Source: Chalara sp. BL73
Taxonomy: Eukaryota; Ascomycota; Leotiomycetes; Helotiales
NCBI GenBank assembly: GCA_918026815.1
Contig: CAKJVC010000012.1
Location: forward strand, 1,612,001-1,676,000
Length of the DNA stretch: 64,000 nt
Direction of reading: 5' to 3'
In this document: positions 1-64,000 of the stretch, in pieces
How the letters are laid out: each line of letters starts with the position of its first letter
How positions within the stretch are numbered: position 1 is the stretch's first letter
Notes under the pieces: generated by a model
What the model was told of the DNA's origin: nothing
Databases searched by the model: none
The model's input: only the letters and a program-made list of their open reading frames with translations
Position numbers and translations under genes: made by a program

Positions 1-284
1 GATGTGGACGATATGATTAGCTTGCATAAGCGTGAGTGGGGACAGCCGGTTATCACGCATGGAGATTTAAGCAGCTTGAGCATTTTAGCTCGTGGAAGTG
101 ACATTGTTGGGCTGGTGGACTGGGAAACGGCAGGACGGTACCCGCCATATTGGGAGTACACTAGTGCCAGTCAGGTAAATCCAAGTAACACTTTCTGGCG
201 AGTTATATCAGTAGGTTTTTTGAGCCGTGGCTAGAGGCTTTAAAGATGGAAAAAACCAGACAACAGTGGTGGGAAGTGATCTAG
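1..284 (+). pseudogene. 3' end of an APH-family (kinase-like) gene, frameshifted
   Basis: The frame entering from the left edge reads an APH-type core: VITHGDLSSLSIL (phosphotransfer loop), then GLVDWETAGRYPPYWEY, which matches the fungal form of the Asp-containing metal-binding segment followed by Y-P-x-Y-W-E-Y. Near position 200 that frame runs to a stop at 232-234, while another frame continues the expected C-terminus (FFEPWLEALKMEKTRQQWW) to TAG at 282-284, so one base has been gained or lost. The catalytic loop lacks the usual Asn after HGD. The family phosphorylates small molecules in bacteria; fungal members are mostly uncharacterised. The 5' part lies outside the window. Very likely a pseudogene, although a sequencing error is possible. 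Confidence 0.7.
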
Positions 285-899
285 TTTGCTCGGCTAAAGT
301 ACGAAGTTCTATACAGCAGGATTTCTCTATTTCATTCCACCGTCTCCTCGCTTTCAATGACATCATATGTTGGACACTTCTGCGGGTTGTACTTCTCAGC
401 GGTGAAGTGGCCCTCGCTCTTTTTGTGCTCACAATACCACATTGCTATATCCCGTACCTAAACGGCGCTCACGTATCTTCCAGCCCAGACATCTTTGGTG
501 CTCCACCCCTTGCGAAAAAGCATATATAGAAGCGATCTTTATTTGGCGGCATATTAATCGGGTAGCAGAGAGTAGTGTGTAGGCTGCCAGGTATTGTTTA
601 TCGCTCCTGGGAAGTCAGACACTAGTAGAACATTAAAGATGTAGAAGGTGACAAACAAGTCGCGTTAAAGCTGGGAATATGCAGGAACATAGTGAAATGT
701 TAGTGGCTGGCATCTCCTGACCACCTAATATGCGCGCGGTTAACTCAGTTTCATTCGCAATAAGTGCAGGTCGGCGAAATGCTAACCACCTAGGATTGAT
801 TGGCGCTAAACGACCGTACGATGATGTAGCACCCTAGAAGTCCCCATCTTTTACAAACAGCCTTCTTGTGCTCTGACCCTTTTGTCAAGAATCGAATGA

Positions 900-1424
900 T
901 GGTACCCGGTAGGTAGGCGCGGCAGCCAGCTTCCGATTGTTTCCCGCGAAGAGAGGATGATGACTTCTTCCTTGAAAGTAGATGATTCATATTCATTTCC
1001 GGTATCCAGTGCTTCCTGTACCGGCTATCCTTTTCGAAGTCTTTGTTGAAATCTTTCCTAGTTTGATTCTTCCTGTCCTTGCGCTCGTTTTCGTTTTCGA
1101 TCCTTATCTCGAGAGGGGCAGTTAGATTCTGTGGAAACTTGACTTGAGTTAGCTTTGTAGCATAGCAGAATAAAAGTGACATGCCTCTTTGCCCGAGCGT
1201 TGCCGATTGTGGAGGTAATTGGGTGCTTTAGCTCATTATTCCTGTCTTCCGATACAGTTCGTTCCTGGTCGTCGTGTTTCTCTAGGCTTGCGCTCCTACG
1301 AGAAGGCAACCATGGTCGTCCCTTCTTAATACCTTGAGGTTGCTTCCCTATCAATAATCGGTCAAAGTAAGCAGCAACTGGGACGAATGACATACTTCGC
1401 CGGTTTGGCACTGGGGGTTGTCGC
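900..1424 (-). pseudogene. N-terminal fragment of a DUF7924-like gene
   Basis: On the minus strand this stretch repeats the 5' part of the full-length gene at 10472-12165, including its first intron boundary (a run like TTATTGATAG/GGAAGC), a block around EERTVS.DRN, and further on DFNKDFEKDSRYRKHWIPEM and RKKSSSSLRG. The copy lacks the basic segment and the whole conserved C-terminal domain, and frames change between blocks. It is a truncated paralog, probably left by a segmental duplication. Nothing suggests that it still makes a protein. Confidence 0.65.
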
Positions 1425-2316
1425 TAGACTTTTTGGTGTTTCGTTTTGTCGAATCAGATCTATAGCTTACCACTTGCTCTCCTTACGCGGCTCCTAAGAG
1501 CTGAGTCGTCATCATTCGTAATGACTTACGCACTCCTCTCGCATATAAGAAGAGATTGCTTCATATATGTAGAAAACTTCAAAGATCAATCAGTCGTTCA
1601 TTGCATACTTTATGAACTCCCTGAATCGATACAGCAGGAGAGCCATGCAAGCAACAGGAGGCAGAGTTTTATCAGAGACAAGCTGCACTAGTGGAGAGGT
1701 CCCGGAATTGGCGTGGTCCCTGGGCATTAGAATTCATGCGTGGGGGAGGTTACGCCAAGAGAGGACGGAGTGGTTTGCGTGATGGTGTGCTTATGAGTAC
1801 CCATGTATGGTTGGTGGCAAGTTGCAGAAGGATTTGGGTATACGACGGCTGACGTGATTCCTGCGTATCTCGAGACGGATGCAAAGGACATGATATCGCG
1901 GAAAGTTCGTTGTAGTAGTACTTAGCTCGCCCACTTCTCAGGTGTCCTCCGCGTGTAAGCTAATTCTTTGCCACACTCTACAAGCAGCAATACGCTCTAC
2001 CAAACGCTCTATATAATTCAATTGCACTGTTTCCAACTTCCCCCTCACAGGCCGAATGGCCACTCTTGGGTCACTGAATCAGAAGTGGTAGTTGGATTCG
2101 CGGCTTGCAGCATAGCATGGAAACTGAGGTTTGATTAAAGGTGCTCGTGATCACATAACTTCTTGCATCCAATGGTAAAGCAGAATGCCATTGATATTAC
2201 TTGTGTGGAGGTATAACTCACTAGCTGTATGCCAACGATTCGATTACTATTATTAGCCTCAATTCTTAGCCTGATTCCAATTTGAATCAACGACACTGAT
2301 ATGTCATTAACTCTTT
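1425..2316. other. Intergenic, no gene seen
   Basis: No frame in this stretch shows family similarity or a convincing exon structure. Short open frames on both strands look random. It separates the DUF7924 fragment from the kinase-like gene. Confidence 0.5.
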
Positions 2317-3309
2317 TCAACAAATATAATTTATTATTCTTTCCAAACCCTGCAAATCTCCCTCTGTCGTTTCTGCTTTCTCTTTATCAACCCAACCTTC
2401 CGTGAAACCACCTCCGAAGTCAATAATCCACGCATCCATGTTTGCATCAATCAACACGTTTGCCGCTTTTGCATCTCCCCAAACGATGCCAGCTTCGTGG
2501 AGATGCTTCAATGTGTCAGTGACTTGGTTTATCCAACGTTGTCGCAAAATTCTTGGCGTATCAACGCGAATAGCGGACTCTAACGTTCTCCTTCCGCTAT
2601 CTACATATGATAATAGCAATCCAAGGTACAAATCGTTGCTTTCGTTTTGAACAAGGCCGATAAAACGAGGAACACGTAAATTATTTCGTAGTCCTAGCTC
2701 AGTTACACGTTGGTAGGCGTTGAGTTCTCGAAGAGCGTCTCGCTTAACCCCAAGTGAAAATGATTTGAAATAACAAATCGTTGTTTGATTAACGAGCACT
2801 TTTCCAGGGAATTGAGTAAGCGCGTCTTTTGAGTCGTTATTGCATATCGATATTTCTGATAAACGAAACGATGGATATTGTAAAAGAAGTTCTGAGAAAT
2901 TTAACGTTATTCCTAATTGACACGGTTCAACGTTCTTTTCGTTATTTAGGCTAGCCGCCAGAATTCCGTCAACAACATTTAATTTGTAGTTGAAAGTAAT
3001 CGGGTTAAAGTAATCATATAAAGTAATTATAGGTCTACTCTCCGAAGCTGATTCTATCGATTCGAAGAGAGGCAATAGAGGTTTCAAAGCCCAATCGTAC
3101 AAGTCTTCCTCGGTAATGTCCAAGCTTTCAGCGTCGAGAGCCTCGAGGTATTGAAAATATTGTTCCTTGATATTTGGCGCATTCTCAAAGTTCTCAGGAG
3201 ACAAGTTGACGTTGATGCATGTTCCATTGCACATCACTTTTATGTCGGACTTTTTCGTTTTGTCATGAGTCCAAAATTCAATGACAGTGTAAAGAGGTCG
3301 GTGATTCAT
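2317..3309 (-). CDS. Fungal protein-kinase-like domain protein, single exon
   Basis: A 330-aa frame with no intron. The C-terminal half has a kinase-type core: LHEAGIVWGDAKAANVLI (catalytic loop, W replacing H in the HxD-like position, Asp and the later Asn kept), then AWIIDFGGGF (DFG), and EGDLQGLERI near the end. The first 170 residues match no domain I know, but the layout (variable N-terminus, short kinase-like C-lobe ending soon after DFG) is common for fungal orphan kinase-like proteins. The lobe after DFG is very short, so activity towards proteins is uncertain. The ATG at 3307-3309 opens the frame. The upstream neighbour is the Cys-rich gene on the same strand. Confidence 0.75.
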   Translation of the reverse strand: MNHRPLYTVIEFWTHDKTKKSDIKVMCNGTCINVNLSPENFENAPNIKEQYFQYLEALDAESLDITEEDLYDWALKPLLPLFESIESASESRPIITLYDYFNPITFNYKLNVVDGILAASLNNEKNVEPCQLGITLNFSELLLQYPSFRLSEISICNNDSKDALTQFPGKVLVNQTTICYFKSFSLGVKRDALRELNAYQRVTELGLRNNLRVPRFIGLVQNESNDLYLGLLLSYVDSGRRTLESAIRVDTPRILRQRWINQVTDTLKHLHEAGIVWGDAKAANVLIDANMDAWIIDFGGGFTEGWVDKEKAETTEGDLQGLERIINYIC

Positions 3310-3869
3310 CTTAAAAAAGATTTATGAAAGCATGCATTCCAGCTGTCCTAGACTTTACGTCAATATAGCAGCATTTTAATAAAAAAAGCTCCATAACCTA
3401 CCTTGATGATAAAAATAATCAAAGCTGTTGCCGATGCTTGCGTCCGATTGATGGGGCGACTATGGTGTTTAATTAGTGTGTTTGTTGTTCACTTGTGCGT
3501 CGCAAGGATAAAAAGAAAAAGAAGTTGAATTCAAAACACCCTCGAAATCTAGCCTAAATACGGCTGGTTAGTGGCACGTGACATTGAAATGTGTGAGTGC
3601 CTGAGGCATAACAGCCACACTGCCACAAGAAGCTGCCTACTACCAAACTTAAGCAATGTGATTTGCTCGGGTTATCCCGTCATGCAAAACCTTTCCGACC
3701 AAAACCCACGGTTTCAACCTTAAGAACAACTCGTCTTCTCAATAGCTAACTTCACTTTCCTACTTTCTCTTGATTAAGCCGTTTAACAATTCCTCCAAAG
3801 CTACCCTACATCAATTGACAGTCAGCGCATAAGTAGTGCTAATACCAAGAAGTAAACGAAAATACCTTA
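3310..3869. other. Intergenic between two minus-strand genes
   Basis: Probably holds the promoter of the kinase-like gene and the 3' UTR of the Cys-rich gene. I see no repeat or coding frame here. Confidence 0.4.
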
Positions 3870-4181
3870 CTAAGTGTATGAGCAACCAGTACAAACAAAA
3901 TGCGGGCACTGCATATTACCGCCGGGCGGCCCAAGACATCCTTCGTTCCGATTTCCTTGCTCTCCACATTGACAGCATGTCCAACCGTTGCTCCTTAGAC
4001 TAAGAAGGTAGCAGTCAGATCTACCACAAAGCCCGCTATCAACAACAGCTGTACTAGTTCTAACGCTACGGCACATCGAATACTTCCGGGTAGCGTTGTT
4101 CCAAGTTGCATCTGAGCAATAAATAGTCTCTGCATATTTTCTGTGGCCGCAAATAAATTGCCTGTATGACCGATTGCACAT
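3870..4181 (-). CDS. Small Cys-rich protein of a common fungal type
   Basis: A 103-aa protein starting MCNRSYRQFICGH and rich in Cys, in pairs and singles along its length; the C-terminal third has WTCCQCGEQGN followed by CPHFVCTGCSY. Many filamentous fungi encode small proteins that start with MC..Y..(Y/F).CGH and end with a W.C..C...N..C pattern, probably binding zinc; none has an assigned role that I know of. There is no hydrophobic signal peptide, so an intracellular protein is more likely than a secreted effector. Single exon as read. Confidence 0.6.
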   Translation of the reverse strand: MCNRSYRQFICGHRKYAETIYCSDATWNNATRKYSMCRSVRTSTAVVDSGLCGRSDCYLLSLRSNGWTCCQCGEQGNRNEGCLGPPGGNMQCPHFVCTGCSYT

Positions 4182-5116
4182 AGTCTAAGTTTAACCTAGA
4201 TGCCGTTTACTGCGCCGGGTATTGTAGTTCCCCAAACCAAAGTGCTAAGAGAAATATAATAAATATGAGCCGACCAAAGTCTCAGCGCATATCTAGATTC
4301 GCTTTTGGTTTTATTCGTAAGGATATTTGAGACGCGAGGTTGAATAGCGAATGGAGAAGACAAGTTCTACACACAGAAAAAAAAACAGTAGTTTGTATAG
4401 CCTAGTAACAGCAAGCTTAGAAGCCGCATTTAAAGCAGACAGCGCGCTGTTGCATAGATTTAGGTAGCAGTCTGTTGGTTAGAGCTTCGGCTGAATTTGG
4501 ATTTCTCTCCGCGGCATCAAAAATGGCTGCTTTAGTCGGCCTAAGCAACATCAATGGCATTATATTTCACCATTCTTGAAGGTAAGAAATTGTGTGCTAT
4601 GTCGATCAGACTTTATGAGCCGCATTGTGCCAATGCATAGTGGGGGCATGCAGGGTCTCCTACGACGGCGAATTCAGCCGTCCTTACTCGGTCTGGCAGA
4701 TGTGATTGGCATGGATCCGGCAGTGTTTACAACCCTGGGGTTGGTTAAGGTATGACTCACTGGCTTCCGTCCAACCAACAACGTTACTGCCAGCTAACTT
4801 GCTGCAACATAGTGAGCCAATCAAGTCTGCATATAGAATTTATTTACTTTCGAAAGTATACGAGGAGGCGGGGATTCTGCCAGGGACTCATTCTCGGCAT
4901 ACAAGAATGGTTAGCATTTAGAATTTCTACCTGAATCATCTCCAAATGCATCAATTATGAGCCAATCGTGAAATTATCTGAGTTAGCTCTGAGGATGGAT
5001 TCATGGTTTTTTATTGGCCGTTGCTATTCAAGCCGGCTCGAGCCGGCAATTAGTCAATTTAGGGTAGCTTGTAACCGAATCCCTGGCCGCGATAAGATAA
5101 AACAGGCGGTTGGCTG
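4182..5116. other. Intergenic, no gene seen
   Basis: No recognisable coding frame. A perfect palindrome GCCGGCTCGAGCCGGC lies at about 5032-5047. Confidence 0.4.
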
Positions 5117-5117
5117 T

Positions 5118-5384
5118 GGGAGAGAGTTGGGGATCTTGTTGGAAAGTGCTGCGCACTCAGAGGGTAATGGTTGGACGCGATTTCGATCACGAAAAAAGAC
5201 CGCTGTAGCGACAGGCCCAAGGACGATTCTAAGGGATCACACAATTGTGGGTCTTCTACCACCTATATATCTACCTGGCAATAGACCGTAGCTTAGAAGA
5301 ATCAATCAACGAATACCAGAACCACCCAAGCAAGAGCGTAGTCACAGCTACCACGCCTTTTGCTACGTGGTAGGTATTCCGACA
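5118..5384 (-). repeat. Dispersed LTR-like repeat, copy 1
   Basis: Nearly identical to 8393-8651. The end reads CTACGTGGTAGGTATTCCGACA, the inverse of a TGTCGGAATACC LTR start that is also seen at 13461-13616 and 31013-31183, so this is a copia-type LTR relative in minus orientation. No internal coding region is attached. Confidence 0.7.
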
Positions 5385-6364
5385 GAAATAATATCACTGC
5401 TTAAGCCCGAAATGGCGTAACATAAGCTTAGGTGTGCCTCCTTGGCCTGGCCTCCGTGCCCCAATCTGGATCAGGCTTACAACCCCTACCTACAGCGAGT
5501 GTTGAACGCTCTCCAATACAGGGATGACCTGAAGCGGTATTGATGCGAGATGGAGCTCGACAGACAATTGAATTCTTTTCATCCAAGCTCCTATTCAGTG
5601 ATCCCCTTAGTTCCACATGATTTCTTTTCTTACTTTTCTTTTCCACTTTCCTGGATAATTTTCATGGTTGCGTTAAAGGTCCTTCACGTTGGGCACCTTT
5701 TCGATCGTAGTAAGCAAAGTGAATTCCTTCATCTAAGTTGAGTAGGAGCTGAGAGTTCAGACTCGTTGTGGAATTATCTCACTGTTTATGGCAAGCAAGT
5801 TTAAGGAGCAGAGAATCGATGTCAATTCTGAATATCCAAGTGAGGGTGGCCATCTTGCACCTAACCAATTCCAAATGCGGCAATGCCAGATATATCCACA
5901 TAACATTTGGGCCGCCTTTTCATGTCCACCCAGAAGCTACATTTGCCGGCAAATCCGGTGAACAGCCCAGCGAGTGTAGGCTGTGCTTACTTCTTCTAGG
6001 GGTGTCAAGACGGATGGTTCCGATCCTATTGCCATCTGCATCATATGCGACAGCAGTGATGTGGTCTTTGGGTTCCCCAACGCTTTTGTGATCGCCCTCA
6101 CTATAATCACCGTTAGACGGAAGCCCAAAGAGTGAGGGTGTTTAGACAATACACCGGGAAATGAGCTTCTTGGTCTTTGGAGGCAAGGGCTTCGTGCTCT
6201 TTTCAACTGCCTCCCTGAAAGGAGGACCAAGCATTTCTTGCCAAGACTCACAAGCGAGTTAGCGCTTTAACGGATAAGATTGAACGCTCCCACATCAACC
6301 ATTGCCGCCTGTTACCGTCTAAGCTTTTGGCCATTCCTTCCAACGCGAGAAAGATAGTTCAATA
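5385..6364. other. Intergenic upstream of the four-exon kinase
   Basis: No supported gene. The last part should contain the promoter of the kinase starting at 6365. Open frames here do not resemble known families. Confidence 0.4.
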
Positions 6365-7507
6365 ATGGCTGCTAGTATCAAAATTGGCCAACGGCTTGAA
6401 GGAAAAGTCGGAAGTTATCTTGTTTCTGCGCAGGTCTCGAAAGACATCTGGACCGCCACGTGAGATCAACTTCACCCGACCCAGCCTTCGCCTATCTAAT
6501 TACTGCCAGGAAAAGCAACTCCCAAGCTGGAAAAATTATTGTCAAGACAGCTCCGCAGGGACGCCTCGAAAACGAGCGTGATGTTCTGAAGCATTTCCGC
6601 ACTTGCCCGTACATTCGCCAGCTGCTAGACGAAACCCAAAATCCTCCATCTTTGATTCTGCAACACTTGGACGACAACCTGCTACATGCATCAAACGTGA
6701 AGACTATAGAAAGTTCGGATGTGAAGTTTGTGGCAAAAAGAGTGCTCCAAGCAATTCAGGCTTTGCATGAAGATGGGTACACACATACTGGTATGTTCGC
6801 TGCGATTTTACATGCTACCTTATATCGGATCTCAATACTGTAACTAACACGTACTCGCAGACATCAAGCCGGACAATATTCTCCTCAATTATGGCACCGA
6901 ATCATCTCGCTTTGCCGATGTCCAACTGGCTGATTTCGGTGACGTTACTCGGATAGATCCCAAGAATTACCTCAAGGTCGGGATGGACGGACCGCATATG
7001 GGAGCTGCTATCTTTAGAAGCCCCGAGGCCATGATGCAGCTCAGATGGGGGCAGTCGACTGACATTTGGTCATTTGGCACGACGGTAAGTGATACGAGGC
7101 AGGTTTGAGACCGCATGTTCCGAATTGCGCTCACGTTTTCATAGCTTATAAGTCTCATTTGGGGTCTCAACTGGCACATGTTCAAGCCGGACCCCAAAGA
7201 CGCCACAGCTGGCGACGAAGAGTATCTGATCCACATCATCATAAGACAACTAGCTCACTTTGGTCCTGTTCCCAAGTCTTATATAGATCTCATTCCGAGA
7301 GAGGATGGTGACAGATGGTCAATTCTAGCCTCGGCCACTCAATACATCAAGGACAACCAGAAGCAAAGGCCGTTTAAACTAATCGAGGATGACTGTCTGA
7401 CAGAGGAGGACAGAGGGTTTCTGTTGAAGGTTATGAAGTTGGACCCGAGGGATCGTCCAACTGCGAGGCAGTTGTTACAGGATGAGTGGTTCAGTAGTGT
7501 GCCATAG
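6365..7507 (+). CDS. Protein kinase, four exons
   Basis: Model: join(6365..6459, 6510..6790, 6861..7084, 7145..7507), 320 aa. Introns of 50, 70 and 60 nt start GTGAGA, GTATGT and GTAAGT and end CAG, CAG and TAG; CTAAT or CTAAC branch sites lie in the first two. Splicing gives one uninterrupted frame. Kinase marks: IIVKTAP (VAIK-like Lys), GYTHTDIKPDNILLN (catalytic Asp, Lys, Asn), LADFGD (metal-binding Asp), RSPEAM (APE-like), STDIWSFGTT (subdomain IX) and RDRPTARQLL (subdomain XI). The glycine loop is weak (RLEGKVGSY). It belongs to a fungal orphan Ser/Thr kinase group that I cannot name. The first ATG of the frame is used as start. Confidence 0.85.
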
Positions 7508-7605
7508 GCGTTCATAGTATTCTTGTACGTCCAATTGACCATTAACCTTTCACTTGGTCATTGTTAGTACACATGTAATTAAAAGACACGTGGACCGCTA
7601 GTACA

Positions 7606-7680
7606 GGTGAGTTGTAGGTCCTTTCACGACCTACAGCCCCCCCCCCCCCCGGTGATAGACCGTAGCTTATAACCTGCCTC
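7606..7680. repeat. LTR fragment with a 14-C run
   Basis: Contains the short palindrome GTAGGTCC..GACCTAC and the tail ..GACCGTAGCTTA shared with the TGTCGGAAT LTR family, interrupted by 14 C at 7637-7650. Confidence 0.5.
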
Positions 7681-7942
7681 AGAGAGGAAGATACCTGAGG
7701 TAAAACAAGGTCACCAGCTGGGGCTGATTAGGATCGCTGTCGATACTTCCTCGTCGTCGCCGAAGGCGTCGCGAGGGGGTGGCCGACGTGGCCATTTCAG
7801 AACAGAGGATTCTGCTAGCGAAATGGGTACGAAAACCATCCGACTGTTCGGTTTTTTGCCTTGCAAACAAGCTCGTCATTGATTTTACGCTGTTAATGGC
7901 CTGAGCGGCAATGGCTGCTGTACCGGGCAGGGGGACACCTCT

Positions 7943-8229
7943 TGTCACGGCCCTGGCCTTACTAGGGCTTGGCTCCTGAAACCGCAGAGCTTGGTGGAGC
8001 TTGGCCCCTGCTACCACAGGGCTCGGCATCACAGAGCTTGGCGACCGACGCTACAGGGCTCCCTTACACTGGCCCCTGGCAAGCATCCTGTATATAAGGC
8101 ACTGCTCTCCCTCCCTTCTCCTGTCTGTAGCCCGTTCTCTTAGTTATAACAATTGATAGTTGTTCACACCTTTGAGTCCTTCTACCTAGATCCACGGATC
8201 GAGATCCCTGTTCAGCTTGAGTTGTTACA
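7943..8229 (+). repeat. Solo LTR of the gypsy element, with TSD
   Basis: A 287-bp sequence starting TGTCACGGCC and ending TTGTTACA, in the reverse sense to the LTR at 57632-57919. It is flanked by the 5-bp duplication CCTCT at 7938-7942 and 8230-8234, so it is a genuine insertion reduced to a solo LTR by recombination. Confidence 0.85.
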
Positions 8230-8392
8230 CCTCTGTGGCGCGGGCGGAGTTTTCACCTTTTTATCGGAGCCCGCGGAAGCGCGGCAAACGCTCTAGGAAG
8301 ACTCAACGTGTGGAAAGGGCCAAAGCATTTTGATAAAGAAAGGGAATTTGGGGTGGCGTACGCGCCGCGTGGGTAGGAGAGACTAGGAGAAA

Positions 8393-8651
8393 GTTGGGGA
8401 TCTTGTTGGAAAGTGCTGCGTGCTCAGAGGGTAATGGTTGGACGCGATTTCGATCACGAAAAAAGACCGCTGTAGCGACAGGCCCAAGGACGATTCTAAG
8501 GGATCACACAATTGTGGGTCTTCTACCATCTATATATCTACCTAGCAATAGGCCGTAGCTTAGGAGAATCAATCAACGAATGCCAGAACCACACAAGCAA
8601 GAGCGTAGTCACAGCTACCACGCCTTTTGCTACGTGGTAGGTACTCCGACA
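8393..8651 (-). repeat. Dispersed LTR-like repeat, copy 2
   Basis: Second copy of 5118-5384, with few differences. It ends ..GGTACTCCGACA and abuts the decayed gene at 8652-9410, so insertion here probably removed the 3' end of that gene. Confidence 0.7.
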
Positions 8652-9410
8652 GGTACATCAAGGCAGCTGGTCGGTGGGCTGTGTGGAACGGCCCCAAGAT
8701 GCGCAACAGCAACCAAAGCGGTAGTAAGAGGTGCGCGCCGATAATAAAAGTAGAAAGATCTAATTCCTTTGGTAGGATGAACTGAAGCTACATTTGCTGA
8801 AAGATTGCCATTATCCTGCGCACTAATCATTCCAACGACCGTTGAGGTCGACAATCCCATCTTTTTGACCAGCATACTATCCCGTAACTCTATATATATC
8901 TCCATACTTTGCCTCTGACGCGTCCAGCATGGAAGTGCCAACGTCTTTGAGGACGATTTCAACCATTTGCTTCAACGGTCTTTCGTGAAGAGTCTGAAGT
9001 CCGAGAACGCTTGCTAAAGCGCTCTTCTGAAGGTGCACGATCAGCTCCTGAAAGAAGGCGGGATCAGTGCCAGCCATATCGTTAGGTGGGCCTTCGCGGT
9101 ACTCATAGGCCACCAGGCGGTTGTCGGGGGATAGTATGAAGATGTGGCCATGAATATCTTCGGGATTGATATCCTGAATACTGGTTGGTTTGGTCCAGCG
9201 CCCTGACGGTTGTGCGAAGGTTGTTCCTTGCATAATCATGTCTCGTTAGAACTTGAGATGTCCATGAATAAAGTGCAGTCCGACCTTGCTCTGTGCGTTG
9301 TAGCGCGTGAAGAAGCTAGCGAGATTCTAAAGATGACGGTGTGGGACCTGAGGCTGGTCTCCGTCGTCAAGAAGTTGGTTATACCTTTTCCAGAACCGGT
9401 CAGTACGAGC
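8652..9410 (-). pseudogene. Decayed copy of a conserved fungal gene (HGHIF family)
   Basis: Reading the minus strand from about 9410, one frame gives DRFWKRYNQLLDDG and QVPHRHL, a stop, NLASFFTRYNAQSKVGLHF, a further stop, then QPSGRWTKPTSIQDINPED, HGHIFILS and YEYREGP. This follows a widespread but uncharacterised fungal family with the order FW.kY, RHLeNLASFF, IHGH, GRWtKPT, HGHIFvLS, YEYrEGP, LDAS. Another stop, TAG at 8877-8879, sits where RVTGW is expected, a Trp to TAG change. The copy ends in the LTR at 8651. Function unknown. Confidence 0.55.
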
Positions 9411-10471
9411 TTATCATATTACACAAAAATTTCACGCACGCGTTCGATGACTCTCTTAAATCACCGATCGTGGGAGCGATATGGAGTCCAGCAAGGGCTT
9501 GACGATTGAGAACGCTGCTATTCCTATGGGCATTTTGAGACGAGAATGCGGAAGAGGAATTCAGCAACGAGGAGATGATGTGATTGCTGAGAGGACAGCC
9601 AAGGTGAAGATGTCCTTAAATAATCATGTAGCACACCCCTCACTGACGGGTTCCCAGTCAGCTGCGCTATGCAGCTTGTCCGTGATGCAAAAACGCCCAA
9701 CATCTGCAGTAATCGGATGCCAATGCATGGCAGCTGAGGGGAATCCTTGCTTCTGCTCGTGGCCATGGCCCGGTGCGCGCTCACTGCAATGCAACGGAAT
9801 AGGATGAAGTGAATCAGCCAGCGCCGTACACCGCGGCTCGACCCCTCCTGCGGTACCTGCGGAAGGCATCCGTGAACTGTTAGGCGCGCCTGTTTCCTTT
9901 CGAGGTACATTCAGAATGGTAGCCAATCAGGCCAGGCTCGGCTCGGCTTTATTGAACGGGACTTTTGATTGGCATTTGAAAACAATGACAGGATGCAGTG
10001 CAGTTGATAACAATACAGGAGTGACTCACGACCTTGCCTGCCTAATCTTTTGTGCATGATGGGCAAACTTTCTGATGCATCGTTATCGTCCAACAGGCCG
10101 ACCCCGGAAAGCGCAGCGGCAAGTAATTGATGTCACACCTAACAATCTGCTCAGATTATTTGCTACGGACATATATCGCAACCTCGTGTTCAGTTCCTTC
10201 GGCAGTTCCATTGCATCATACAGCTCTCCTAAAATCCTTCATAGCAAACAGTGCGCCTCAAAATACTAACTTGTAACCGATGAGGCCATTCACAGATGTA
10301 ATTCTATATGCCGACCCCTTTTCCTTAGCCTTTGAATTCCCCCCCCCCCCCCCCACCGCCTCTCCCTCTCTCAATCCCTTGAGACAGGGAAGTATCTAGG
10401 CTAACGTCTCGCGAACCAACACGGCTTGATTGACTGTCAACTTCCTCCAGAAACGCGGCATCATGACTTGT
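9411..10471. other. Intergenic, no gene seen; 16-C run
   Basis: No frame with family similarity. A homopolymer of 16 C lies at 10339-10354. Confidence 0.45.
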
Positions 10472-12165
10472 TTAGTCGGAGAGATGGTGACTTTCCAACC
10501 CCTCTGAAAGTCCAGATTCCCCTGGCTCAGATTGCTGCGAGACCTCAAAATCTATATCGGGCGTTAAATCATCGATAACTGAACTGATTCTTTTCAAGTG
10601 AGTCGGCATCCATATATCGTAGACGTTTTTGATGAACTTGTATGCCGTCCACTTCTCCCTCCCATCCAGTGCTGTGAAGTCGAACGCACGGATCGGATGA
10701 CGGTAGTAGGTAGTCTCGTTTCCTTTGATTATAGGGTAGTGGCCGTAGATCCTCACCGTTCGGTGATCGTGCGAGATTGAGAAGGCGAGGATTTCCCGAT
10801 GGAGTTCCTTTTCGCGCTTCACCAGCCTGAAGAGTTCGACAATACTCCTCACCGCCACCGTCATGCTGTGAGCATTCTGTCGGTCTGCAACATCAAGTGC
10901 CCCGGCGCCGCACTTTACTTCGCAGGTTAAGAACGGGAAGTACATGTAGTACGTGGTCATGAAAAGAGACGTATCTGTAAGCTCGCCAACGAAAGGTTCA
11001 AGCCTTTTGAGCTGATCTTCCGTGAACGCCTCTCGCCTGAATCCTACAGAGTAGTCGGGTTGCGGACGGGGCTTAGTCACTGGGATGGAATTATTCCAGC
11101 CTTCGTTGACACTTTCGATCAGGATTTCAAGATGTTTGGCTCCGAATGTCGCTAAAGTTTCCGCAGAAGGAACAATCAATCGAGTAATATCTCGAACAAT
11201 TCTGGCCTCGTTTCGGTCTTGTATTTTTTCGCAAGTTTTATCGAACAGGTCATCACGAAATAATGAGTCTTGAGGCACTGTCTGCTCTTTCTCAGATATG
11301 GTTCGGCAAAGGCTTTTACTTGTATCTGTGATGCCCATTTCGGATTTGCCCATGAAGCTACCTTTGGTCGCGAGGATAGTTTCATACCGCGGGTCTTTAT
11401 AGGGAGCGCTTTTGACCGCCCTTGGCTTTTCATCGCTTGTGGAGCTAGGTGTGACAGAGTTGGTTTCCGATTGTGTACCGCGAAAGGAGGATGATGACTT
11501 CTTCCTTGCAAGTGAATGATTCACGCCCATCTCTGGTATCCAATATTTCTCGTACCAGCTGTCCTTTTCGAGATCTTTGCTGAAATCTTTCCTTGTCTGA
11601 TCGTCTTGTTTGAAATAACTCTCAGGCCAGCGTCCCTTTTCTCTCCAATAATCAATTGGATTGGTTGTGTTATCATTGATGCCGCCCATCGCTTCCTGGT
11701 CACATATGTCCTTAACAGCAGCGCTCGCAAAAGACGTCCGCCGTCGCTTTCGAAGGGACTCGCCTGGCGCGGGGTTGGGTGGACTTTTGGGTACTCGCGA
11801 TCGTTTTTGTTTTTGATCCTCAACTTGTGGAAACCTGACTCGAGTTAGCTTTGTAGCATGGCAGGAGCAGAATGGCATGCCTCTTTACTGGGAATAATGT
11901 GGGTTAGGGAAGGAAGTGGGTGCTTTGGTTCGGTATTCCTGTCTTTGGATACAGTTCGTTCTTGGCGGAGTTGTATCTCTTCTTGACGTGCGCTCTTACG
12001 AGAAGATATCTGCGGTCGTTCCTTATTAATACCTTGTGGCCGCTTCCCTATCAATGATCAGCCAAAGTACACAGTAACGGGAACGAATGGCTTACCTTGG
12101 TCTTTTGGTCGTGAAGGTTGCCGCCTAACTTTTCGGATGTCTGGTTTTGCTTGACGAGGGGTCAT
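10472..12165 (-). CDS. DUF7924-like protein, possible PD-(D/E)XK-type fold
   Basis: The long exon ends at 10472 and is open to 11878. The C-terminal domain contains the block RREAFTEDQLKRLEPFVGEL, then PFLTCEVKCG, DVADRQNAHS and VELFRLVKREKELHREIL, which I recognise as the fungal DUF7924 type. The E-x-K within CEVKCG resembles the core of PD-(D/E)XK nucleases; that is my inference. The N-terminal part is basic and Ser-rich (RKRRR, RKKSSSS), suggesting nuclear location. The 5' end is uncertain: ATG at 12165, a 48-nt intron at 12048-12095 (GTAAGC..TAG) and at least one further intron ending near 11824 fit best. A truncated copy lies at 900-1424. Confidence 0.65.
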
Positions 12166-12661
12166 ACCGACTCGAAGGAGGAGGGGTGAAAGATGAATTT
12201 ATGTTGCCGTTTGGTTTGGAACGGTTAGAGGTGAACGGAAAGGATGCAGTGCAGGACCGTGGGTGATGGGGGTGAATGCGCTAAAATATTCCAGCGCCAA
12301 CCATTACTATTTTTGTCATTTTGTGGATACAGTGTGCCTTCTCCTCCGGACCACTCACATGTGCGGCTAGCCCATCAGAAAGGGTAGAAAGTCGAGTTGA
12401 ATTGGGTCCGTGTCGGTGCTGGGAATGCCGACTTGTGGATGAAGACAAGAAAAGTTGGGGATCGCAAGAGCCTGCGGGTTTGGGACGTCATTTGGCGCTA
12501 TGCCGGATAAAGATTAGTTACCAATCCGAAAGTACTTTCGTACCTTATCTGTCAGCTGATATTGCTGCCCTGCGATTCGGGTATTCTGCCTCAATCAGAA
12601 CATTTTGGCGGGGCACTCACCAAAATCAACTGCTGGCTTGAAGAAGGAATGAAAAACTGAA

Positions 12662-12765
12662 TTGAATAGCAATTGTCACGACGCGCGCTGTGGATCTACA
12701 GATACAGAGAGCAACGGTGGCATCATACGGATCGAGATCCCTGTTCGCCTTGAGTTGTTACAACA
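12662..12765 (+). repeat. Hybrid LTR debris
   Basis: The first part (TGTCACGAC.CGCGCT.TGGATC) is shared with 21316-21372. The second (GATCGAGATCCCTGTTCGCC..GTTGTTACA) is the 3' end of the gypsy LTR. Both are fragments. Confidence 0.6.
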
Positions 12766-12766
12766 A

Positions 12767-12981
12767 AGCCATGTGGTAATTCAGTTGATTGCGGGGGGCG
12801 GGGAACCGCCACATGAGCTAAACCCCCTACTATGCAGGAAATCCTCCTCAGCCCTATAGCTGATCGACATGCTGATCGGTACCTTGCGTCGAAACGACCC
12901 CCACGTCCCGTAGCTGGGTAATGCTTATGAAGGTACAGCGGTTAATAAGTGCCACAACGCTAGCAAGGTGTATCACTCTGG
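12767..12981 (+). repeat. Duplicated non-coding segment, copy 1
   Basis: Shares long near-identical runs with 17011-17246, for example GCTGATCGGTACCTTGCGTC and AAGTGCCACAACGCTAGCAA, with small indels. No coding frame is conserved. It may be an internal piece of a non-autonomous element. Confidence 0.6.
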
Positions 12982-13032
12982 TATTTGTTGATTGATTCTT
13001 CTAAGCTACCTCCTATTGCCAGGTAGTTATAT

Positions 13033-13243
13033 TGTTTGTACCACTTCCTGTGATTCTTCTTCATATTTGATGACTTGCAATTGCTTAAGTCGGTTACCCA
13101 CGGGGCACGTAGCACCGTGATCTCAGTGCAGTGCTATCCATTATCTCTTTGTAGGTGGTTGACTTGTTCTTAATTCATTCCAAGTTCTGATCTACGTGCA
13201 AAATATGGTCCGTGCGTCGCGGGGTGTGCTATTAACTCATACC
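13033..13243 (-). repeat. Copia LTR copy (solo, degraded end)
   Basis: Member of the LTR family seen at 43002-43226, 47633-47855, 49993-50215, 51821-52045 and 53861-54083. It starts TGTTTGTACC; the other end is altered (CATACCTG instead of CATACCAACA). Confidence 0.75.
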
Positions 13244-13299
13244 TGTTAGAATTTAAAGATCGGGTTCCAATACATATACCCCAGGGGTAAGTTTATAAT

Positions 13300-13860
13300 T
13301 CTGACTAAGCGCAACTTGTACCCCATGAAGCCTGTAAACACAGCGTGACCAGCCCTAAAACACAGCGTGACCAGCCCTAGAACACACCGCGACCGGCCTG
13401 TAATACAACGAAAGCTTGAATAACTTTGGTTTTTGCCTGTATACTTATTGTTGAAACGCATGTAAATAGAATCACGTGAAGTTGTGGGTCCTTTCAGGAC
13501 CTACAACCTCGTGATACCGTAGCTTAGAATCAATCATCAACGAGAACCACAATCATACCAGCAAGAATGTAGTCAATAGCTACAACATCTTTTGCTACGT
13601 GATAGGCATTCCGACACTGTAGGCAACCGACACTTATGCTACTGCTTTTTTTTAAATAAAATAAAAAAGTGCTGTTAGTATTAAAGTTAATTTAGGGTTT
13701 ACAAGTATTTTTACGGGTCTTTACAAATATGTCAAACACTTTACAGGCCCGTGATCGCGTGGGTACAGGCTGGTCGCAGTGTGTTCTAGGGCTGGTCACG
13801 CTGTGTTTAGGGCTTCATGGGGTACATATGCTGGAACCCAGGGGACCGGAGGTTAGGGAA
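13300..13860. repeat. Element with inverted arms around an LTR
   Basis: The left arm (about 13308-13400) carries GTACCCCATGAAGCC and GCGTGACCAGCCCTA; the right arm (about 13745-13830) carries their reverse complements. Related sequence recurs at 19820-19905. The arms enclose the LTR at 13461-13616 and an AT-rich tract near 13650. This fits a foldback or MITE-like element, or two inverted insertions of one repeat. Confidence 0.55.
13461..13616 (-). repeat. TGTCGGAAT-family solo LTR
   Basis: On the minus strand it starts TGTCGGAATGCC and ends TATTTACA, with an internal palindrome GTAGGTCCTGAAAGGACC. Same family as 31013-31183. No flanking 5-bp duplication is seen. Confidence 0.65.
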
Positions 13861-14402
13861 TCATGGTACAGCGTATAGCCTGGCGCAAGAAGCGTGCATA
13901 ATTAACTTAACTTAACTTAGTCCAGTAGGGCGGGTTTGTTGCACGTCGCTAGAGTGGTCGCCCTCGCGTCGCCCGCCCTCCACTAGACACGTGGCAGCCA
14001 TTGGTTGGCTCGTCCAACTCTTAGCTTGAATACACATTCCCTACAAGTGTTTATCAAAATGGTAATTCCAGACTTTGATTCTCTTCAAATTCGTATCACC
14101 AACGGTTCTGGTATTCAAGGATACTTATTTCTCTGCAAAGCTTGACAAACAGAAAAACTGTAAGTTCAAAGTAAAATAGCTAAAACGAATTGGCCAAGTG
14201 TATGAAGTATACCCTCAGCTTGGCTGTGCTGTATCTAATAGTTTGAGTTCCTCAGTCTACATTCATCTTCATCAACACATCGCCACCTCTATTTTTCACT
14301 TCGCTACAACTGTTAGTGCCAACGAGTATCTCGTCGGCGGCCCATTAAAGTAATACCAAGTGGGGGAAAATCCCACGTAGCGAGCAATCCTACGGCTGAA
14401 CC
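13861..14402. other. Upstream region of the HET gene
   Basis: No coding frame supported. Likely promoter and 5' UTR of the HET gene; the start at 14403 is preceded by GGCTGAACC. Confidence 0.4.
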
Positions 14403-16529
14403 ATGTCAGCACTCGGAGCTTCCGCAGAAACCAAATGCAGAAGGTCCTCCCGTAAGGCGGTGGTGGAGTCAAGGAATATTACCCGGGTGGTAAAACCTAA
14501 GAAGAAAAGATCAACGAGGAAAACAGTTGGAAACCTTGATGAAAGTCTACTCTGCGAGCTCTGTCAGGTGTCAAAAAAGATGGGAAAATTCAGCATCATT
14601 TCGAGCGGCACTTGCTTGTATTCCTATGGAGATCCAGAGGATATCTCAAGAAGAGCCACATGTCCCTTGTGCCACCTGATCCATTCGCTTATTCCGACAC
14701 CGACTGGCCGGATTACTGCTTATGCTCACTTCAGAATTCGACCTCTGGAGATTTCGCAGAACGGCCTTATCATAGGACGTATCCGAAAGGAAGCCGATAC
14801 AATGCCGCCGCTCATTGAAGCAGGAATGCAAACACGCGACGCTGTCGTCCCTCTCGACCCTACGCTCATACGGAGTTGGATTACTGAATGCAAAACCCAT
14901 CACGTCTCTGTTCATAGCGGCACTGCGAGCTCTAGGTATAAAACTCCCGTCGACATTACGCTTATCGACGTGTCTCAGTACCGACTTGTGCGCACATCTT
15001 CGGAATGCAGTTTTGTAGCGTTGAGCTATGTCTGGGGCGCGAAGAAGAAATTCCACACGACAAGCACAAATCGGTCGAGCCTAGATCAAATTGGGTCGCT
15101 AAAAAAGATATGGCCACAAATACCTGTCGTAATCCAGGACGCAATCGAGTTTGTGAGGCTTCTTGGGGAAACTTGCTATTTATGGGTCGACAGCCTATGC
15201 ATAGAGCAAGAAAATATAGCGCAGAAGAAAACGCAGATCTCTCAAATGGACATTATCTACAGCCAGGCTATCTTGACGCTTATTGCGCTTTCGGCAACTG
15301 ACGGGGATTCATGCCTGCCCGGTGTTCGCTCTGGAACAAGATTGCCTATCACGTCTGTATGCATGGTTAACGGAATGCGCTTCACTGCCACACCGCCTTC
15401 GTTTTCCGAGGTCGGTGAAACTTCAAAATACTACTCTCGAGGATGGACGTATCAAGAACAATTGCTTTCCCAGAGACGCCTCTACTTTACACATCAACAA
15501 GTTTATTATGTCTGCCATGGATGTACCCGTTCTGACACCATGGAGAAGGAGTATGTTGAGCCGGTTGATCAGGTCACACTGCACATTGCAAGAAGACCTG
15601 ACCCCACCAAGAGCCATAGCTGGATCACCTCATTCACGACGTACGCTTGCCTCGTTCTCGAGTACACATCGAGGGAGCTTTCTCATCAAACCGACTCCGT
15701 GAATGCATTTTCTGGTCTGCTCACGGTCTTGATGGACTGGCTTGGTGGGTCTTGCATCAGCGGGTTACCAGAAACTATACTGGATGTTGCTCTTCTTTGG
15801 ATCCCCGTCAGCCCCAACCGGCACGAACGCAACCCGTGGTTTCCAAGTTGGTCTTGGGCAGGTTGGCGTGGGCAGAGCCAATACAGATGTGGACCCATCT
15901 TTCCATGGGACCACAAGGCAGCCGGGTCTTACGAGTTTAACGGGAAAGTGTACCTCCCTTTGGATGACAGTTTCATGGTTTTCAACCCTGTTAGGAGCGA
16001 GATCGAACAATTTCACTCTTCACACCAGACGCAACCCCGTAAAATTTTTAGGGATACTTCAATGGTAGAAGAGATTCAGGACACCGAAGGGATCAGCTCA
16101 GAACTGCAGCATCCTAGGGATTGGGGCATGGATGTTCTCCATTTCTGAGCCTATTCAGTGCATGAGGATGCGTTCTCGCTTTCTGAGCCCCCTAAGGGTT
16201 CCCTTGACACGGTCTCGTTCGTCCTCAATCGCAAGCAGCAACACTGCGGACTATTCCTCCTTCCAATTTCGGATGAACCAAGAGTCCGGAATATAAGAAA
16301 TCGCGACTATATTCTTTTACCGAGAAGCCAAGTTCCTAAGAAGGGAAGCGATTGGTTTCACACGCGGCTCTTTGATGCTCAGATATTCAATGCTGGGCCT
16401 TGGTGTCTTCTCAATGTCATGCTTATCGAGTGGAGGGACGGACACGCAGAACGTATTGGAATTTATCAGATTCATGAAGATGCTTGGGCACAAGCTGGTC
16501 CGAAAAAGAAGAAGATCGTGTTAGCTTGA
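14403..16529 (+). pseudogene. HET-domain protein gene with one in-frame TGA
   Basis: The frame from ATG 14403 encodes 581 aa to TGA at 16146-16148; the same frame then runs open for another 127 codons to TGA ending at 16529. HET-domain marks: FVALSYVWGA (block 1), DAIEFVRLLGETCYLWVDSL with CIEQ (block 2), SQMDIIYSQAILTLIALSA, and YSRGWTYQEQLLSQRRLYF (block 3). An N-terminal Cys pair region (CELC, CPLCHLIH) and basic stretches precede it. The residues around the stop, LHF-stop-AYSVHEDAFSL, fit the usual LHFWA-type continuation, so Trp (TGG) has become TGA. HET proteins trigger cell death on non-self recognition. It could be a recent pseudogene, a C-terminally shortened protein, or a readthrough case. 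Confidence 0.8.
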
Positions 16530-16593
16530 TTTCCTTGGTGCATAAATCTTTAGAAGTATTAGAAAAAGTATCTCATCTGTAAAAGTCTATTAC

Positions 16594-16779
16594 TGTCACG
16601 AACGCGGTCCTATATGCCTGGAAATGCGGGTTGTAGGTGCTTCAATACGAAAATACTAAACTAAGGAGAAGAGGTGGAACTCTGGAAAAAAAACTCTCAA
16701 CTAAGCCTGGCTCTCCGGCCAGGCGCTACTAGTCCCCATTAGGGAACACACACGAGCTGGTCACGCGATAACCGTGACA
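16594..16779 (+). repeat. LTR-like element TGTCACG..CGTGACA
   Basis: A 186-bp sequence with short inverted ends. The inner part ATACGAAAATACTAAACTAAG resembles 21080-21105, where a relative also ends CCGTGACA. No coding content. Confidence 0.5.
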
Positions 16780-17010
16780 TTACCCAACCTCCTGTCGGTG
16801 TCGCGTGTTTACCCACGCTGGGTCCTGACCTTTAGTAAAAAAGCAAGCATTCTAATATCCCAGACAATTTTCGAGTTGTCTCTATAAACCCAGGAGACTA
16901 CAAGGACCGGTACCGCTAAAAGCTCATTTGTAACGAGTTCAGTACTATGCCTTTTGCTACGCGATAGGTACCCGGCAATACTCTTGAGAACACGCATTCT
17001 TGAACATAAA

Positions 17011-17246
17011 GCCATGGGTAATTCTGTTGATTGCGGGGGCGGAGGGCGGCCACATGAGCCAAAACCCCACTACTTACTATGCGGAAATCGTCCTCAGCCC
17101 TATAGCTGCCGTGCCGCGCACATTCATGCAAGACACGCTGATCGGTACCTTGCGTCGAAACGACCCGCACGTCCCATCACTGGGGTAATGCTTACGAAGG
17201 TACAGCGGCCAATAAGTGCCACAACGCTAGCAAGGTATCACTCTGG
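17011..17246 (+). repeat. Duplicated non-coding segment, copy 2
   Basis: Counterpart of 12767-12981. A small LTR scrap resembling the TGTCGGAAT family (TTTTGCTACGCGATAGGTACC) lies just before it at about 16951-16972. Confidence 0.6.
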
Positions 17247-19095
17247 TCGCCACCACTTTTTCTAATCGGGTAGTTTCTCCCAGGATCTCACGCAAAGTGG
17301 TGATGATTTTGATGGTGTTTTTTATTGCTTTATATGCATTAGTGTTCGGTTTTCGCTCTGCGATTGTGGAATTGCGAAGCTCCAACTTCAGCCACACCGC
17401 AGGCAACCCAAACCCGTCGTCCAAGCGCCCCGGCTTTGGGCCAGGGTCTCCTTATCTTTCCCCACCTGTTCCGCAGAATTCAGACGCCACTCATTTGTCT
17501 CCCGCACCATCTAGTGCGCGGGGTGCTTAATTGGTGCCCGCGTCTTTTCGTAGAAACGTCAGCAGCTGGGGCAGGCCGATGAGCCATAGCCGTGACGCTC
17601 ATGCGTGGAATGGCTCACCAATGCGATTCACGTTTGAGCCGCATGCCGCCTTGCTTCTCGCCTTTGGACCAGGGCTAGGAAGACCATCATAATATTACCC
17701 ACAGAATTGATTGGCGGTGGTACATTATACATCTCGACGTGACAAATGTGGGCGAACGTCCCAAGGCGTTTGCCGTGCATAGCAATATATCCCGTCTGAC
17801 CAAATCAACCAGGAGGCAAAGCGGAGAAATTGTTCTGCCGAGCGTTACTGGTGCGTCTCAATCGATTTTCATCTTTGGGATAGCACCGCGGCTCGGCACG
17901 TTATCGTCGTATCTTGGCATAGCTGTTTGGCTGGGTGCGAAGTAAGTGCGCATGTGCATCGACTATGGGGGGAACGGTAAGCGAGCCTGACCCCGAGGGG
18001 TGAATGAATATGCCATGCATTAACCCACGCAAAAACATCCACGCCTTTCCTGCACATCAACACCCGCGCTTTCGCCTTTCCGGTATATCACCCCTCATTG
18101 TTGACTTTCCAGCGATACTTTCCGCCCCGAACATGCCAGTCTAAGCCGGTGAACGCTTCGCAGACAGCCTTTACAAAGCATCGTCTCGTTTGCCTTGAAT
18201 CGGCCAATGGTAGCAAGCCGTGGTGCAAAATATGATGGCTCACTTCTGTTGGTGGTCAACTTGATAAAGTCAAGCCTCGCTGTCCACCGAGTATTAATAA
18301 GAGAGTTCAGACACCCGAGGTTCTCAATAAATACGCAGCATCTCAACGCCTCACGCAGTGCTTAAGACAATTCAATACAGCACTGTCGATAACTCTGTAA
18401 GTCCTTCCAATAGAACTCCAAGCATATGCTTCGACTTATCCCTACATTCGACATAGATCTCCTCTCGAACATAGCCTCTCGTGTCTCTACAATACGCGAT
18501 CCCCCTGCGTGATCTCGCACCACCGTTCTCAGCCAAGCCGCTATGAGGTTCCCTGCCAAATCAGGTCATAAAATCCTCCGGCCTGTTTGCCCAAGGCAAC
18601 GATGATAGCGGCGATGCTCCATTTTCAAAGGTCAGCCAACCCCTCCGTCCCGCCTCCCAATCCCTCTGGACTCCTCCCTCAGCAATAGCACACCTCGCTC
18701 GTCCATAACTCCCCGTCTTCATTACCGACCTGTCTCGACCAGGCGACAGCCCTACCCTCGGCAACCCGCGAGCACCCGCAACGACGCCTCATCTCGGACG
18801 TTTGATACTGACGGGCTATACATAGGGAGGACGGCGAGAGCGCGTGCCGGCACCGCGGGACAATGAATAACGATCCCGCCTGCCTCTGCCCGAAGCAGAG
18901 CCGCAACAAGCGACCCTTCCAAAGCGTGACAGCAATAGCTGTGGATGCCAAGGGAAGGCTTAAGATGTTGCATTCGCTCTCAATGCTGGTCAAGACTGCT
19001 CTGCGGTTAAACCTACCAGTTTGGCTTTCCTACGTAACCACGTTGTAAAGCTGGGGCCTGTGCTGTTTATTCAACACGGGCGCCTGTTCCCTTAG
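17247..19095. other. Intergenic, no gene seen
   Basis: About 1.8 kb in which open frames are short and overlapping with no recognisable motif. Confidence 0.45.
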
Positions 19096-19710
19096 CTAGC
19101 TCTTTAGCTTGGAAACCGTCTCGGTGATGCGAGGCGGGGGAATGACAAAGCCGTTCGGTCCGGTCTCGTAGGACGTGAGCTGTTGAAGCTGTGGAAGGAC
19201 GAGGTTGATGATGAAGCTGTCAGCGTTTTTGTTGGCAACGTCGGCACAGGTCTTGCATTTTCCATGAGAAACATGAGGCCTCTGTCCTGAAGCAGGTCCG
19301 GCATTCCTTCCCAATGTCTTTAAGTTCGATGTCGTATATGCGTTCCATTGTGATAATGGCGCGGCCTTGGTCGTCTACTCCAAAGTCCAAGAGTCTCGGT
19401 ACCGGAACGTTGGTATATTTCTTGACAAGATCCAAGGTGTATGCTTCGTTGAGACGCTGCTTGCCCCATTTCCAGGGCCGTGGTTCCCCGTCTGGTCCTG
19501 TTTGTAGTTGCTTTGGCAAAAGCTCGCGTTTGGTGAAGCTGCGCTCCCCCACTACGTATTCTTTTATCAGTAGTTTGCGAACTTTGACGATCGTCCCGTA
19601 CGGGTTCGGGGCCGAGTCCGTATTGAAAGAGTCAAAATTGAAATAGCACAGTGATGTTCTGATTTTTTGGTCCGGATATGATATTGATAAGTTGTTCCAA
19701 TATCAATGCA
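19096..19710 (-). pseudogene. APH-family (kinase-like) gene, frameshifted and 5'-incomplete
   Basis: On the minus strand from about 19700: PDQKIRTSLCYFNFDSFNTD, NPYGTIVKVRKLLIKEYV, VKKYTNVPVPRLLDFGVD (the usual PVP motif of APH-like proteins) and ITMERIYDIELKDIG. Near 19300 the frame breaks; another frame continues KCKTCADVANKNADSFI and GFVIPPPRI, a typical continuation in fungal members. No start codon lies in frame before an upstream TGA, so the first exon is missing or unspliced. The catalytic HxD and DxD part is not present. A broken gene copy. Confidence 0.65.
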
Positions 19711-20558
19711 GGGATGCCCGAATCAAAGCTTGGGGATGGCCGGCAGGGGTCTTCTCAGTCTGTTAGGATTTGAGGATCTAGGTAGCTGAGGGTATTACTA
19801 CACCTACATAGCATGTAGGTTTAGAATCTGACTAGGCGCATCCTGCACCCCACCAAGCCTGTAAACCACAGCGTAACCAGCCCTAGAACACAGTGTGACT
19901 GTAACAGCCAGAGTCGGTTCAGGATGGTGTACAGCAAGCCAGAATCGGTTAAGGACGGTTTACAGCAAGCATAAGGCTGTTTAGGTAGGCTACAGGCTGT
20001 AAGCGAACCACTAAAGCAGCCGACAGCCAGCCGAGGGCTTACAGCTACTCGGAGGCTTGCAGCCACTATAGGGGTGCCGACCTCCAGGGCTTGGTGGCTC
20101 CGTAGGTCAAGGATACAGCACTGTTGAGCATTGTTAGGGGATATAAGGAAAATCTAGAGCTCTCTAGAGAAGGGCAAGCTCGAGTTTTTCTGCTAGACTG
20201 ACAAGCATACTTTTGATATCAATACATCACTGTTTCAACTACATCGCAGTCACGTGTCCTTATCTGCTATATTGCAACCCCTCCTGCTGCCCTCTTTTTG
20301 TTACAATTGTATTGGTATGAAATGTAGGTCTTCGAGTCTGTCAGAGACTCAAGCTTGCCCTCCTCCAAGGAGTTCTGGCTTCCTTTTATGTCCTTCGCCT
20401 CTCTACCGTGTCGTATTCTTCTTTCGCAGTTACCAAGCTTGTGATTTGCTTGTGACTTGAATATCTCCGAAAGTAGTTCAACAGCTCAAGCCTGTGATTG
20501 CTGGTTGCGACCCTGAAGGTACTGTAGCTGAAGCCTATAACAATCTAGGCCATACGCC
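19711..20558. other. Repeat debris between APH pseudogene and gypsy LTR
   Basis: Contains a relative of the 13.3-13.8 kb arms (19820-19905) and, at 20250-20308, the 3' end of an LTR (..TTGCAACCCCTCCTGCTGCC..TTTGTTACA) also found at 32385-32436. No gene seen. Confidence 0.5.
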
Positions 20559-21022
20559 TGTAACAACTCAAATCAAACAGGGATCTCGATTCGTAGATCT
20601 AGGTAGAAGGACTCAAAGGTGTTGTTGAGCAGGTTAGGTCTAAGGACCATACCTAAAGTCTATTGTAGGCACCTGTAGGCATCAGTGTGTTGACATGTGG
20701 GTATCACACCTCTATAAGTAGAGGGATTCTCTCCTGTAGTTTAGGTTCTACAACCTTCAGCAATTAATACTCGTTTGCCCTATACTCTCTGAAGGCTACG
20801 TGACTCTTTCTATTTGAACAGGTGTGAGCAACTATCAATTGTTATGACTAAGAGAACAGGCTACGGACAGAAGAAAGGAAGGAAAGCAACACTTTATATA
20901 CAGGAAGCTGGCCGGAGACTAGTGTAAGCGAGCCTTGTGGTGTCTGGAGCTAAGCTCTACTGAACTCTGCGGTGTCAGGAGCTAAGCTCCAAGCGAGAAA
21001 AGGACAGGGCCGTGATGTCACA
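20559..21022 (-). repeat. Gypsy LTR split by a nested insertion
   Basis: Starts TGTAACAACTCAAA and ends CGTGATGTCACA, matching the LTR at 57632-57919 on both sides of the foreign piece at 20623-20820. Copy orientation is the same as the element at the right end of the window. It is somewhat diverged. Confidence 0.75.
20623..20820 (+). repeat. Nested solo LTR with TSD GGTGT
   Basis: 198 bp starting TGTTGAGCAGG and ending TATTTGAACA, flanked by GGTGT at 20618-20622 and 20821-20825. Inside is CTCTATAAGTAGAGGG, a TATA-like LTR promoter. No other copy of this family is seen in the window. Confidence 0.85.
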
Positions 21023-21045
21023 ATCCCAGTACAGGCGCCAGTGAT

Positions 21046-21372
21046 AGCTGTTTGTAAGGTATCTTAATACGAAGATTCTAAACTAAAGAGAAAAGGTGTA
21101 GCTACTGCTGGAACTGCCCTCATGTAACCATGGCCAGTTCCAGGGTCCTAGCTAGGCGAACCAATGAGCGTTCGCGGCTGTGGCGCGGCATGGCCAAGCG
21201 CACGTGATCTCTAGGACCGTGACAGTTATAACAAATTGATAGTTGTTCACACCTTTGAGTCCCTCTACCTGAGATCTACGGATCGAGATCCCTGTTCGCC
21301 TCGAGTTATTACAGGCCTGTCACGACACGCGCTATGGATCTACAGATACAGAGGGTAATGGCGGTATCATCC
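21046..21372. repeat. LTR fragments (three families)
   Basis: About 21046-21224 relates to 16594-16779. 21225-21314 is the gypsy LTR 3' part (..GATAGTTGTTCACACC..GTTATTACA). 21316-21372 relates to 12677-12725. Confidence 0.6.
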
Positions 21373-21556
21373 GAGAATCTATAGCTAAGGAAGGAAGAGG
21401 AGCTTGGGGAGAGCAGGCTATATATACACAAGGCGCTCGGAGAGCTCGGCTAATATAGGTCACGTGTGCTTCAGAGCACGGGACGCGACAAGGCGCCTGC
21501 GTATTTGCCTTGGATGCGAAGTGATGTTGCGAGGTTCATTATTCCTATAAGCATGT

Positions 21557-24500
21557 TTAGGTGCTTTTTCCCGACACCGTCTCTTGGAGCTGTAGCGTTT
21601 TCCGGTATATAGCTTTAGCTTTTGCGTGCTTGCCTTGGATGCGAAGTAATTTCGCGAGGTTCATCATGCTTATAAGCGTGTTTAGGTGCTTTTTCCCGAG
21701 CACTTTTTTCTGGAGCCGTAGCATTTTCCGGTATATCGCTTTAGCCACTGCGTGCTTGCCCTGGATGCGAAGTAATTTCGCGAGGTTCATCATGCTTATA
21801 AACGTGGCTGGGTGCTTCTTCCCAAGCACTTTTCCTTGGAGCTGCAGTATTTGTCGGTGCATCGCTTCGGCCGCTGCATACTTGCCCTGGCGGCCAAGCG
21901 ATAATGCGAGATTGTTCATGCTTCCGAGCGTATTATGGTGTCTTTTCCCGAGCACCGTTTTTTGGAGCTGTAGCGTCTGCCGGTGTATCGCTTCGGCCTC
22001 TGCATACTTGCCTTGGCTGTCAAGCGATATTGCGAAGCTCACCATGCTTTTAAGCGTGTCTGGGTGTTCTTTCCCGAGCACCGTTTCTTGGAGCGGTAGC
22101 GTTTGCCGGAGTATCGCTTCGGCTTCTGCGTGCTTGCCTTGGCGGCCAAGCGATAATGCGAGGTTCATCATGCTTCCAAGCGTGTCTGGGTGTTTTTTCC
22201 CGAGCACTGTCTCTTGGAGTTGCAGCGTTTCTCGGTATAGAGCTTCTGCATCTGCATGCTTGCCCTGGTTGCCAAGCGAAAATGCGAGGCCCATTATGCT
22301 CATAAGCGTGTCTGGGTGTGTTTTCCCGAGCACCGCCTCTTGGAGCTGTAGTGTCTGCCGGTGTATCGTTTCGGCCACTGCATACTTGCCCTGGCGGCCA
22401 AGCGATAATGCGAAGTTGTTCATGCTTCCGAGCATGTCTGGGTGTCTTTTCCCGAGCACCGCCTCTTGGAGCCGTAGCGTTTGCCGGTGTATCGTTTCAG
22501 TCTCTGCATACTTGCCCTGGTTGTCAAGCGATAAAGCGAGGCCTACCATGCTCACAAGCGTGTCTGGGTGTTCTTTCCCGAGCACTGTTTCTTTAAGCTG
22601 TAGCGTTTGCCGGTATATCGCTTCGGCCTTTGCATACTTGCCCTGGCTGCCAAGCGATGATGCGAGGTTGTTCATGCTCATAAGCGTGTCTGGGTGTTCT
22701 TTCCCGAGCACCGTCTTTTGGAGCTGTAATGTTTGCTGGTGTATTGCTTCGGCTTCTGCGTACTTACCTTGGCTACCAAGCGATGCTGCGAGGTTGTTCA
22801 TGCTTCCGAGCATGTCTGGGTGTCTTTTCCCTAGCACCGTTTCCTTGAGCTGTAGCGTTTGCCGATATATTGCTTCGGCTTCTGCATACTGGCCTTTAAT
22901 TTGGGAACACCATCCTAACTTGTGTAACAACCTCCCCAGCAGCTCTTTTGTCTCTTTTGTTTTACTATGGCCAGTATTGAAATTAGCAATAATATTCTGC
23001 GCGTGAGGAAAATACATTATCCATATAGCTCTATTCTCATGCTGAGGCCATGGGAAAACACTCGTGATCTGACTTAAGGTTTTTTGGTTCAAACTTCTCC
23101 ATTCGTTTTTAAGCTTTAACCAATTCTGCATCGCTGTATGAACTAGTCGATGCATATCATATGACCTCCTACTAACGCGTTCTTTTATTAACCCAAAAGA
23201 TTTCAAGGTTCCAAGTGCTTCTTCTTTGTCGAATTCAGAAGCTGAAGGCAACAAGTCCCGGGGAATATCTTGCTCTTTAATACAAGATATAAAAGCCATG
23301 TAGTCCGCTGCTAAAGGATCTCGGTCCTGGATTTGTTGAAAAGAAATAAGCCAGGTTGTAGCCACTGGATTTTTCATATCCGGATATCTTCTTACGTCCT
23401 CAAAGTCTTTGCTTAACAGCTTGATAACATTATCGCTGCTTTCGTTATAAATTCTGAGATACTTGGCGATAGTGCTAACTTTGGCATTTAAGTATGCGGC
23501 TGCTTGCATTATTGCGAGTGGAAGGTTAACGAGCAACTCTAAAAGCTTTACAGTACCGCCATGGTCATTAAGGAGCCGTTTGTTTTGAAGACTTCTTTGA
23601 AGAAGCTCTCTGGATTCTTTGTCATCCATTTCGTCTATATCAATAACATTTGGGCCAGCGTATCTCGTGGCAGCTTCACGATCCCGAGTTGTAAAAAGAA
23701 TCGCGCCAAAAGTACTAGTAGGGAGATACTCAGATAATCCACTGGATCCACTGTCATTGTTGTTGTAACAAAATATTCCGAAGTCATCCGCGTTATCTAC
23801 AATCATAAGCCATTTCCCTGTGCTTTCTTGGGATAGCTTAGTCTTGACTAATTTTTTCACGTCTGCTTCGTCGTCCTCAAGCCCGGGTATCTTAAGCTGC
23901 AGTCCAATATCGCGATACGCGTTTTCGAAACTTGCTATATCACTAGCCCGGACCCAAAATACAGAACATGCCGGAGAAATCAACTGGAGCTGAAAAGCGC
24001 ACTCCAAGGCAATTTGGGTCTTTCCAATTCCACCAAGGCCTACTAAAGCTACACGTTGACAGTTTTCCTCGGTATCCTCGGTGTGTAGAATTGTAATTAG
24101 CCGATTTAAATGAGACTGGCGGCCAACAAAATCCTTATTGCGACCAAAAGGGAGTACCTTAAGTGGCTTGACAATGGCTGATTTGAGTTAGCTATAATCA
24201 CCAGAGCTAAATCACGAAATCATAGCTTGACTATCTCACATCGTCAAAAGGATCAAGAAAATAGTGACACCACTCTTTCAATTAGAGGAAATAATCTTGC
24301 AAACACGAGTCATGCTAAAGTGAGACTGATATTCAGTAAAAGTCATCTACTCACAACGCATATTGACCACTTCTTGTTCATCGATGAACCCAAGAAGCAG
24401 CCTAGCAAATGCCGCAGCCGTGGCCGCAGCATAGGGCTGCCATATTTTGTTTTTGTGCGAATCCGCATAGTCACAAATGCCCCTAATCACAAGACACTGA

Positions 24501-25300
24501 AAACTGTCCATCAATCCGGCTGCTTCCATCTCGAAACAAATTACGTTTTCCTTCTTGGCTATCTTGTCTCGAGTAGTACCATGCTTCATCACTTCGTTCC
24601 CAGATGCAATGTTCCCATAGTGGATCCTGGGACTAGGGTTTTCGCGGGCTAGTCTTTGCACAATTAACGTAGGGTCGCAGTTATTACACGTCTCGTCACC
24701 TTCGTGGTCATAGGTAGCTTTAAACAGCTGATCGTGATTTTCCCCTTGATATCGATATGTCTGGCCCATTCGCGGCTTATTCTGAACCATCAAAGAAAGG
24801 GACTCTTCTAGATTAACACCGTCTGTAATATCAAACGTTTTCAATTCTTGCAATGCGTGCAGTAACACCGGTGGTGGTTTATCCAAGGAACCAGTCCGCC
24901 GAAATTTTCCATCTTTTTCCATCTTTCCAAAGTCCCATTGTACAACACCACCATGAGTGCCAGTAGGTTGACTAACAACAACGTCTCCAAGACGGATATC
25001 GCTTTTCTTGCTCCAAACCCCTCCTCCAATGCCTACCATAAGACCAAACTTGATTGGAAAGCCGCGTCGCATATTGTTCGCGACAATAGCAGCAGGACCA
25101 TTCCCTATTAAGCCGGCTGGAAGGCAAGCAATAACGACATTGTGCACCCCAATTCTACCTAGTGTGTATTCGTTGTCGTCGCCGTTTTCCTTCTTTAATT
25201 TAGAATGAGTTTCATCTAGCATAGCCACCATAGCAGCTTTTTCAATTGCTAAGGCGCATATAACTCCGATTTGGTAGTCTGCGTGTGTTCGAGAAGGCGC
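21557..25300 (-). CDS. NLR-like receptor: nucleoside-phosphorylase-like, NB-ARC, TPR
   Basis: Model: complement(join(21557..24177, 24355..about 25300)); the 177-nt intron starts GTGAGT and ends CTAACTCAAATCAG and joins the frames cleanly. Exon 1 is a PNP/UDP phosphorylase-type domain: IGVICALAIEKAA, TLGRIGVHNVVIACLPAG, GLMVGIGGGV, RLGDVVVSQP, NVICFEMEAAGL and VIRGICDYADSHKN. Exon 2 has DFVGR, P-loop GLGGIGKTQIALE, KWLMIVDNADD (Walker B) and ILFTTRD, a winged-helix-like stretch, then 10 full TPR units of 42 residues (GKYAEAEAIHRQTLQLQ..VLGKEHPDTL..MNNLALSLG.Q) and a partial one. No in-frame ATG lies upstream of IGVICALA before a TAA at 25376-25378, so a small first exon is missing from the model. 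In fungi this architecture is linked to non-self recognition; the phosphorylase-like domain may act on nucleosides as effector. Confidence 0.85.
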
Positions 25301-25829
25301 TTCTGAGACTAGAGTCCGTGCAGAAACATGGCGTTGCGCAGCTTCTCCGGCAGCTTCATCCTGTATCCACTCTTTTTAGTCTCGGTTCCCCAGGAGACTG
25401 AGAATTACATTATACATACTGGAGAATTCATCTTAATCTTGGTCGCAGAAGCAGTGTCAGGCTGACATTCGTGCTAAGCATGACAAGGCTGTCGCCGATG
25501 CAACGAAGGTTATTAGCGGTGATCAGATTTGGTCGAATGTGCGGCGCTCATCCAAGCTTTAGGGCTGTAATTCAAGGCGTTAGACCAATGTCTTATCCAG
25601 TGTGTTCAATTCTGTTTGTGAAATCTGATTACAGCAACCAGCTGCTTGGGCGGCAAGCGCACAGACCAGTCGTGCCTAGAGCCCCAGACATTGTCAGCCT
25701 CGTGCAATAACTTGACTATCCGTAGAACTTTGGCTAGTTTAAGGCTTGATAACTGCTAATAGTATATACCCAAAGAAGGAAGTCGCAAGATAAAAAAAAC
25801 CAAACAAGGAAAAACTCTGGGTCGAAGAT
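25301..25829. other. Upstream region of the TPR receptor
   Basis: Should contain its missing first exon and promoter. I could not fix the first exon by eye. No other gene seen. Confidence 0.4.
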
Positions 25830-26286
25830 TCATCTTGTGGACCGTGGCCACGTGATTCTTGAGTGTGTAACATTATTGAAAACTAAACCCTCAGCCTTGC
25901 ATATAGGGTGGTTGCAGATGATCCACTGTTCTGCCGGCCTTGCACAAATGAACATTCTCAACATGATCCCACACCTGCGAAACGCGACTAAAGGCGCGGG
26001 TTCGTTGCTTGTACGGAAGGCGCTCGTTTCTGACGCAGAGAATACATTGGGTCCTTTTACAGACGACAGGAAATTCACCAGGCGGTAGGAAGGGCTCGGA
26101 AGCAGGAGATTCTCTTTTGACCAGATCCTTAAAGGCTGGAGATTTTAAGATACGGTACCGCGTATAGCGAGAGCATGATTCAGAGCAGGATTGGAGAAAT
26201 ACAGAGTAGGTTAGGATAAAAGAATTGGAAGAGTGCATGTGGGTAAGTGGTACCTTGGAGCACAACCGGACGGGGTGCACAGCCAC
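25830..26286 (-). pseudogene. C-terminal end of a DUF3435-like gene, two frameshifts
   Basis: Minus-strand frames give VVCKRTQCILCVRNERL, then SRVSQVWDHVENVHL, and after a frame change WIICNHPICKAEGLVF. The following bases read VTH, a two-base remnant, then KNHVATVHKM, the expected HFKNHVA.VH zinc-finger end with one base lost. This order (TQCiFC, dHVE.VHL, C.HP.C, HFKNH) is what I know from the C-terminus of fungal FluG-domain/DUF3435 proteins. Some DUF3435 proteins are the tyrosine recombinases (captains) of Starship elements. Only this end is present, so no recombinase core can be examined. Confidence 0.5.
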
Positions 26287-26386
26287 AAGGGTCCGGAAAC
26301 GGACCCGCCTAAAATAGTTAACTAAGAAATTTTAGTGACGCTCAATTCGCCTTCTACTGTACAAGGTGCTCATAACCTATAATCTC

Positions 26387-26530
26387 CTATATAGGCTTTG
26401 ACCCCTCCCTAAAACCAAGAATAGATATCCTCCCCGACGAGTGTCCTAATACCATGGCTTTATTCCAGACAGCCTCACAAGTCGTTCGATTGTAACGACG
26501 CAAGGAATCACCGGCCTCCGGCCAAATGAG
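26387..26530 (-). pseudogene. Extreme C-terminus of a NACHT-WD40 receptor
   Basis: The minus-strand frame reads RRYNRTTCEAVWNKAMVLGH then SSGRISILGF. This parallels the end of the larger WD40 pseudogene (YRATCWVFHPNILVLGHTSG, then HVTFVGC) and is the typical closing segment of fungal NACHT-WD40 proteins. No WD repeats precede it; a separate small deleted copy. Confidence 0.55.
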
Positions 26531-27083
26531 GTACCTTGGTCTCCGGGTCGGCGCCCTTCTCCAGCAGCAGCTTTGGAGGGTGGCAGGGACTTTCAGACCA
26601 GGAGGTTGGTCGTGCAACATCAGAACCTGACGGCTTTGTTTGCGGCGGCGAACGGAGGCTGCCAGTTGTGCAAGACGATATGGGGCCGTCGCTTCAAGGA
26701 GAACGGCGCGGCCACGGCCAAAGATATCCGGATCGAGTTCTGCCGGAACGCGGCAGAAGAGGCATCTTGGGATGGTAGGCGTCCGGGCGATGCCCGGCGG
26801 CAGGAGAGATGGCCAAATCTCCTAGCGGTATGGAGTTTGGCATGGTTTTGAGGAATTGCTGGCTGGGCAATGATGGCGAAGCAATGAAGGATAATACATC
26901 ACATTATTACAGGAAGACAGGGCCGTAGGAAAGTGAGCAAATGTGATCACCATCATGAGGCTATTTCATAAGTTGAATTGCTATAGATGATCTACGAATA
27001 AACTATTAGTCCGTACGCCGCATTAGCATACTTCTCCTAGTAGGCTTCAGGCATGTGCTTGAGATCAGTTTATTAAATAAGTC
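26531..27083. other. Interval with a weak plus-strand frame
   Basis: A frame at about 26573-26770 reads ALFAAANGGCQLCKTIW, faintly like the N-terminal part of HET proteins, but there is no further support. Otherwise nothing seen. Confidence 0.3.
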
Positions 27084-29741
27084 CTAGCGACATCCCACAA
27101 ATGTAACATGGCCAGAGGTATGCCCCAAGACGAGGATATTGGGATGAAATACCCAACATGTCGCTCGATAATCAAAAGGAAGATAAAGGAATTTTTGCGT
27201 TTCTGAATGAGTCCAATTTCCTTTAACAGACATTTTACTCATAGTTTGCAACTGCAAGGGGAACACGCCAGCCTTCAGAGGCTCAATAATCAATAATCCT
27301 CTGTCTGTCTCCAGATACGGTTCCGTTTTAGCATAAGATAGCTTCATAAGCACTGTTTCAACTTGGAGGATGTGTAGTAAATCTCCCTTGGCTGAATTCC
27401 AGAGCCTGACTGTCTTATCCCCAGATGCGGATACTATTTTGCCACCGTCCGGCGAGAATGCCACGCGAAGAACTCAGACGAACAATCAAGGGTCTTTGAG
27501 TCTCTGCTGTCTAGATCCCAGATCCTGGCGGTTCCATCTAAGAATGCAGATGCCAGCTTCTTGTTGTCCGGCGAGAATTTCATGGCGGAAATATATTGCT
27601 CGTGGCCGTCAAGATACACCGGATCTGCAGAACCTGTAGTCAAGTCCCAGACAGAAATGGTTCTACTGTGTATCGTCGCCACCCGCTTATTGTCTGAGGA
27701 GAATGCCACCGCTTCAAACCACCCTTGTCCACCGAAGAGCGTCTGAAGCAGAGTTCCTGTGGCCAAATCCCAAATAATGACCGATCCATTCTCGGATACG
27801 GATGCCACGAGCTTACCGTCTGGCGAGCATAGCACAACGGAGACGTTCTCTAAGTGTTCCCCAAGCATTTGTGATGAAGTCACCTCCGTCAAGTCCCAAA
27901 GTCTAACCGTGCTATCGCCAGAGACGGACGCCGCTAACTTGCCATCTGGCGAGAATACTACGGCGCTGACCCAGCTTGTATGACCCTCGAGTGTTCGTAG
28001 TAAAGCCCCTGAAGCCGAGTCCCAGAGCTTGATAGTTCGGTCACTAGATCCAGACGCAACAAGCTTGTCGTCCGGCGAGAATACCGCAGAGGAGACGGAA
28101 CTTGCATGGCCCTTGAGCGTCTTTGGAGTTTTCGTGGCAGGTTCCCATAGCCTAACCGTACAGTCGCGGGATGCGGATGCCACTAGTTTGCTGTCCGACG
28201 AGAATGCTACAGTCCAAACACAGTCTGAATGCTGGAACGCCTCTGTATCTCCAGTATCCAAGTTCCACACTCTAACCGTCTTATCAATAGACGCGGAGGC
28301 CAGCAGCTTCTTATCTGGCGAAAATGCCACAGCCGTAACCGCTTCCTTATGGCCCTCAAGCTTTTTCTTTAAATCTCCCGTAGCCGGGTACTAGATCCTA
28401 ACCACGTAGTCTGAGAATCTGCCTCCAGACGCGAGCAGTGTACTGTCCGATGAAAATGCCAGCGGCTTGACGAAGTCCGGATGGTTGAGCGTCTTCAGAT
28501 CTCCCTTGTCCAAGTTCCAGACTCTGGCGGTCTTGTCCCAGGATGCAGAAGCCACTAGCTTGCTATCCGGCGAAAAAACCACAGTGGTCACTTCCATAGT
28601 ATGCCCTTCAACTATCTCCTTCAGAGCCCCTGTGGCGCAGTCCTATACTTTGACTGCGCTACTGCATGCAGACGCTACCAGCTTGCCGTTTCGAGAGAGC
28701 GCTATCGAACTGCATTTAAGCCTGTGCAGCAGAGCTCCCGTAGCTGAATCCTAGAACTTGATTGTATTATCATCAGATGCGGACGCCACCAACTTTCCGT
28801 CCGTAGAGAATGCTACGGACATGGTCCTATCTGAATGGCCCTCAAGTGTTTGCAAACAAAGGCACCAATCTTCTGGCACTTTTGGTAGCATATTGACCGG
28901 GGAAGGCATTTCATTCTTGAACGTATCTCGAATTATGCTATGCTCTGGCGCGAAAACGAGAGCGGAACAATACACTTGAAGGGGGGCCTCTTCAATCATT
29001 GATCGATGACATAACACGAATAGCTTGGCGTTGTGAATAAACGCATACAGACGGGGGCTTTGTTCGACTTTTGCCTGTTAGTCAAATCTTTATAAGTACG
29101 CTGCCAAGTTCTTTACTCCAACGGCAAATTGAAATTATTGCTAAAACACCATCCGAAGTCTTCTTCATCCAGCTGAAGGCTTCAAGCCAATGAAGCAAAT
29201 GCTCCTGCAGGAATCTATGAACTTCGCCATCGTCCTGGAGTAAAGTGTCGCTCTTCAGAAGATGCTCAACCCAGTATATGTTCGCATACTGAAAGAAAGC
29301 TGGGAGGTGTGACCATAGACAGCTTCTATCCACTTCGTTCGTGAGCGTACCAGGCGTCCATAGATTGCAAATATCTCTCCTAAGGTTGTCAGACAGGAAA
29401 TCTATGCAGAACTTAAATAGAAGGCCGTGGAACAGTCCCTCCTCTATCCAGAAGAGTGGATCTTCACATGTCTGCTTGTCGTGGAGAAGGCCGCGAAAGA
29501 AAGGGGATAAGAGGCGAATTGGCGAATCTACAATGTCAGGGACATCGGTAATCGAATTCAAATGAAGTAGTCTTAGACGAATAGTCTCCGGGTCAATGCG
29601 TAGTAAGTTTGCAAGTGCATAGTTCAAGGTCCAGCTGTATGACGCATCCAGAACCGAAGCTGACTGCGCAAAAGCTGAGCTGTTAGGGTTATCACCAGCC
29701 AGGTGTTCCGTCCGGCAGCGAGGATGGACCAGAGTTGACAT
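27084..29741 (-). pseudogene. NACHT-WD40 receptor, N-terminus lost, Trp-to-stop mutated
   Basis: 29082-29741 encodes the region that follows NACHT in fungal NWD proteins (PIRLLSPFFRGLLHDKQTC, NEVDRSCLWSHLPAFFQYAN, HLLHWLEAFSWMKKTSDG). After a frame change near 29080, AFIHNAKLF.LCHRS and APLQVYCSALVFAPE lead into about 12 WD repeats down to 27434; the closing segment follows in another frame (27084-27464). Within the repeats three in-frame TAG codons (28751-28753, 28643-28645, 28391-28393) each replace the Trp of the repeat motif, as in IKF-stop-DSATG. A one-base shift lies near 27475. No P-loop or effector domain remains upstream. Clearly non-functional. Confidence 0.85.
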
Positions 29742-31012
29742 AACGTATATCTTCGTTTCAGAGATTTATGTAAGAATAAAAGAAAAGTAGATTGGGAAGA
29801 ACTGGTACTGGGCTGAGGGACGTAATCCAGAGTCAGTGGAGTCGGCGCCTAGATGTAATAGTCAGCCAACTGGCGGCTCTCAAAAATAGAGGAAGTTTGT
29901 GTGGTCGCACGAGGCGGCGGGTGGGGGCAGGATTGGCCGATCACAGCACCATTTCCGATCGTCTGGTAAGGCGAGGAAGGCTGAGGCGCGAGATGTTGGC
30001 GACTCTATGGCTCACAGCCCTGAGAGACCGAGGAGGACCGTGGCGGAGTGGGGGTGAGCAATGCAGAAGTACAGAGTTGTAACATTTTCATTTCAAAATT
30101 CGAAAGTTATATTGTACGCGTTGCAATAGAAAACGCGAAGTGCGTTTTATTGGCATGGCTTAATTTATGCTTGGCATATGCCAGGGTGAGATTTCTACCC
30201 TAGCTAAGCTCTTAAAGCTATAATTTCTACCCTGGCCCAACTGTAACCCCTACCATACCAGTGGCCTATCCTCTGGCGTCCTTTCTTCGGTTTCGGAGCC
30301 CATGTAGCTTTGCTATGCATCCCCCGCTGAGACGTGTAAAAAAAAATTTAACTCTCAAGAATCAATCACTCAAAAATACAATAGGCACTCACGTCAGGAA
30401 CGTGGTGGTGCCCCGTATTCGAGTGAACCTCACAGTATTTCATGTTCTAATTATCACATTCATTGCTGCCTCTCCATCTGCATCATCGCGGTAAGTTAGC
30501 ATGAGCGACTGCGCCAGCGAAGCTCTCTGTGGGGTGCTGGAGTAGTGTGGCACAAATCAACTGCAATTTGATACAAGACTAAATCTCTACCCTCTCTACT
30601 ACGTCCCGAGTCTCCTACTTATACCCTCCGTGCCCCTAGCGACTCCACACATACCCCCACATGTCGAACATCAGGGCCTTTACTGAGCCTCTCTTTGCCT
30701 TTAGCACCTGACATCCTGGCACCTGACACTCTCGCAGAGAGCTTTCTGCCTGGAGAGCCTTGAATGTTCGGTGCCATATCAAAACGTAATAATGTCCCTG
30801 TCTCTTTAGTTGCATCATCGGGCATGCCAGACGACGCTCAATAAAAGAGAAAGACCAAGACCAACAGTGGCCGGAAGAGAAAGCCATCTTCAATTTTTTG
30901 CTACACATGTCTGATCTTGGAAAACATGTGCGAATTAAGTATAATGTTAACGATTCTACCGAAAACGAATTTTTTTGGAATTGAACAACGAACCGAATAA
31001 ACCAGCTCTCCC
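29742..31012. other. Intergenic, no gene seen
   Basis: No supported coding frame on either strand. The truncated 5' edge of the WD40 pseudogene lies at its left end. Confidence 0.45.
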
Positions 31013-31183
31013 TGTCGGAATACCTATCACGTAGCAAAAGGTGTAGTAGCTGTGACTACGTTCTTGCTGGTGTGATTCTGGTATTCCTTGATTGTATTGA
31101 ATAAGGTTCTAAGCTACGGTATCGCGAGGTTGTAGGTCCTGAAAAGGACCCATAACTACGCGTTCACGTGATTCTATTTTACA
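31013..31183 (+). repeat. TGTCGGAAT-family solo LTR
   Basis: 171 bp starting TGTCGGAATACC and ending TCTATTTTACA, with palindrome GTAGGTCCTGAAAAGGACC. It directly abuts the Fot1-like element. No TSD seen. Confidence 0.7.
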
Positions 31184-32127
31184 CGTAAGTAGGCCAAGGA
31201 ACTAACGTACTTGATCAGTTAGCTGGCCATGTCATCATCCTGGCCACAATCCCCGCAACCACCACTTTTTTTCAATTTTGATTTACAATTGCTCAACATC
31301 CAACCTTACAAATGGCTAATACAGAAGGGAGAATCCTTTTAGGCATTCAGGCCTATCGACTGGGCCGATTTTCAAGCTTACGGGCCGCCGCGTCTGCGTA
31401 CGGCGCGCCACGATCGACAATGACGTTTCGACTGAAAGTGTTGGTTCCGTAGGATACCTATCACGTAGCAAAAGGCGTAGTAGCTATTGACTACGCTCTT
31501 GCTGGTGTGATTATGGTTCCTTGTGATTGATTGTTCTCCTAAGATTCTACTCCACGGCTATGGAAGTGTGCGGGCATGCCCCGCATGTCACGTGCCGACA
31601 TGGATGGCGTACCGACAGAAAGGGTGCTCGCAAAGTCTAGTATTCCTTCTGCTAACCGCAAACTTACTTCAACGAAGGAAACAACACTTATTAATTGGAT
31701 ATTGGATATAGATACGCGGGGAATGCTCTTAACACAACTATTAGTACGTGATGCGGCCAATCTATTGCTTGCGGATCGAGCAACGCGCGACGCGTCTGCG
31801 CAGCCAACTGTAGGCAAACGCTGGGTTTCACGGTTTATAAATCTACATCTACAGCTTAAATTGAAGTACAATCGAAAGTATGATTATCAGCGAGCAAAAT
31901 GCGAAGATCCTGAAGTGATTCAAGGCTGGTTTCGACTCGTACGAAATACAATTGAGAAATATGGAATTGCGGAGGATGACATTTATAACTTCGACGAAAC
32001 GAGGTTTCAAATGGGTGTAATATCTACCTTAAAGTAGTTACAGCTACAGACTCTCGTACGGTATCTGTACAGCCTGGAAATCGCGAATAGGTTACTGTAA
32101 TAGAGTCGATTCAATTTACAGGCTTTG
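31184..32127 (+). pseudogene. Fot1/pogo-type transposase, broken
   Basis: From ATG 31313: ANTEGRILLGIQAYRLGRFS and SLRAAASAYGAPRSTMTFRL (pipsqueak-type HTH of pogo transposases), interrupted at 31439-31554 by an LTR. After it: RKLTSTKETTLINWILDID (CENP-B-type HTH), GKRWVSRFINLHLQLKLKY, and NFDETRFQMGVIST (first DDE Asp). Then a frameshift, VVTATDSRTVSVQPGNRE, TAG at 32098-32100 where Trp is expected, and VTVIESIQFTGF; the rest is lost at the next LTR. Fot1 elements move by cut-and-paste into TA sites. Dead copy. Confidence 0.8.
31439..31554 (+). repeat. LTR piece inside the Fot1 transposase
   Basis: Starts TGTTGGTTCCGTAGGATACC and contains ATCACGTAGCAAAAGGCGTA, shared with the TGTCGGAAT family; ends ..GATTCTACTCCA. 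Shorter than the other copies; no clear TSD. Confidence 0.6.
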
Positions 32128-32436
32128 TGTAACAATCGGTATGCCCAGGGGGCACGGCACGGAAGTCATGATACAGGAGCAAGGGGTGATGATCAGGGTA
32201 TGAGGGGTTTCAGATCCGATACGGGGGAGAGTCGGAGTCGCCTATATAAAGGCCTGTTCTTATTCTCTACAGTTGCTCCTCATGTTTTTGTATCCTTAGT
32301 ACTTTAGACCTATAAGGCAATCACGATCAGCCTATTGTACGCACTCCCATATGCCTCTATTCTAGCCCGTGATTCCTTGCGTCGTTACACTTACCTGTTA
32401 TCTTGCAATCCCTCCTGTTACCCTCTATTTGTTACA
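32128..32436 (+). repeat. Solo LTR TGTAACAA..TTGTTACA
   Basis: About 309 bp with inverted ends, containing CCTATATAAAGGC. Its 3' end matches 20250-20308. A 10-bp direct repeat GCTTTGTGTA overlaps its left end (32122-32131 approximately) and recurs at 32441-32450. Confidence 0.65.
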
Positions 32437-32446
32437 GAAAGCTTTG

Positions 32447-32640
32447 TGTAGGAAGTAGGGGTTTACGGATCCACATACGACCCACCAGGTCACGTGGTCC
32501 ACACAACCCCCATTTTGTAGAATCTAGAGTAGAACCTAAGACAACAACAATCATTACCATATCCATCAAGAGCAAGAGCGTGGCCTACAAAGTAGAGCTG
32601 CGCCTTTTGCCCCGTGGAAGGTAAGCCCGTGATACCAACA
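32447..32640 (-). repeat. Solo LTR with TSD CTTTG
   Basis: On the minus strand it starts TGTTGGTATCACGGG. CTTTG occurs at 32442-32446 and again at 32641-32645. The inner part (GCAAGAGCGTGGCC, CGCCTTTTGCC) is distantly like the TGTCGGAAT family. Confidence 0.65.
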
Positions 32641-32822
32641 CTTTGTTTTTTAAATAAATAAAACTACAAAACATATATGAAAATATATTTAAATAATTTG
32701 TTTTAATTAACTTTATTATATTTAAATAAACCAAGTTTGATTTTTTTTGCGTTGTGATTTAATCTAAGTATTGTACTGTAAAGTTGCGCGGAATGCAACT
32801 TCAAATTTTTCACCAAGTTCCG

Positions 32823-33110
32823 TGTCACGGCCCTGGCCCTATCTCGAGCTTGGCGCCAAGCACTGCAGAGCTCGGTAGAGCTTGGCCCCTGTTACCACAG
32901 GGCTCGGCACTTCAGAGCTTGGCAGCCAACGCTACAGGGCTCGCTTACACTGGCCCCTGGCCAGCATCCTGTATATAAAGCACTGCTCTCCTTCCCTTCT
33001 TCTGCCTGTAGTTTGTTCTCTTAGTTATAACAATTGATAGTTGTTCACACCTTTGCATCCTTCTACGTAGATCCACGGATCGAGATCCCTGTGCAGCTTG
33101 AGTTGTTACA
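32823..33110 (+). repeat. Gypsy solo LTR with TSD TTCCG
   Basis: 288 bp from TGTCACGGCC to GTTGTTACA, the same length as the LTR at 57632-57919. TTCCG flanks it at 32818-32822 and 33111-33115. Intact ends suggest a fairly recent insertion. Confidence 0.9.
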
Positions 33111-33235
33111 TTCCGGCGCCGAAAAAGTAAAAGCGGCATGTCGAGAGTTTGGTGTGTTTTTAGTGCCAAGACGTTAATGGGTGCCGTTTCAATCGTACCC
33201 GTATAATTCATCTTAATTAGTGTTTGATGAGACCA

Positions 33236-36200
33236 TCATCGCAATGCTTTCAGCGTAGCCACCGAGCTCCAAAACATCGAAACAATCGCCACCGCGGCTA
33301 TGAACGGGACCGAAGCATTCTGCAAGTCATCGGGATGCACAAACAGCCACCAAGCCCAAAACGCAAACGTGCTAACAAAGACTAGGCAGTGATAAAACAA
33401 AACCAGTAGGAAATGGGGTGTGTAATGGGCTTTCAAGCCCCAGGCCACTTCGGGCTGGTTGTCCGTGAGCTGTAAACGGCATTTTCTTTTCGGGATACGT
33501 TCCAGAATTGCGTTGCCGCAGCGGGGTTCAACGCAATCGTGGAACGAGGCGAGCGGACAGGTGGGCTTGCAAGGTGGACGGAGTGCGAACTCGAACTCAT
33601 GAGGAAAGATGTGAGGTAGCTCTGTGTCTGGAGGCTTTGGTGTGTATTCATAAAGATCGTCCGTTGGGAGGTCATTTTTAGTGAACAGGACTCGGTTTTT
33701 CTGGACTTTCTTGAACTACTCACTATCAGTACATTATGCAGGCGATACTATAAGTGGAGATCACCATTGCCATTTCACAGTCTTTGAGTTGCCATATCGA
33801 CAGCCAGTACCTGAAAAAACCTCTTTTCTCTTTGTATCGGATTCGAATGTTGCGAAAGAACGCTTCGTCGTCTACCCTCTGATCAACGTTTATGTGAGCC
33901 AGCTCCAGGGTCCGCCGTGCTCCCTGCACCGCAAATAAAACGAAGAGTTCGCTAGGTGCTGGTATAAAAACACCAGTACTTTGATCAGTAGCTAATGCAG
34001 GTATAGACCGCGATGGCGAATTACCAATTGGAGTTCTTGCGCATTCAGGAAGACGTCCGTGGATTGGCGGCCCTGCCTGAGAAGCGTTATGTAAAGGAAT
34101 ATCGGGCTCTTGAGTCTTGAAGGCTGGCAAAAAGCTAATTCCAAGTGCTTGATTTATCCATCCCAGCCACGGTCCTCCAAACCTTCTGCCTCGTCTTGAA
34201 GTACATAAATAGCGATGTTGTAAAGGATTATCAACTTTCTGAGCAAGCAATGCTTTATATGTTTGAGCATGTGGCTCCCATAGCTCTACCCACAAGTGTG
34301 TGCCACAACGCTGGTTATTGGTTAGCTCTTAGTAATTTAAACTCTTGCGTCATAACTTACACATCGCCAGTGAACACGGGTACGGTTCTTTTGCAACATT
34401 CGCATCTTCGGTCGCATAGGCCACCAGTTCCAATTTTCCTCTGTTATATTCTCGATCGCAATCTTGAACTTATTCACAATTGAGTTGTCGTTTTTATCCG
34501 AAAACCAAATATCGCTTTTTGGAACCGACATTAAAACGCGAGTAAGTGATACTAAAGAGACAGGAAGAAGGAAGGTCTGGAGGCTCGTTAACAGCCTGCG
34601 AAATGAGTCTCCTTCCAAAAAGAACTTCTCCACTTCGGCAATCTTTGGAAAGACATTCGAGTGTTCAACGTTGTGGCTATAATTACTCCTATTGCTATTA
34701 ATGTCGTCGCTGTCCAGCTCAGATGCTTGGTCTAAATCTTGCTCGGCGACCCTTTCCGTCCGACCAAACCAGGTCTCATCTAGCTGAGTAGTCACAGCTT
34801 CATTGACTATTTTGTCCCCCTGGTTGAATCCAGGATTGCTGGAAAGCCAAGACTCAAGCCGGGCTCTTTTGTTTGGGACTTCTGAGACACTCGGTTCTGG
34901 ATCATCAATAACTTCTGGGTCCGCGATATCTGAGATCTGCTGTGCTATTCTGACCCTATTCCATCTGCTGCGTAGAGGAAAAACTGATGCTTTTTCCAGA
35001 TTTGATTGAGCAGTCTTGAAAAGGTCTAGATAGTACTGCTTGAGCAATCTCCTCAGATTTTGGACAAGACGTTCCTTGCCGATCTTTGAAAGGATGACTT
35101 TATACAATGGACTAAGCTGGTTGTGTCGTGCTAGTAGCTCTCCAATTTGATCACTAGCAAACTTGTATTGTGCTGTTTGCTTGGTAGCTGATTGTGACTG
35201 GATATTATCTGAAACAGAAGGAATCGACTGGATATCGTCCTCGTTATTCCAGTCAAATACGCCACCATTGCTAAAGAGCCCTGAATCATTACCGATAGAA
35301 ATTTCCTGCTTTTGTTCAATGGCCAAACTACCTTCTAAGCTCCCGATGGCGGAGTCACGAACCGGCAGCGCGCCTTTGTCGAGGAGCAGCCTGACCACAG
35401 TTTCGTTTCCTTGTGATGCTGCTGCTTGAAGTGCATTGCCGTACTCCCCGCCTTGAGCGTGAATATCGGCGCCTTTGTCAAGAAGCAGCCTGACCACAGC
35501 TTCGCTTCCTTGTGATGCTGCTGCTTGGAGTGCGTTACTATACCGTCCGCCTTGAGCGTGAATATCGGCGCTTTTATCAAGGAGCAGCCTGACCATAGGT
35601 TCGCTTCCCCGATATGCTGCTGCTTGGAGGGCGTTGCCGTACCTTCCGCCTTGCGCGTGAATATCGGCGCCTTTGTCGAGAAGCAGCTTGACCACAGGCT
35701 CGCTTCCTCGATACGATGCTGCTTGGAGGGCATTGCCGTGCTTTCCGCCTTGCGCGTGAATATCGGCGCCTTTGTCGAGAAGCAGCTTGACTACAGCTTC
35801 GCTTCCCCGATATGCTGCTGCTTGGAGTGCATTGCCGTGCTTTCCGCCTTGCGCGTGAATATCGGCGCCCTTGTCGAGAAGCAGCTTGACCACAGCTTCG
35901 CTTCCCCGATATGCTGCTGCTTGGAGTGCATTGCCGTGCTTTCCGCCTTGCGCGTGAATATCGGCGCCTTTGTCGAGGAGCAACTTGACTACAGCTTCGC
36001 TTCCCCAAAATGTTGCCGCTAAAAGTGCATTGCCGTACTGTCCGCCTTGAGCGTGAATATCGGCGCCTTTGTCGAGAAGCAGCCTGACTACAGCTTCGCT
36101 TCCTTGTGATGCCGCTGCTTGGAGTGCATTGCCGTACTCCCCATTTTGCGTGTGAATATCGGCGCTTTTATCAAGGAGCAGCCTGACTACAGCTTCGCTT

Positions 36201-39200
36201 CCTTGTGATGCTGCTGCTTGGAGGGCGTTGCCGTACTTTCCGCCTTGAGCGTGAATATCGGCGCCTTTGTCGAGGAGCAGCCTGACCGCGGGTTCGCTTC
36301 CTTGTGATGCTGCTGCTTGGAGTGTATTGCCGAACACTCCGCCTTGGGCGTTGATGTCGGCTCCTCTGTCGAGCAACAGCTTCATAACTACACAACTTCC
36401 TTTCAAAGCAGCACTTTGCAATGCACTTCCTGACCCCCCAGTCTGGTAATTCACTTCTGCACCTTTTTCTAACAGCAGCTCTACGACTGCCTCATGTCCA
36501 CCGGCTGCCGCGCGCTCTAATGGTGTGCGTTGCCCGGCGTTTCTTGCATCTATATCAGCACCTCCATCAAGGAGTATACTAACTATTTTCTTGTGGCCAC
36601 AGCGAGCAGCATAATGCAGAGCTCTATTACCCTCGTCATCTTCCGCTTCTAAAGACGTTTCTGATTCCAATAGCGCTCTCACTATGCTCTCGAGATTCGA
36701 AGCAGCCGCCAAATGTATTAATTTTGTTTTCATTAGTGGACACCTGCTATCGTATCTATCTATCTTTCTGAAGATCATTATCCAATGAAGAAAGTGCTGA
36801 GCAGAAGGCCATTGAAATTGCTGAATAAGGTCACGTTGGGGAATATTCCAACTTTCTGCTTTCTGTGCATGCAAGAACCAAGACTTCGTTGCGTACTCTG
36901 AGAAAGGAAGATTTGCAGTTATTGTCGACTTATCTGCTGACCTCGAATTTGCTACGTCTTGAACTTCTTCTAGTTTCAAGTAGTTGATACAAGATCTAGA
37001 TAACCGGCCATGTCCTCGACCAATAGCATCTCCAGTGGGACTTTGATCAAGCCATTCGAAACCTTCCCTGAGCAGGAAGTCGTTAACCGACTGGTGGATG
37101 AATTGAATAATGTATTTGTCTTGGTGAAATTTAACTTCTGCCAAGCCTCCAGATAGAGCAATGGTCATCTTTTTCATCCGCTCGTCGCTTTCGACAAATC
37201 CGGTGGATTCTTGAGCGTAATATTGGAATCGGTGAATCGAGGAATCATCCGAGGCTAGAGCGAATCGGAGCTCGGCCAGTGAAAGAGGCCTCTCAGCAAG
37301 ACATATCCATTGCATTAAGTGCAGTGTCCGTTGCCGGTCTTTAGGATCTATAAGCATAAGGATGTGGGTATAGATATTACCGAGATCTGATGGAACTTCT
37401 TCTAGTGTCTTAAATATTTCTTCCGAGGCTCTTCTTTCGTTATATTGCTTTGCGATTACTGGAATAATAAGAGCGGCCCACAGGAATACTCCTGACGCTT
37501 TGCTTAAGATATGCGTTTGTAATAAGTTTAGGTCATCTGACCCCAACTCACGGTCTTGCACATGCATCTGCCTTTGGAGTTCTGCTAAAGTATACGTTGA
37601 GATATCCTTGTAATTCTCGTCTTCCACGCAAATATGAGCACCATTATTGGTCTTGACGATAGGGAAATGACGACAAGAGAAACAGATACTTATGGCATGC
37701 TTTGAGTTAAGCAGTAGCTCGTTCATCTCGTGAAGATAAGAGACGATACGCCGCGCTGAGTCTCCGCCAGCTTCATCAAGAGCGTCCACAAAGATAATAA
37801 TGGAATGGGTTTTCACTGCTGAGATCAGAGAAGACTCTAGAACTCTACGAAGCTCTGGTTCGCGCCATTCCCAATCCTTTACAAAATCTCCCTGGAACTT
37901 TCTCTTCTTTTCATACAGCCTCTGGAAGTCAGCACTAGCCGACGGGACTTGACTCAATAATTGATATATCATAGTCCGAAACATGCCGATGGGAGTCCGC
38001 TGTAACTGAGTACCTCCCTTGTGGAAGAAGAAGGCAAGATGGATACGCCCGCTGGCCCCGTCCTTATTGAATTCCCGCAAGATTCTTTTCATCAAGGTAG
38101 ACTTTCCAGAACCGGGTTTTCCTTGGATCCAGAGCAGACCGCGATTATCCTCTCTCCATGTCTTATATTCTTTGTGCTGGAGAATCCATGCACACAAATC
38201 CGCGCGTGCGTCTAGCACTTCGTCTTGCCGATGTCCCATTTCTGGAAAGGCTAACGAGTCAAGATATCCTAAGAGATATATCAGGTTAAGACGAGAGGGA
38301 GTCCTTCTCAGAGAGTTAAGACAAAGATTGGGGAAGAAGCCCTCCTCTTTCTAGGACAGCTCAATCTCAAAAAGTTCTGAGAACGACTGAGTCGGCACAA
38401 ATTACATCACCCAGCACTCTCGAATTTATAATAGAAATGTACATACGTGATTCAAGGATGGCCGACTGGAATTCGGCAGGATGTTTGACTACTGGTGCAG
38501 CTGTCGAAGCTGATGGGGCTGGCTCCGAGTGTTTCTCGGGAACATATCTTGGTGGTGCTTCGTTAATGAAGTGCTGAATGGCTGCTGAAACTCTGATGTA
38601 ACCTGATTCGTCTTTGTTCACAAATTTACATATTCGAGAATGCGTCCCATCAAGGGGAAGATTTTTGTTTACCGCTGGGTTTTCAATTGAAGCTGATGTA
38701 TCATTGACGACGCGTCGTCCCACAAGCTTGAGGGATGTCATGCCAGAAGACTCGTAGAAGCAACGGGTGTAGAATCGTGCTTCGCGGAGCAAGGATGTGA
38801 AATCACTGTTTAGTTGCTCCAAGTACTTACTGTTCTTTCGGAGATCTTCCAAGATTGATGTGTTTACGCTCTGTCCGGCAAAGAAAGCCAATTTTTCCAG
38901 CTGTTCCGCCCAATCGGCCCCCTTGCTTCCATGGTGCGGTGTTCCAATGAATGCTATCCCTCTGGTGTATTTGTATATGGATTGGTCTTCTGGATTCCAT
39001 TGTGACATACGTGCGGATTTTCGTAAGATCTCCTTCAGGATGATGCCACCAAGACTGTGCACGATAAATATAAGATGTCGTTCGCTCTGAAATACAAAAT
39101 GTTAGCGAGCCCAATTATCACCGAGATAGTGATGCCTACGTCGGCTTCCCGCATCCGGATCAAATCCTCCATTATCGCATCTGCGTGTGCCTTAATGCCA

Positions 39201-39965
39201 TTCCGATCTTGTCCTTGCAGAAAGCGTATTGGACGGGAGTCATAACCACACGTGAGAATCCGTGCTTGCTGGAATCTTTCATCATAAGACAAAATATCCC
39301 GAGGCCAAAAAACCTTGTCTAGACTCTTATCAGATGAATCTAAAGATAGTTCTATTTTGTCGGGTGGATAGTCTGCTATGATGGGGTGCTGATCTTGATT
39401 TGATGTCGAGTCCTCTTGAGCCTCACCAATCCCAGAAGGTAAGGAAGCCCCACTTAAAGACGTTGAACTTTGGCTGGTCCTCATCACTTTGTTCTCATTC
39501 AACGTGCGATTCTTCAATCCGATTATATCTGGCTTACTAGCGTCGTCGTCCTCCTGAACTTTCTTTCGTTGGATCTTGCCCCAAATTCTTTTATGCAGAC
39601 TCTTCTCCTCGATATTCCCCTCATTTGTCTTTGGTGCATGCTTTCGCGACTCCTTCCCTTGTCTCGATCTCGACGAGCTTCGGCTCTGATCCCTCTTGTG
39701 TTGCGGCTTTGGCTTGACAGCCGTCCAGGTGTCTACGGGATGGCCGCCCAGCCCGTGAATAAAAACAAGGCTACTCACAAAACATCAGCCATTTTTCATT
39801 ATGGAAAGACACAGGGGAATGGGAAAATAACCCAACTTACTCGAGAAGAGCCTTATGGCCGTCTGATGGCTCAGAAACGACGCTAATTCCCACTTCTTGG
39901 ATATCTGAAAGGGATCGCACTCGAGTCACGGGTGGTCTGAACGACCCTCCACCCTGCGACGCCAT
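33236..39965 (-). CDS. NLR-like receptor: alpha/beta hydrolase, NACHT, ankyrin, membrane tail
   Basis: Model: complement(join(33236..33715, 33765..34310, 34361..38268, 38447..39086, 39140..39770, 39841..39965)); 6330 nt, 2109 aa, no frame break. Introns are 49, 50, 178, 53 and 70 nt with GT..AG ends. Domains: exons 1-3, lipase-like alpha/beta hydrolase (LVFIHGLGGHPVDTW; nucleophile elbow HSLGG; GIAFIGTPHHGSKGADW); exon 4, NACHT (GLLWIQGKPGSGKSTLM, Walker B IIIFVDALDEAG), then 14 ankyrin repeats, most almost identical, then a conserved tail (NWNWWPMRPKM, VHWRC joined to RCGTHLWVEL); exons 5-6, DEAFFRNIRIRYKEKRG, EYTPKPPDTELPHIFPHEFE and two hydrophobic helices (HFLLVLFYHCLVFVSTFAFW; SVPFIAAVAIVSMFW). 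The helices suggest C-terminal membrane anchoring. Fungal proteins of this kind are thought to act in non-self recognition. The weakest joint is the 178-nt intron. Confidence 0.85.
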
Positions 39966-40464
39966 CGTTATGGCTCAATAGAGCGGACGAAGGTGTTTGA
40001 GAAAAGGTTGTCAACTTTGCTTCATAGTCTATGGTGAGTGGTAGGCTTGGGTAATGTTACGTTGGATAGGGCGGACTTGGACGAAGTTGGCCGCAAAGAC
40101 GTTGGCTTGGTTAGCTTTTTAACGCAGTCAGTAATATTTCTTTCTGCGTTACCCCACAATAGCATCTTGGAAAACGAGTGCCAAATTGTTGAAGCAATGT
40201 CAAAATGGGATGGCCAGTTGATAAGATAGCCAGCTCTGTGGGGTCGGATGCGGGATTGAGGCGAAGCATGCATGTCAAAAGCATGACAGCTGGCCAGCCT
40301 TACTTGTAGGCAACTGTGCAGGACACTAGCCGAAGCGATTGGTGCACCCCACCATCAATGATAAAATTTTGAGGACTCCCACATCTTTGTTCTGGTCCGG
40401 CCCATACTTAAAAGTACGCGTCTCTAAGCGTATAAAGAGTCACTAATTTCCAACTTCCCGTCAC
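39966..40464. other. Promoter side of the ankyrin receptor
   Basis: No coding frame supported. Divergent start region between the receptor (minus) and the BTB fragment (plus). Confidence 0.4.
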
Positions 40465-40767
40465 TCTCTTTCCAACAAAAATGATCGCTTCAGCGAGCAA
40501 CAGCTTTGCGCATGCTCGCCGGTCTTTCGTTCCGTGCTCACAGACGGCTTCAAGGAGACTCATGAACGGGTTGTACTACTTCCAGAAGCAGACGTCGAGA
40601 CCTTTCGGGTTTTTGAGAGATGGCTATACAACCTTGAGCTGTCTGAGTTCGAGGATTTGGACCGGCCGTTCAATCGTAGGTTACCGGCATTCGAAGACCT
40701 GGATTGGCCATTACTATGCGAGTTCTTTGATCTCGCGGACTATCTTCAGGCGTCGTCGGCTCAATAA
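40465..40767 (+). pseudogene. BTB/POZ-domain fragment
   Basis: One frame reads CSPVFRSVLTDGFKETHERV, LLPEADVETFRVFERWLYN and, further, LCEFFDLADYLQ, the usual BTB order (SPVFr..L..gFkE, v.LpE.d...F..f..WLY, l..ly.LAdylq). No ATG opens this frame, and it stops right after LADYLQASSAQ, so the C-terminal part is missing. BTB proteins mediate dimerisation or cullin-3 binding. Confidence 0.55.
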
Positions 40768-41699
40768 CCACTTCGTCAGGCTCTCGCTTCCAAACTCGAC
40801 ATGGTAAGGATGATCTCGTTCCGTGATCGGAGTGCGGAAATATCGGTGGGTGGTTTGGGATCGCGACGACCCCTGAAGTTATTCCAACATCAAGTCATCT
40901 CATCTTCACAGCGACATTTTTCAAGAATCATTACTGACGCGAAAGCAGGATTGGCTGACTTTGGCTTCTGTACCTGCCAGCCATTTCTCAAATGGCCGAT
41001 CGCCTTGAACATCCGACCGTGCATTATCTCGCGATCTTGGTAAGCTCCCGCGAAAGGTGACGGATCTCGCTTGTGAAAAAGAGTATTTCCCAAATCCTCG
41101 ACCAGATCCTCAAGACTGCAAATTTTGGCGCAAACACCGCAGTTATATCTTCAAACCCAACCATGTGACCCCATTTCGTGTTAGCTATCTGCCTATAGTC
41201 TCCGGTATACTAATCCCGAAGTATGCCGCTCTCACTCCACCCTCCGCGTCTTTGTGACTATAGGGGATGCATATTCGCGTGAACATATAGAAGAATCCAG
41301 CCTTAGAGCACCTCGACCTCCATGAATTGCAAAGTACAGTTTGGCGACTAGCTCCGCTTGGTATAGCGTCTAACTTCTTCGCAAGGTAGATGGGTGGTAA
41401 GGAAAGGATTCCAGATCGCGATTAAATTCCAACATAACGCATTCAATGGGGCAATAAGGCTAGGAAAAGGGAAAAGGCAATTGAGTGGGCTACACTAGGG
41501 ATGATGGGCGTTGCTTAATGTAGAAGCAAGAAGGCTGTACAATAACAGGGCACGATGGCAGCAATGAAGACACCATTGTTGTTGTACTAACGAGACCTCT
41601 CAATACGCTCCGTGGCCTTCTTCTCCGTTACGCACCACTGCTCGAGGTCTCGTTTCATTGCAGCTCCCTCGCTGCCGGTGGAACTCGTAGCCTGACGTA
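40768..41699. other. Intergenic, no gene seen
   Basis: Short open frames only, with no family similarity. Confidence 0.4.
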
Positions 41700-42800
41700 G
41701 CTCTGCAGTTGCGTTACTTCTTCTCCTCCAAGTCCCCAAGTTCTCTGCTGAGCTGTAGCCGTGTGCTTCGTGGCAGGTGATCAGCTGACATTTTGGCACC
41801 GATTTGGCAGTGTTCGGTGTCGAGGGCATTACGTGTTGCAATATGCTGTCTTTGCTTCGCCAAGAGTTTGCAGAGAGCATTACATCTCCCTGTAGCAGCA
41901 TTCAACCACATAGCCCGGCGTTAATGTGGCCTCTGAACCCACGCGTTATAACTCTGCGTATACTTGACTTCCGTCGGCCCTTGGGTTCGTCATCAGAAGC
42001 CTTTCCCGAACCTTCAGAGGAGTTGGGTAGGGCATTTACTAGAAGGCAGGCAGTGTCTTCCTTTGCAAGCTGACGACGTTTGTTTGGTTTCTGTCAGCAT
42101 TCGACTTCGCCATCAATTGTGTCGACCGAACATGTGGAGGAGTTGGGCTGAGCATTGACTGGAAGAGTAGGCATAACCTCCATTTCATCTTCAGAATCGA
42201 GGACGGCCACCAAAGAGGTGCCAATTAGCTCAATCTGCCTGCCATATAGCGAGCGCAACTCACCAGTATTTTCAAATGCTTCTGCTCGAACTCTCTTCCG
42301 GCGCTCATCACGCCTGGTCTTACGTTGGTCTGCTTTGTACTTGTTGGACTTGTGGGAATTTTCCTTGACGGCATCGGGAGTTTGTTGGTATATCGATAGG
42401 TGTTTTCGGCAAAGATAATTGGAATGTTATTGGCCTGTGCAGGACCGGAATTGTCGTCGGTCTGCGTGTCACTAGAGTTGTCGAAAACTGCACCGTGTGG
42501 ATTTGGGTCTGAGGTGGCCTCGGCAGCGTCTACTGAATGGAACCCTACGAAGGATTTTAGATATCAGATGAAAATTGAACATCGGACTATACCTGTCGTG
42601 TCCGATGCTAAGCCGAATTCCTGGCTAATACTGCCCTCTGTCTCACCCTCATGATCGTCGTTTGACTCAGGATTCTTGGGAATGGCCAAGCTGACCGCGA
42701 CGAAGGGAATACTCCTTAGGCACCGCGGTTGTGAGAGATTCCATATCCGAGTCTTTATCAATTGAAATAACCCGAGCTTCCTCTAACCCTCCTAGGTTCT
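41700..42800 (-). pseudogene. Unrecognised decayed coding region
   Basis: Minus-strand pieces look protein-like, with charged low-complexity composition: KYKADQRKTRRDERRKRV, ELRSLYGRQIELIGTSLVAV, EDEMEVMPTLPVNAQPNSS, then C-stop-QKPNKRRQLAKED where TGA could be a mutated CGA. Frames shift between pieces and no domain is recognised. It may be a broken host gene or transposon part. The copia LTR lies just beyond its upstream end. Confidence 0.35.
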
Positions 42801-43001
42801 CTGTCATTGGAGCTGTAGGCTTCACTAACGTGGCGTTACCGTCACCTACCTGGGAACAGCGATCCTCTTACTCATTATCGGGGACAGGAATGATATCGGA
42901 TGCATCTGTATACCCAGAAAATCTCATTAACTGAGCGGTCGAATGGCCGGTATCTCCATTGTACTTAACCAACTGCAATCTGGGAAGCATGGGAATCTTA
43001 C

Positions 43002-43226
43002 TGTTTGTATCACTTCCTGTGATACTTCTTCGTATCGACGACTTGCAATTGCTTAAGTCGGTTACCCACGGGGCACGTAACATCGCCATCTCAGCGCAGT
43101 GCTATTATGCTTGTTGTAGGTGGTTGACTTGTTCTTCATTCATTTTTCTAAGTCTATTGCTACGTACAAGGGTATATGCCCATGTAGCCCGTGCGTCGCG
43201 GAGTGTGCTATTCACTCATACCAACA
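43002..43226 (-). repeat. 3' LTR of the copia element
   Basis: 225 bp; on the minus strand it starts TGTTGGTATGAGTG and ends GATACAAACA. It sits in the right place and orientation after pol, which ties this LTR family to copia. Confidence 0.85.
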
Positions 43227-44522
43227 CTGGCGACTCTCTAAAAGAGCTCAAAAACCATGCTTCTCTTTGCTTTCCTTCATCTTCTCTCATTCCCGTTCTA
43301 CCCATTCCACCACCTTCAGGTCTAGGTGGTTCGTGTCGATCAGCTGCTTCAGAGCTGTAAATGCCCTGCTCCTGGTCATGGAGTCGGCAGGGTTGCTGTC
43401 GCTATCGATCCATTTGACTTCGGTGATCTCTCTACGCTTGTATGATTGGCGAAGACACATGATATCAATCATAAGGCGCTTCTTTTGTGTAGTACCTAAC
43501 TTGACGAGGCACTCGTAAAGAGATGTAGAATCGGTGCAAAGAATTAGGGGTGAGTCGATTTTTAGCATTTGCTCAATCGTAGCTTTGAGCGTAACACCAA
43601 TGTCGAATCCATAGCCCACGTACCTTCTTGTTGCTTTTTTGCATTTGACTGAGGACCAGGGAATAACGTTAGCTTTGTGTTTTGCGTCTGCCAATACTAC
43701 AACATAGGCTATTTATGATGAAAGGTCTTTGTTGTTGGTAAACGACGCATCCGTAAATACGATTAGGCGGAGTGGTTTGGAGTCGAGGCGTACGTATGTA
43801 AGGCCTCTGGTTTGGTTGTCGATTTGCCATTGGATACGCTTGTTGAGAGCCGTAATGTTATCTTTTTGGGGATTAGTCACCTGGGCAGCAAAAGGTAAAT
43901 CGAAAGAAGCTTCTGGTTAATACATAGAAGCTATATAGGCTCCTCGAGCTCGCTAGGCGACGTATTGCTCCTTAGTCGACAATGCTTTGTGAATTACGCC
44001 TCTAGAGCTGGTAGTAAACGTAAGCTTCAAGTCGACTAGGCTCAGGTTGTTGCATTGGTTTTCCTGAGTTATAGTGACGTTTCCTTGTTCCGTGAGACGC
44101 ATAACACAGCCATTGAATTCGATTAGCTGGTCGACTGTAAAGTGCTCTCGATCTCTTGCAAGGAATCGAGCTCTCTCGAGTTGCTTCTGTTCAGCTGTTG
44201 CAAGCGATTGATCCGCGAGAAATATAGTATTGTCGGTTTGCAAGCCGACTAGACCAAAACTGTCCTGGTTGTGCCACAGCAAGCAGGGGTCGTAAGTTGA
44301 AGGCTTCATTCCGAGTTCTTTGACATGATAATTGTAGTACGTCTTGAACCAGTGGTTACCGGCTTCTAGAACGCCGTACAAGGGCTTGGTGACTTTCAAG
44401 ATTGATCCTTTTTCGATGCCTAGCTCGAGGCCGAGCTCACGGGGTGGTTTGATATAGAAGTCACGGTTCGGCTTCTTAATTGATTGAACATAAGCCTGCG
44501 AAATATCTCCGAAGCTCACTAA
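43002..44522 (-). mobile_element. 3' half of a Ty1/copia retrotransposon
   Basis: Minus strand: reverse transcriptase C-terminal part (FGDISQAYVQSIKKPNRDFY, VTKPLYGVLEAGNHWF) at 43953-44519, then RNase H (LIVFTDASFTNN, LILCTDSTSLYECLVKLGTT, DSDSNPADSMTR) down to 43287, then the 3' LTR at 43002-43226. Gag, protease, integrase and the 5' LTR are missing. The same frame carries three stops (43953-43955, 43917-43919, 43713-43715), each where the family has Gln. Confidence 0.85.
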
Positions 44523-45027
44523 CCGTCGCCACCGTCACCCCCGAAGAAAATTGAGGCAGCGGACATATAAAAGCTGACACTTTTAAAGCCGCCTAGGATT
44601 TTGCCTCTTAAGTGACCAGACTTGGAAGCGGCTTATTCTGAAAGCTCCGCGGACCGTCCTGCGAGACAATCACGCCCAGTTCCGGGCGCCACGGCAGAAA
44701 GAAGTTGGGCAATTAGCTTCTACTAAAAAAGTGCCGCTAGTTAGAAAATCTTAGTGTGCTGGCGCTAATAATACGGTCTAGATCTGGAGCAATAGTTGTA
44801 ATAGCACTAATCCTGAGCTAAAAAAACAACTTGTCACACGTTTTATTGTTACTAGCTTGAACTACCGTTGCAGTTTCAGGCCCGGAAAAGCAATATAAAA
44901 TAGTTAATAATAAGCTTGAAATTCGGTTGTTATTCTACAGTGTTATTTTGGGGCCGTAACATCAGCAGTAAGCGTTTTTCTCCGCTGCGTTATAAAAAGG
45001 AAGGCCTGATAACACATTAGCGCGTAA
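44523..45027. other. AT-rich interval, no gene seen
   Basis: Contains a few short copia-side scraps at most. No frame supported. Confidence 0.4.
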
Positions 45028-45928
45028 CTATACTATAACAGCAAAATACTTTCCCGCTTTACGCCACCTAATCCCAAAGTTATACCCAGCCACTTTCATA
45101 GCCTCAAGGTTCGCTTGAGGGAGGTCGAATTTGTCCTTGATTGCCTCGCAAACAGGGCGAGGCTGGTCGAATGCATAAGTCATGAAGCTAAGCGGCAGAA
45201 AGGCCGCGTGGTGAAAATCTACGATATAGAGGTCGCACTCGTCTGTAAAGATGAAGTTTCCCTCGTAGAGATCCGAAAAACAAAAGCAAATATTTTCCTT
45301 CCGGAAATCGATTTTCAAGTTATTCGTTTCTGGTAAATTAGCAACCTAGTAGGCTTACTGTTAGTAGTGTAATACATATATGGTACTATTGCAAGCCTAC
45401 ATTGCTCACGTGTTGTTGCAAGTCATTGAATGAGCCATACTCTATTGATGCAATAGTATCTCTAAAGATGGGGTGCTTAATGATCCCACCACCAACCGGC
45501 CCAGGGGTGGCGTCGTCAGGGGGTTTGATAGAAATAAACAGCTTAATCGCCTTGGCTATTTGGTCATAGTATTTTTGTAACCGATTGGGTGAGATATCCT
45601 CTTCAAGTAATTCTTTGAGTGTTTTCCCCTTGACATACTCCATGACAATATACACAGTTGCTGCGTCCTCAATCACGCGGTAGACTTTGGGCACCCGGAT
45701 CCCAGCCCTCTCATCCTGCGGCATGCCCTCAAGAGCCTTGAAGGCGAAGTCTTGATTTAACACTTCCGCCATGATGCCAGACTTCAGACTTGCACACTTG
45801 ATAAAAACAATAGTAGTATTTTGGGAGTACACAAAGGTGTGTTCACCGAGACAGCGTTGCGGTCTGCAAAAGGCAATGATTTCATCATCTGTTGGAAATC
45901 GCGGCGGCAGAGGGTGAGGTCGCGACAT
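45028..45928 (-). CDS. APH/choline-kinase-like phosphotransferase, two exons
   Basis: Model: complement(join(45028..45345, 45410..45928)), 278 aa; the 64-nt intron starts GTGAGC, has ACTAAC and ends TACTAG. Features: IRVPKVYRVI (PVP-like hinge), VYIVMEYVKGKTL, then after the intron ICFCFSDLYEGNFIF (Ser replacing His in the HxD motif; Asp and Asn kept) and LYIVDFHHAAFLP (metal-binding Asp). Fungal members of this fold are common orphan proteins; the substrate is unknown. Joining the exons restores the family spacing, which supports the intron. Start is the first ATG. Confidence 0.8.
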
Positions 45929-46156
45929 CGGGCCAGTAAGATTGAGCTTAGAGTCTCAAGACACTTCGCAAGAAATAAGGCTGAAAGAAGAAGAGTAGAG
46001 CTACGAGCATACTCGGGACACAGGAGTGGGCATGTGGAAAAGGCGGGGCTGCGACCAAGCTATTTAGTCGCCGATCCTTGACTCGTACCCTTGCCGCTCT
46101 CCGCCCTGGAACCCGCCGCTTTTAGAGCGTCAGGCAGCGCTAACTCACCTCAGCCA

Positions 46157-46210
46157 CCATTTGAGTCAAGCTAGCCATTTGAGTCAAGCTAGCTATTTGA
46201 GTCAAGCTAG
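46157..46210 (+). repeat. Three tandem 18-bp units
   Basis: CCATTTGAGTCAAGCTAG occurs three times head to tail, with one change in the third unit, about 160 bp upstream of the ATG at 46371. TGAGTCA in each unit resembles an AP-1/Gcn4-type site; that role is a guess. Confidence 0.7.
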
Positions 46211-46370
46211 CTCAAGGATAAATCTAGCCGTAATGAGACTAGTGCACGTTTTCTATTAGCCTTTAGAGCTCCCCATAAGCGTGATAATATCTCTTAGCTC
46301 GGTGATGATGCACTCTAAAATATCATAACTTGTCAATTTGAAGAAAACCTCCAATCAAAAAATATTCACA

Positions 46371-47628
46371 ATGTCAAGGACAATCGATTATGAACTAGAC
46401 GACGAGAACGACATAGTCAATGCTATAAAAGGCTCGCGGGTATCCCGACTGTTCGTCGAGTTTCTTCAGCAGGGCGGGCCAAAGCCACACGTCGTCCTGC
46501 GCCTAAATATCAACCCAACGGTTGAGTTAGAGGGCGACAACTGGATGGGCTGCCGACTTGCAATGGATTTGGCCGGTGGCTATGATGGGGTCTTTCATAT
46601 TACTCCTCTTCCTTACAACAACGCGTCGCATGCGGCCCACGCTGCCTTCGAATTCGAGCTGAAGGTAGATTGGACAGTAGATAACATCATTTCTACGATA
46701 CGCCAACCGACAGCTGACCTGCTTGACTTCTCCTTCGCAGGAGGCTTCACGCAGCCAGGTAGCAAGATAGAATATTTTGACGGATGTCGTGATTTTATGT
46801 AGGCAGATTTGTAAGTCCAATAACTGTTATATTCTGACTTTATTCAGCTCCCAGTTCTTCATTACACTTCATCGTTGGGGAGTAGTTGGTTGGCATGTCC
46901 ATAACATAGATAAAGGCTTTTTCAGCAGCAAGAACCTGAATTTTGTACGAGGCCAAACCGGATTTCATCAAATTATTGGTTACAATTACAAGAGCACTGC
47001 AAAGGGCACTGTGGTTGAAAATCTTCCGCTCACTCGGGGCACATTCTCCTCTTCAACTTTCCGGCGGACGGTCATATACTATACCAGCGATAATCACCAG
47101 TACCAACTCCCGTATAATCCAGCCACTCCGCAAAATGGAGACGAAGGATTTGATACTCTCACGTACAAACCCCAGCCTGCTGAAACGACCCAAGGTTCTA
47201 CCTACAGATACAACCCCCAACAGGCTATGGCAGAAAGTTCTACAAGTTCTGTGCAGCAGATTTATCCAACTGAATGGGAATGGAGTGAGGAACACAAATC
47301 CTGGTGGCGCCTTGACTCCAGTGGGCAAGTTGAGTGGCAGTCTACTTCGTCACAAGAGACTTCTGCTGGCGAGACATCTGCTACACATGATACAGTTGGT
47401 CAAGCCTCTTCCGGAGGCTTCATTGAGGCGTCTGTGATAGCTGTACATAAGAATGGCATTATAGAGTGTCTAGTAGATGGATCTACTAAACGGCTGCGTG
47501 CCGAAGGATTCCGGTGGACTGAAGGGATTGAGCGCTATGTATACGTAGGCAGTAGTGGTCTTGAGTATAGGCTACAATCGTTAGAGCCAGAAGGAAAAGG
47601 GAAAGGGAAGGGGACGGGGCCGCCTTAG
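46371..47628 (+). CDS. Fungal protein of unknown function, two exons
   Basis: Model: join(46371..46798, 46848..47628), 402 aa. The 49-nt intron starts GTAGGC and ends TTCAG; splicing removes an in-frame TAG. The ATG at 46371 is chosen for its context (CACAATGTC); an upstream ATG at 46338 is in frame. The N-terminal half reads like a folded domain (VVLRLNINPTVELEGDNWMG, GYDGVFHITPLP, FFITLHRWGVVGWHV). The C-terminal half is Gln/Ser/Thr-rich with Trp-rich YPTEWEWSEEHKSWWRLD and a basic GKGKGKGTGPP end. I recognise no named family. Confidence 0.7.
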
Positions 47629-47632
47629 TTCC

Positions 47633-47855
47633 TGTTGGTATGAGTGAATAGCACACACGGCGACGCACGGACTACATGGATGTATTATAGCACTCGTACG
47701 TAGATTAGCACTTAGAACAATTCAAGAACAAGTCAACCACCTGCAACGAGCATAATAGCACTGCGCTGAGATCGCGGTGCTACGTGCCCCGTGGGTAACC
47801 GACTTAAGCAATTGCAAGTCACTAATACGAAGTATTACAGAGAGTGATACAAACA
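47633..47855 (+). repeat. Copia solo LTR
   Basis: TGTTGGTATGAGTG..GATACAAACA, inserted 5 bp after the stop codon of the preceding gene. Flanks GTTCC and GTCCC may be a TSD with one change. Confidence 0.8.
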
Positions 47856-48879
47856 GTCCCAATATCAATTATCACAGGCTTGTTCTGTTTTAACCTAAAA
47901 GCCTGCTACGTGATGTAGAAAGTCAGCAGGCAGACTGGCTTAATGATCTGTGGTACTGGGGGTGGGGGGGTACTCTATGGAGTGTTGTTCTGATAGCTGA
48001 TGAGGGTCGGGCCCTGCTGTACTACTACTAATACTTCTATTATTGTACTAATGGTCATACTTTTCCGGTTGGGTTATGACATATCCTAGAGAATGTCCGT
48101 GCGTTAGTCCACGGCGTCTTCCCCGGAACCTTCCATGTTATGTCATATCCTGCTGGGCTTGGCCGAGATGCCGAACCTGTATCGACCGACCGAAGGTTAT
48201 ATCATCGATCGAGGCTCGCCGGACGGGGAGGGGGACGTGGTAAGCTTGCGGCAGGACGAGCGGAGGATTGCAGCCCTGATGCCTATTATTGACGACATAC
48301 TCGGTCGAGTGAGGAGACGGTACAGCATACCAGCCGCATCTTGCTCTGTTGGCTACGGGGCGCAAACCTCAGTGTTGTTACCCCAAGCCGTTCACTCTCG
48401 CAGCCCTTCCACAGAGCAAGCGGAAATATCGTCAGATATTTAAGCAGTTCTTCGCTCTGCTCTTCCGTGCGTACCGTATGCCCGAGGACGTCCGCCGCCG
48501 CTGCACTGGGATCCTTTAGCGTGGCGCTAATGGGTGCCGTTTCAATCGTGCGGGTCCTGCAATCTAATCGCGTGCGAGAATATATAGCTAAGACAGTCCC
48601 CAAGATACAGGTGGTGTGCAACGCCATGACTGATGAGAGAAGGGGAGCCATTTTCAACACGGAATGAAAGTGGAAAGGAGAGAAAAGCAACAGTTTTCTG
48701 TATTTAACTGACAAAGATCCACCAAGTGAACAAGTTACGTGAGAGCCAGTTGAGAGGCTTGTAAAACAGACCAAACCCCCCGTTTTGGCACCCGAAACCG
48801 CTGTACTCAGACTTATTCGTATTATCTCAGGACGCCATTGGAATTGGTTTATCGGATCAGTAAAGTTTGAGCTTTGTTC
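47856..48879. other. Interval with no clear gene
   Basis: A plus-strand frame near 48500-48660 (FSVALMGAVSIVRV) and overlapping minus-strand frames are open but match nothing. The minus side joins the membrane-tail pseudogene. 48528-48549 is identical to 33175-33196. Confidence 0.35.
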
Positions 48880-49905
48880 TCTCAAAAATATACGCACACG
48901 CGGATCTACTTTGTCTTGACGAGGAGCGGAAACCAGAAGAGAGGCAGACAAGCAATAGAATAGAAGCGTTTGAAGATCGCCTGCGCGACCCAGGTAGAAA
49001 AGCCATAAGAACCATAATATCAAGCCAGGAACAAGTATCAAGAAATGGTGGATAGAAACCATAAAAAAGAAATATCCTCCATGGCAAGTATATCCCAGAA
49101 AACCTCGCGCGTATAACCATTTTCCTCCAGCCTCCGCGTCTTTTCTAGAATCCGGCTCAGGACTTAGGCTTGTCGGCACTCACTACCGCATCTGTGGAAA
49201 GCGCTCAGAATCATGATCTTTGACATCGAGCAGCGATTATAACAGGTATAAAAACGTCGTCGGAACTCATGCTTAGTAATAGGCGGCAAGCGCTCTACGG
49301 GCTTGGGCGTATATTGATACATCAAGTTGTCTGGGTCTGGACCGCTGTCCTTGTCCTGAGGGACTATCTCGTTATCGCCAATTTTTTCAAACTACCACCG
49401 TTAGTGACGATTCAGTAGAACATTAAAAGTACATTACTTTCACGAAATGGCAATGAGCATATCCGTAGATGCTAAACCATCTTCGCATCAGCCCTCGAAG
49501 TGCAGTGTACTGGTATCTCAACTCCTTGAAGAAATGGCCATCTGGCATGACTGACGTCTCGGACTTCGATTTGGGCTAGACGTAAGTCGCCCCCAATGGC
49601 TACCCCTAAAAGCACATATGTAGTGGGCAAACTCGGAAAGTTTAGGTTGTTCTTGTCACAATCTCCGTGGACAGAACCATGTTCGTCTGTGGATTGTTGT
49701 GAGAAGTATATCCGTGTCGATTCTGAATCAAGCCAAGCGAGTGGCGATTCGCAGGGTCGAGTTGCATATCAGTCCCGGAGTTCGTCGCCTGGGTGGTCGA
49801 GTCAGAATATGGCGCGCTAGGAGGTATTTGCGTGCTTAACGAGCTCGTAGCTTGCTTCAAGAGTTTGCCAAATCGTGTTGCAAAGGGAGAGGAACATCTT
49901 CCCAT
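48880..49905 (-). pseudogene. Decayed copy of the receptor membrane-tail exons
   Basis: Minus-strand pieces follow the order of exons 5-6 of the gene at 33236-39965: LRLAQIEVRDVSHA, then DGHFFKELRYQYTALRGLMR and WFSIYGYAHCHFVK, an intron-like GTAATG..GGTAG, FEKIGDNEIVPQDKDSG, LMYQYTPKPVERLPPITKHE, and a hydrophobic stretch (HHFLILVPGLILWFLWLFYL). Several frame changes separate the pieces. No NACHT or repeat part is attached; a copia LTR lies at 49993. A fragment of a second receptor, or of a stand-alone gene of the tail family. Confidence 0.6.
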
Positions 49906-49992
49906 CGTACCTCACCACATTGCTACGAGAAGTTAGTAAGATTCCTAAACGAGTTAGATGTCAGCACAGTCCATTGGCAACGAAAGTATACC

Positions 49993-50215
49993 TGTTTGTA
50001 TCACTCTGTGATACTTCTTCGTATTAATTACTTGCAAGTGCTTAAGTCGGTTACCCACGGGGCACGTAGCACCGCCATCTCAGCGCAGTGCTATTATGCT
50101 CGTTGCAGGTGGTTGACTTGTTCTCGTATTCATTCTAAGTGCTAATCTAAGTACGAGAGCTATAATGTGCATGTGGTCCGTGCGTCGCGGGGTGTGATAT
50201 TCACTCATACCAACA
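49993..50215 (-). repeat. Copia solo LTR
   Basis: TGTTTGTATCAC..CATACCAACA, same family as 43002-43226, ending 66 bp before the ATG of the SRPK-like gene, so it forms part of that gene's upstream region. Confidence 0.8.
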
Positions 50216-50281
50216 ATTACTTCCTGTAAACCATCAAATCTTTATCAAAATATCTGCCAGATTATCAAGCGCATCTCACTC

Positions 50282-51687
50282 ATGGCTGGACTCCTGAAGT
50301 GGGCCAAAAGTGCTATTAAACGGGCACCATCTCCACCACGGCAATACCTGAATGTGAACTTTCTTCTTATCAACCCATCAGAAAAAGTTGAAGAAGAATA
50401 TTTCGGAATTGAGCGATATTACCCAGCGCGAATTGGGGATGTTCTTTCCTCGCGGTATCAAGTCGTTGGAAAGCTAGGGTTTGGAAATTCGTCAACTGTA
50501 TGGCTTGCACGGGATTTACAGTCAGTGATGCTATCCCCCAACATAAGATGAAGCTAATTTCAAAACAGAGCCCACCGCCACGTTGCCGTCAAAATATTTA
50601 CAAATGATGGCCAGGGTACTGATGAAATTGGCATTTATAAGCACATTAGCCAAGGAAATAAATCAAGGCTTGGCTACCGTTACGTGCGCACTGCTCTTGA
50701 TTCATTCGAGTTGATTAATCGCGGTGGCAAACATCCATGCCTAGTACATGAGCCACTCTGGGACAGTATAAGGACACTCCTCGAACGGAGTGGTCGAGAT
50801 AGGCTCACGGAAGATCTGCTTCGAGTAAACCTCCAACGTCTTTTACTAGCTCTAGACTATCTTCACACGGATCGGAAGTTAATCCACACAGGTTAATTTA
50901 CTCCTGGCTTTCATGCTAAAACGTCTGCTAATTTCATTTCATTTAGACATCAAATCCGATAACATTCTCCATCTTATCGAAGATACTTCTATTCTTGCTG
51001 CTTTTGAGGAGGCCGAGATTGCTCAGCCTTCGCCGCGCAAGAACGCAGTAGATCGAGAAATATATGTTTCCCGGATTCTAGATATGCCGAAGTCTATTAG
51101 GGAGCCAGTACTTTGCGACTTTGGAAATGCGGTATACGGGACAAAAATCAACAATGATGACGCCTACCCCGATGTTTACAGATGTCCAGAAGTGATGCTT
51201 CATTTCCCATGGAGTTATAGCGCTGATATCTGGAATGTTGGCGCTATGGTAAGTGGCTCTTTTCTACACAAAAATAGGTTGGCGAAACTTTCTTTTACTG
51301 ACCCGGCAGTAGATCTGGGATATCTTTGAAGGTAAACATCTCTTTAGCGGGCAAGATCCGAAACGAGGCCGCTATACAACTCGTGCTCATCTTACGGAAC
51401 TGATTTCCGTTCTCGGACCACCACCACTGGAGCTCATCAAGCGGGGCGAGAGATCTGCGGAATGGTTCGATAGGAATGGCAAATGGCTTGAACCAGACGA
51501 GAATGAACCAGAACGCTTACCGCTTTTGCCGTCTAGTAGCCTCGAGGCCGTGGAGGAGAACCTCACCGGGAAGGATAAAGAGTTATTTCTCAACTTTATT
51601 AAGTCGATGCTGCAATGGGAACCGGAGAAGCGAAAGACGGCAAAGGAATTGTTAAACGATCCCTGGCTGACCAGGTCACAAGAGTGA
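50282..51687 (+). CDS. SRPK-like protein kinase, four exons
   Basis: Model: join(50282..50520, 50569..50891, 50947..51248, 51313..51687), 412 aa, uninterrupted. Introns of 48, 55 and 64 nt begin GTCAGT, GTTAAT and GTAAGT. Domain order is that of SR-protein kinases in fungi: EKYF-like EEEYFGIERYYPARIGD, SSRYQVVGKLGFGNSSTVWL (Gly loop), HVAVKIFT (Lys), KLIHTDIKSDNIL (catalytic Asp, Asn), a short insert, LCDFGNAVYG (DFG), DVYRCPEVML, YSADIWNVGAM, and WEPEKRKTAKELLNDPWL at the end. It is smaller than housekeeping SRPKs because the spacer is short. Fungi have many such lineage-specific paralogs with unknown targets. Confidence 0.9.
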
Positions 51688-51712
51688 GCTGCCGGGAGGT
51701 GGTGCTCTTTCC

Positions 51713-51731
51713 GGGGGGGGGGGGGGGGGGG
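51713..51731 (+). repeat. 19-G run
   Basis: A homopolymer of 19 G, 25 bp after the stop codon of the SRPK-like gene. Its length is prone to assembly error. Confidence 0.8.
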
Positions 51732-51820
51732 TTAAATGGTAGAATCCATCCAGGTGTCTTTCCTGATAATGAAAGTAGCCTAAAGTCGAAGTCAGGATTA
51801 AGACAAGTCTATTTGACTAC

Positions 51821-52045
51821 TGTTGGTATGAGTGAATAGCACACCGCGCGACGCACGGGCAGCATGGATGTATTATAGCTCTCGTACGTAGATGAGCACT
51901 TAGAACAATTTAAGAACAAGTCAACCACCTGCAACGAGTATAATAGCACTGCGCTGAGATCGCGGTGCTGCGTGCCCCGTGGTCAACCGACTTAAGCAAT
52001 TGCAAGTCATCATACGAAGAAGTATCACAGAAGGTGATACAAACA
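51821..52045 (+). repeat. Copia solo LTR
   Basis: TGTTGGTATGAGTG..GATACAAACA, same family as 43002-43226 in the opposite orientation. No exact TSD. Confidence 0.8.
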
Positions 52046-52143
52046 GTTATATTTGATTATGATAGTCTTTCAAACATCAGGCTTTATCATACGCTTGCAA
52101 CTGCATGAAGGCTTGCTAGCTAGTAAAAGCTATAATACAGCCT

Positions 52144-52983
52144 CTACTGCTTAGGCTGCTTATTGTGGATACGACCTGAACTTGCAGTTTCCGTCGATTC
52201 ATAGCTTCCATGCTGCTGCTGTTGGTCACCAACGTTATGCGGGGATGTATAAGCCGCGTCTTCCGTAGGATTATCTGATAGGGCTGTATCTTGTGATTCG
52301 GACTGGGCAGGAAGGAAAGACTGTTGAGAAGTTTGTGTAACATTGTGGCCAGAGTGATCCACGCCCATTGTGCCTCCACTATAGTATCCAGGGTGGCCTG
52401 GCGGTGACTTAGGACGCCTGGGTCCTCGGTTGTCCTCTTCGTGGAAACCTTGTATGAAGTCTGCATGTTTACCAAGGATGCTTCTTGATTGAAACACTGC
52501 TTGTGTCAGAGCTTCCTGTTGCGTTTGGACTTGTAGTGGCTGGGCGTTACTTGATGTTTGATTGTCGGTATTATCGGCTTCGGAAAATAGCGTACCAGTC
52601 TGCTCCGGAGAACTCCTTGACTTTTCAGAGAGTGGAATTTTGCCTTTTATTGCCTTAATTTCTTTCCGACCTACGATATTACGATTTCCGCAACAGACGT
52701 AATCTAAAAACCACTTTGCTGTTGGATATCGGCGCAGTCGATCGTCCATTCTATAATTTCGACGGTGGCGTTTAATGCCAGACAATTTAGGGTCTTGTTT
52801 GCCCTTTGTCCAAAATTGAATTATTCCTTCATTAATCCCTTGCGTAGCCAAATCTCTTTCAAACCGACTCTGTTTTGTTTCATCCATACCAGTCCACCAT
52901 ATCAGAACATCCCTAGTTTTATCCTTATTTGCGTTTTCATCTTCGTCTGCAAATTTCTGAGCGAAATTTGTAGTTATTGTCTA
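52144..52983 (-). CDS. Unknown protein with a disordered C-terminal half
   Basis: The frame is open from 52983 (after a likely 3' splice site CCAAAATATAG) to the stop at 52144. It starts NFAQKFADEDENANKDK and DVLIWWTGMDETKQSRFERD, then RHRRNYRMDDRLRRYPTAKW and FLDYVCCGNRN; residues from about 130 on are rich in Gln, Ser, Thr and Pro. The first ATG in the exon is at 52887, but the residues before it look coding, so an upstream exon is likely. No known domain. WWTGMDE and the following basic block might be a DNA-binding or transposon-derived module, which I cannot confirm. Confidence 0.5.
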
Positions 52984-53063
52984 TATTTTGGTAGAAATTA
53001 GTTACAGCGCAGTTAAAATGAAAGACTTGGTTGATTCTGAGTAGAAACAAGTAGAATACTCAG

Positions 53064-53537
53064 CTACGTTTTTAACTGGTGACACCTTACTATCATTTTT
53101 GTAAAATCGTTATTTGTCAGGCCAAAATCCCGTTGTATTGTTATTCGGGTAGACCTTTTCTTCCCATGTACAGAAATAATTACTTTCTTATCTTTATACA
53201 AATGAGGGTAGTTTGTCCATGGATCATAAGGTTTTCCAGCAATATATCCAGGGTAGTTGGGCCCCGCTTCCGTAATTTGCGTGCTGCCAGAACCCCCGAT
53301 CTCCTCATCCGAAAAAATGTTGCGACAATAAGAGCAAAGTCCTTCTAGCTCCTCCCGGAGATGATCAGATATCCACTTTGAGTGATCGCTCGATAGCGTT
53401 GTCTCAGAGAGAGCAACCCCGTAAATGCATTGCCCATTAACTTTATTACAGTTTTGGATAATGGGCATTCCTTGCTGATTCAACTTTTGTTCCCAATATC
53501 CGCAATCTTTGTCTACCACAAACCAATATTGGCACAT
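53064..53537 (-). CDS. Small Cys-containing protein of unknown function
   Basis: 157 aa from MCQYWFVVDKDCGYWEQKLN; an upstream in-frame ATG at 53720 would add a hydrophobic stretch that looks like 5' UTR. Cys pairs occur at the start, at NCNKVNGQCIYG and at EGLCSYCRNIF, suggesting a small zinc-binding fold; the rest contains PNYPGYIAGKPYDPWTNYP and a basic KKRSTRITIQ end. The MC..Y start and Cys spacing recall the small Cys-rich protein at 3870-4181, but real similarity is weak. Confidence 0.5.
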   Translation of the reverse strand: MCQYWFVVDKDCGYWEQKLNQQGMPIIQNCNKVNGQCIYGVALSETTLSSDHSKWISDHLREELEGLCSYCRNIFSDEEIGGSGSTQITEAGPNYPGYIAGKPYDPWTNYPHLYKDKKVIISVHGKKRSTRITIQRDFGLTNNDFTKMIVRCHQLKT

Positions 53538-53860
53538 ATTAATTATGTGAAGCTTCAGGTATTGGGGAACAGTTCTGAGAATAGGGTTGGTGTCCAAAAG
53601 TAGTAGGGAAGAGATATACAGCAATGAGTGGGTGTATAGAGTAAGAATTCCGAAAAAAAGATGCAAACGTGAGATTTGTAAATTGAAAGTCAAATAAGCA
53701 GGTCCTTTATGTAAAAACATCCCGATGCAATTAAAAATGACAATGAATCACAGGAGCTGTTCCTGGAGTAATTAAGAGCAAGCTAGACTTACAGACAGGC
53801 CGATTCACAAGCTTAATTTCTTAATTCATGAAAACACCTGACCTTCATTGTGATTCTTAT

Positions 53861-54083
53861 TGTTTGTATCGCTCTCTGTGATCCCCCTCGTATTGACGAC
53901 TTGCAATTGCTTAAGTCGGTTACCCACGGGGCACGCAGCACCACAATCTCAGAGCAGTGCTATATATGCTCGTTGCAGGTGGTTGAGTTGTTCTTGTTCA
54001 TTCTAAGTGCTAATCTACGTACGAGCTATAATACATCCATGTGGTTCGTGCGTCGCGGGGTGTGCTATTCACTCATACCAACA
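53861..54083 (-). repeat. Copia solo LTR
   Basis: TGTTTGTATCGC..CATACCAACA. It directly abuts a gypsy LTR fragment. Confidence 0.8.
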
Positions 54084-54272
54084 GTAAGAGAACAAGCTAC
54101 AGACAGAAGAAGGGAAGAAAGCAGTGCTTTATATACAGAAAGCTGGCCAGGGGTCAGTGTAAGCGAGCCCGCCAAGCTCTAAGATGCCGAGACCTGTGGT
54201 ATCAGGGACCAAGCTCCACCGAGCTCTGCAGTGTCAGGAGCCAGGATCGAGAAAAGGCCAGGGCCGTGACAA
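54084..54272 (-). repeat. Gypsy LTR fragment
   Basis: GTAAGAGAACAAGCTACAGA..GGGCCGTGACA, lacking the first 100 bp of the LTR. The missing part is not found on the other side of the adjoining copia LTR, so it was deleted. Confidence 0.7.
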
Positions 54273-55036
54273 CTGGGAGGGGAAACGGCGGGGTATCGTT
54301 CCGTCAAGCGCCTCTCTGCTACCTAAATTGTGATATGAACGGCGGATGATGCATAACAAGCATGATATAGACGGCCGGTGCCAGCGGGCCTTCGCAGCGT
54401 GACCTGATGGTGGAACAACAGCGTCATTTGCGTAAACTGAATGGACGCAAGAGGGCCGCCTGGTATCCCTGTGAAAGCTCATCCTTTGGCGTCAAGGCAG
54501 GTGGCTTATCTGTGCCAGCATGTCCAGGCGCTAGACTAGGCCGAAGACCGGATGGCAATTCGAGGGGGCGACCACTTGCATCCGCATGGTACAACGAGTT
54601 ATTGCCTAGCGACAATGATTAGGTAGCTCGACATTCATGCGAGCATGCTGTGATGGAGGTTGTGCCATCAGCCATCTCTTCCGCATCGTCTTCAATAGGT
54701 CGGATAGCAGGGATGCAAGACGGTTGAACGATTTGCCGACGACTTTGCGGGTCAGGTGCTAGAGTCGATTAGCTGAGGTTCACTTCTATCTGTTGGAGCA
54801 CAGGCAATCTCCTGACTGATAGCACTGTCGCCAATGTGGAAGAATAGGTGATCAGACTCAAGGAAGGAAAGCGGAGGAATCTAAAGAGTGAAGGTTATTG
54901 GGCCCAGGGCGAGTGTAAATACTTGCCACTCAATCGCAGTACATTGACAAGGCCAAGACTGCTAGGTAGGGACAGCACAAGTATTAATAACCATATCTGG
55001 ATGGGGTTGGGATTTCATTCGTATGTTACAGATTCG
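54273..55036. other. Intergenic, no gene seen
   Basis: No supported coding frame. Downstream side of the CK1-like gene. Confidence 0.4.
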
Positions 55037-56077
55037 TTAAGAGCATAAGCTCGTCTTCTCTCCCGTTCCCAGCGTGTCCTGTTCTGCCTCTAACGTCTTC
55101 TGTTCTGCTTTCAGCTTCTCCAGGAACTTTAGGATAGTCCAGTCGAAGACGTTGTCATACTCGAAGTGCTTGCGATGGAATAAACCCCGGAACAGGTGCT
55201 GTAAACGTCTATAGTCGAGTGTTTTGTTCGAGCGGATGAGCTCGAAGTACTTCCTGAACTCAACGGGGACGCCATTGAAGAGACTGCACTCCTCTATTTG
55301 CTGCTTCTTATCCAACATCATCTTCTCTTTTTCCTTAGATTTACACTTTAAACCCTGCCAGGGAAGCGAACCTTTAAGGAAGTATAAGAGGACATATCCA
55401 AGAGATTCCATGTCATCGCGAGGGGATTGCTCTGCAGTGACGCATTAGAAAGAAAGGTCTTTTATGCAACGTGCTGCACCTACCTTTTCCCAGATGTGCG
55501 TTGATGCTGGCATATCGCGGCGTGCCGACCATAGGATAAGTACGCCTGCCTGGATCTTCAATCTCTTTGCCCAGACCCATATCTGTTGTGTAGACCGTAT
55601 TGCCTTGTGCGCCGACACCCATGAGTATATTGTCCGGCTTGACGTCTCTGTGAATATACCCCTTCGAATGAATCTTCTGGAAGCGAGGGATGAGCTGGTC
55701 CGCAAGCAACAGCACGGTCTTGAGGGAGAATTTCCGGCCGCAATAGTTCAAGAGATCTTCCAGGCTTGGGCCCAAGATCTCAAATGCCATCACCCTGAAG
55801 TCGCATTCGGAGCCATACCAGTACACCCGAGGGATGCCATTGCAGCCATCAAGTTCTTCGTAGATTTTGACCTCGTTTTCGAGTTGAGAAGGATGAACTT
55901 CATGGTACTCGAGTTTGAGAGCAACTTCTTCGCCAGTTTCGAGGTCATGGGCTGCATCAATCAGTCGTTGTCATAAATATTATAGGACACGCTCTTACCT
56001 TGGTACACTTTGCCGTACGAACCACTGCCTAATCGAAGGTCTAGCTGATATTTGTCTCGCACGATAATAGGTTTCAT
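55037..56077 (-). CDS. Casein kinase 1-like protein kinase, three exons
   Basis: Model: complement(join(55037..55431, 55484..55951, 55999..56077)), 313 aa. Introns of 52 and 47 nt begin GTAGGT and GTAAGA. CK1 features: [19 protein letters not shown] (Gly loop), EEVALKLEY (Lys), [56 protein letters not shown] and [18 protein letters not shown]. The DFG motif is replaced by DMG (TTDMGLGKE), keeping the Asp. The tail is a short Glu/Lys/Thr helix and lacks the long C-terminus or palmitoylation Cys of Yck-type kinases. It is more diverged than housekeeping CK1, so probably a lineage-specific paralog. Confidence 0.9.
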
Positions 56078-56491
56078 GGCGAGAAAGATGGGGAGCATAT
56101 GTCGACAACTGTAAAGGCGTGCTTTAATTATGGTGTGCAGGAAAACAAAGAGAACGGGAATTGAAAGCGCGTGCTGCAACAGGCCTAGTCCAAGAGATGA
56201 CTCCCGATTAATAGTCGGCGGGCTGCAGCGACGAGCGCCAATTAATGCGCAGCTGCGGGGACCTCGTGGGGCATTGCCACCGCCAAGCAAGCGCTCTACA
56301 GTAAAAGGCGAATTGCGTGTCGCTAAATATATAGATAACTTTTTTAAGGGAGCTGCGGGGTAAGCCTGTGGCTGGGGTGGCTTGTACACAGAGGTACCAC
56401 CACCAACCTTAGAAAAGGGGCAGAAATTGGCGGAACTCACATTTCTTGAATCTACTCTTTCACCCGCCAGAGTCAGCGTGCCATCCACAAC

Positions 56492-57551
56492 ATGGCGCCG
56501 CCACTAGATGCTGCAACGCATATTTTGATCGGAACTTTGCTAACACAAGGGTTTGAGAACAAGCTCATAGCGTCAAAAGCCAAGTGCTCCAAACGCGCCG
56601 TCCAAAGAATCCGTCAAAAGAGACAGCAACCCGAAATACCCACCCCAAGAACAAAGCGCGGCCGTCGTAGCTATATTACATCCCCTATGAAAAAAACCTT
56701 CTTTGATACACTAACTGAACAACCCTATCTATATCGATGCGAGATGGCAGACCTCCTCTATCGTCGATATCGTAGAAAAATTTCGGAACGTTCAATCGGT
56801 CGGATTTTACAATCAGCTGGGTGGACAAGAACCACGATTCATCGAATTGCTCAACAACGGGACGCCGGCCTTCGAGATCATTATTTACATAAAATATCGC
56901 AATACAACTCTTACCAACTTGTCTTTGTCGATAAGTCGGGCTGCGACAGAAAATCTGGGTATAGGCGATGAAAATAGTCTTTAAAGAGTTTGTCGGATCA
57001 CTCTACCTGTGGCAACACCACGTCTTTACGTGGATTGCTTAGGTTGAATGTGATTAATTGTTGAGGGTTGAATGGAGGAATGAGGATATGCCCCTTCCTG
57101 GGTCATGTGACGGTGTCACATGACCTGTCCCCCATTCAATAGCTAATCTACGTACAAACAGAGTTTTTCCCCAGTCCAGATCACAAAGTTCGGTCGCGGA
57201 AAACGATAGGACATTCTTTCAGCATACGCGCAAGATAGCATTATGCTACGGAAAGTATACCAAGAATCAACAAACAGTAATTGTTTTGAAGATTTCATTG
57301 CCCAGTTGCTACATTACTGTAGCAGATGCCCGGAGCCAAAGTCTGTAATTGTTATGAATAACGCTTCTTGGCACTATTCAGAAAAAGTCATACAAATGTG
57401 TCGAGACGCAAAAGTAGTACTTGAGTTCCTATCACTATACTCGCCTGATTTCAGCTCTATTGAAAGCATTTTAGAGTACTCAAGAAATTCATTAAGAAAA
57501 AGTAGCATAAAAATAAGGATTTCATTTCAAGTGAGTTCAAAATGTTTCTAG
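56492..57551 (+). pseudogene. Tc1/mariner-type transposase, broken and interrupted
   Basis: N-terminal HTH (ILIGTLLTQGFENKLIASKA, CSKRAVQRIRQKRQQ), second HTH region (RKISERSIGRILQSAGWTRT), then YQLVFVDKSGCDRKSGYRR with the first catalytic Asp. TGA at 56969-56971 and TAG at 56975-56977 follow. An LTR-like insert (TGTGGCAAC..ACAAACA, about 57009-57160) comes next; afterwards PVQITKFGRGKR, TAG, ILSAYAQD, and from 57243 CFEDFIAQLLHYC, VIVMNNASWHYSEKV (second Asp changed to Asn) and LYSPDFSSIES. The last acidic residue region is mostly lost. Dead fungal DDE element. Confidence 0.8.
57009..57160 (+). repeat. LTR-like insert in the Tc1 copy
   Basis: TG..CA-bounded sequence containing the palindromic GTCATGTGACGGTGTCACATGAC. 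Absent from the transposase frame, which resumes after it. No TSD recognised. Confidence 0.5.
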
Positions 57552-57631
57552 AATAGTGCGTTGATGTAGTAAGTAGCGATACACACATTGCAAAAAATCA
57601 CTTTCATTACGCAAAAATATCCATTACGCAG

Positions 57632-57919
57632 TGTAACAACTCAAGCTGCACAGGGATCTCGATCCGTGGATCTAAGTAGAAGGATGCAAAGGTGTGAACA
57701 ACTATCAATTGTTATAACTAAGAGAACAAACTACAGGCGGAAGAAGGGAAGGAGAGCAGTGCTTTATATACAGGATGCTGGCCAGGGGCCAGTGTAAGCG
57801 AGCCCTGTAGCGTTGGCTGCCAAGCTCTGAGGTGCCGAGCCCTGTGGTAACAGGGGCCAAGCTCTACCGAGCTCTGCAGTGCTTGGCGCCAAGCTCGAGA
57901 TAGGGCCAGGGCCGTGACA
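57632..57919 (-). repeat. 3' LTR of the gypsy element
   Basis: 288 bp. On the plus strand TGTAACAACTCAAG..GGGCCGTGACA. On the element strand a purine tract (GGAGGGGGGGG) lies just before it and is the likely polypurine primer site. Confidence 0.9.
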
Positions 57920-57976
57920 TTACCCCCCCCTCCAGTGTAGCTTGCCCTCAAGCTACGGCGGATCAAGAATGGAATG

Positions 57977-58027
57977 TAAAAATCAAAAATCAAAAATCAA
58001 AAATCAAAAATCAAAAATCAAAAATCC
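57977..58027 (+). repeat. AAAAATC tandem array
   Basis: About seven copies of a 7-bp unit between the pol stop and the 3' LTR of the gypsy element; probably slippage within the element. Confidence 0.8.
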
Positions 58028-58052
58028 ACTTTCCCGGCTTCCGTAGCATGCT

Positions 58053-61000
58053 TTACCCATTGTCATTCAGGCGATCAGCTGGTTCCTTGCCCTGCAAGTA
58101 GCAATCAAGCCAGTATTGTAGGTTTGCCGGAGGACCTTTTGCTTTAGGGTACTCGTCGTGGAAAGCCTTTAGCTTGTATGGCGCCCCTTTAAATCCTTCG
58201 GCATCATAAAATACAGGGTCGTAATCTATGCCTACCCATTTGACCTGGTACTGAAGCCTTCGGCGGTACTTTCGGCTTTGCAGAACTTGCTCGATTTCCC
58301 ATTCCGGTTGTTGGTTGTAAACTACAGGTACTGGAGGCTCTTGATGCTGGCCTGGTAGCGGGTCGCCAGGGTCTTTCCGCAGGAGTTCCGGTGCAAAAAC
58401 GTTGCGGAGCTGATTGCCTTCTGGAAGCTTTAGGCGGTACGAGTGACCTACTTGCTCAGTGATTTCATATGGGCCTTCATTCTGGTAGCCTAGCTTTCGG
58501 CTTGGCCGTTCGCTGGTCCAGTTTTTTGTCGAAACCCATACTTTATCCTTGACCTTAAAGTCAACTGGTCGTCGGTGCTTGTTGGCCTGTATTGCTTGTT
58601 GCTTTTGGGCTTTGGCCATTGCGGTTTTAGCCCATTCCCAAGCTTTGTGAATCCTTTCAATATGAGCTCGAGCGTCTTTGCGAGCTTCTTTGACATGTTG
58701 TGAAACCGGAACAAAGTCTTTAGGGCGAACCCAGTCTATGTCCATTCGAGGTTGATACCCTAGTTCGACCATGAAAGATGACAAGCCTGTTGAGTGATGT
58801 GGCAAACTAGCTGCTGCGTAGTCTATCGCATGAATCAAAGTAGACCAGTTATCTTGAAAAGCATTGGCAAAGGGACGAAGGCGTTGATCGATCCATTGAT
58901 TTGCGTTTTCAGTCTGACCGTCTGTCTGAGGGTGGTATGCTGTCGAAAGCTTAAGCTTTGTGCCTAAAAGCCGGCAAAACTCATCCCAAAACGCGGAAAT
59001 AAACTGAGGTCCTCGATCCGACACGATAGTTGTAGCAGGACCATAGTACTTATGGACATGCACTAAATACAGCTGAGCCATAGTTCTAGCGTCGACTGTT
59101 TTGTTGCAAGGGATCGAAATAGGGCGTTTGCCGAGCCTGTCTATAAACACGCATACCATATTCATGCCTTTTTTGTCGAGAGGCATGTCTTTGAAATCAA
59201 CTGATATATGCTGCCAAGGGCGGTCCGGTATTGGCAGTGAGTGCAACAGCCCTGGAGTCTTGTCTCTAGGGACTTTAGACCTACGGCAAGCGTGACAATT
59301 GCTTACAAAACGCTCAATATCGTCATCCATTCCGAGCCAGTAGTACCGTTCTTTAATCAGCTTTTTTGTCTTGTCTTGGCCTGGGTGAGCTGTAGCTAAG
59401 CTACAGTGTGATGCTGTAATCAAAGCAGTCCGTACTGATTCGGCTACTACAAGCCGGCTTTTCTTTCTTTAGCAACCCGTTTTCTAAGCTGTAGCCTCCT
59501 TTGCTTTCTTGACCTAGTTTTCTTGCAAGGTCTAAGTCTTGAGCAGTTCGGTTGGCCTGCAGGATTTCGTCGATCAAGTCGAGCTGTTCCTCAATTGGCG
59601 ACAACGACAAAGCTACCCGGTTCACTTCGAGCTCTGCAGTGCTTAACGCTGAGCTCGTGTCGAGCTTTGCAGTGCCTGGCGCTGAGCTCATATCGAGCTT
59701 TGCAGTGCCTGGCACCGGGCTCATGTCGAGTTCTTGAAGGATCTGAGGATCAAGCTGTGCTGGGGATAAAAGAGCCTGATCTCGGTTCTCTCGCTTTGCT
59801 TGGTCCAAGCCTTTTGTCTGGTCTTGTCGTGTCAACGGGTCGGCTTTGTTGTGCTTGCCGGGCTTGTAAGATATTTTGAAATGGTACCGAGAAAGAATCT
59901 CAGCCCAACGGGCTTGTCTAGCTGATAGCAGCTTGCTCGACATGAAGTATTCTAAAGCTTTGTGGTCTGTAATTACCTCAATGTGATTTTTGGTGCCTTC
60001 GAGCTCGGCACGCCAATATTGCAACGCTTTAACAATAGCTAGCATTTCTTTGTCGTGAATTGGGTAATTGGTTTCGCGGGAGCCATAGTTTTAGAGAAAT
60101 ACCCTACAGGATGCCATTCACCGTCAAGGCCTTTTTGAGAAAACACAGCTGCTACTACAGTGTCCGAAGCGTCCGTCTCCAGCATGCACTGACTGTCTAA
60201 ATCGTAGTGAGCCAGCAAAGGAGCACTTATTAGCATAGCTTTGAGCTTGTCGAATGCTTGAGTACACTTGTTGTCGAAAACAAACTCGTAGTCAGCACGA
60301 GTCAACTGAGTTAGCGGTGCCGCAATCTGGCTGTAGCTTCGAATAAACCTTCTGTAGAAATTGCAAAAACCTAGAAAAGATTGAACTCCTTTAACTGTCT
60401 TCGGAGGTTCCCAGTCTGCAATTACTCGTATTTTGTCTGGATCTACTTGGATGCCGTCAGTCGAAACAATGAATCCTAAGTACTTTGTCCGCTTTACACT
60501 GAATTCACACTTTTTGATATCGGCTTGTAAGCCGGCAGCTTGCAATCTGTCGATTACTTGCTTCACGTGTGCTTCGTGCTGTAGCTCGTTTTCAGAGTAA
60601 ATAAGAATATCATCAAGATATGCTGTACAAATCACATCTAACAGATCTCGAAGAGTGTCGTTAATGTAGCTTTGAAACGTTGCCGGCCCATTAGTAAGGC
60701 CAAAAGGTAAAACTTTGTACTGAAACAAGCCATAGCGAGTGCGGAATGCTGTAAGTTCTTCAGATTCTGGAGAAATCCGGATCCGATGGAATGCCTGACG
60801 GATATCTAGCTTTGTAAAGACTTTGGCTTTGCTTAGCCTAGCTAGCGTTTCGTCAATCAACGGCAAAGGATACCGGTTTTTCTTGGTTAACGAATTCAGT
60901 TTCCGGTAGTCGACACAAAAACGAAGTGAGCCGTCCGACTTCCGCGCAAACAAGACAGGTGATGCAAAAGGAGCTTTGCTAGTAACAACAAAGCCTTTTC

Positions 61001-62378
61001 TCAAATTAGCTGTCAAGTAGTCTCGCATAGTTTCAAGCTCTTCGATTGAGTGCTTGTTCAAATGGCAAAACCCTAGAGTATTGTCTCCCGTAAGCTCGAT
61101 TTTGTGGTCGATGCTTCGGTGTGGAGCTAAAGTGTCTGATTCTTGCTTCGAGAAAAAAGCTAAGCGACTATGGTAAGTGCTCGGAATTTGGTTTTGCAAA
61201 GATTCTTCTAGCTCAACAGGCTGCTGTTCTTGCTTCCGATCTTCAATCATCCGGTCTAGGCCGTCTAACGTGATTGAAAATAGCTCGATTCCTTGTTGCC
61301 GAGCGTTTAGCATAAACCCGTTACTGGAAATCATTTTGATATCTAGGTGTGCACGCTGGCCAGGCCGGCTGTCAGGCCGGCTATTTCCCCCTGCTTTAGC
61401 GAAGCCTCCTGGCTGAAGTTCTGGCTTGGCCTCAGGCTGGTAGTCGTAAGGGCGAGAAAGCTCACTAGCCATGACTTTCAGGCTTTTGCTGGTTTCTCGA
61501 GCCCAGGTTGGCCCGTAAGCGCTAGCTCGGGTGAGCTTCCGGCTGGCTGTAGCAAAGCTCGATTTCTGGGGCACGAGCTTCTGGCTAGCTGTAGCAAAGC
61601 TCGATTTCTGGGGGACGAGCTTCTGGCTAGCTGTAGCTTCTCGAACAGTATGAACCGCCTGAACAGCTTGAACAGCTGACTGTATGGCCTGAACGACCGG
61701 CTGCTGAACAGCCTGTACGGCTGGCTGCTGAACAGCCTGTACGGCCTGAACGTGCAAACAGTCCCTCGCTGGTAGAGCCTGAGCTAGGCTTACTGTCAGG
61801 GCTTTGATCTGAATGCCGTCCAGGCGTCTTTTGTCGTTTCTAGCGATTGCTTTGTCTCGGCGTAGCATGTCCTGCTGGTATTGTATTTGAACTTGCTGAG
61901 GTCGGATATTGTCCCTTAAGTAAGTAGCTATAGTCCTGGAATAGGTGTGTGCTGGTGGAAACTCTGGAGGCCACCGTAGCTGTCGATAATGAACATCAAT
62001 TAAAATCCGAAAATAATCAAAGAAGTTGCGTCCGAGAATCATGTCATGAGAGCCCAGCTCTAAAATAAGTAAAGGAAAGTTGTAGATCCGGCGGCCATCA
62101 ATCTCAATATTGAACAAAAGGTACTGAGAGATAGGGGATCCTTTTTTACCATCGTATCCTTTCGGATAGATAGAATGAGGAAGCCGTTTAGGCTTCAACC
62201 CGAGAATGCGGCAAAGGTCTAATGCAAAACGAGTGTCAATAAAAACATAACCACTAGCTCCGGTATCACCTAAAGCTCTGGCCTGCACTGCAATCCCGTT
62301 TTTGTGAAGAGTGCATGCTACAGTAAAAGAATTGCCGGCCATTAGTGAACTTAGATCGATCTGTTGAAGATCGAACAC
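58053..62378 (-). pseudogene. pol: Gypsy pol: protease, RT, RNase H, integrase, chromodomain
   Basis: 62378 downwards: ALGDTGASGYVFIDTRFA (Asp protease), a Gln/Val-rich spacer (AVQAVQQP repeats and a doubled SSFATASQKLVPQK unit), RT (FCVDYRKLNSL, KLDIRQAFHRI, PFGLTNGPATFQ, AYLDDILIYS) and LETDASDTVVAAVFSQKG (RNase H). A base is missing near 60070: the RNase H continues one frame over ([32 protein letters not shown]). A second shift lies near 59455; then the integrase (ATAHPGQDKTKKLIKERYYW, CHACRRSK, VDFKDM, VSDRGPQF, TAYHPQTDGQTEN) and a chromodomain-like end (WEIEQVLQSRKYRRRLQYQV). The pol frame is open across the gag stop in the -1 frame for about 40 nt. Confidence 0.9.
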
Positions 62379-62404
62379 GTGAGCCCTAAGAAAGGAGCCT
62401 TGGC

Positions 62405-63739
62405 TTAGGGCTGTTCGTTTTCCGACTTCTCTGCGTCGGCTTCATCTTGTGCTTCATCACCTGAAGCGTTTTCTTGCTCAATCTCTTGAATTCTAGGTGT
62501 TGCTTGAGAATTTAAGCAAAAGCTTGCAAAATGCCCTTTTTCACCGCATTTGAAGCAAGTGCTTTGAGAATAGTCCGGAGCTGGGCTACGAGCCGGGCTG
62601 GCCGTGCTGTCACGGCCTGTAGCTGGGCCTGGAGTAGCACGCTGAAGTGCTGGCGAAAAGGCTCGGTAAGCTTTCGGAGCCGGAAAGAGTCCTTGACGTT
62701 TAGGAGCCGAAACAGCATTTGGCCTAGCTTGACGAACTGGTGTAGAAGGAAATTGTCGATAGAATTCCTGCAAGTCGATACTTAGCCGTTGACATTCGTG
62801 TACTAGTTTTTGGTACGTAGAGTGCTGATGGTGTGTAGCCAAAAGTCGGTTCTGGAATTCTCTATTTAGCTTTCTCCACAAATGGCTTCTCCAGGTCGAG
62901 GAAGGAACTCGCCCTACGGCAGCTAAGCGAGCAAACTCGGTATGGAAATCATTGAAGTCTTGTGCAGCTTGTTGTTTCAAGGCGTAAAACTGGTTTTCGG
63001 CTTCTTCGGCTTCAAAATGGTTCCGAAAGATTGTGTCCAAGTAAGCTAGCATTTCGTCGACAGAAAGCCAAGGTTCCAAGCTATCTTCGTCATACCGAGG
63101 CGAAAGATGACGCTGTGCTTCACCTGTAGTACAGCCGAACACGTAATCGATCCGCTCTTGTTCCGTAGGCCACCAGTCCGCATTTGCTCTAAGCTTTCCT
63201 CGTAATAAGGATTTCCAAGCAATGTACGTAGGCGAAGTACCGTCGTCTAAGGAGTCTGGGTCTCGGTGCTTCGGAGAAAGCTTTTTTGAGTATAGCCGAG
63301 ACTTATGCCGCTTACTAGACTTAGGCCTATGGTTGCTATCAGAAGATGAGCTGTCTGATGGTGACGCGTCTGGGTCATTTCCTTGTTTCCGAAGTGATCG
63401 AGGAGTCGAAGGTTTCTCCACTGAAGGGACTAAGTTGCTTGGTCCCGTGGCCGCTAACCGTTCTAGCAACGCACGAAACTGGCTGTCTGAAAGCTGAACA
63501 GGGGTCCCTAAAATATCAGCCACTTGCTGATTCAATTGATTGCGTACGTCTCGTTCAGGTTCCTTGCTAGCTGACGACCGGCTCATTTCCTCAGAAGTAG
63601 CAGCTGACGACTGTGTCTGACTCGTTGCTTCAGGGGTAGTACGGTCGCCTAGTTGAACCAAAGGAGTACCTTCTGTCGAAGGGGGTCTGAAGGGCGTTTC
63701 TTGTCCTTTCTCGACGAGCTTCTTTTTTGTCGTGGGCAT
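62405..63739 (-). CDS. gag: Gypsy gag with zinc knuckle
   Basis: 444 aa if started at MPTTKKKLVEKGQE; an ATG 51 nt upstream (63790) is in frame but adds a Tyr-rich stretch that looks untranslated. Capsid region: WKSLLRGKLRANADWWPTEQ, MLAYLDTIFRNHFE, YALKQQAAQDFNDFHTEFAR. The nucleocapsid knuckle CFKCGEKGHFASFC fits CX2CX4HX4C. The N-terminus and the region before the knuckle are Ser/Pro-rich. Intact frame; it forms the particle shell and binds element RNA. Confidence 0.9.
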   Translation of the reverse strand: MPTTKKKLVEKGQETPFRPPSTEGTPLVQLGDRTTPEATSQTQSSAATSEEMSRSSASKEPERDVRNQLNQQVADILGTPVQLSDSQFRALLERLAATGPSNLVPSVEKPSTPRSLRKQGNDPDASPSDSSSSDSNHRPKSSKRHKSRLYSKKLSPKHRDPDSLDDGTSPTYIAWKSLLRGKLRANADWWPTEQERIDYVFGCTTGEAQRHLSPRYDEDSLEPWLSVDEMLAYLDTIFRNHFEAEEAENQFYALKQQAAQDFNDFHTEFARLAAVGRVPSSTWRSHLWRKLNREFQNRLLATHHQHSTYQKLVHECQRLSIDLQEFYRQFPSTPVRQARPNAVSAPKRQGLFPAPKAYRAFSPALQRATPGPATGRDSTASPARSPAPDYSQSTCFKCGEKGHFASFCLNSQATPRIQEIEQENASGDEAQDEADAEKSENEQP

Positions 63740-63987
63740 ATTGCTGTAAAGTGAATTCGAAAATAAAGAGAAGTAGTAGTAATAGCTCAACTCGACTAAT
63801 TAGGAGGAGCGGCTCGACCAGTATGTGCTGGGAGCTGGAGTTGGTGTATACAGGCTTTGACTCTGGCCTATATCTTCACAGACCTCGTCTGTGGCGTCGT
63901 GGAATGGTCTTCACGGTCTTGATTCAATACAAAAGGAAGGGATATTATTAAGCTCCGTCCCCGGAAGGTTTGTAGAGTTTGTTCTAA

Positions 63988-64000
63988 TGTAACAACTCAA
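63988..64000 (-). repeat. Start of the second gypsy LTR
   Basis: TGTAACAACTCAA is identical to the first 13 bp of the LTR at 57632. On the element strand the sequence after the LTR is TTAGAACAAACTC, not the usual TGG-type primer site. Confidence 0.8.

Follow-up and report, generated by a model that had tools for sequence, protein, structure and literature searches.

Fungal NOD-like receptors (NLRs), as described in the examined parts of the survey PMC12258605, follow a plan of N-terminal effector, NTPase, and C-terminal repeats. SesB-like domains are described as lipases/esterases in part of PMC4986451, which attributes phospholipid esterase activity to a human relative, SERAC1. The gene analyzed here lies in a 64,000-nucleotide stretch of Chalara sp. 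BL73 (the window). It resembles the fungal SesB-like/NACHT/ankyrin NLRs of these two sources in its lipase-like N terminus, its NACHT domain, its conserved ankyrin units, and its modular exchange of parts, but its tail of ~670 residues with two helices is not listed in the parts of the surveys examined. Other fungal NLRs also have an extra domain behind the repeats—a zinc finger, SPRY, or protein kinase domain, possibly an integrated sensor (PMC12258605, in part)—whereas the extra part of our receptor appears to be of membrane type, has no Pfam model, and is common to many non-NLR proteins. The Neurospora patatin NLR PLP-1 likewise has an N-terminal lipase-type effector, which controls cell death in PLP-1, but it combines NB-ARC with TPR, its effector is a patatin rather than SesB-like, and a C-terminal anchor goes unmentioned in the examined part of PMC12881547. 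Ncp of Penicillium herquei was considered as a relative and set aside, a C-terminal anchor being absent from its description in the part of PMC13311144 examined.

The hydrolase-NACHT-ankyrin order is already known in fungi, as the initial annotation of this locus had noted; what is new is the tail module itself and its place on an NLR. That annotation had also called a membrane-tailed receptor much less discussed, which fits the literature examined. The word “transmembrane” is absent from the fungal-NLR papers PMC12258605, PMC4986451, and PMC9815663, and “transmembrane” passages in the parts of the fungal-NLR literature seen, including PMC12881547, concern the HeLo helix or MLKL. No description of the tail module was found in the fungal-NLR literature searched, which covered few subscription papers. 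Searches on C-terminal transmembrane helices of fungal NACHT-ankyrin proteins and on NACHT NLRs in Leotiomycetes gave no match, a search on C-terminal transmembrane parts of fungal ankyrin NLRs gave a single match, on wheat rust by title, a search on membrane anchors in fungal ankyrin NOD-like receptors gave matches that were off topic by title, and a search on the shared C-terminal part gave plant topics throughout, by title or abstract, among the matches listed.

Gene model and receptor front

The NLR gene occupies positions 33236-39965 of the minus strand. Its six exons, when joined and translated, form one frame of 2109 residues followed by one stop codon, and its five introns (49 to 178 nt) are all GT-AG, in agreement with the single open frame first proposed. 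Its features, in window coordinates, are as follows.

39841..39965, minus strand: exon 1, with the start codon at 39965-39963 in the joined translation
39140..39770, minus strand: exon 2, first part of the hydrolase, with FIHGLGG at residues 45-51 and a low-complexity insert
38447..39086, minus strand: exon 3, second part of the hydrolase, with HSLGG at residues 262-266 and His401
34361..38268, minus strand: exon 4, one open frame that runs from NACHT through 14 ankyrin units into the first half of the tail
37670..38194, minus strand: NPHP3_N/NACHT NTPase core, residues 491-665, with the P-loop GKPGSGKS at 515-522
35372..36727, minus strand: ankyrin array, residues 980-1431
33239..35368, minus strand: tail module, residues 1433-2109, with introns 34311-34360 and 33716-33764 inside it
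34838..35173, minus strand: helical domain of the tail, residues 1498-1609 as aligned with homologue P0008
33765..34310, minus strand: exon 5, which starts within the WxC-xCG motif
33416..33953, minus strand: membrane-proximal domain, residues 1888-2050, broken by the last intron
33236..33715, minus strand: exon 6, with both hydrophobic helices and the stop codon
33338..33412, minus strand: hydrophobic helix 1, residues 2052-2076
33248..33325, minus strand: hydrophobic helix 2, residues 2081-2106

The weakest point of this gene model is the last intron (33716-33764), whose donor, GTGATC, agrees poorly with the donor consensus usual in fungi. At the other end of the gene, stretches of exon 2 have homologous counterparts in paralogues from the same genome.

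The front of the protein has the three parts of a fungal NLR. Within the first 466 residues, the hydrolase scored 18.1 bits against DUF676, under the Pfam cutoff of 20.3, though HSLGG and His401 were kept in all five aligned paralogue pieces from the same genome. The initial reading as an alpha/beta hydrolase with an HSLGG elbow was retained, and this hydrolase-like region, with its conserved Ser and His, corresponds to the N-terminal effector. In whole-protein searches, NPHP3_N (114.8 bits; Pfam cutoff, 24.8) and NACHT (29.7 bits; cutoff, 26.7) both passed; with the P-loop at 515-522, they provide the STAND NTPase core. The C-terminal superstructure repeats are ankyrins (Ank_2, 376 bits for the whole receptor protein), with 99-nt units repeated in tandem at 35370-36380 on the minus strand; counting gave 14 in-register units of 33 residues, the number originally reported. 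The same report had called these repeats near-identical. Two neighboring units are identical in protein, so that a sub-array comes close to that description, but the term is slightly strong for the nine core units, whose mean identity is 82% in amino acids and 85% in nucleotides. Amino-acid variety was highest at unit positions 8-10, 15, and 32; positive selection on the units as a whole was considered and is unsupported, with an overall w of 0.23 for the nine core units. An exon-by-exon count gave at least 87 NACHT matches in the 58.7-Mb genome.

The tail and its junction with the receptor

The tail module (residues ~1433 to 2109) directly follows the ankyrin repeats. It had no match in Pfam or NCBIfam, and a fold search assigned no fold to it. 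The block of homologue P0008 that corresponds to the helical domain had pLDDT values of mostly 90 to 97, and the membrane-proximal domain is possibly ubiquitin-like (beta-grasp). When residues 1500-2109 were searched alone, six homologues were recovered (E values, 1.9e-49 to 2.8e-233), the best being Pseudogymnoascus protein P0001, with 57% identity over the whole searched part. The named sources of the six were Pseudogymnoascus, Cudoniella, Cadophora (twice), and Tricladium, the first three of which a look-up placed in Leotiomycetes. A profile of the six tails brought in 26 further proteins. Another tail gene of the same genome, L031, led to a wider family of 41 proteins, all matching the tail profile at E values of ≤7.8e-10 with Z set to 1000; this wider family extends to Penicillium olsonii (Eurotiomycetes) and Candelina (Candelariomycetes). 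Over 45% of the part searched, L031 itself shares 89% identity with a Bisporella protein. A DSG(Y/F/L) motif, which we assume to resemble a phospho-degron, lies just ahead of the tail in P0001 (614), P0003 (723), P0005 (814), and P0006 (1052); it also occurs in P0002 (1058 and 1080) and, in degenerate form, in the receptor (1460).

The claim that tail and receptor form one gene is well supported. The start of the tail lies within exon 4, whose frame of 1337 residues also encodes NACHT and the ankyrins, and the first ~290 profile-matched tail residues share that uninterrupted exon. We mapped a tail profile, built with the receptor's own tail included, onto 32 tail proteins and the receptor. The profile was found in full or nearly so in the receptor, P0001-P0005, P0007, and P0008; half of the relatives (16 of 32) end at profile positions 273-279, exon 4 of the receptor ending at 273, and P0009, P0010, and P0014 end at position 455, the end of the receptor's exon 5. 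The WxC motif, as searched, was present in 35 of 73 tail proteins, 18 of which stop within 60 residues of it. Val comes next in all 18, the reading that would be expected from a retained phase-0 GT intron, and among the other 17, 4 continue with Val-Ser (read through) and 13 with xC (the spliced form). L031 has a 55-nt intron at the matching place, after RVRWKC, and both introns in the receptor's tail (34311-34360 and 33716-33764) are placed as in relatives.

Considering the shared exon-4 frame, the conserved intron places, and the homology that crosses both junctions, a separate gene for the tail is very unlikely. The broader case that exons 5 and 6 are unjoined in life, whether as a separate gene or as a decayed end, leaving the receptor that works without an anchor, would suit the weak GTGATC donor and the broken or fragmentary state of other tail copies in the genome (a copy with stops on C112 and a remnant in the window). 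Against it, the tail homology runs continuously from exon 4 to exon 6 across conserved intron places, and all six exons are open, and we consider it highly improbable.

The C112 copy (L034, around 214269-214622) is a fragment of the tail that shares 67% identity with the receptor's exon 6 and holds four TAG stops within the match, which marks it as a broken tail copy. In the window, a second short tail-like piece lies at 49167-49575 on the minus strand, with a hydrophobic stretch downstream to about 48930. It consists of two frames split at profile position 457/456, matching the receptor's last intron, with no receptor front observed alongside. A short repeat occurs three times, in both orientations (47632-47837, 50012-50130, and 51820-52009), around this remnant and a kinase-like gene. 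The repeats at 47.6 to 52.0 kb were considered as an element that had captured the two, a reading rejected because the repeat is an element of ~205 bp with 40 scored genome copies (of 203 candidates) at 92 to 100% identity.

Terminal helices and a possible membrane role

Hydropathy, scored as 19-residue Kyte-Doolittle means, gave two peaks in the receptor, starting at residue 2052 (2.06) and at about 2084-2086 (1.84), both inside the final ~65 residues. The two C-terminal hydrophobic helices of the initial annotation thus recur here and are a property of the family: two strong hydrophobic stretches were found in 41 of 47 sequences that reach the C-terminal motif, compared with 6 of 1480 control segments. 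Likewise, 41 of the 47 end 60 to 68 residues past WG(L/I). The nearest relative, P0001, falls just below the helix threshold (1.57 and 1.57). Q and A in the short linker between the helices are conserved in 25 of the 26 tails aligned, and the AlphaFold model of homologue P0008 has helices at 614-638 and 643-673 in a block with pLDDT values of 69 to 91.

Hydropathy and the model of this one homologue suggest that the helices are inserted in a membrane. Since these two lines make up the case for insertion, and since the helix pair holds Trp, His, and Asp in or near its short linker, the helices might instead pack within a soluble domain or against partners, the tail then being an oligomerization or binding part with no membrane involved. 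Two adjacent stretches with a mean hydropathy of about 2 at the extreme end of 41 of 47 sequences, against the control rate of 6 in 1480, make this alternative improbable.

The explanation we favor, at about even chances, is that a fungal NLR of the SesB-like hydrolase-NACHT-ankyrin type gained a reusable C-terminal membrane-docking module. The helix pair would form a hairpin with both ends in the cytosol, fixing the receptor to the membrane. The ankyrins may sense a non-self or danger cue and NACHT may assemble with ATP, whereupon the clustered lipase-like domain would act on lipids of the very membrane that holds it, leading to local damage or cell death; across the family, a single anchor would serve many sensors. 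Like the membrane insertion, the enzyme activity and the role in non-self recognition are inferred. If the receptor does carry its own anchor, a lipase-like effector would be held beside its likely substrate before activation, and the place of action of such a receptor would be indicated. Several observations count against this explanation: the rarity of tail-NACHT joins, the GTGATC donor, the hydrolase score under the cutoff, the P0001 helices, the lack of an assigned tail fold, and the presence of tails on proteins for which no role in immunity is known.

Tail partners and genomic neighborhood

The tail proteins P0001-P0073, all hypothetical proteins, share the homologous tail and, in 41 of the 47 that reach the end motif, its two terminal hydrophobic stretches but have other fronts (kinase, sacsin-like, cullin, RGS-like, TPR, and WD40). 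Fronts were scanned with Pfam in 32 of the 73, the other 41 being known from precomputed annotation only. Matches over the cutoff were as follows: NPHP3_N with ankyrins (P0022), ankyrins (P0033), WD40 (P0006 and P0012), TPR (P0025, P0027, P0036, and P0040), protein kinase (P0003, P0005, and P0023), sacsin (P0004 and P0055), cullin (P0001, with SesA, and P0009), RGS (P0050), DUF6590 (P0021), Drf_GBD (P0056), and CorA (P0065). Below the cutoff were sacsin (P0002), RGS (P0034), a zinc finger (P0060), and NACHT with AAA_16 in P0073 from Penicillium. No Pfam family was found at the thresholds used in P0007, P0008, P0037, P0047, P0052, P0053, and P0059. Gene-model errors may lie behind some joins, namely the permease of P0011, the methyltransferase after the tail of P0035, and RTA1 in P0002.

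Two metagenomic proteins, P0032 and P0012, have WD40 repeats followed by a tail 82% and 80% identical, respectively, to the receptor's. Homology to the receptor begins at residue 1431 for P0032 and P0001, just past the last ankyrin; the alignment of P0012 is reported from residue 1404, with a poor opening stretch. A tree was built from 28 tails, 3 of the 31 segments (P0032 included) having been dropped for length. It paired the receptor's tail with that of the WD40-borne P0012 (100/100), beside cullin-borne tails. A minimum of two changes on this tree is required for each of the labels kinase, sacsin, and WD40, and of one for TPR; nine long branches leave the deep joins unsure.

Within the genome, other tail loci occur on C112 (with stops), C7, C165, C52, and C184 and as the remnant in the window. 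No NACHT was seen in the tail genes on C7, C165, C52, C184, and C112, in stretches read by eye. This receptor is the sole tail locus seen joined to NACHT, against 87 NACHT matches, so the hydrolase-NACHT-ankyrin-tail combination appears to be rare.

By homology, then, the tail is a wide module that is also present without NLR parts, and it need not concern lipid signaling. This occurrence apart from NLRs, as an extra domain also found in separate proteins, would be expected of an integrated decoy, that is, a tail copied as bait from a membrane-protein family attacked by invaders, with the anchor incidental to signaling. C-terminal kinase domains of Sordariales NLRs have been proposed as such decoys (PMC12258605, section 14), and the decoy is a fair rival to the docking explanation. 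We nevertheless consider it unlikely, as the tail also sits on kinases, sacsin-like proteins, and RGS-like proteins, a spread more in keeping with a general part than with a bait, and no attacker of the tail is known.

It is also possible, and we propose this only tentatively, that filamentous ascomycetes use an undescribed, freely exchanged membrane-docking module as a common base on which fronts are swapped, this receptor being one product. The base would comprise the helical domain, the WxC-xCG segment, a possible ubiquitin-like relay domain, and the two-helix anchor, and the proteins built on it would include NLRs, kinases, sacsin/Hsp90-like proteins, and RGS-like proteins. That a single unnamed tail follows three types of repeat (ankyrin, WD40, and TPR) and also several fronts outside the NLRs suggests a common part by which fungi may dock sensors of different kinds on membranes. 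Since one tail occurs with many fronts, a shared membrane-docking system in fungal sensing could be probed by tagging or deleting that module alone.

Several other frames were observed in the window. On the minus strand at 21560-25375, a PNP_UDP_1 frame precedes an NB-ARC frame that has about 11 TPR units; this is probably another NLR gene, 8 kb from the receptor. There are also a HET-domain frame (14400-16145, plus strand), a WD40 frame (27437-28390, minus strand), a kinase-like frame (2320-3321, minus strand), and a DUF7924 frame (10475-11884, minus strand). Together with the two NLRs, these give the region the look of a non-self-recognition gene island. Retroelement-like frames lie at 58056-63799 and 43956-44534 on the minus strand; they were judged by eye except for 60045-62441, in which reverse transcriptase, RNase H, and protease domains were identified.
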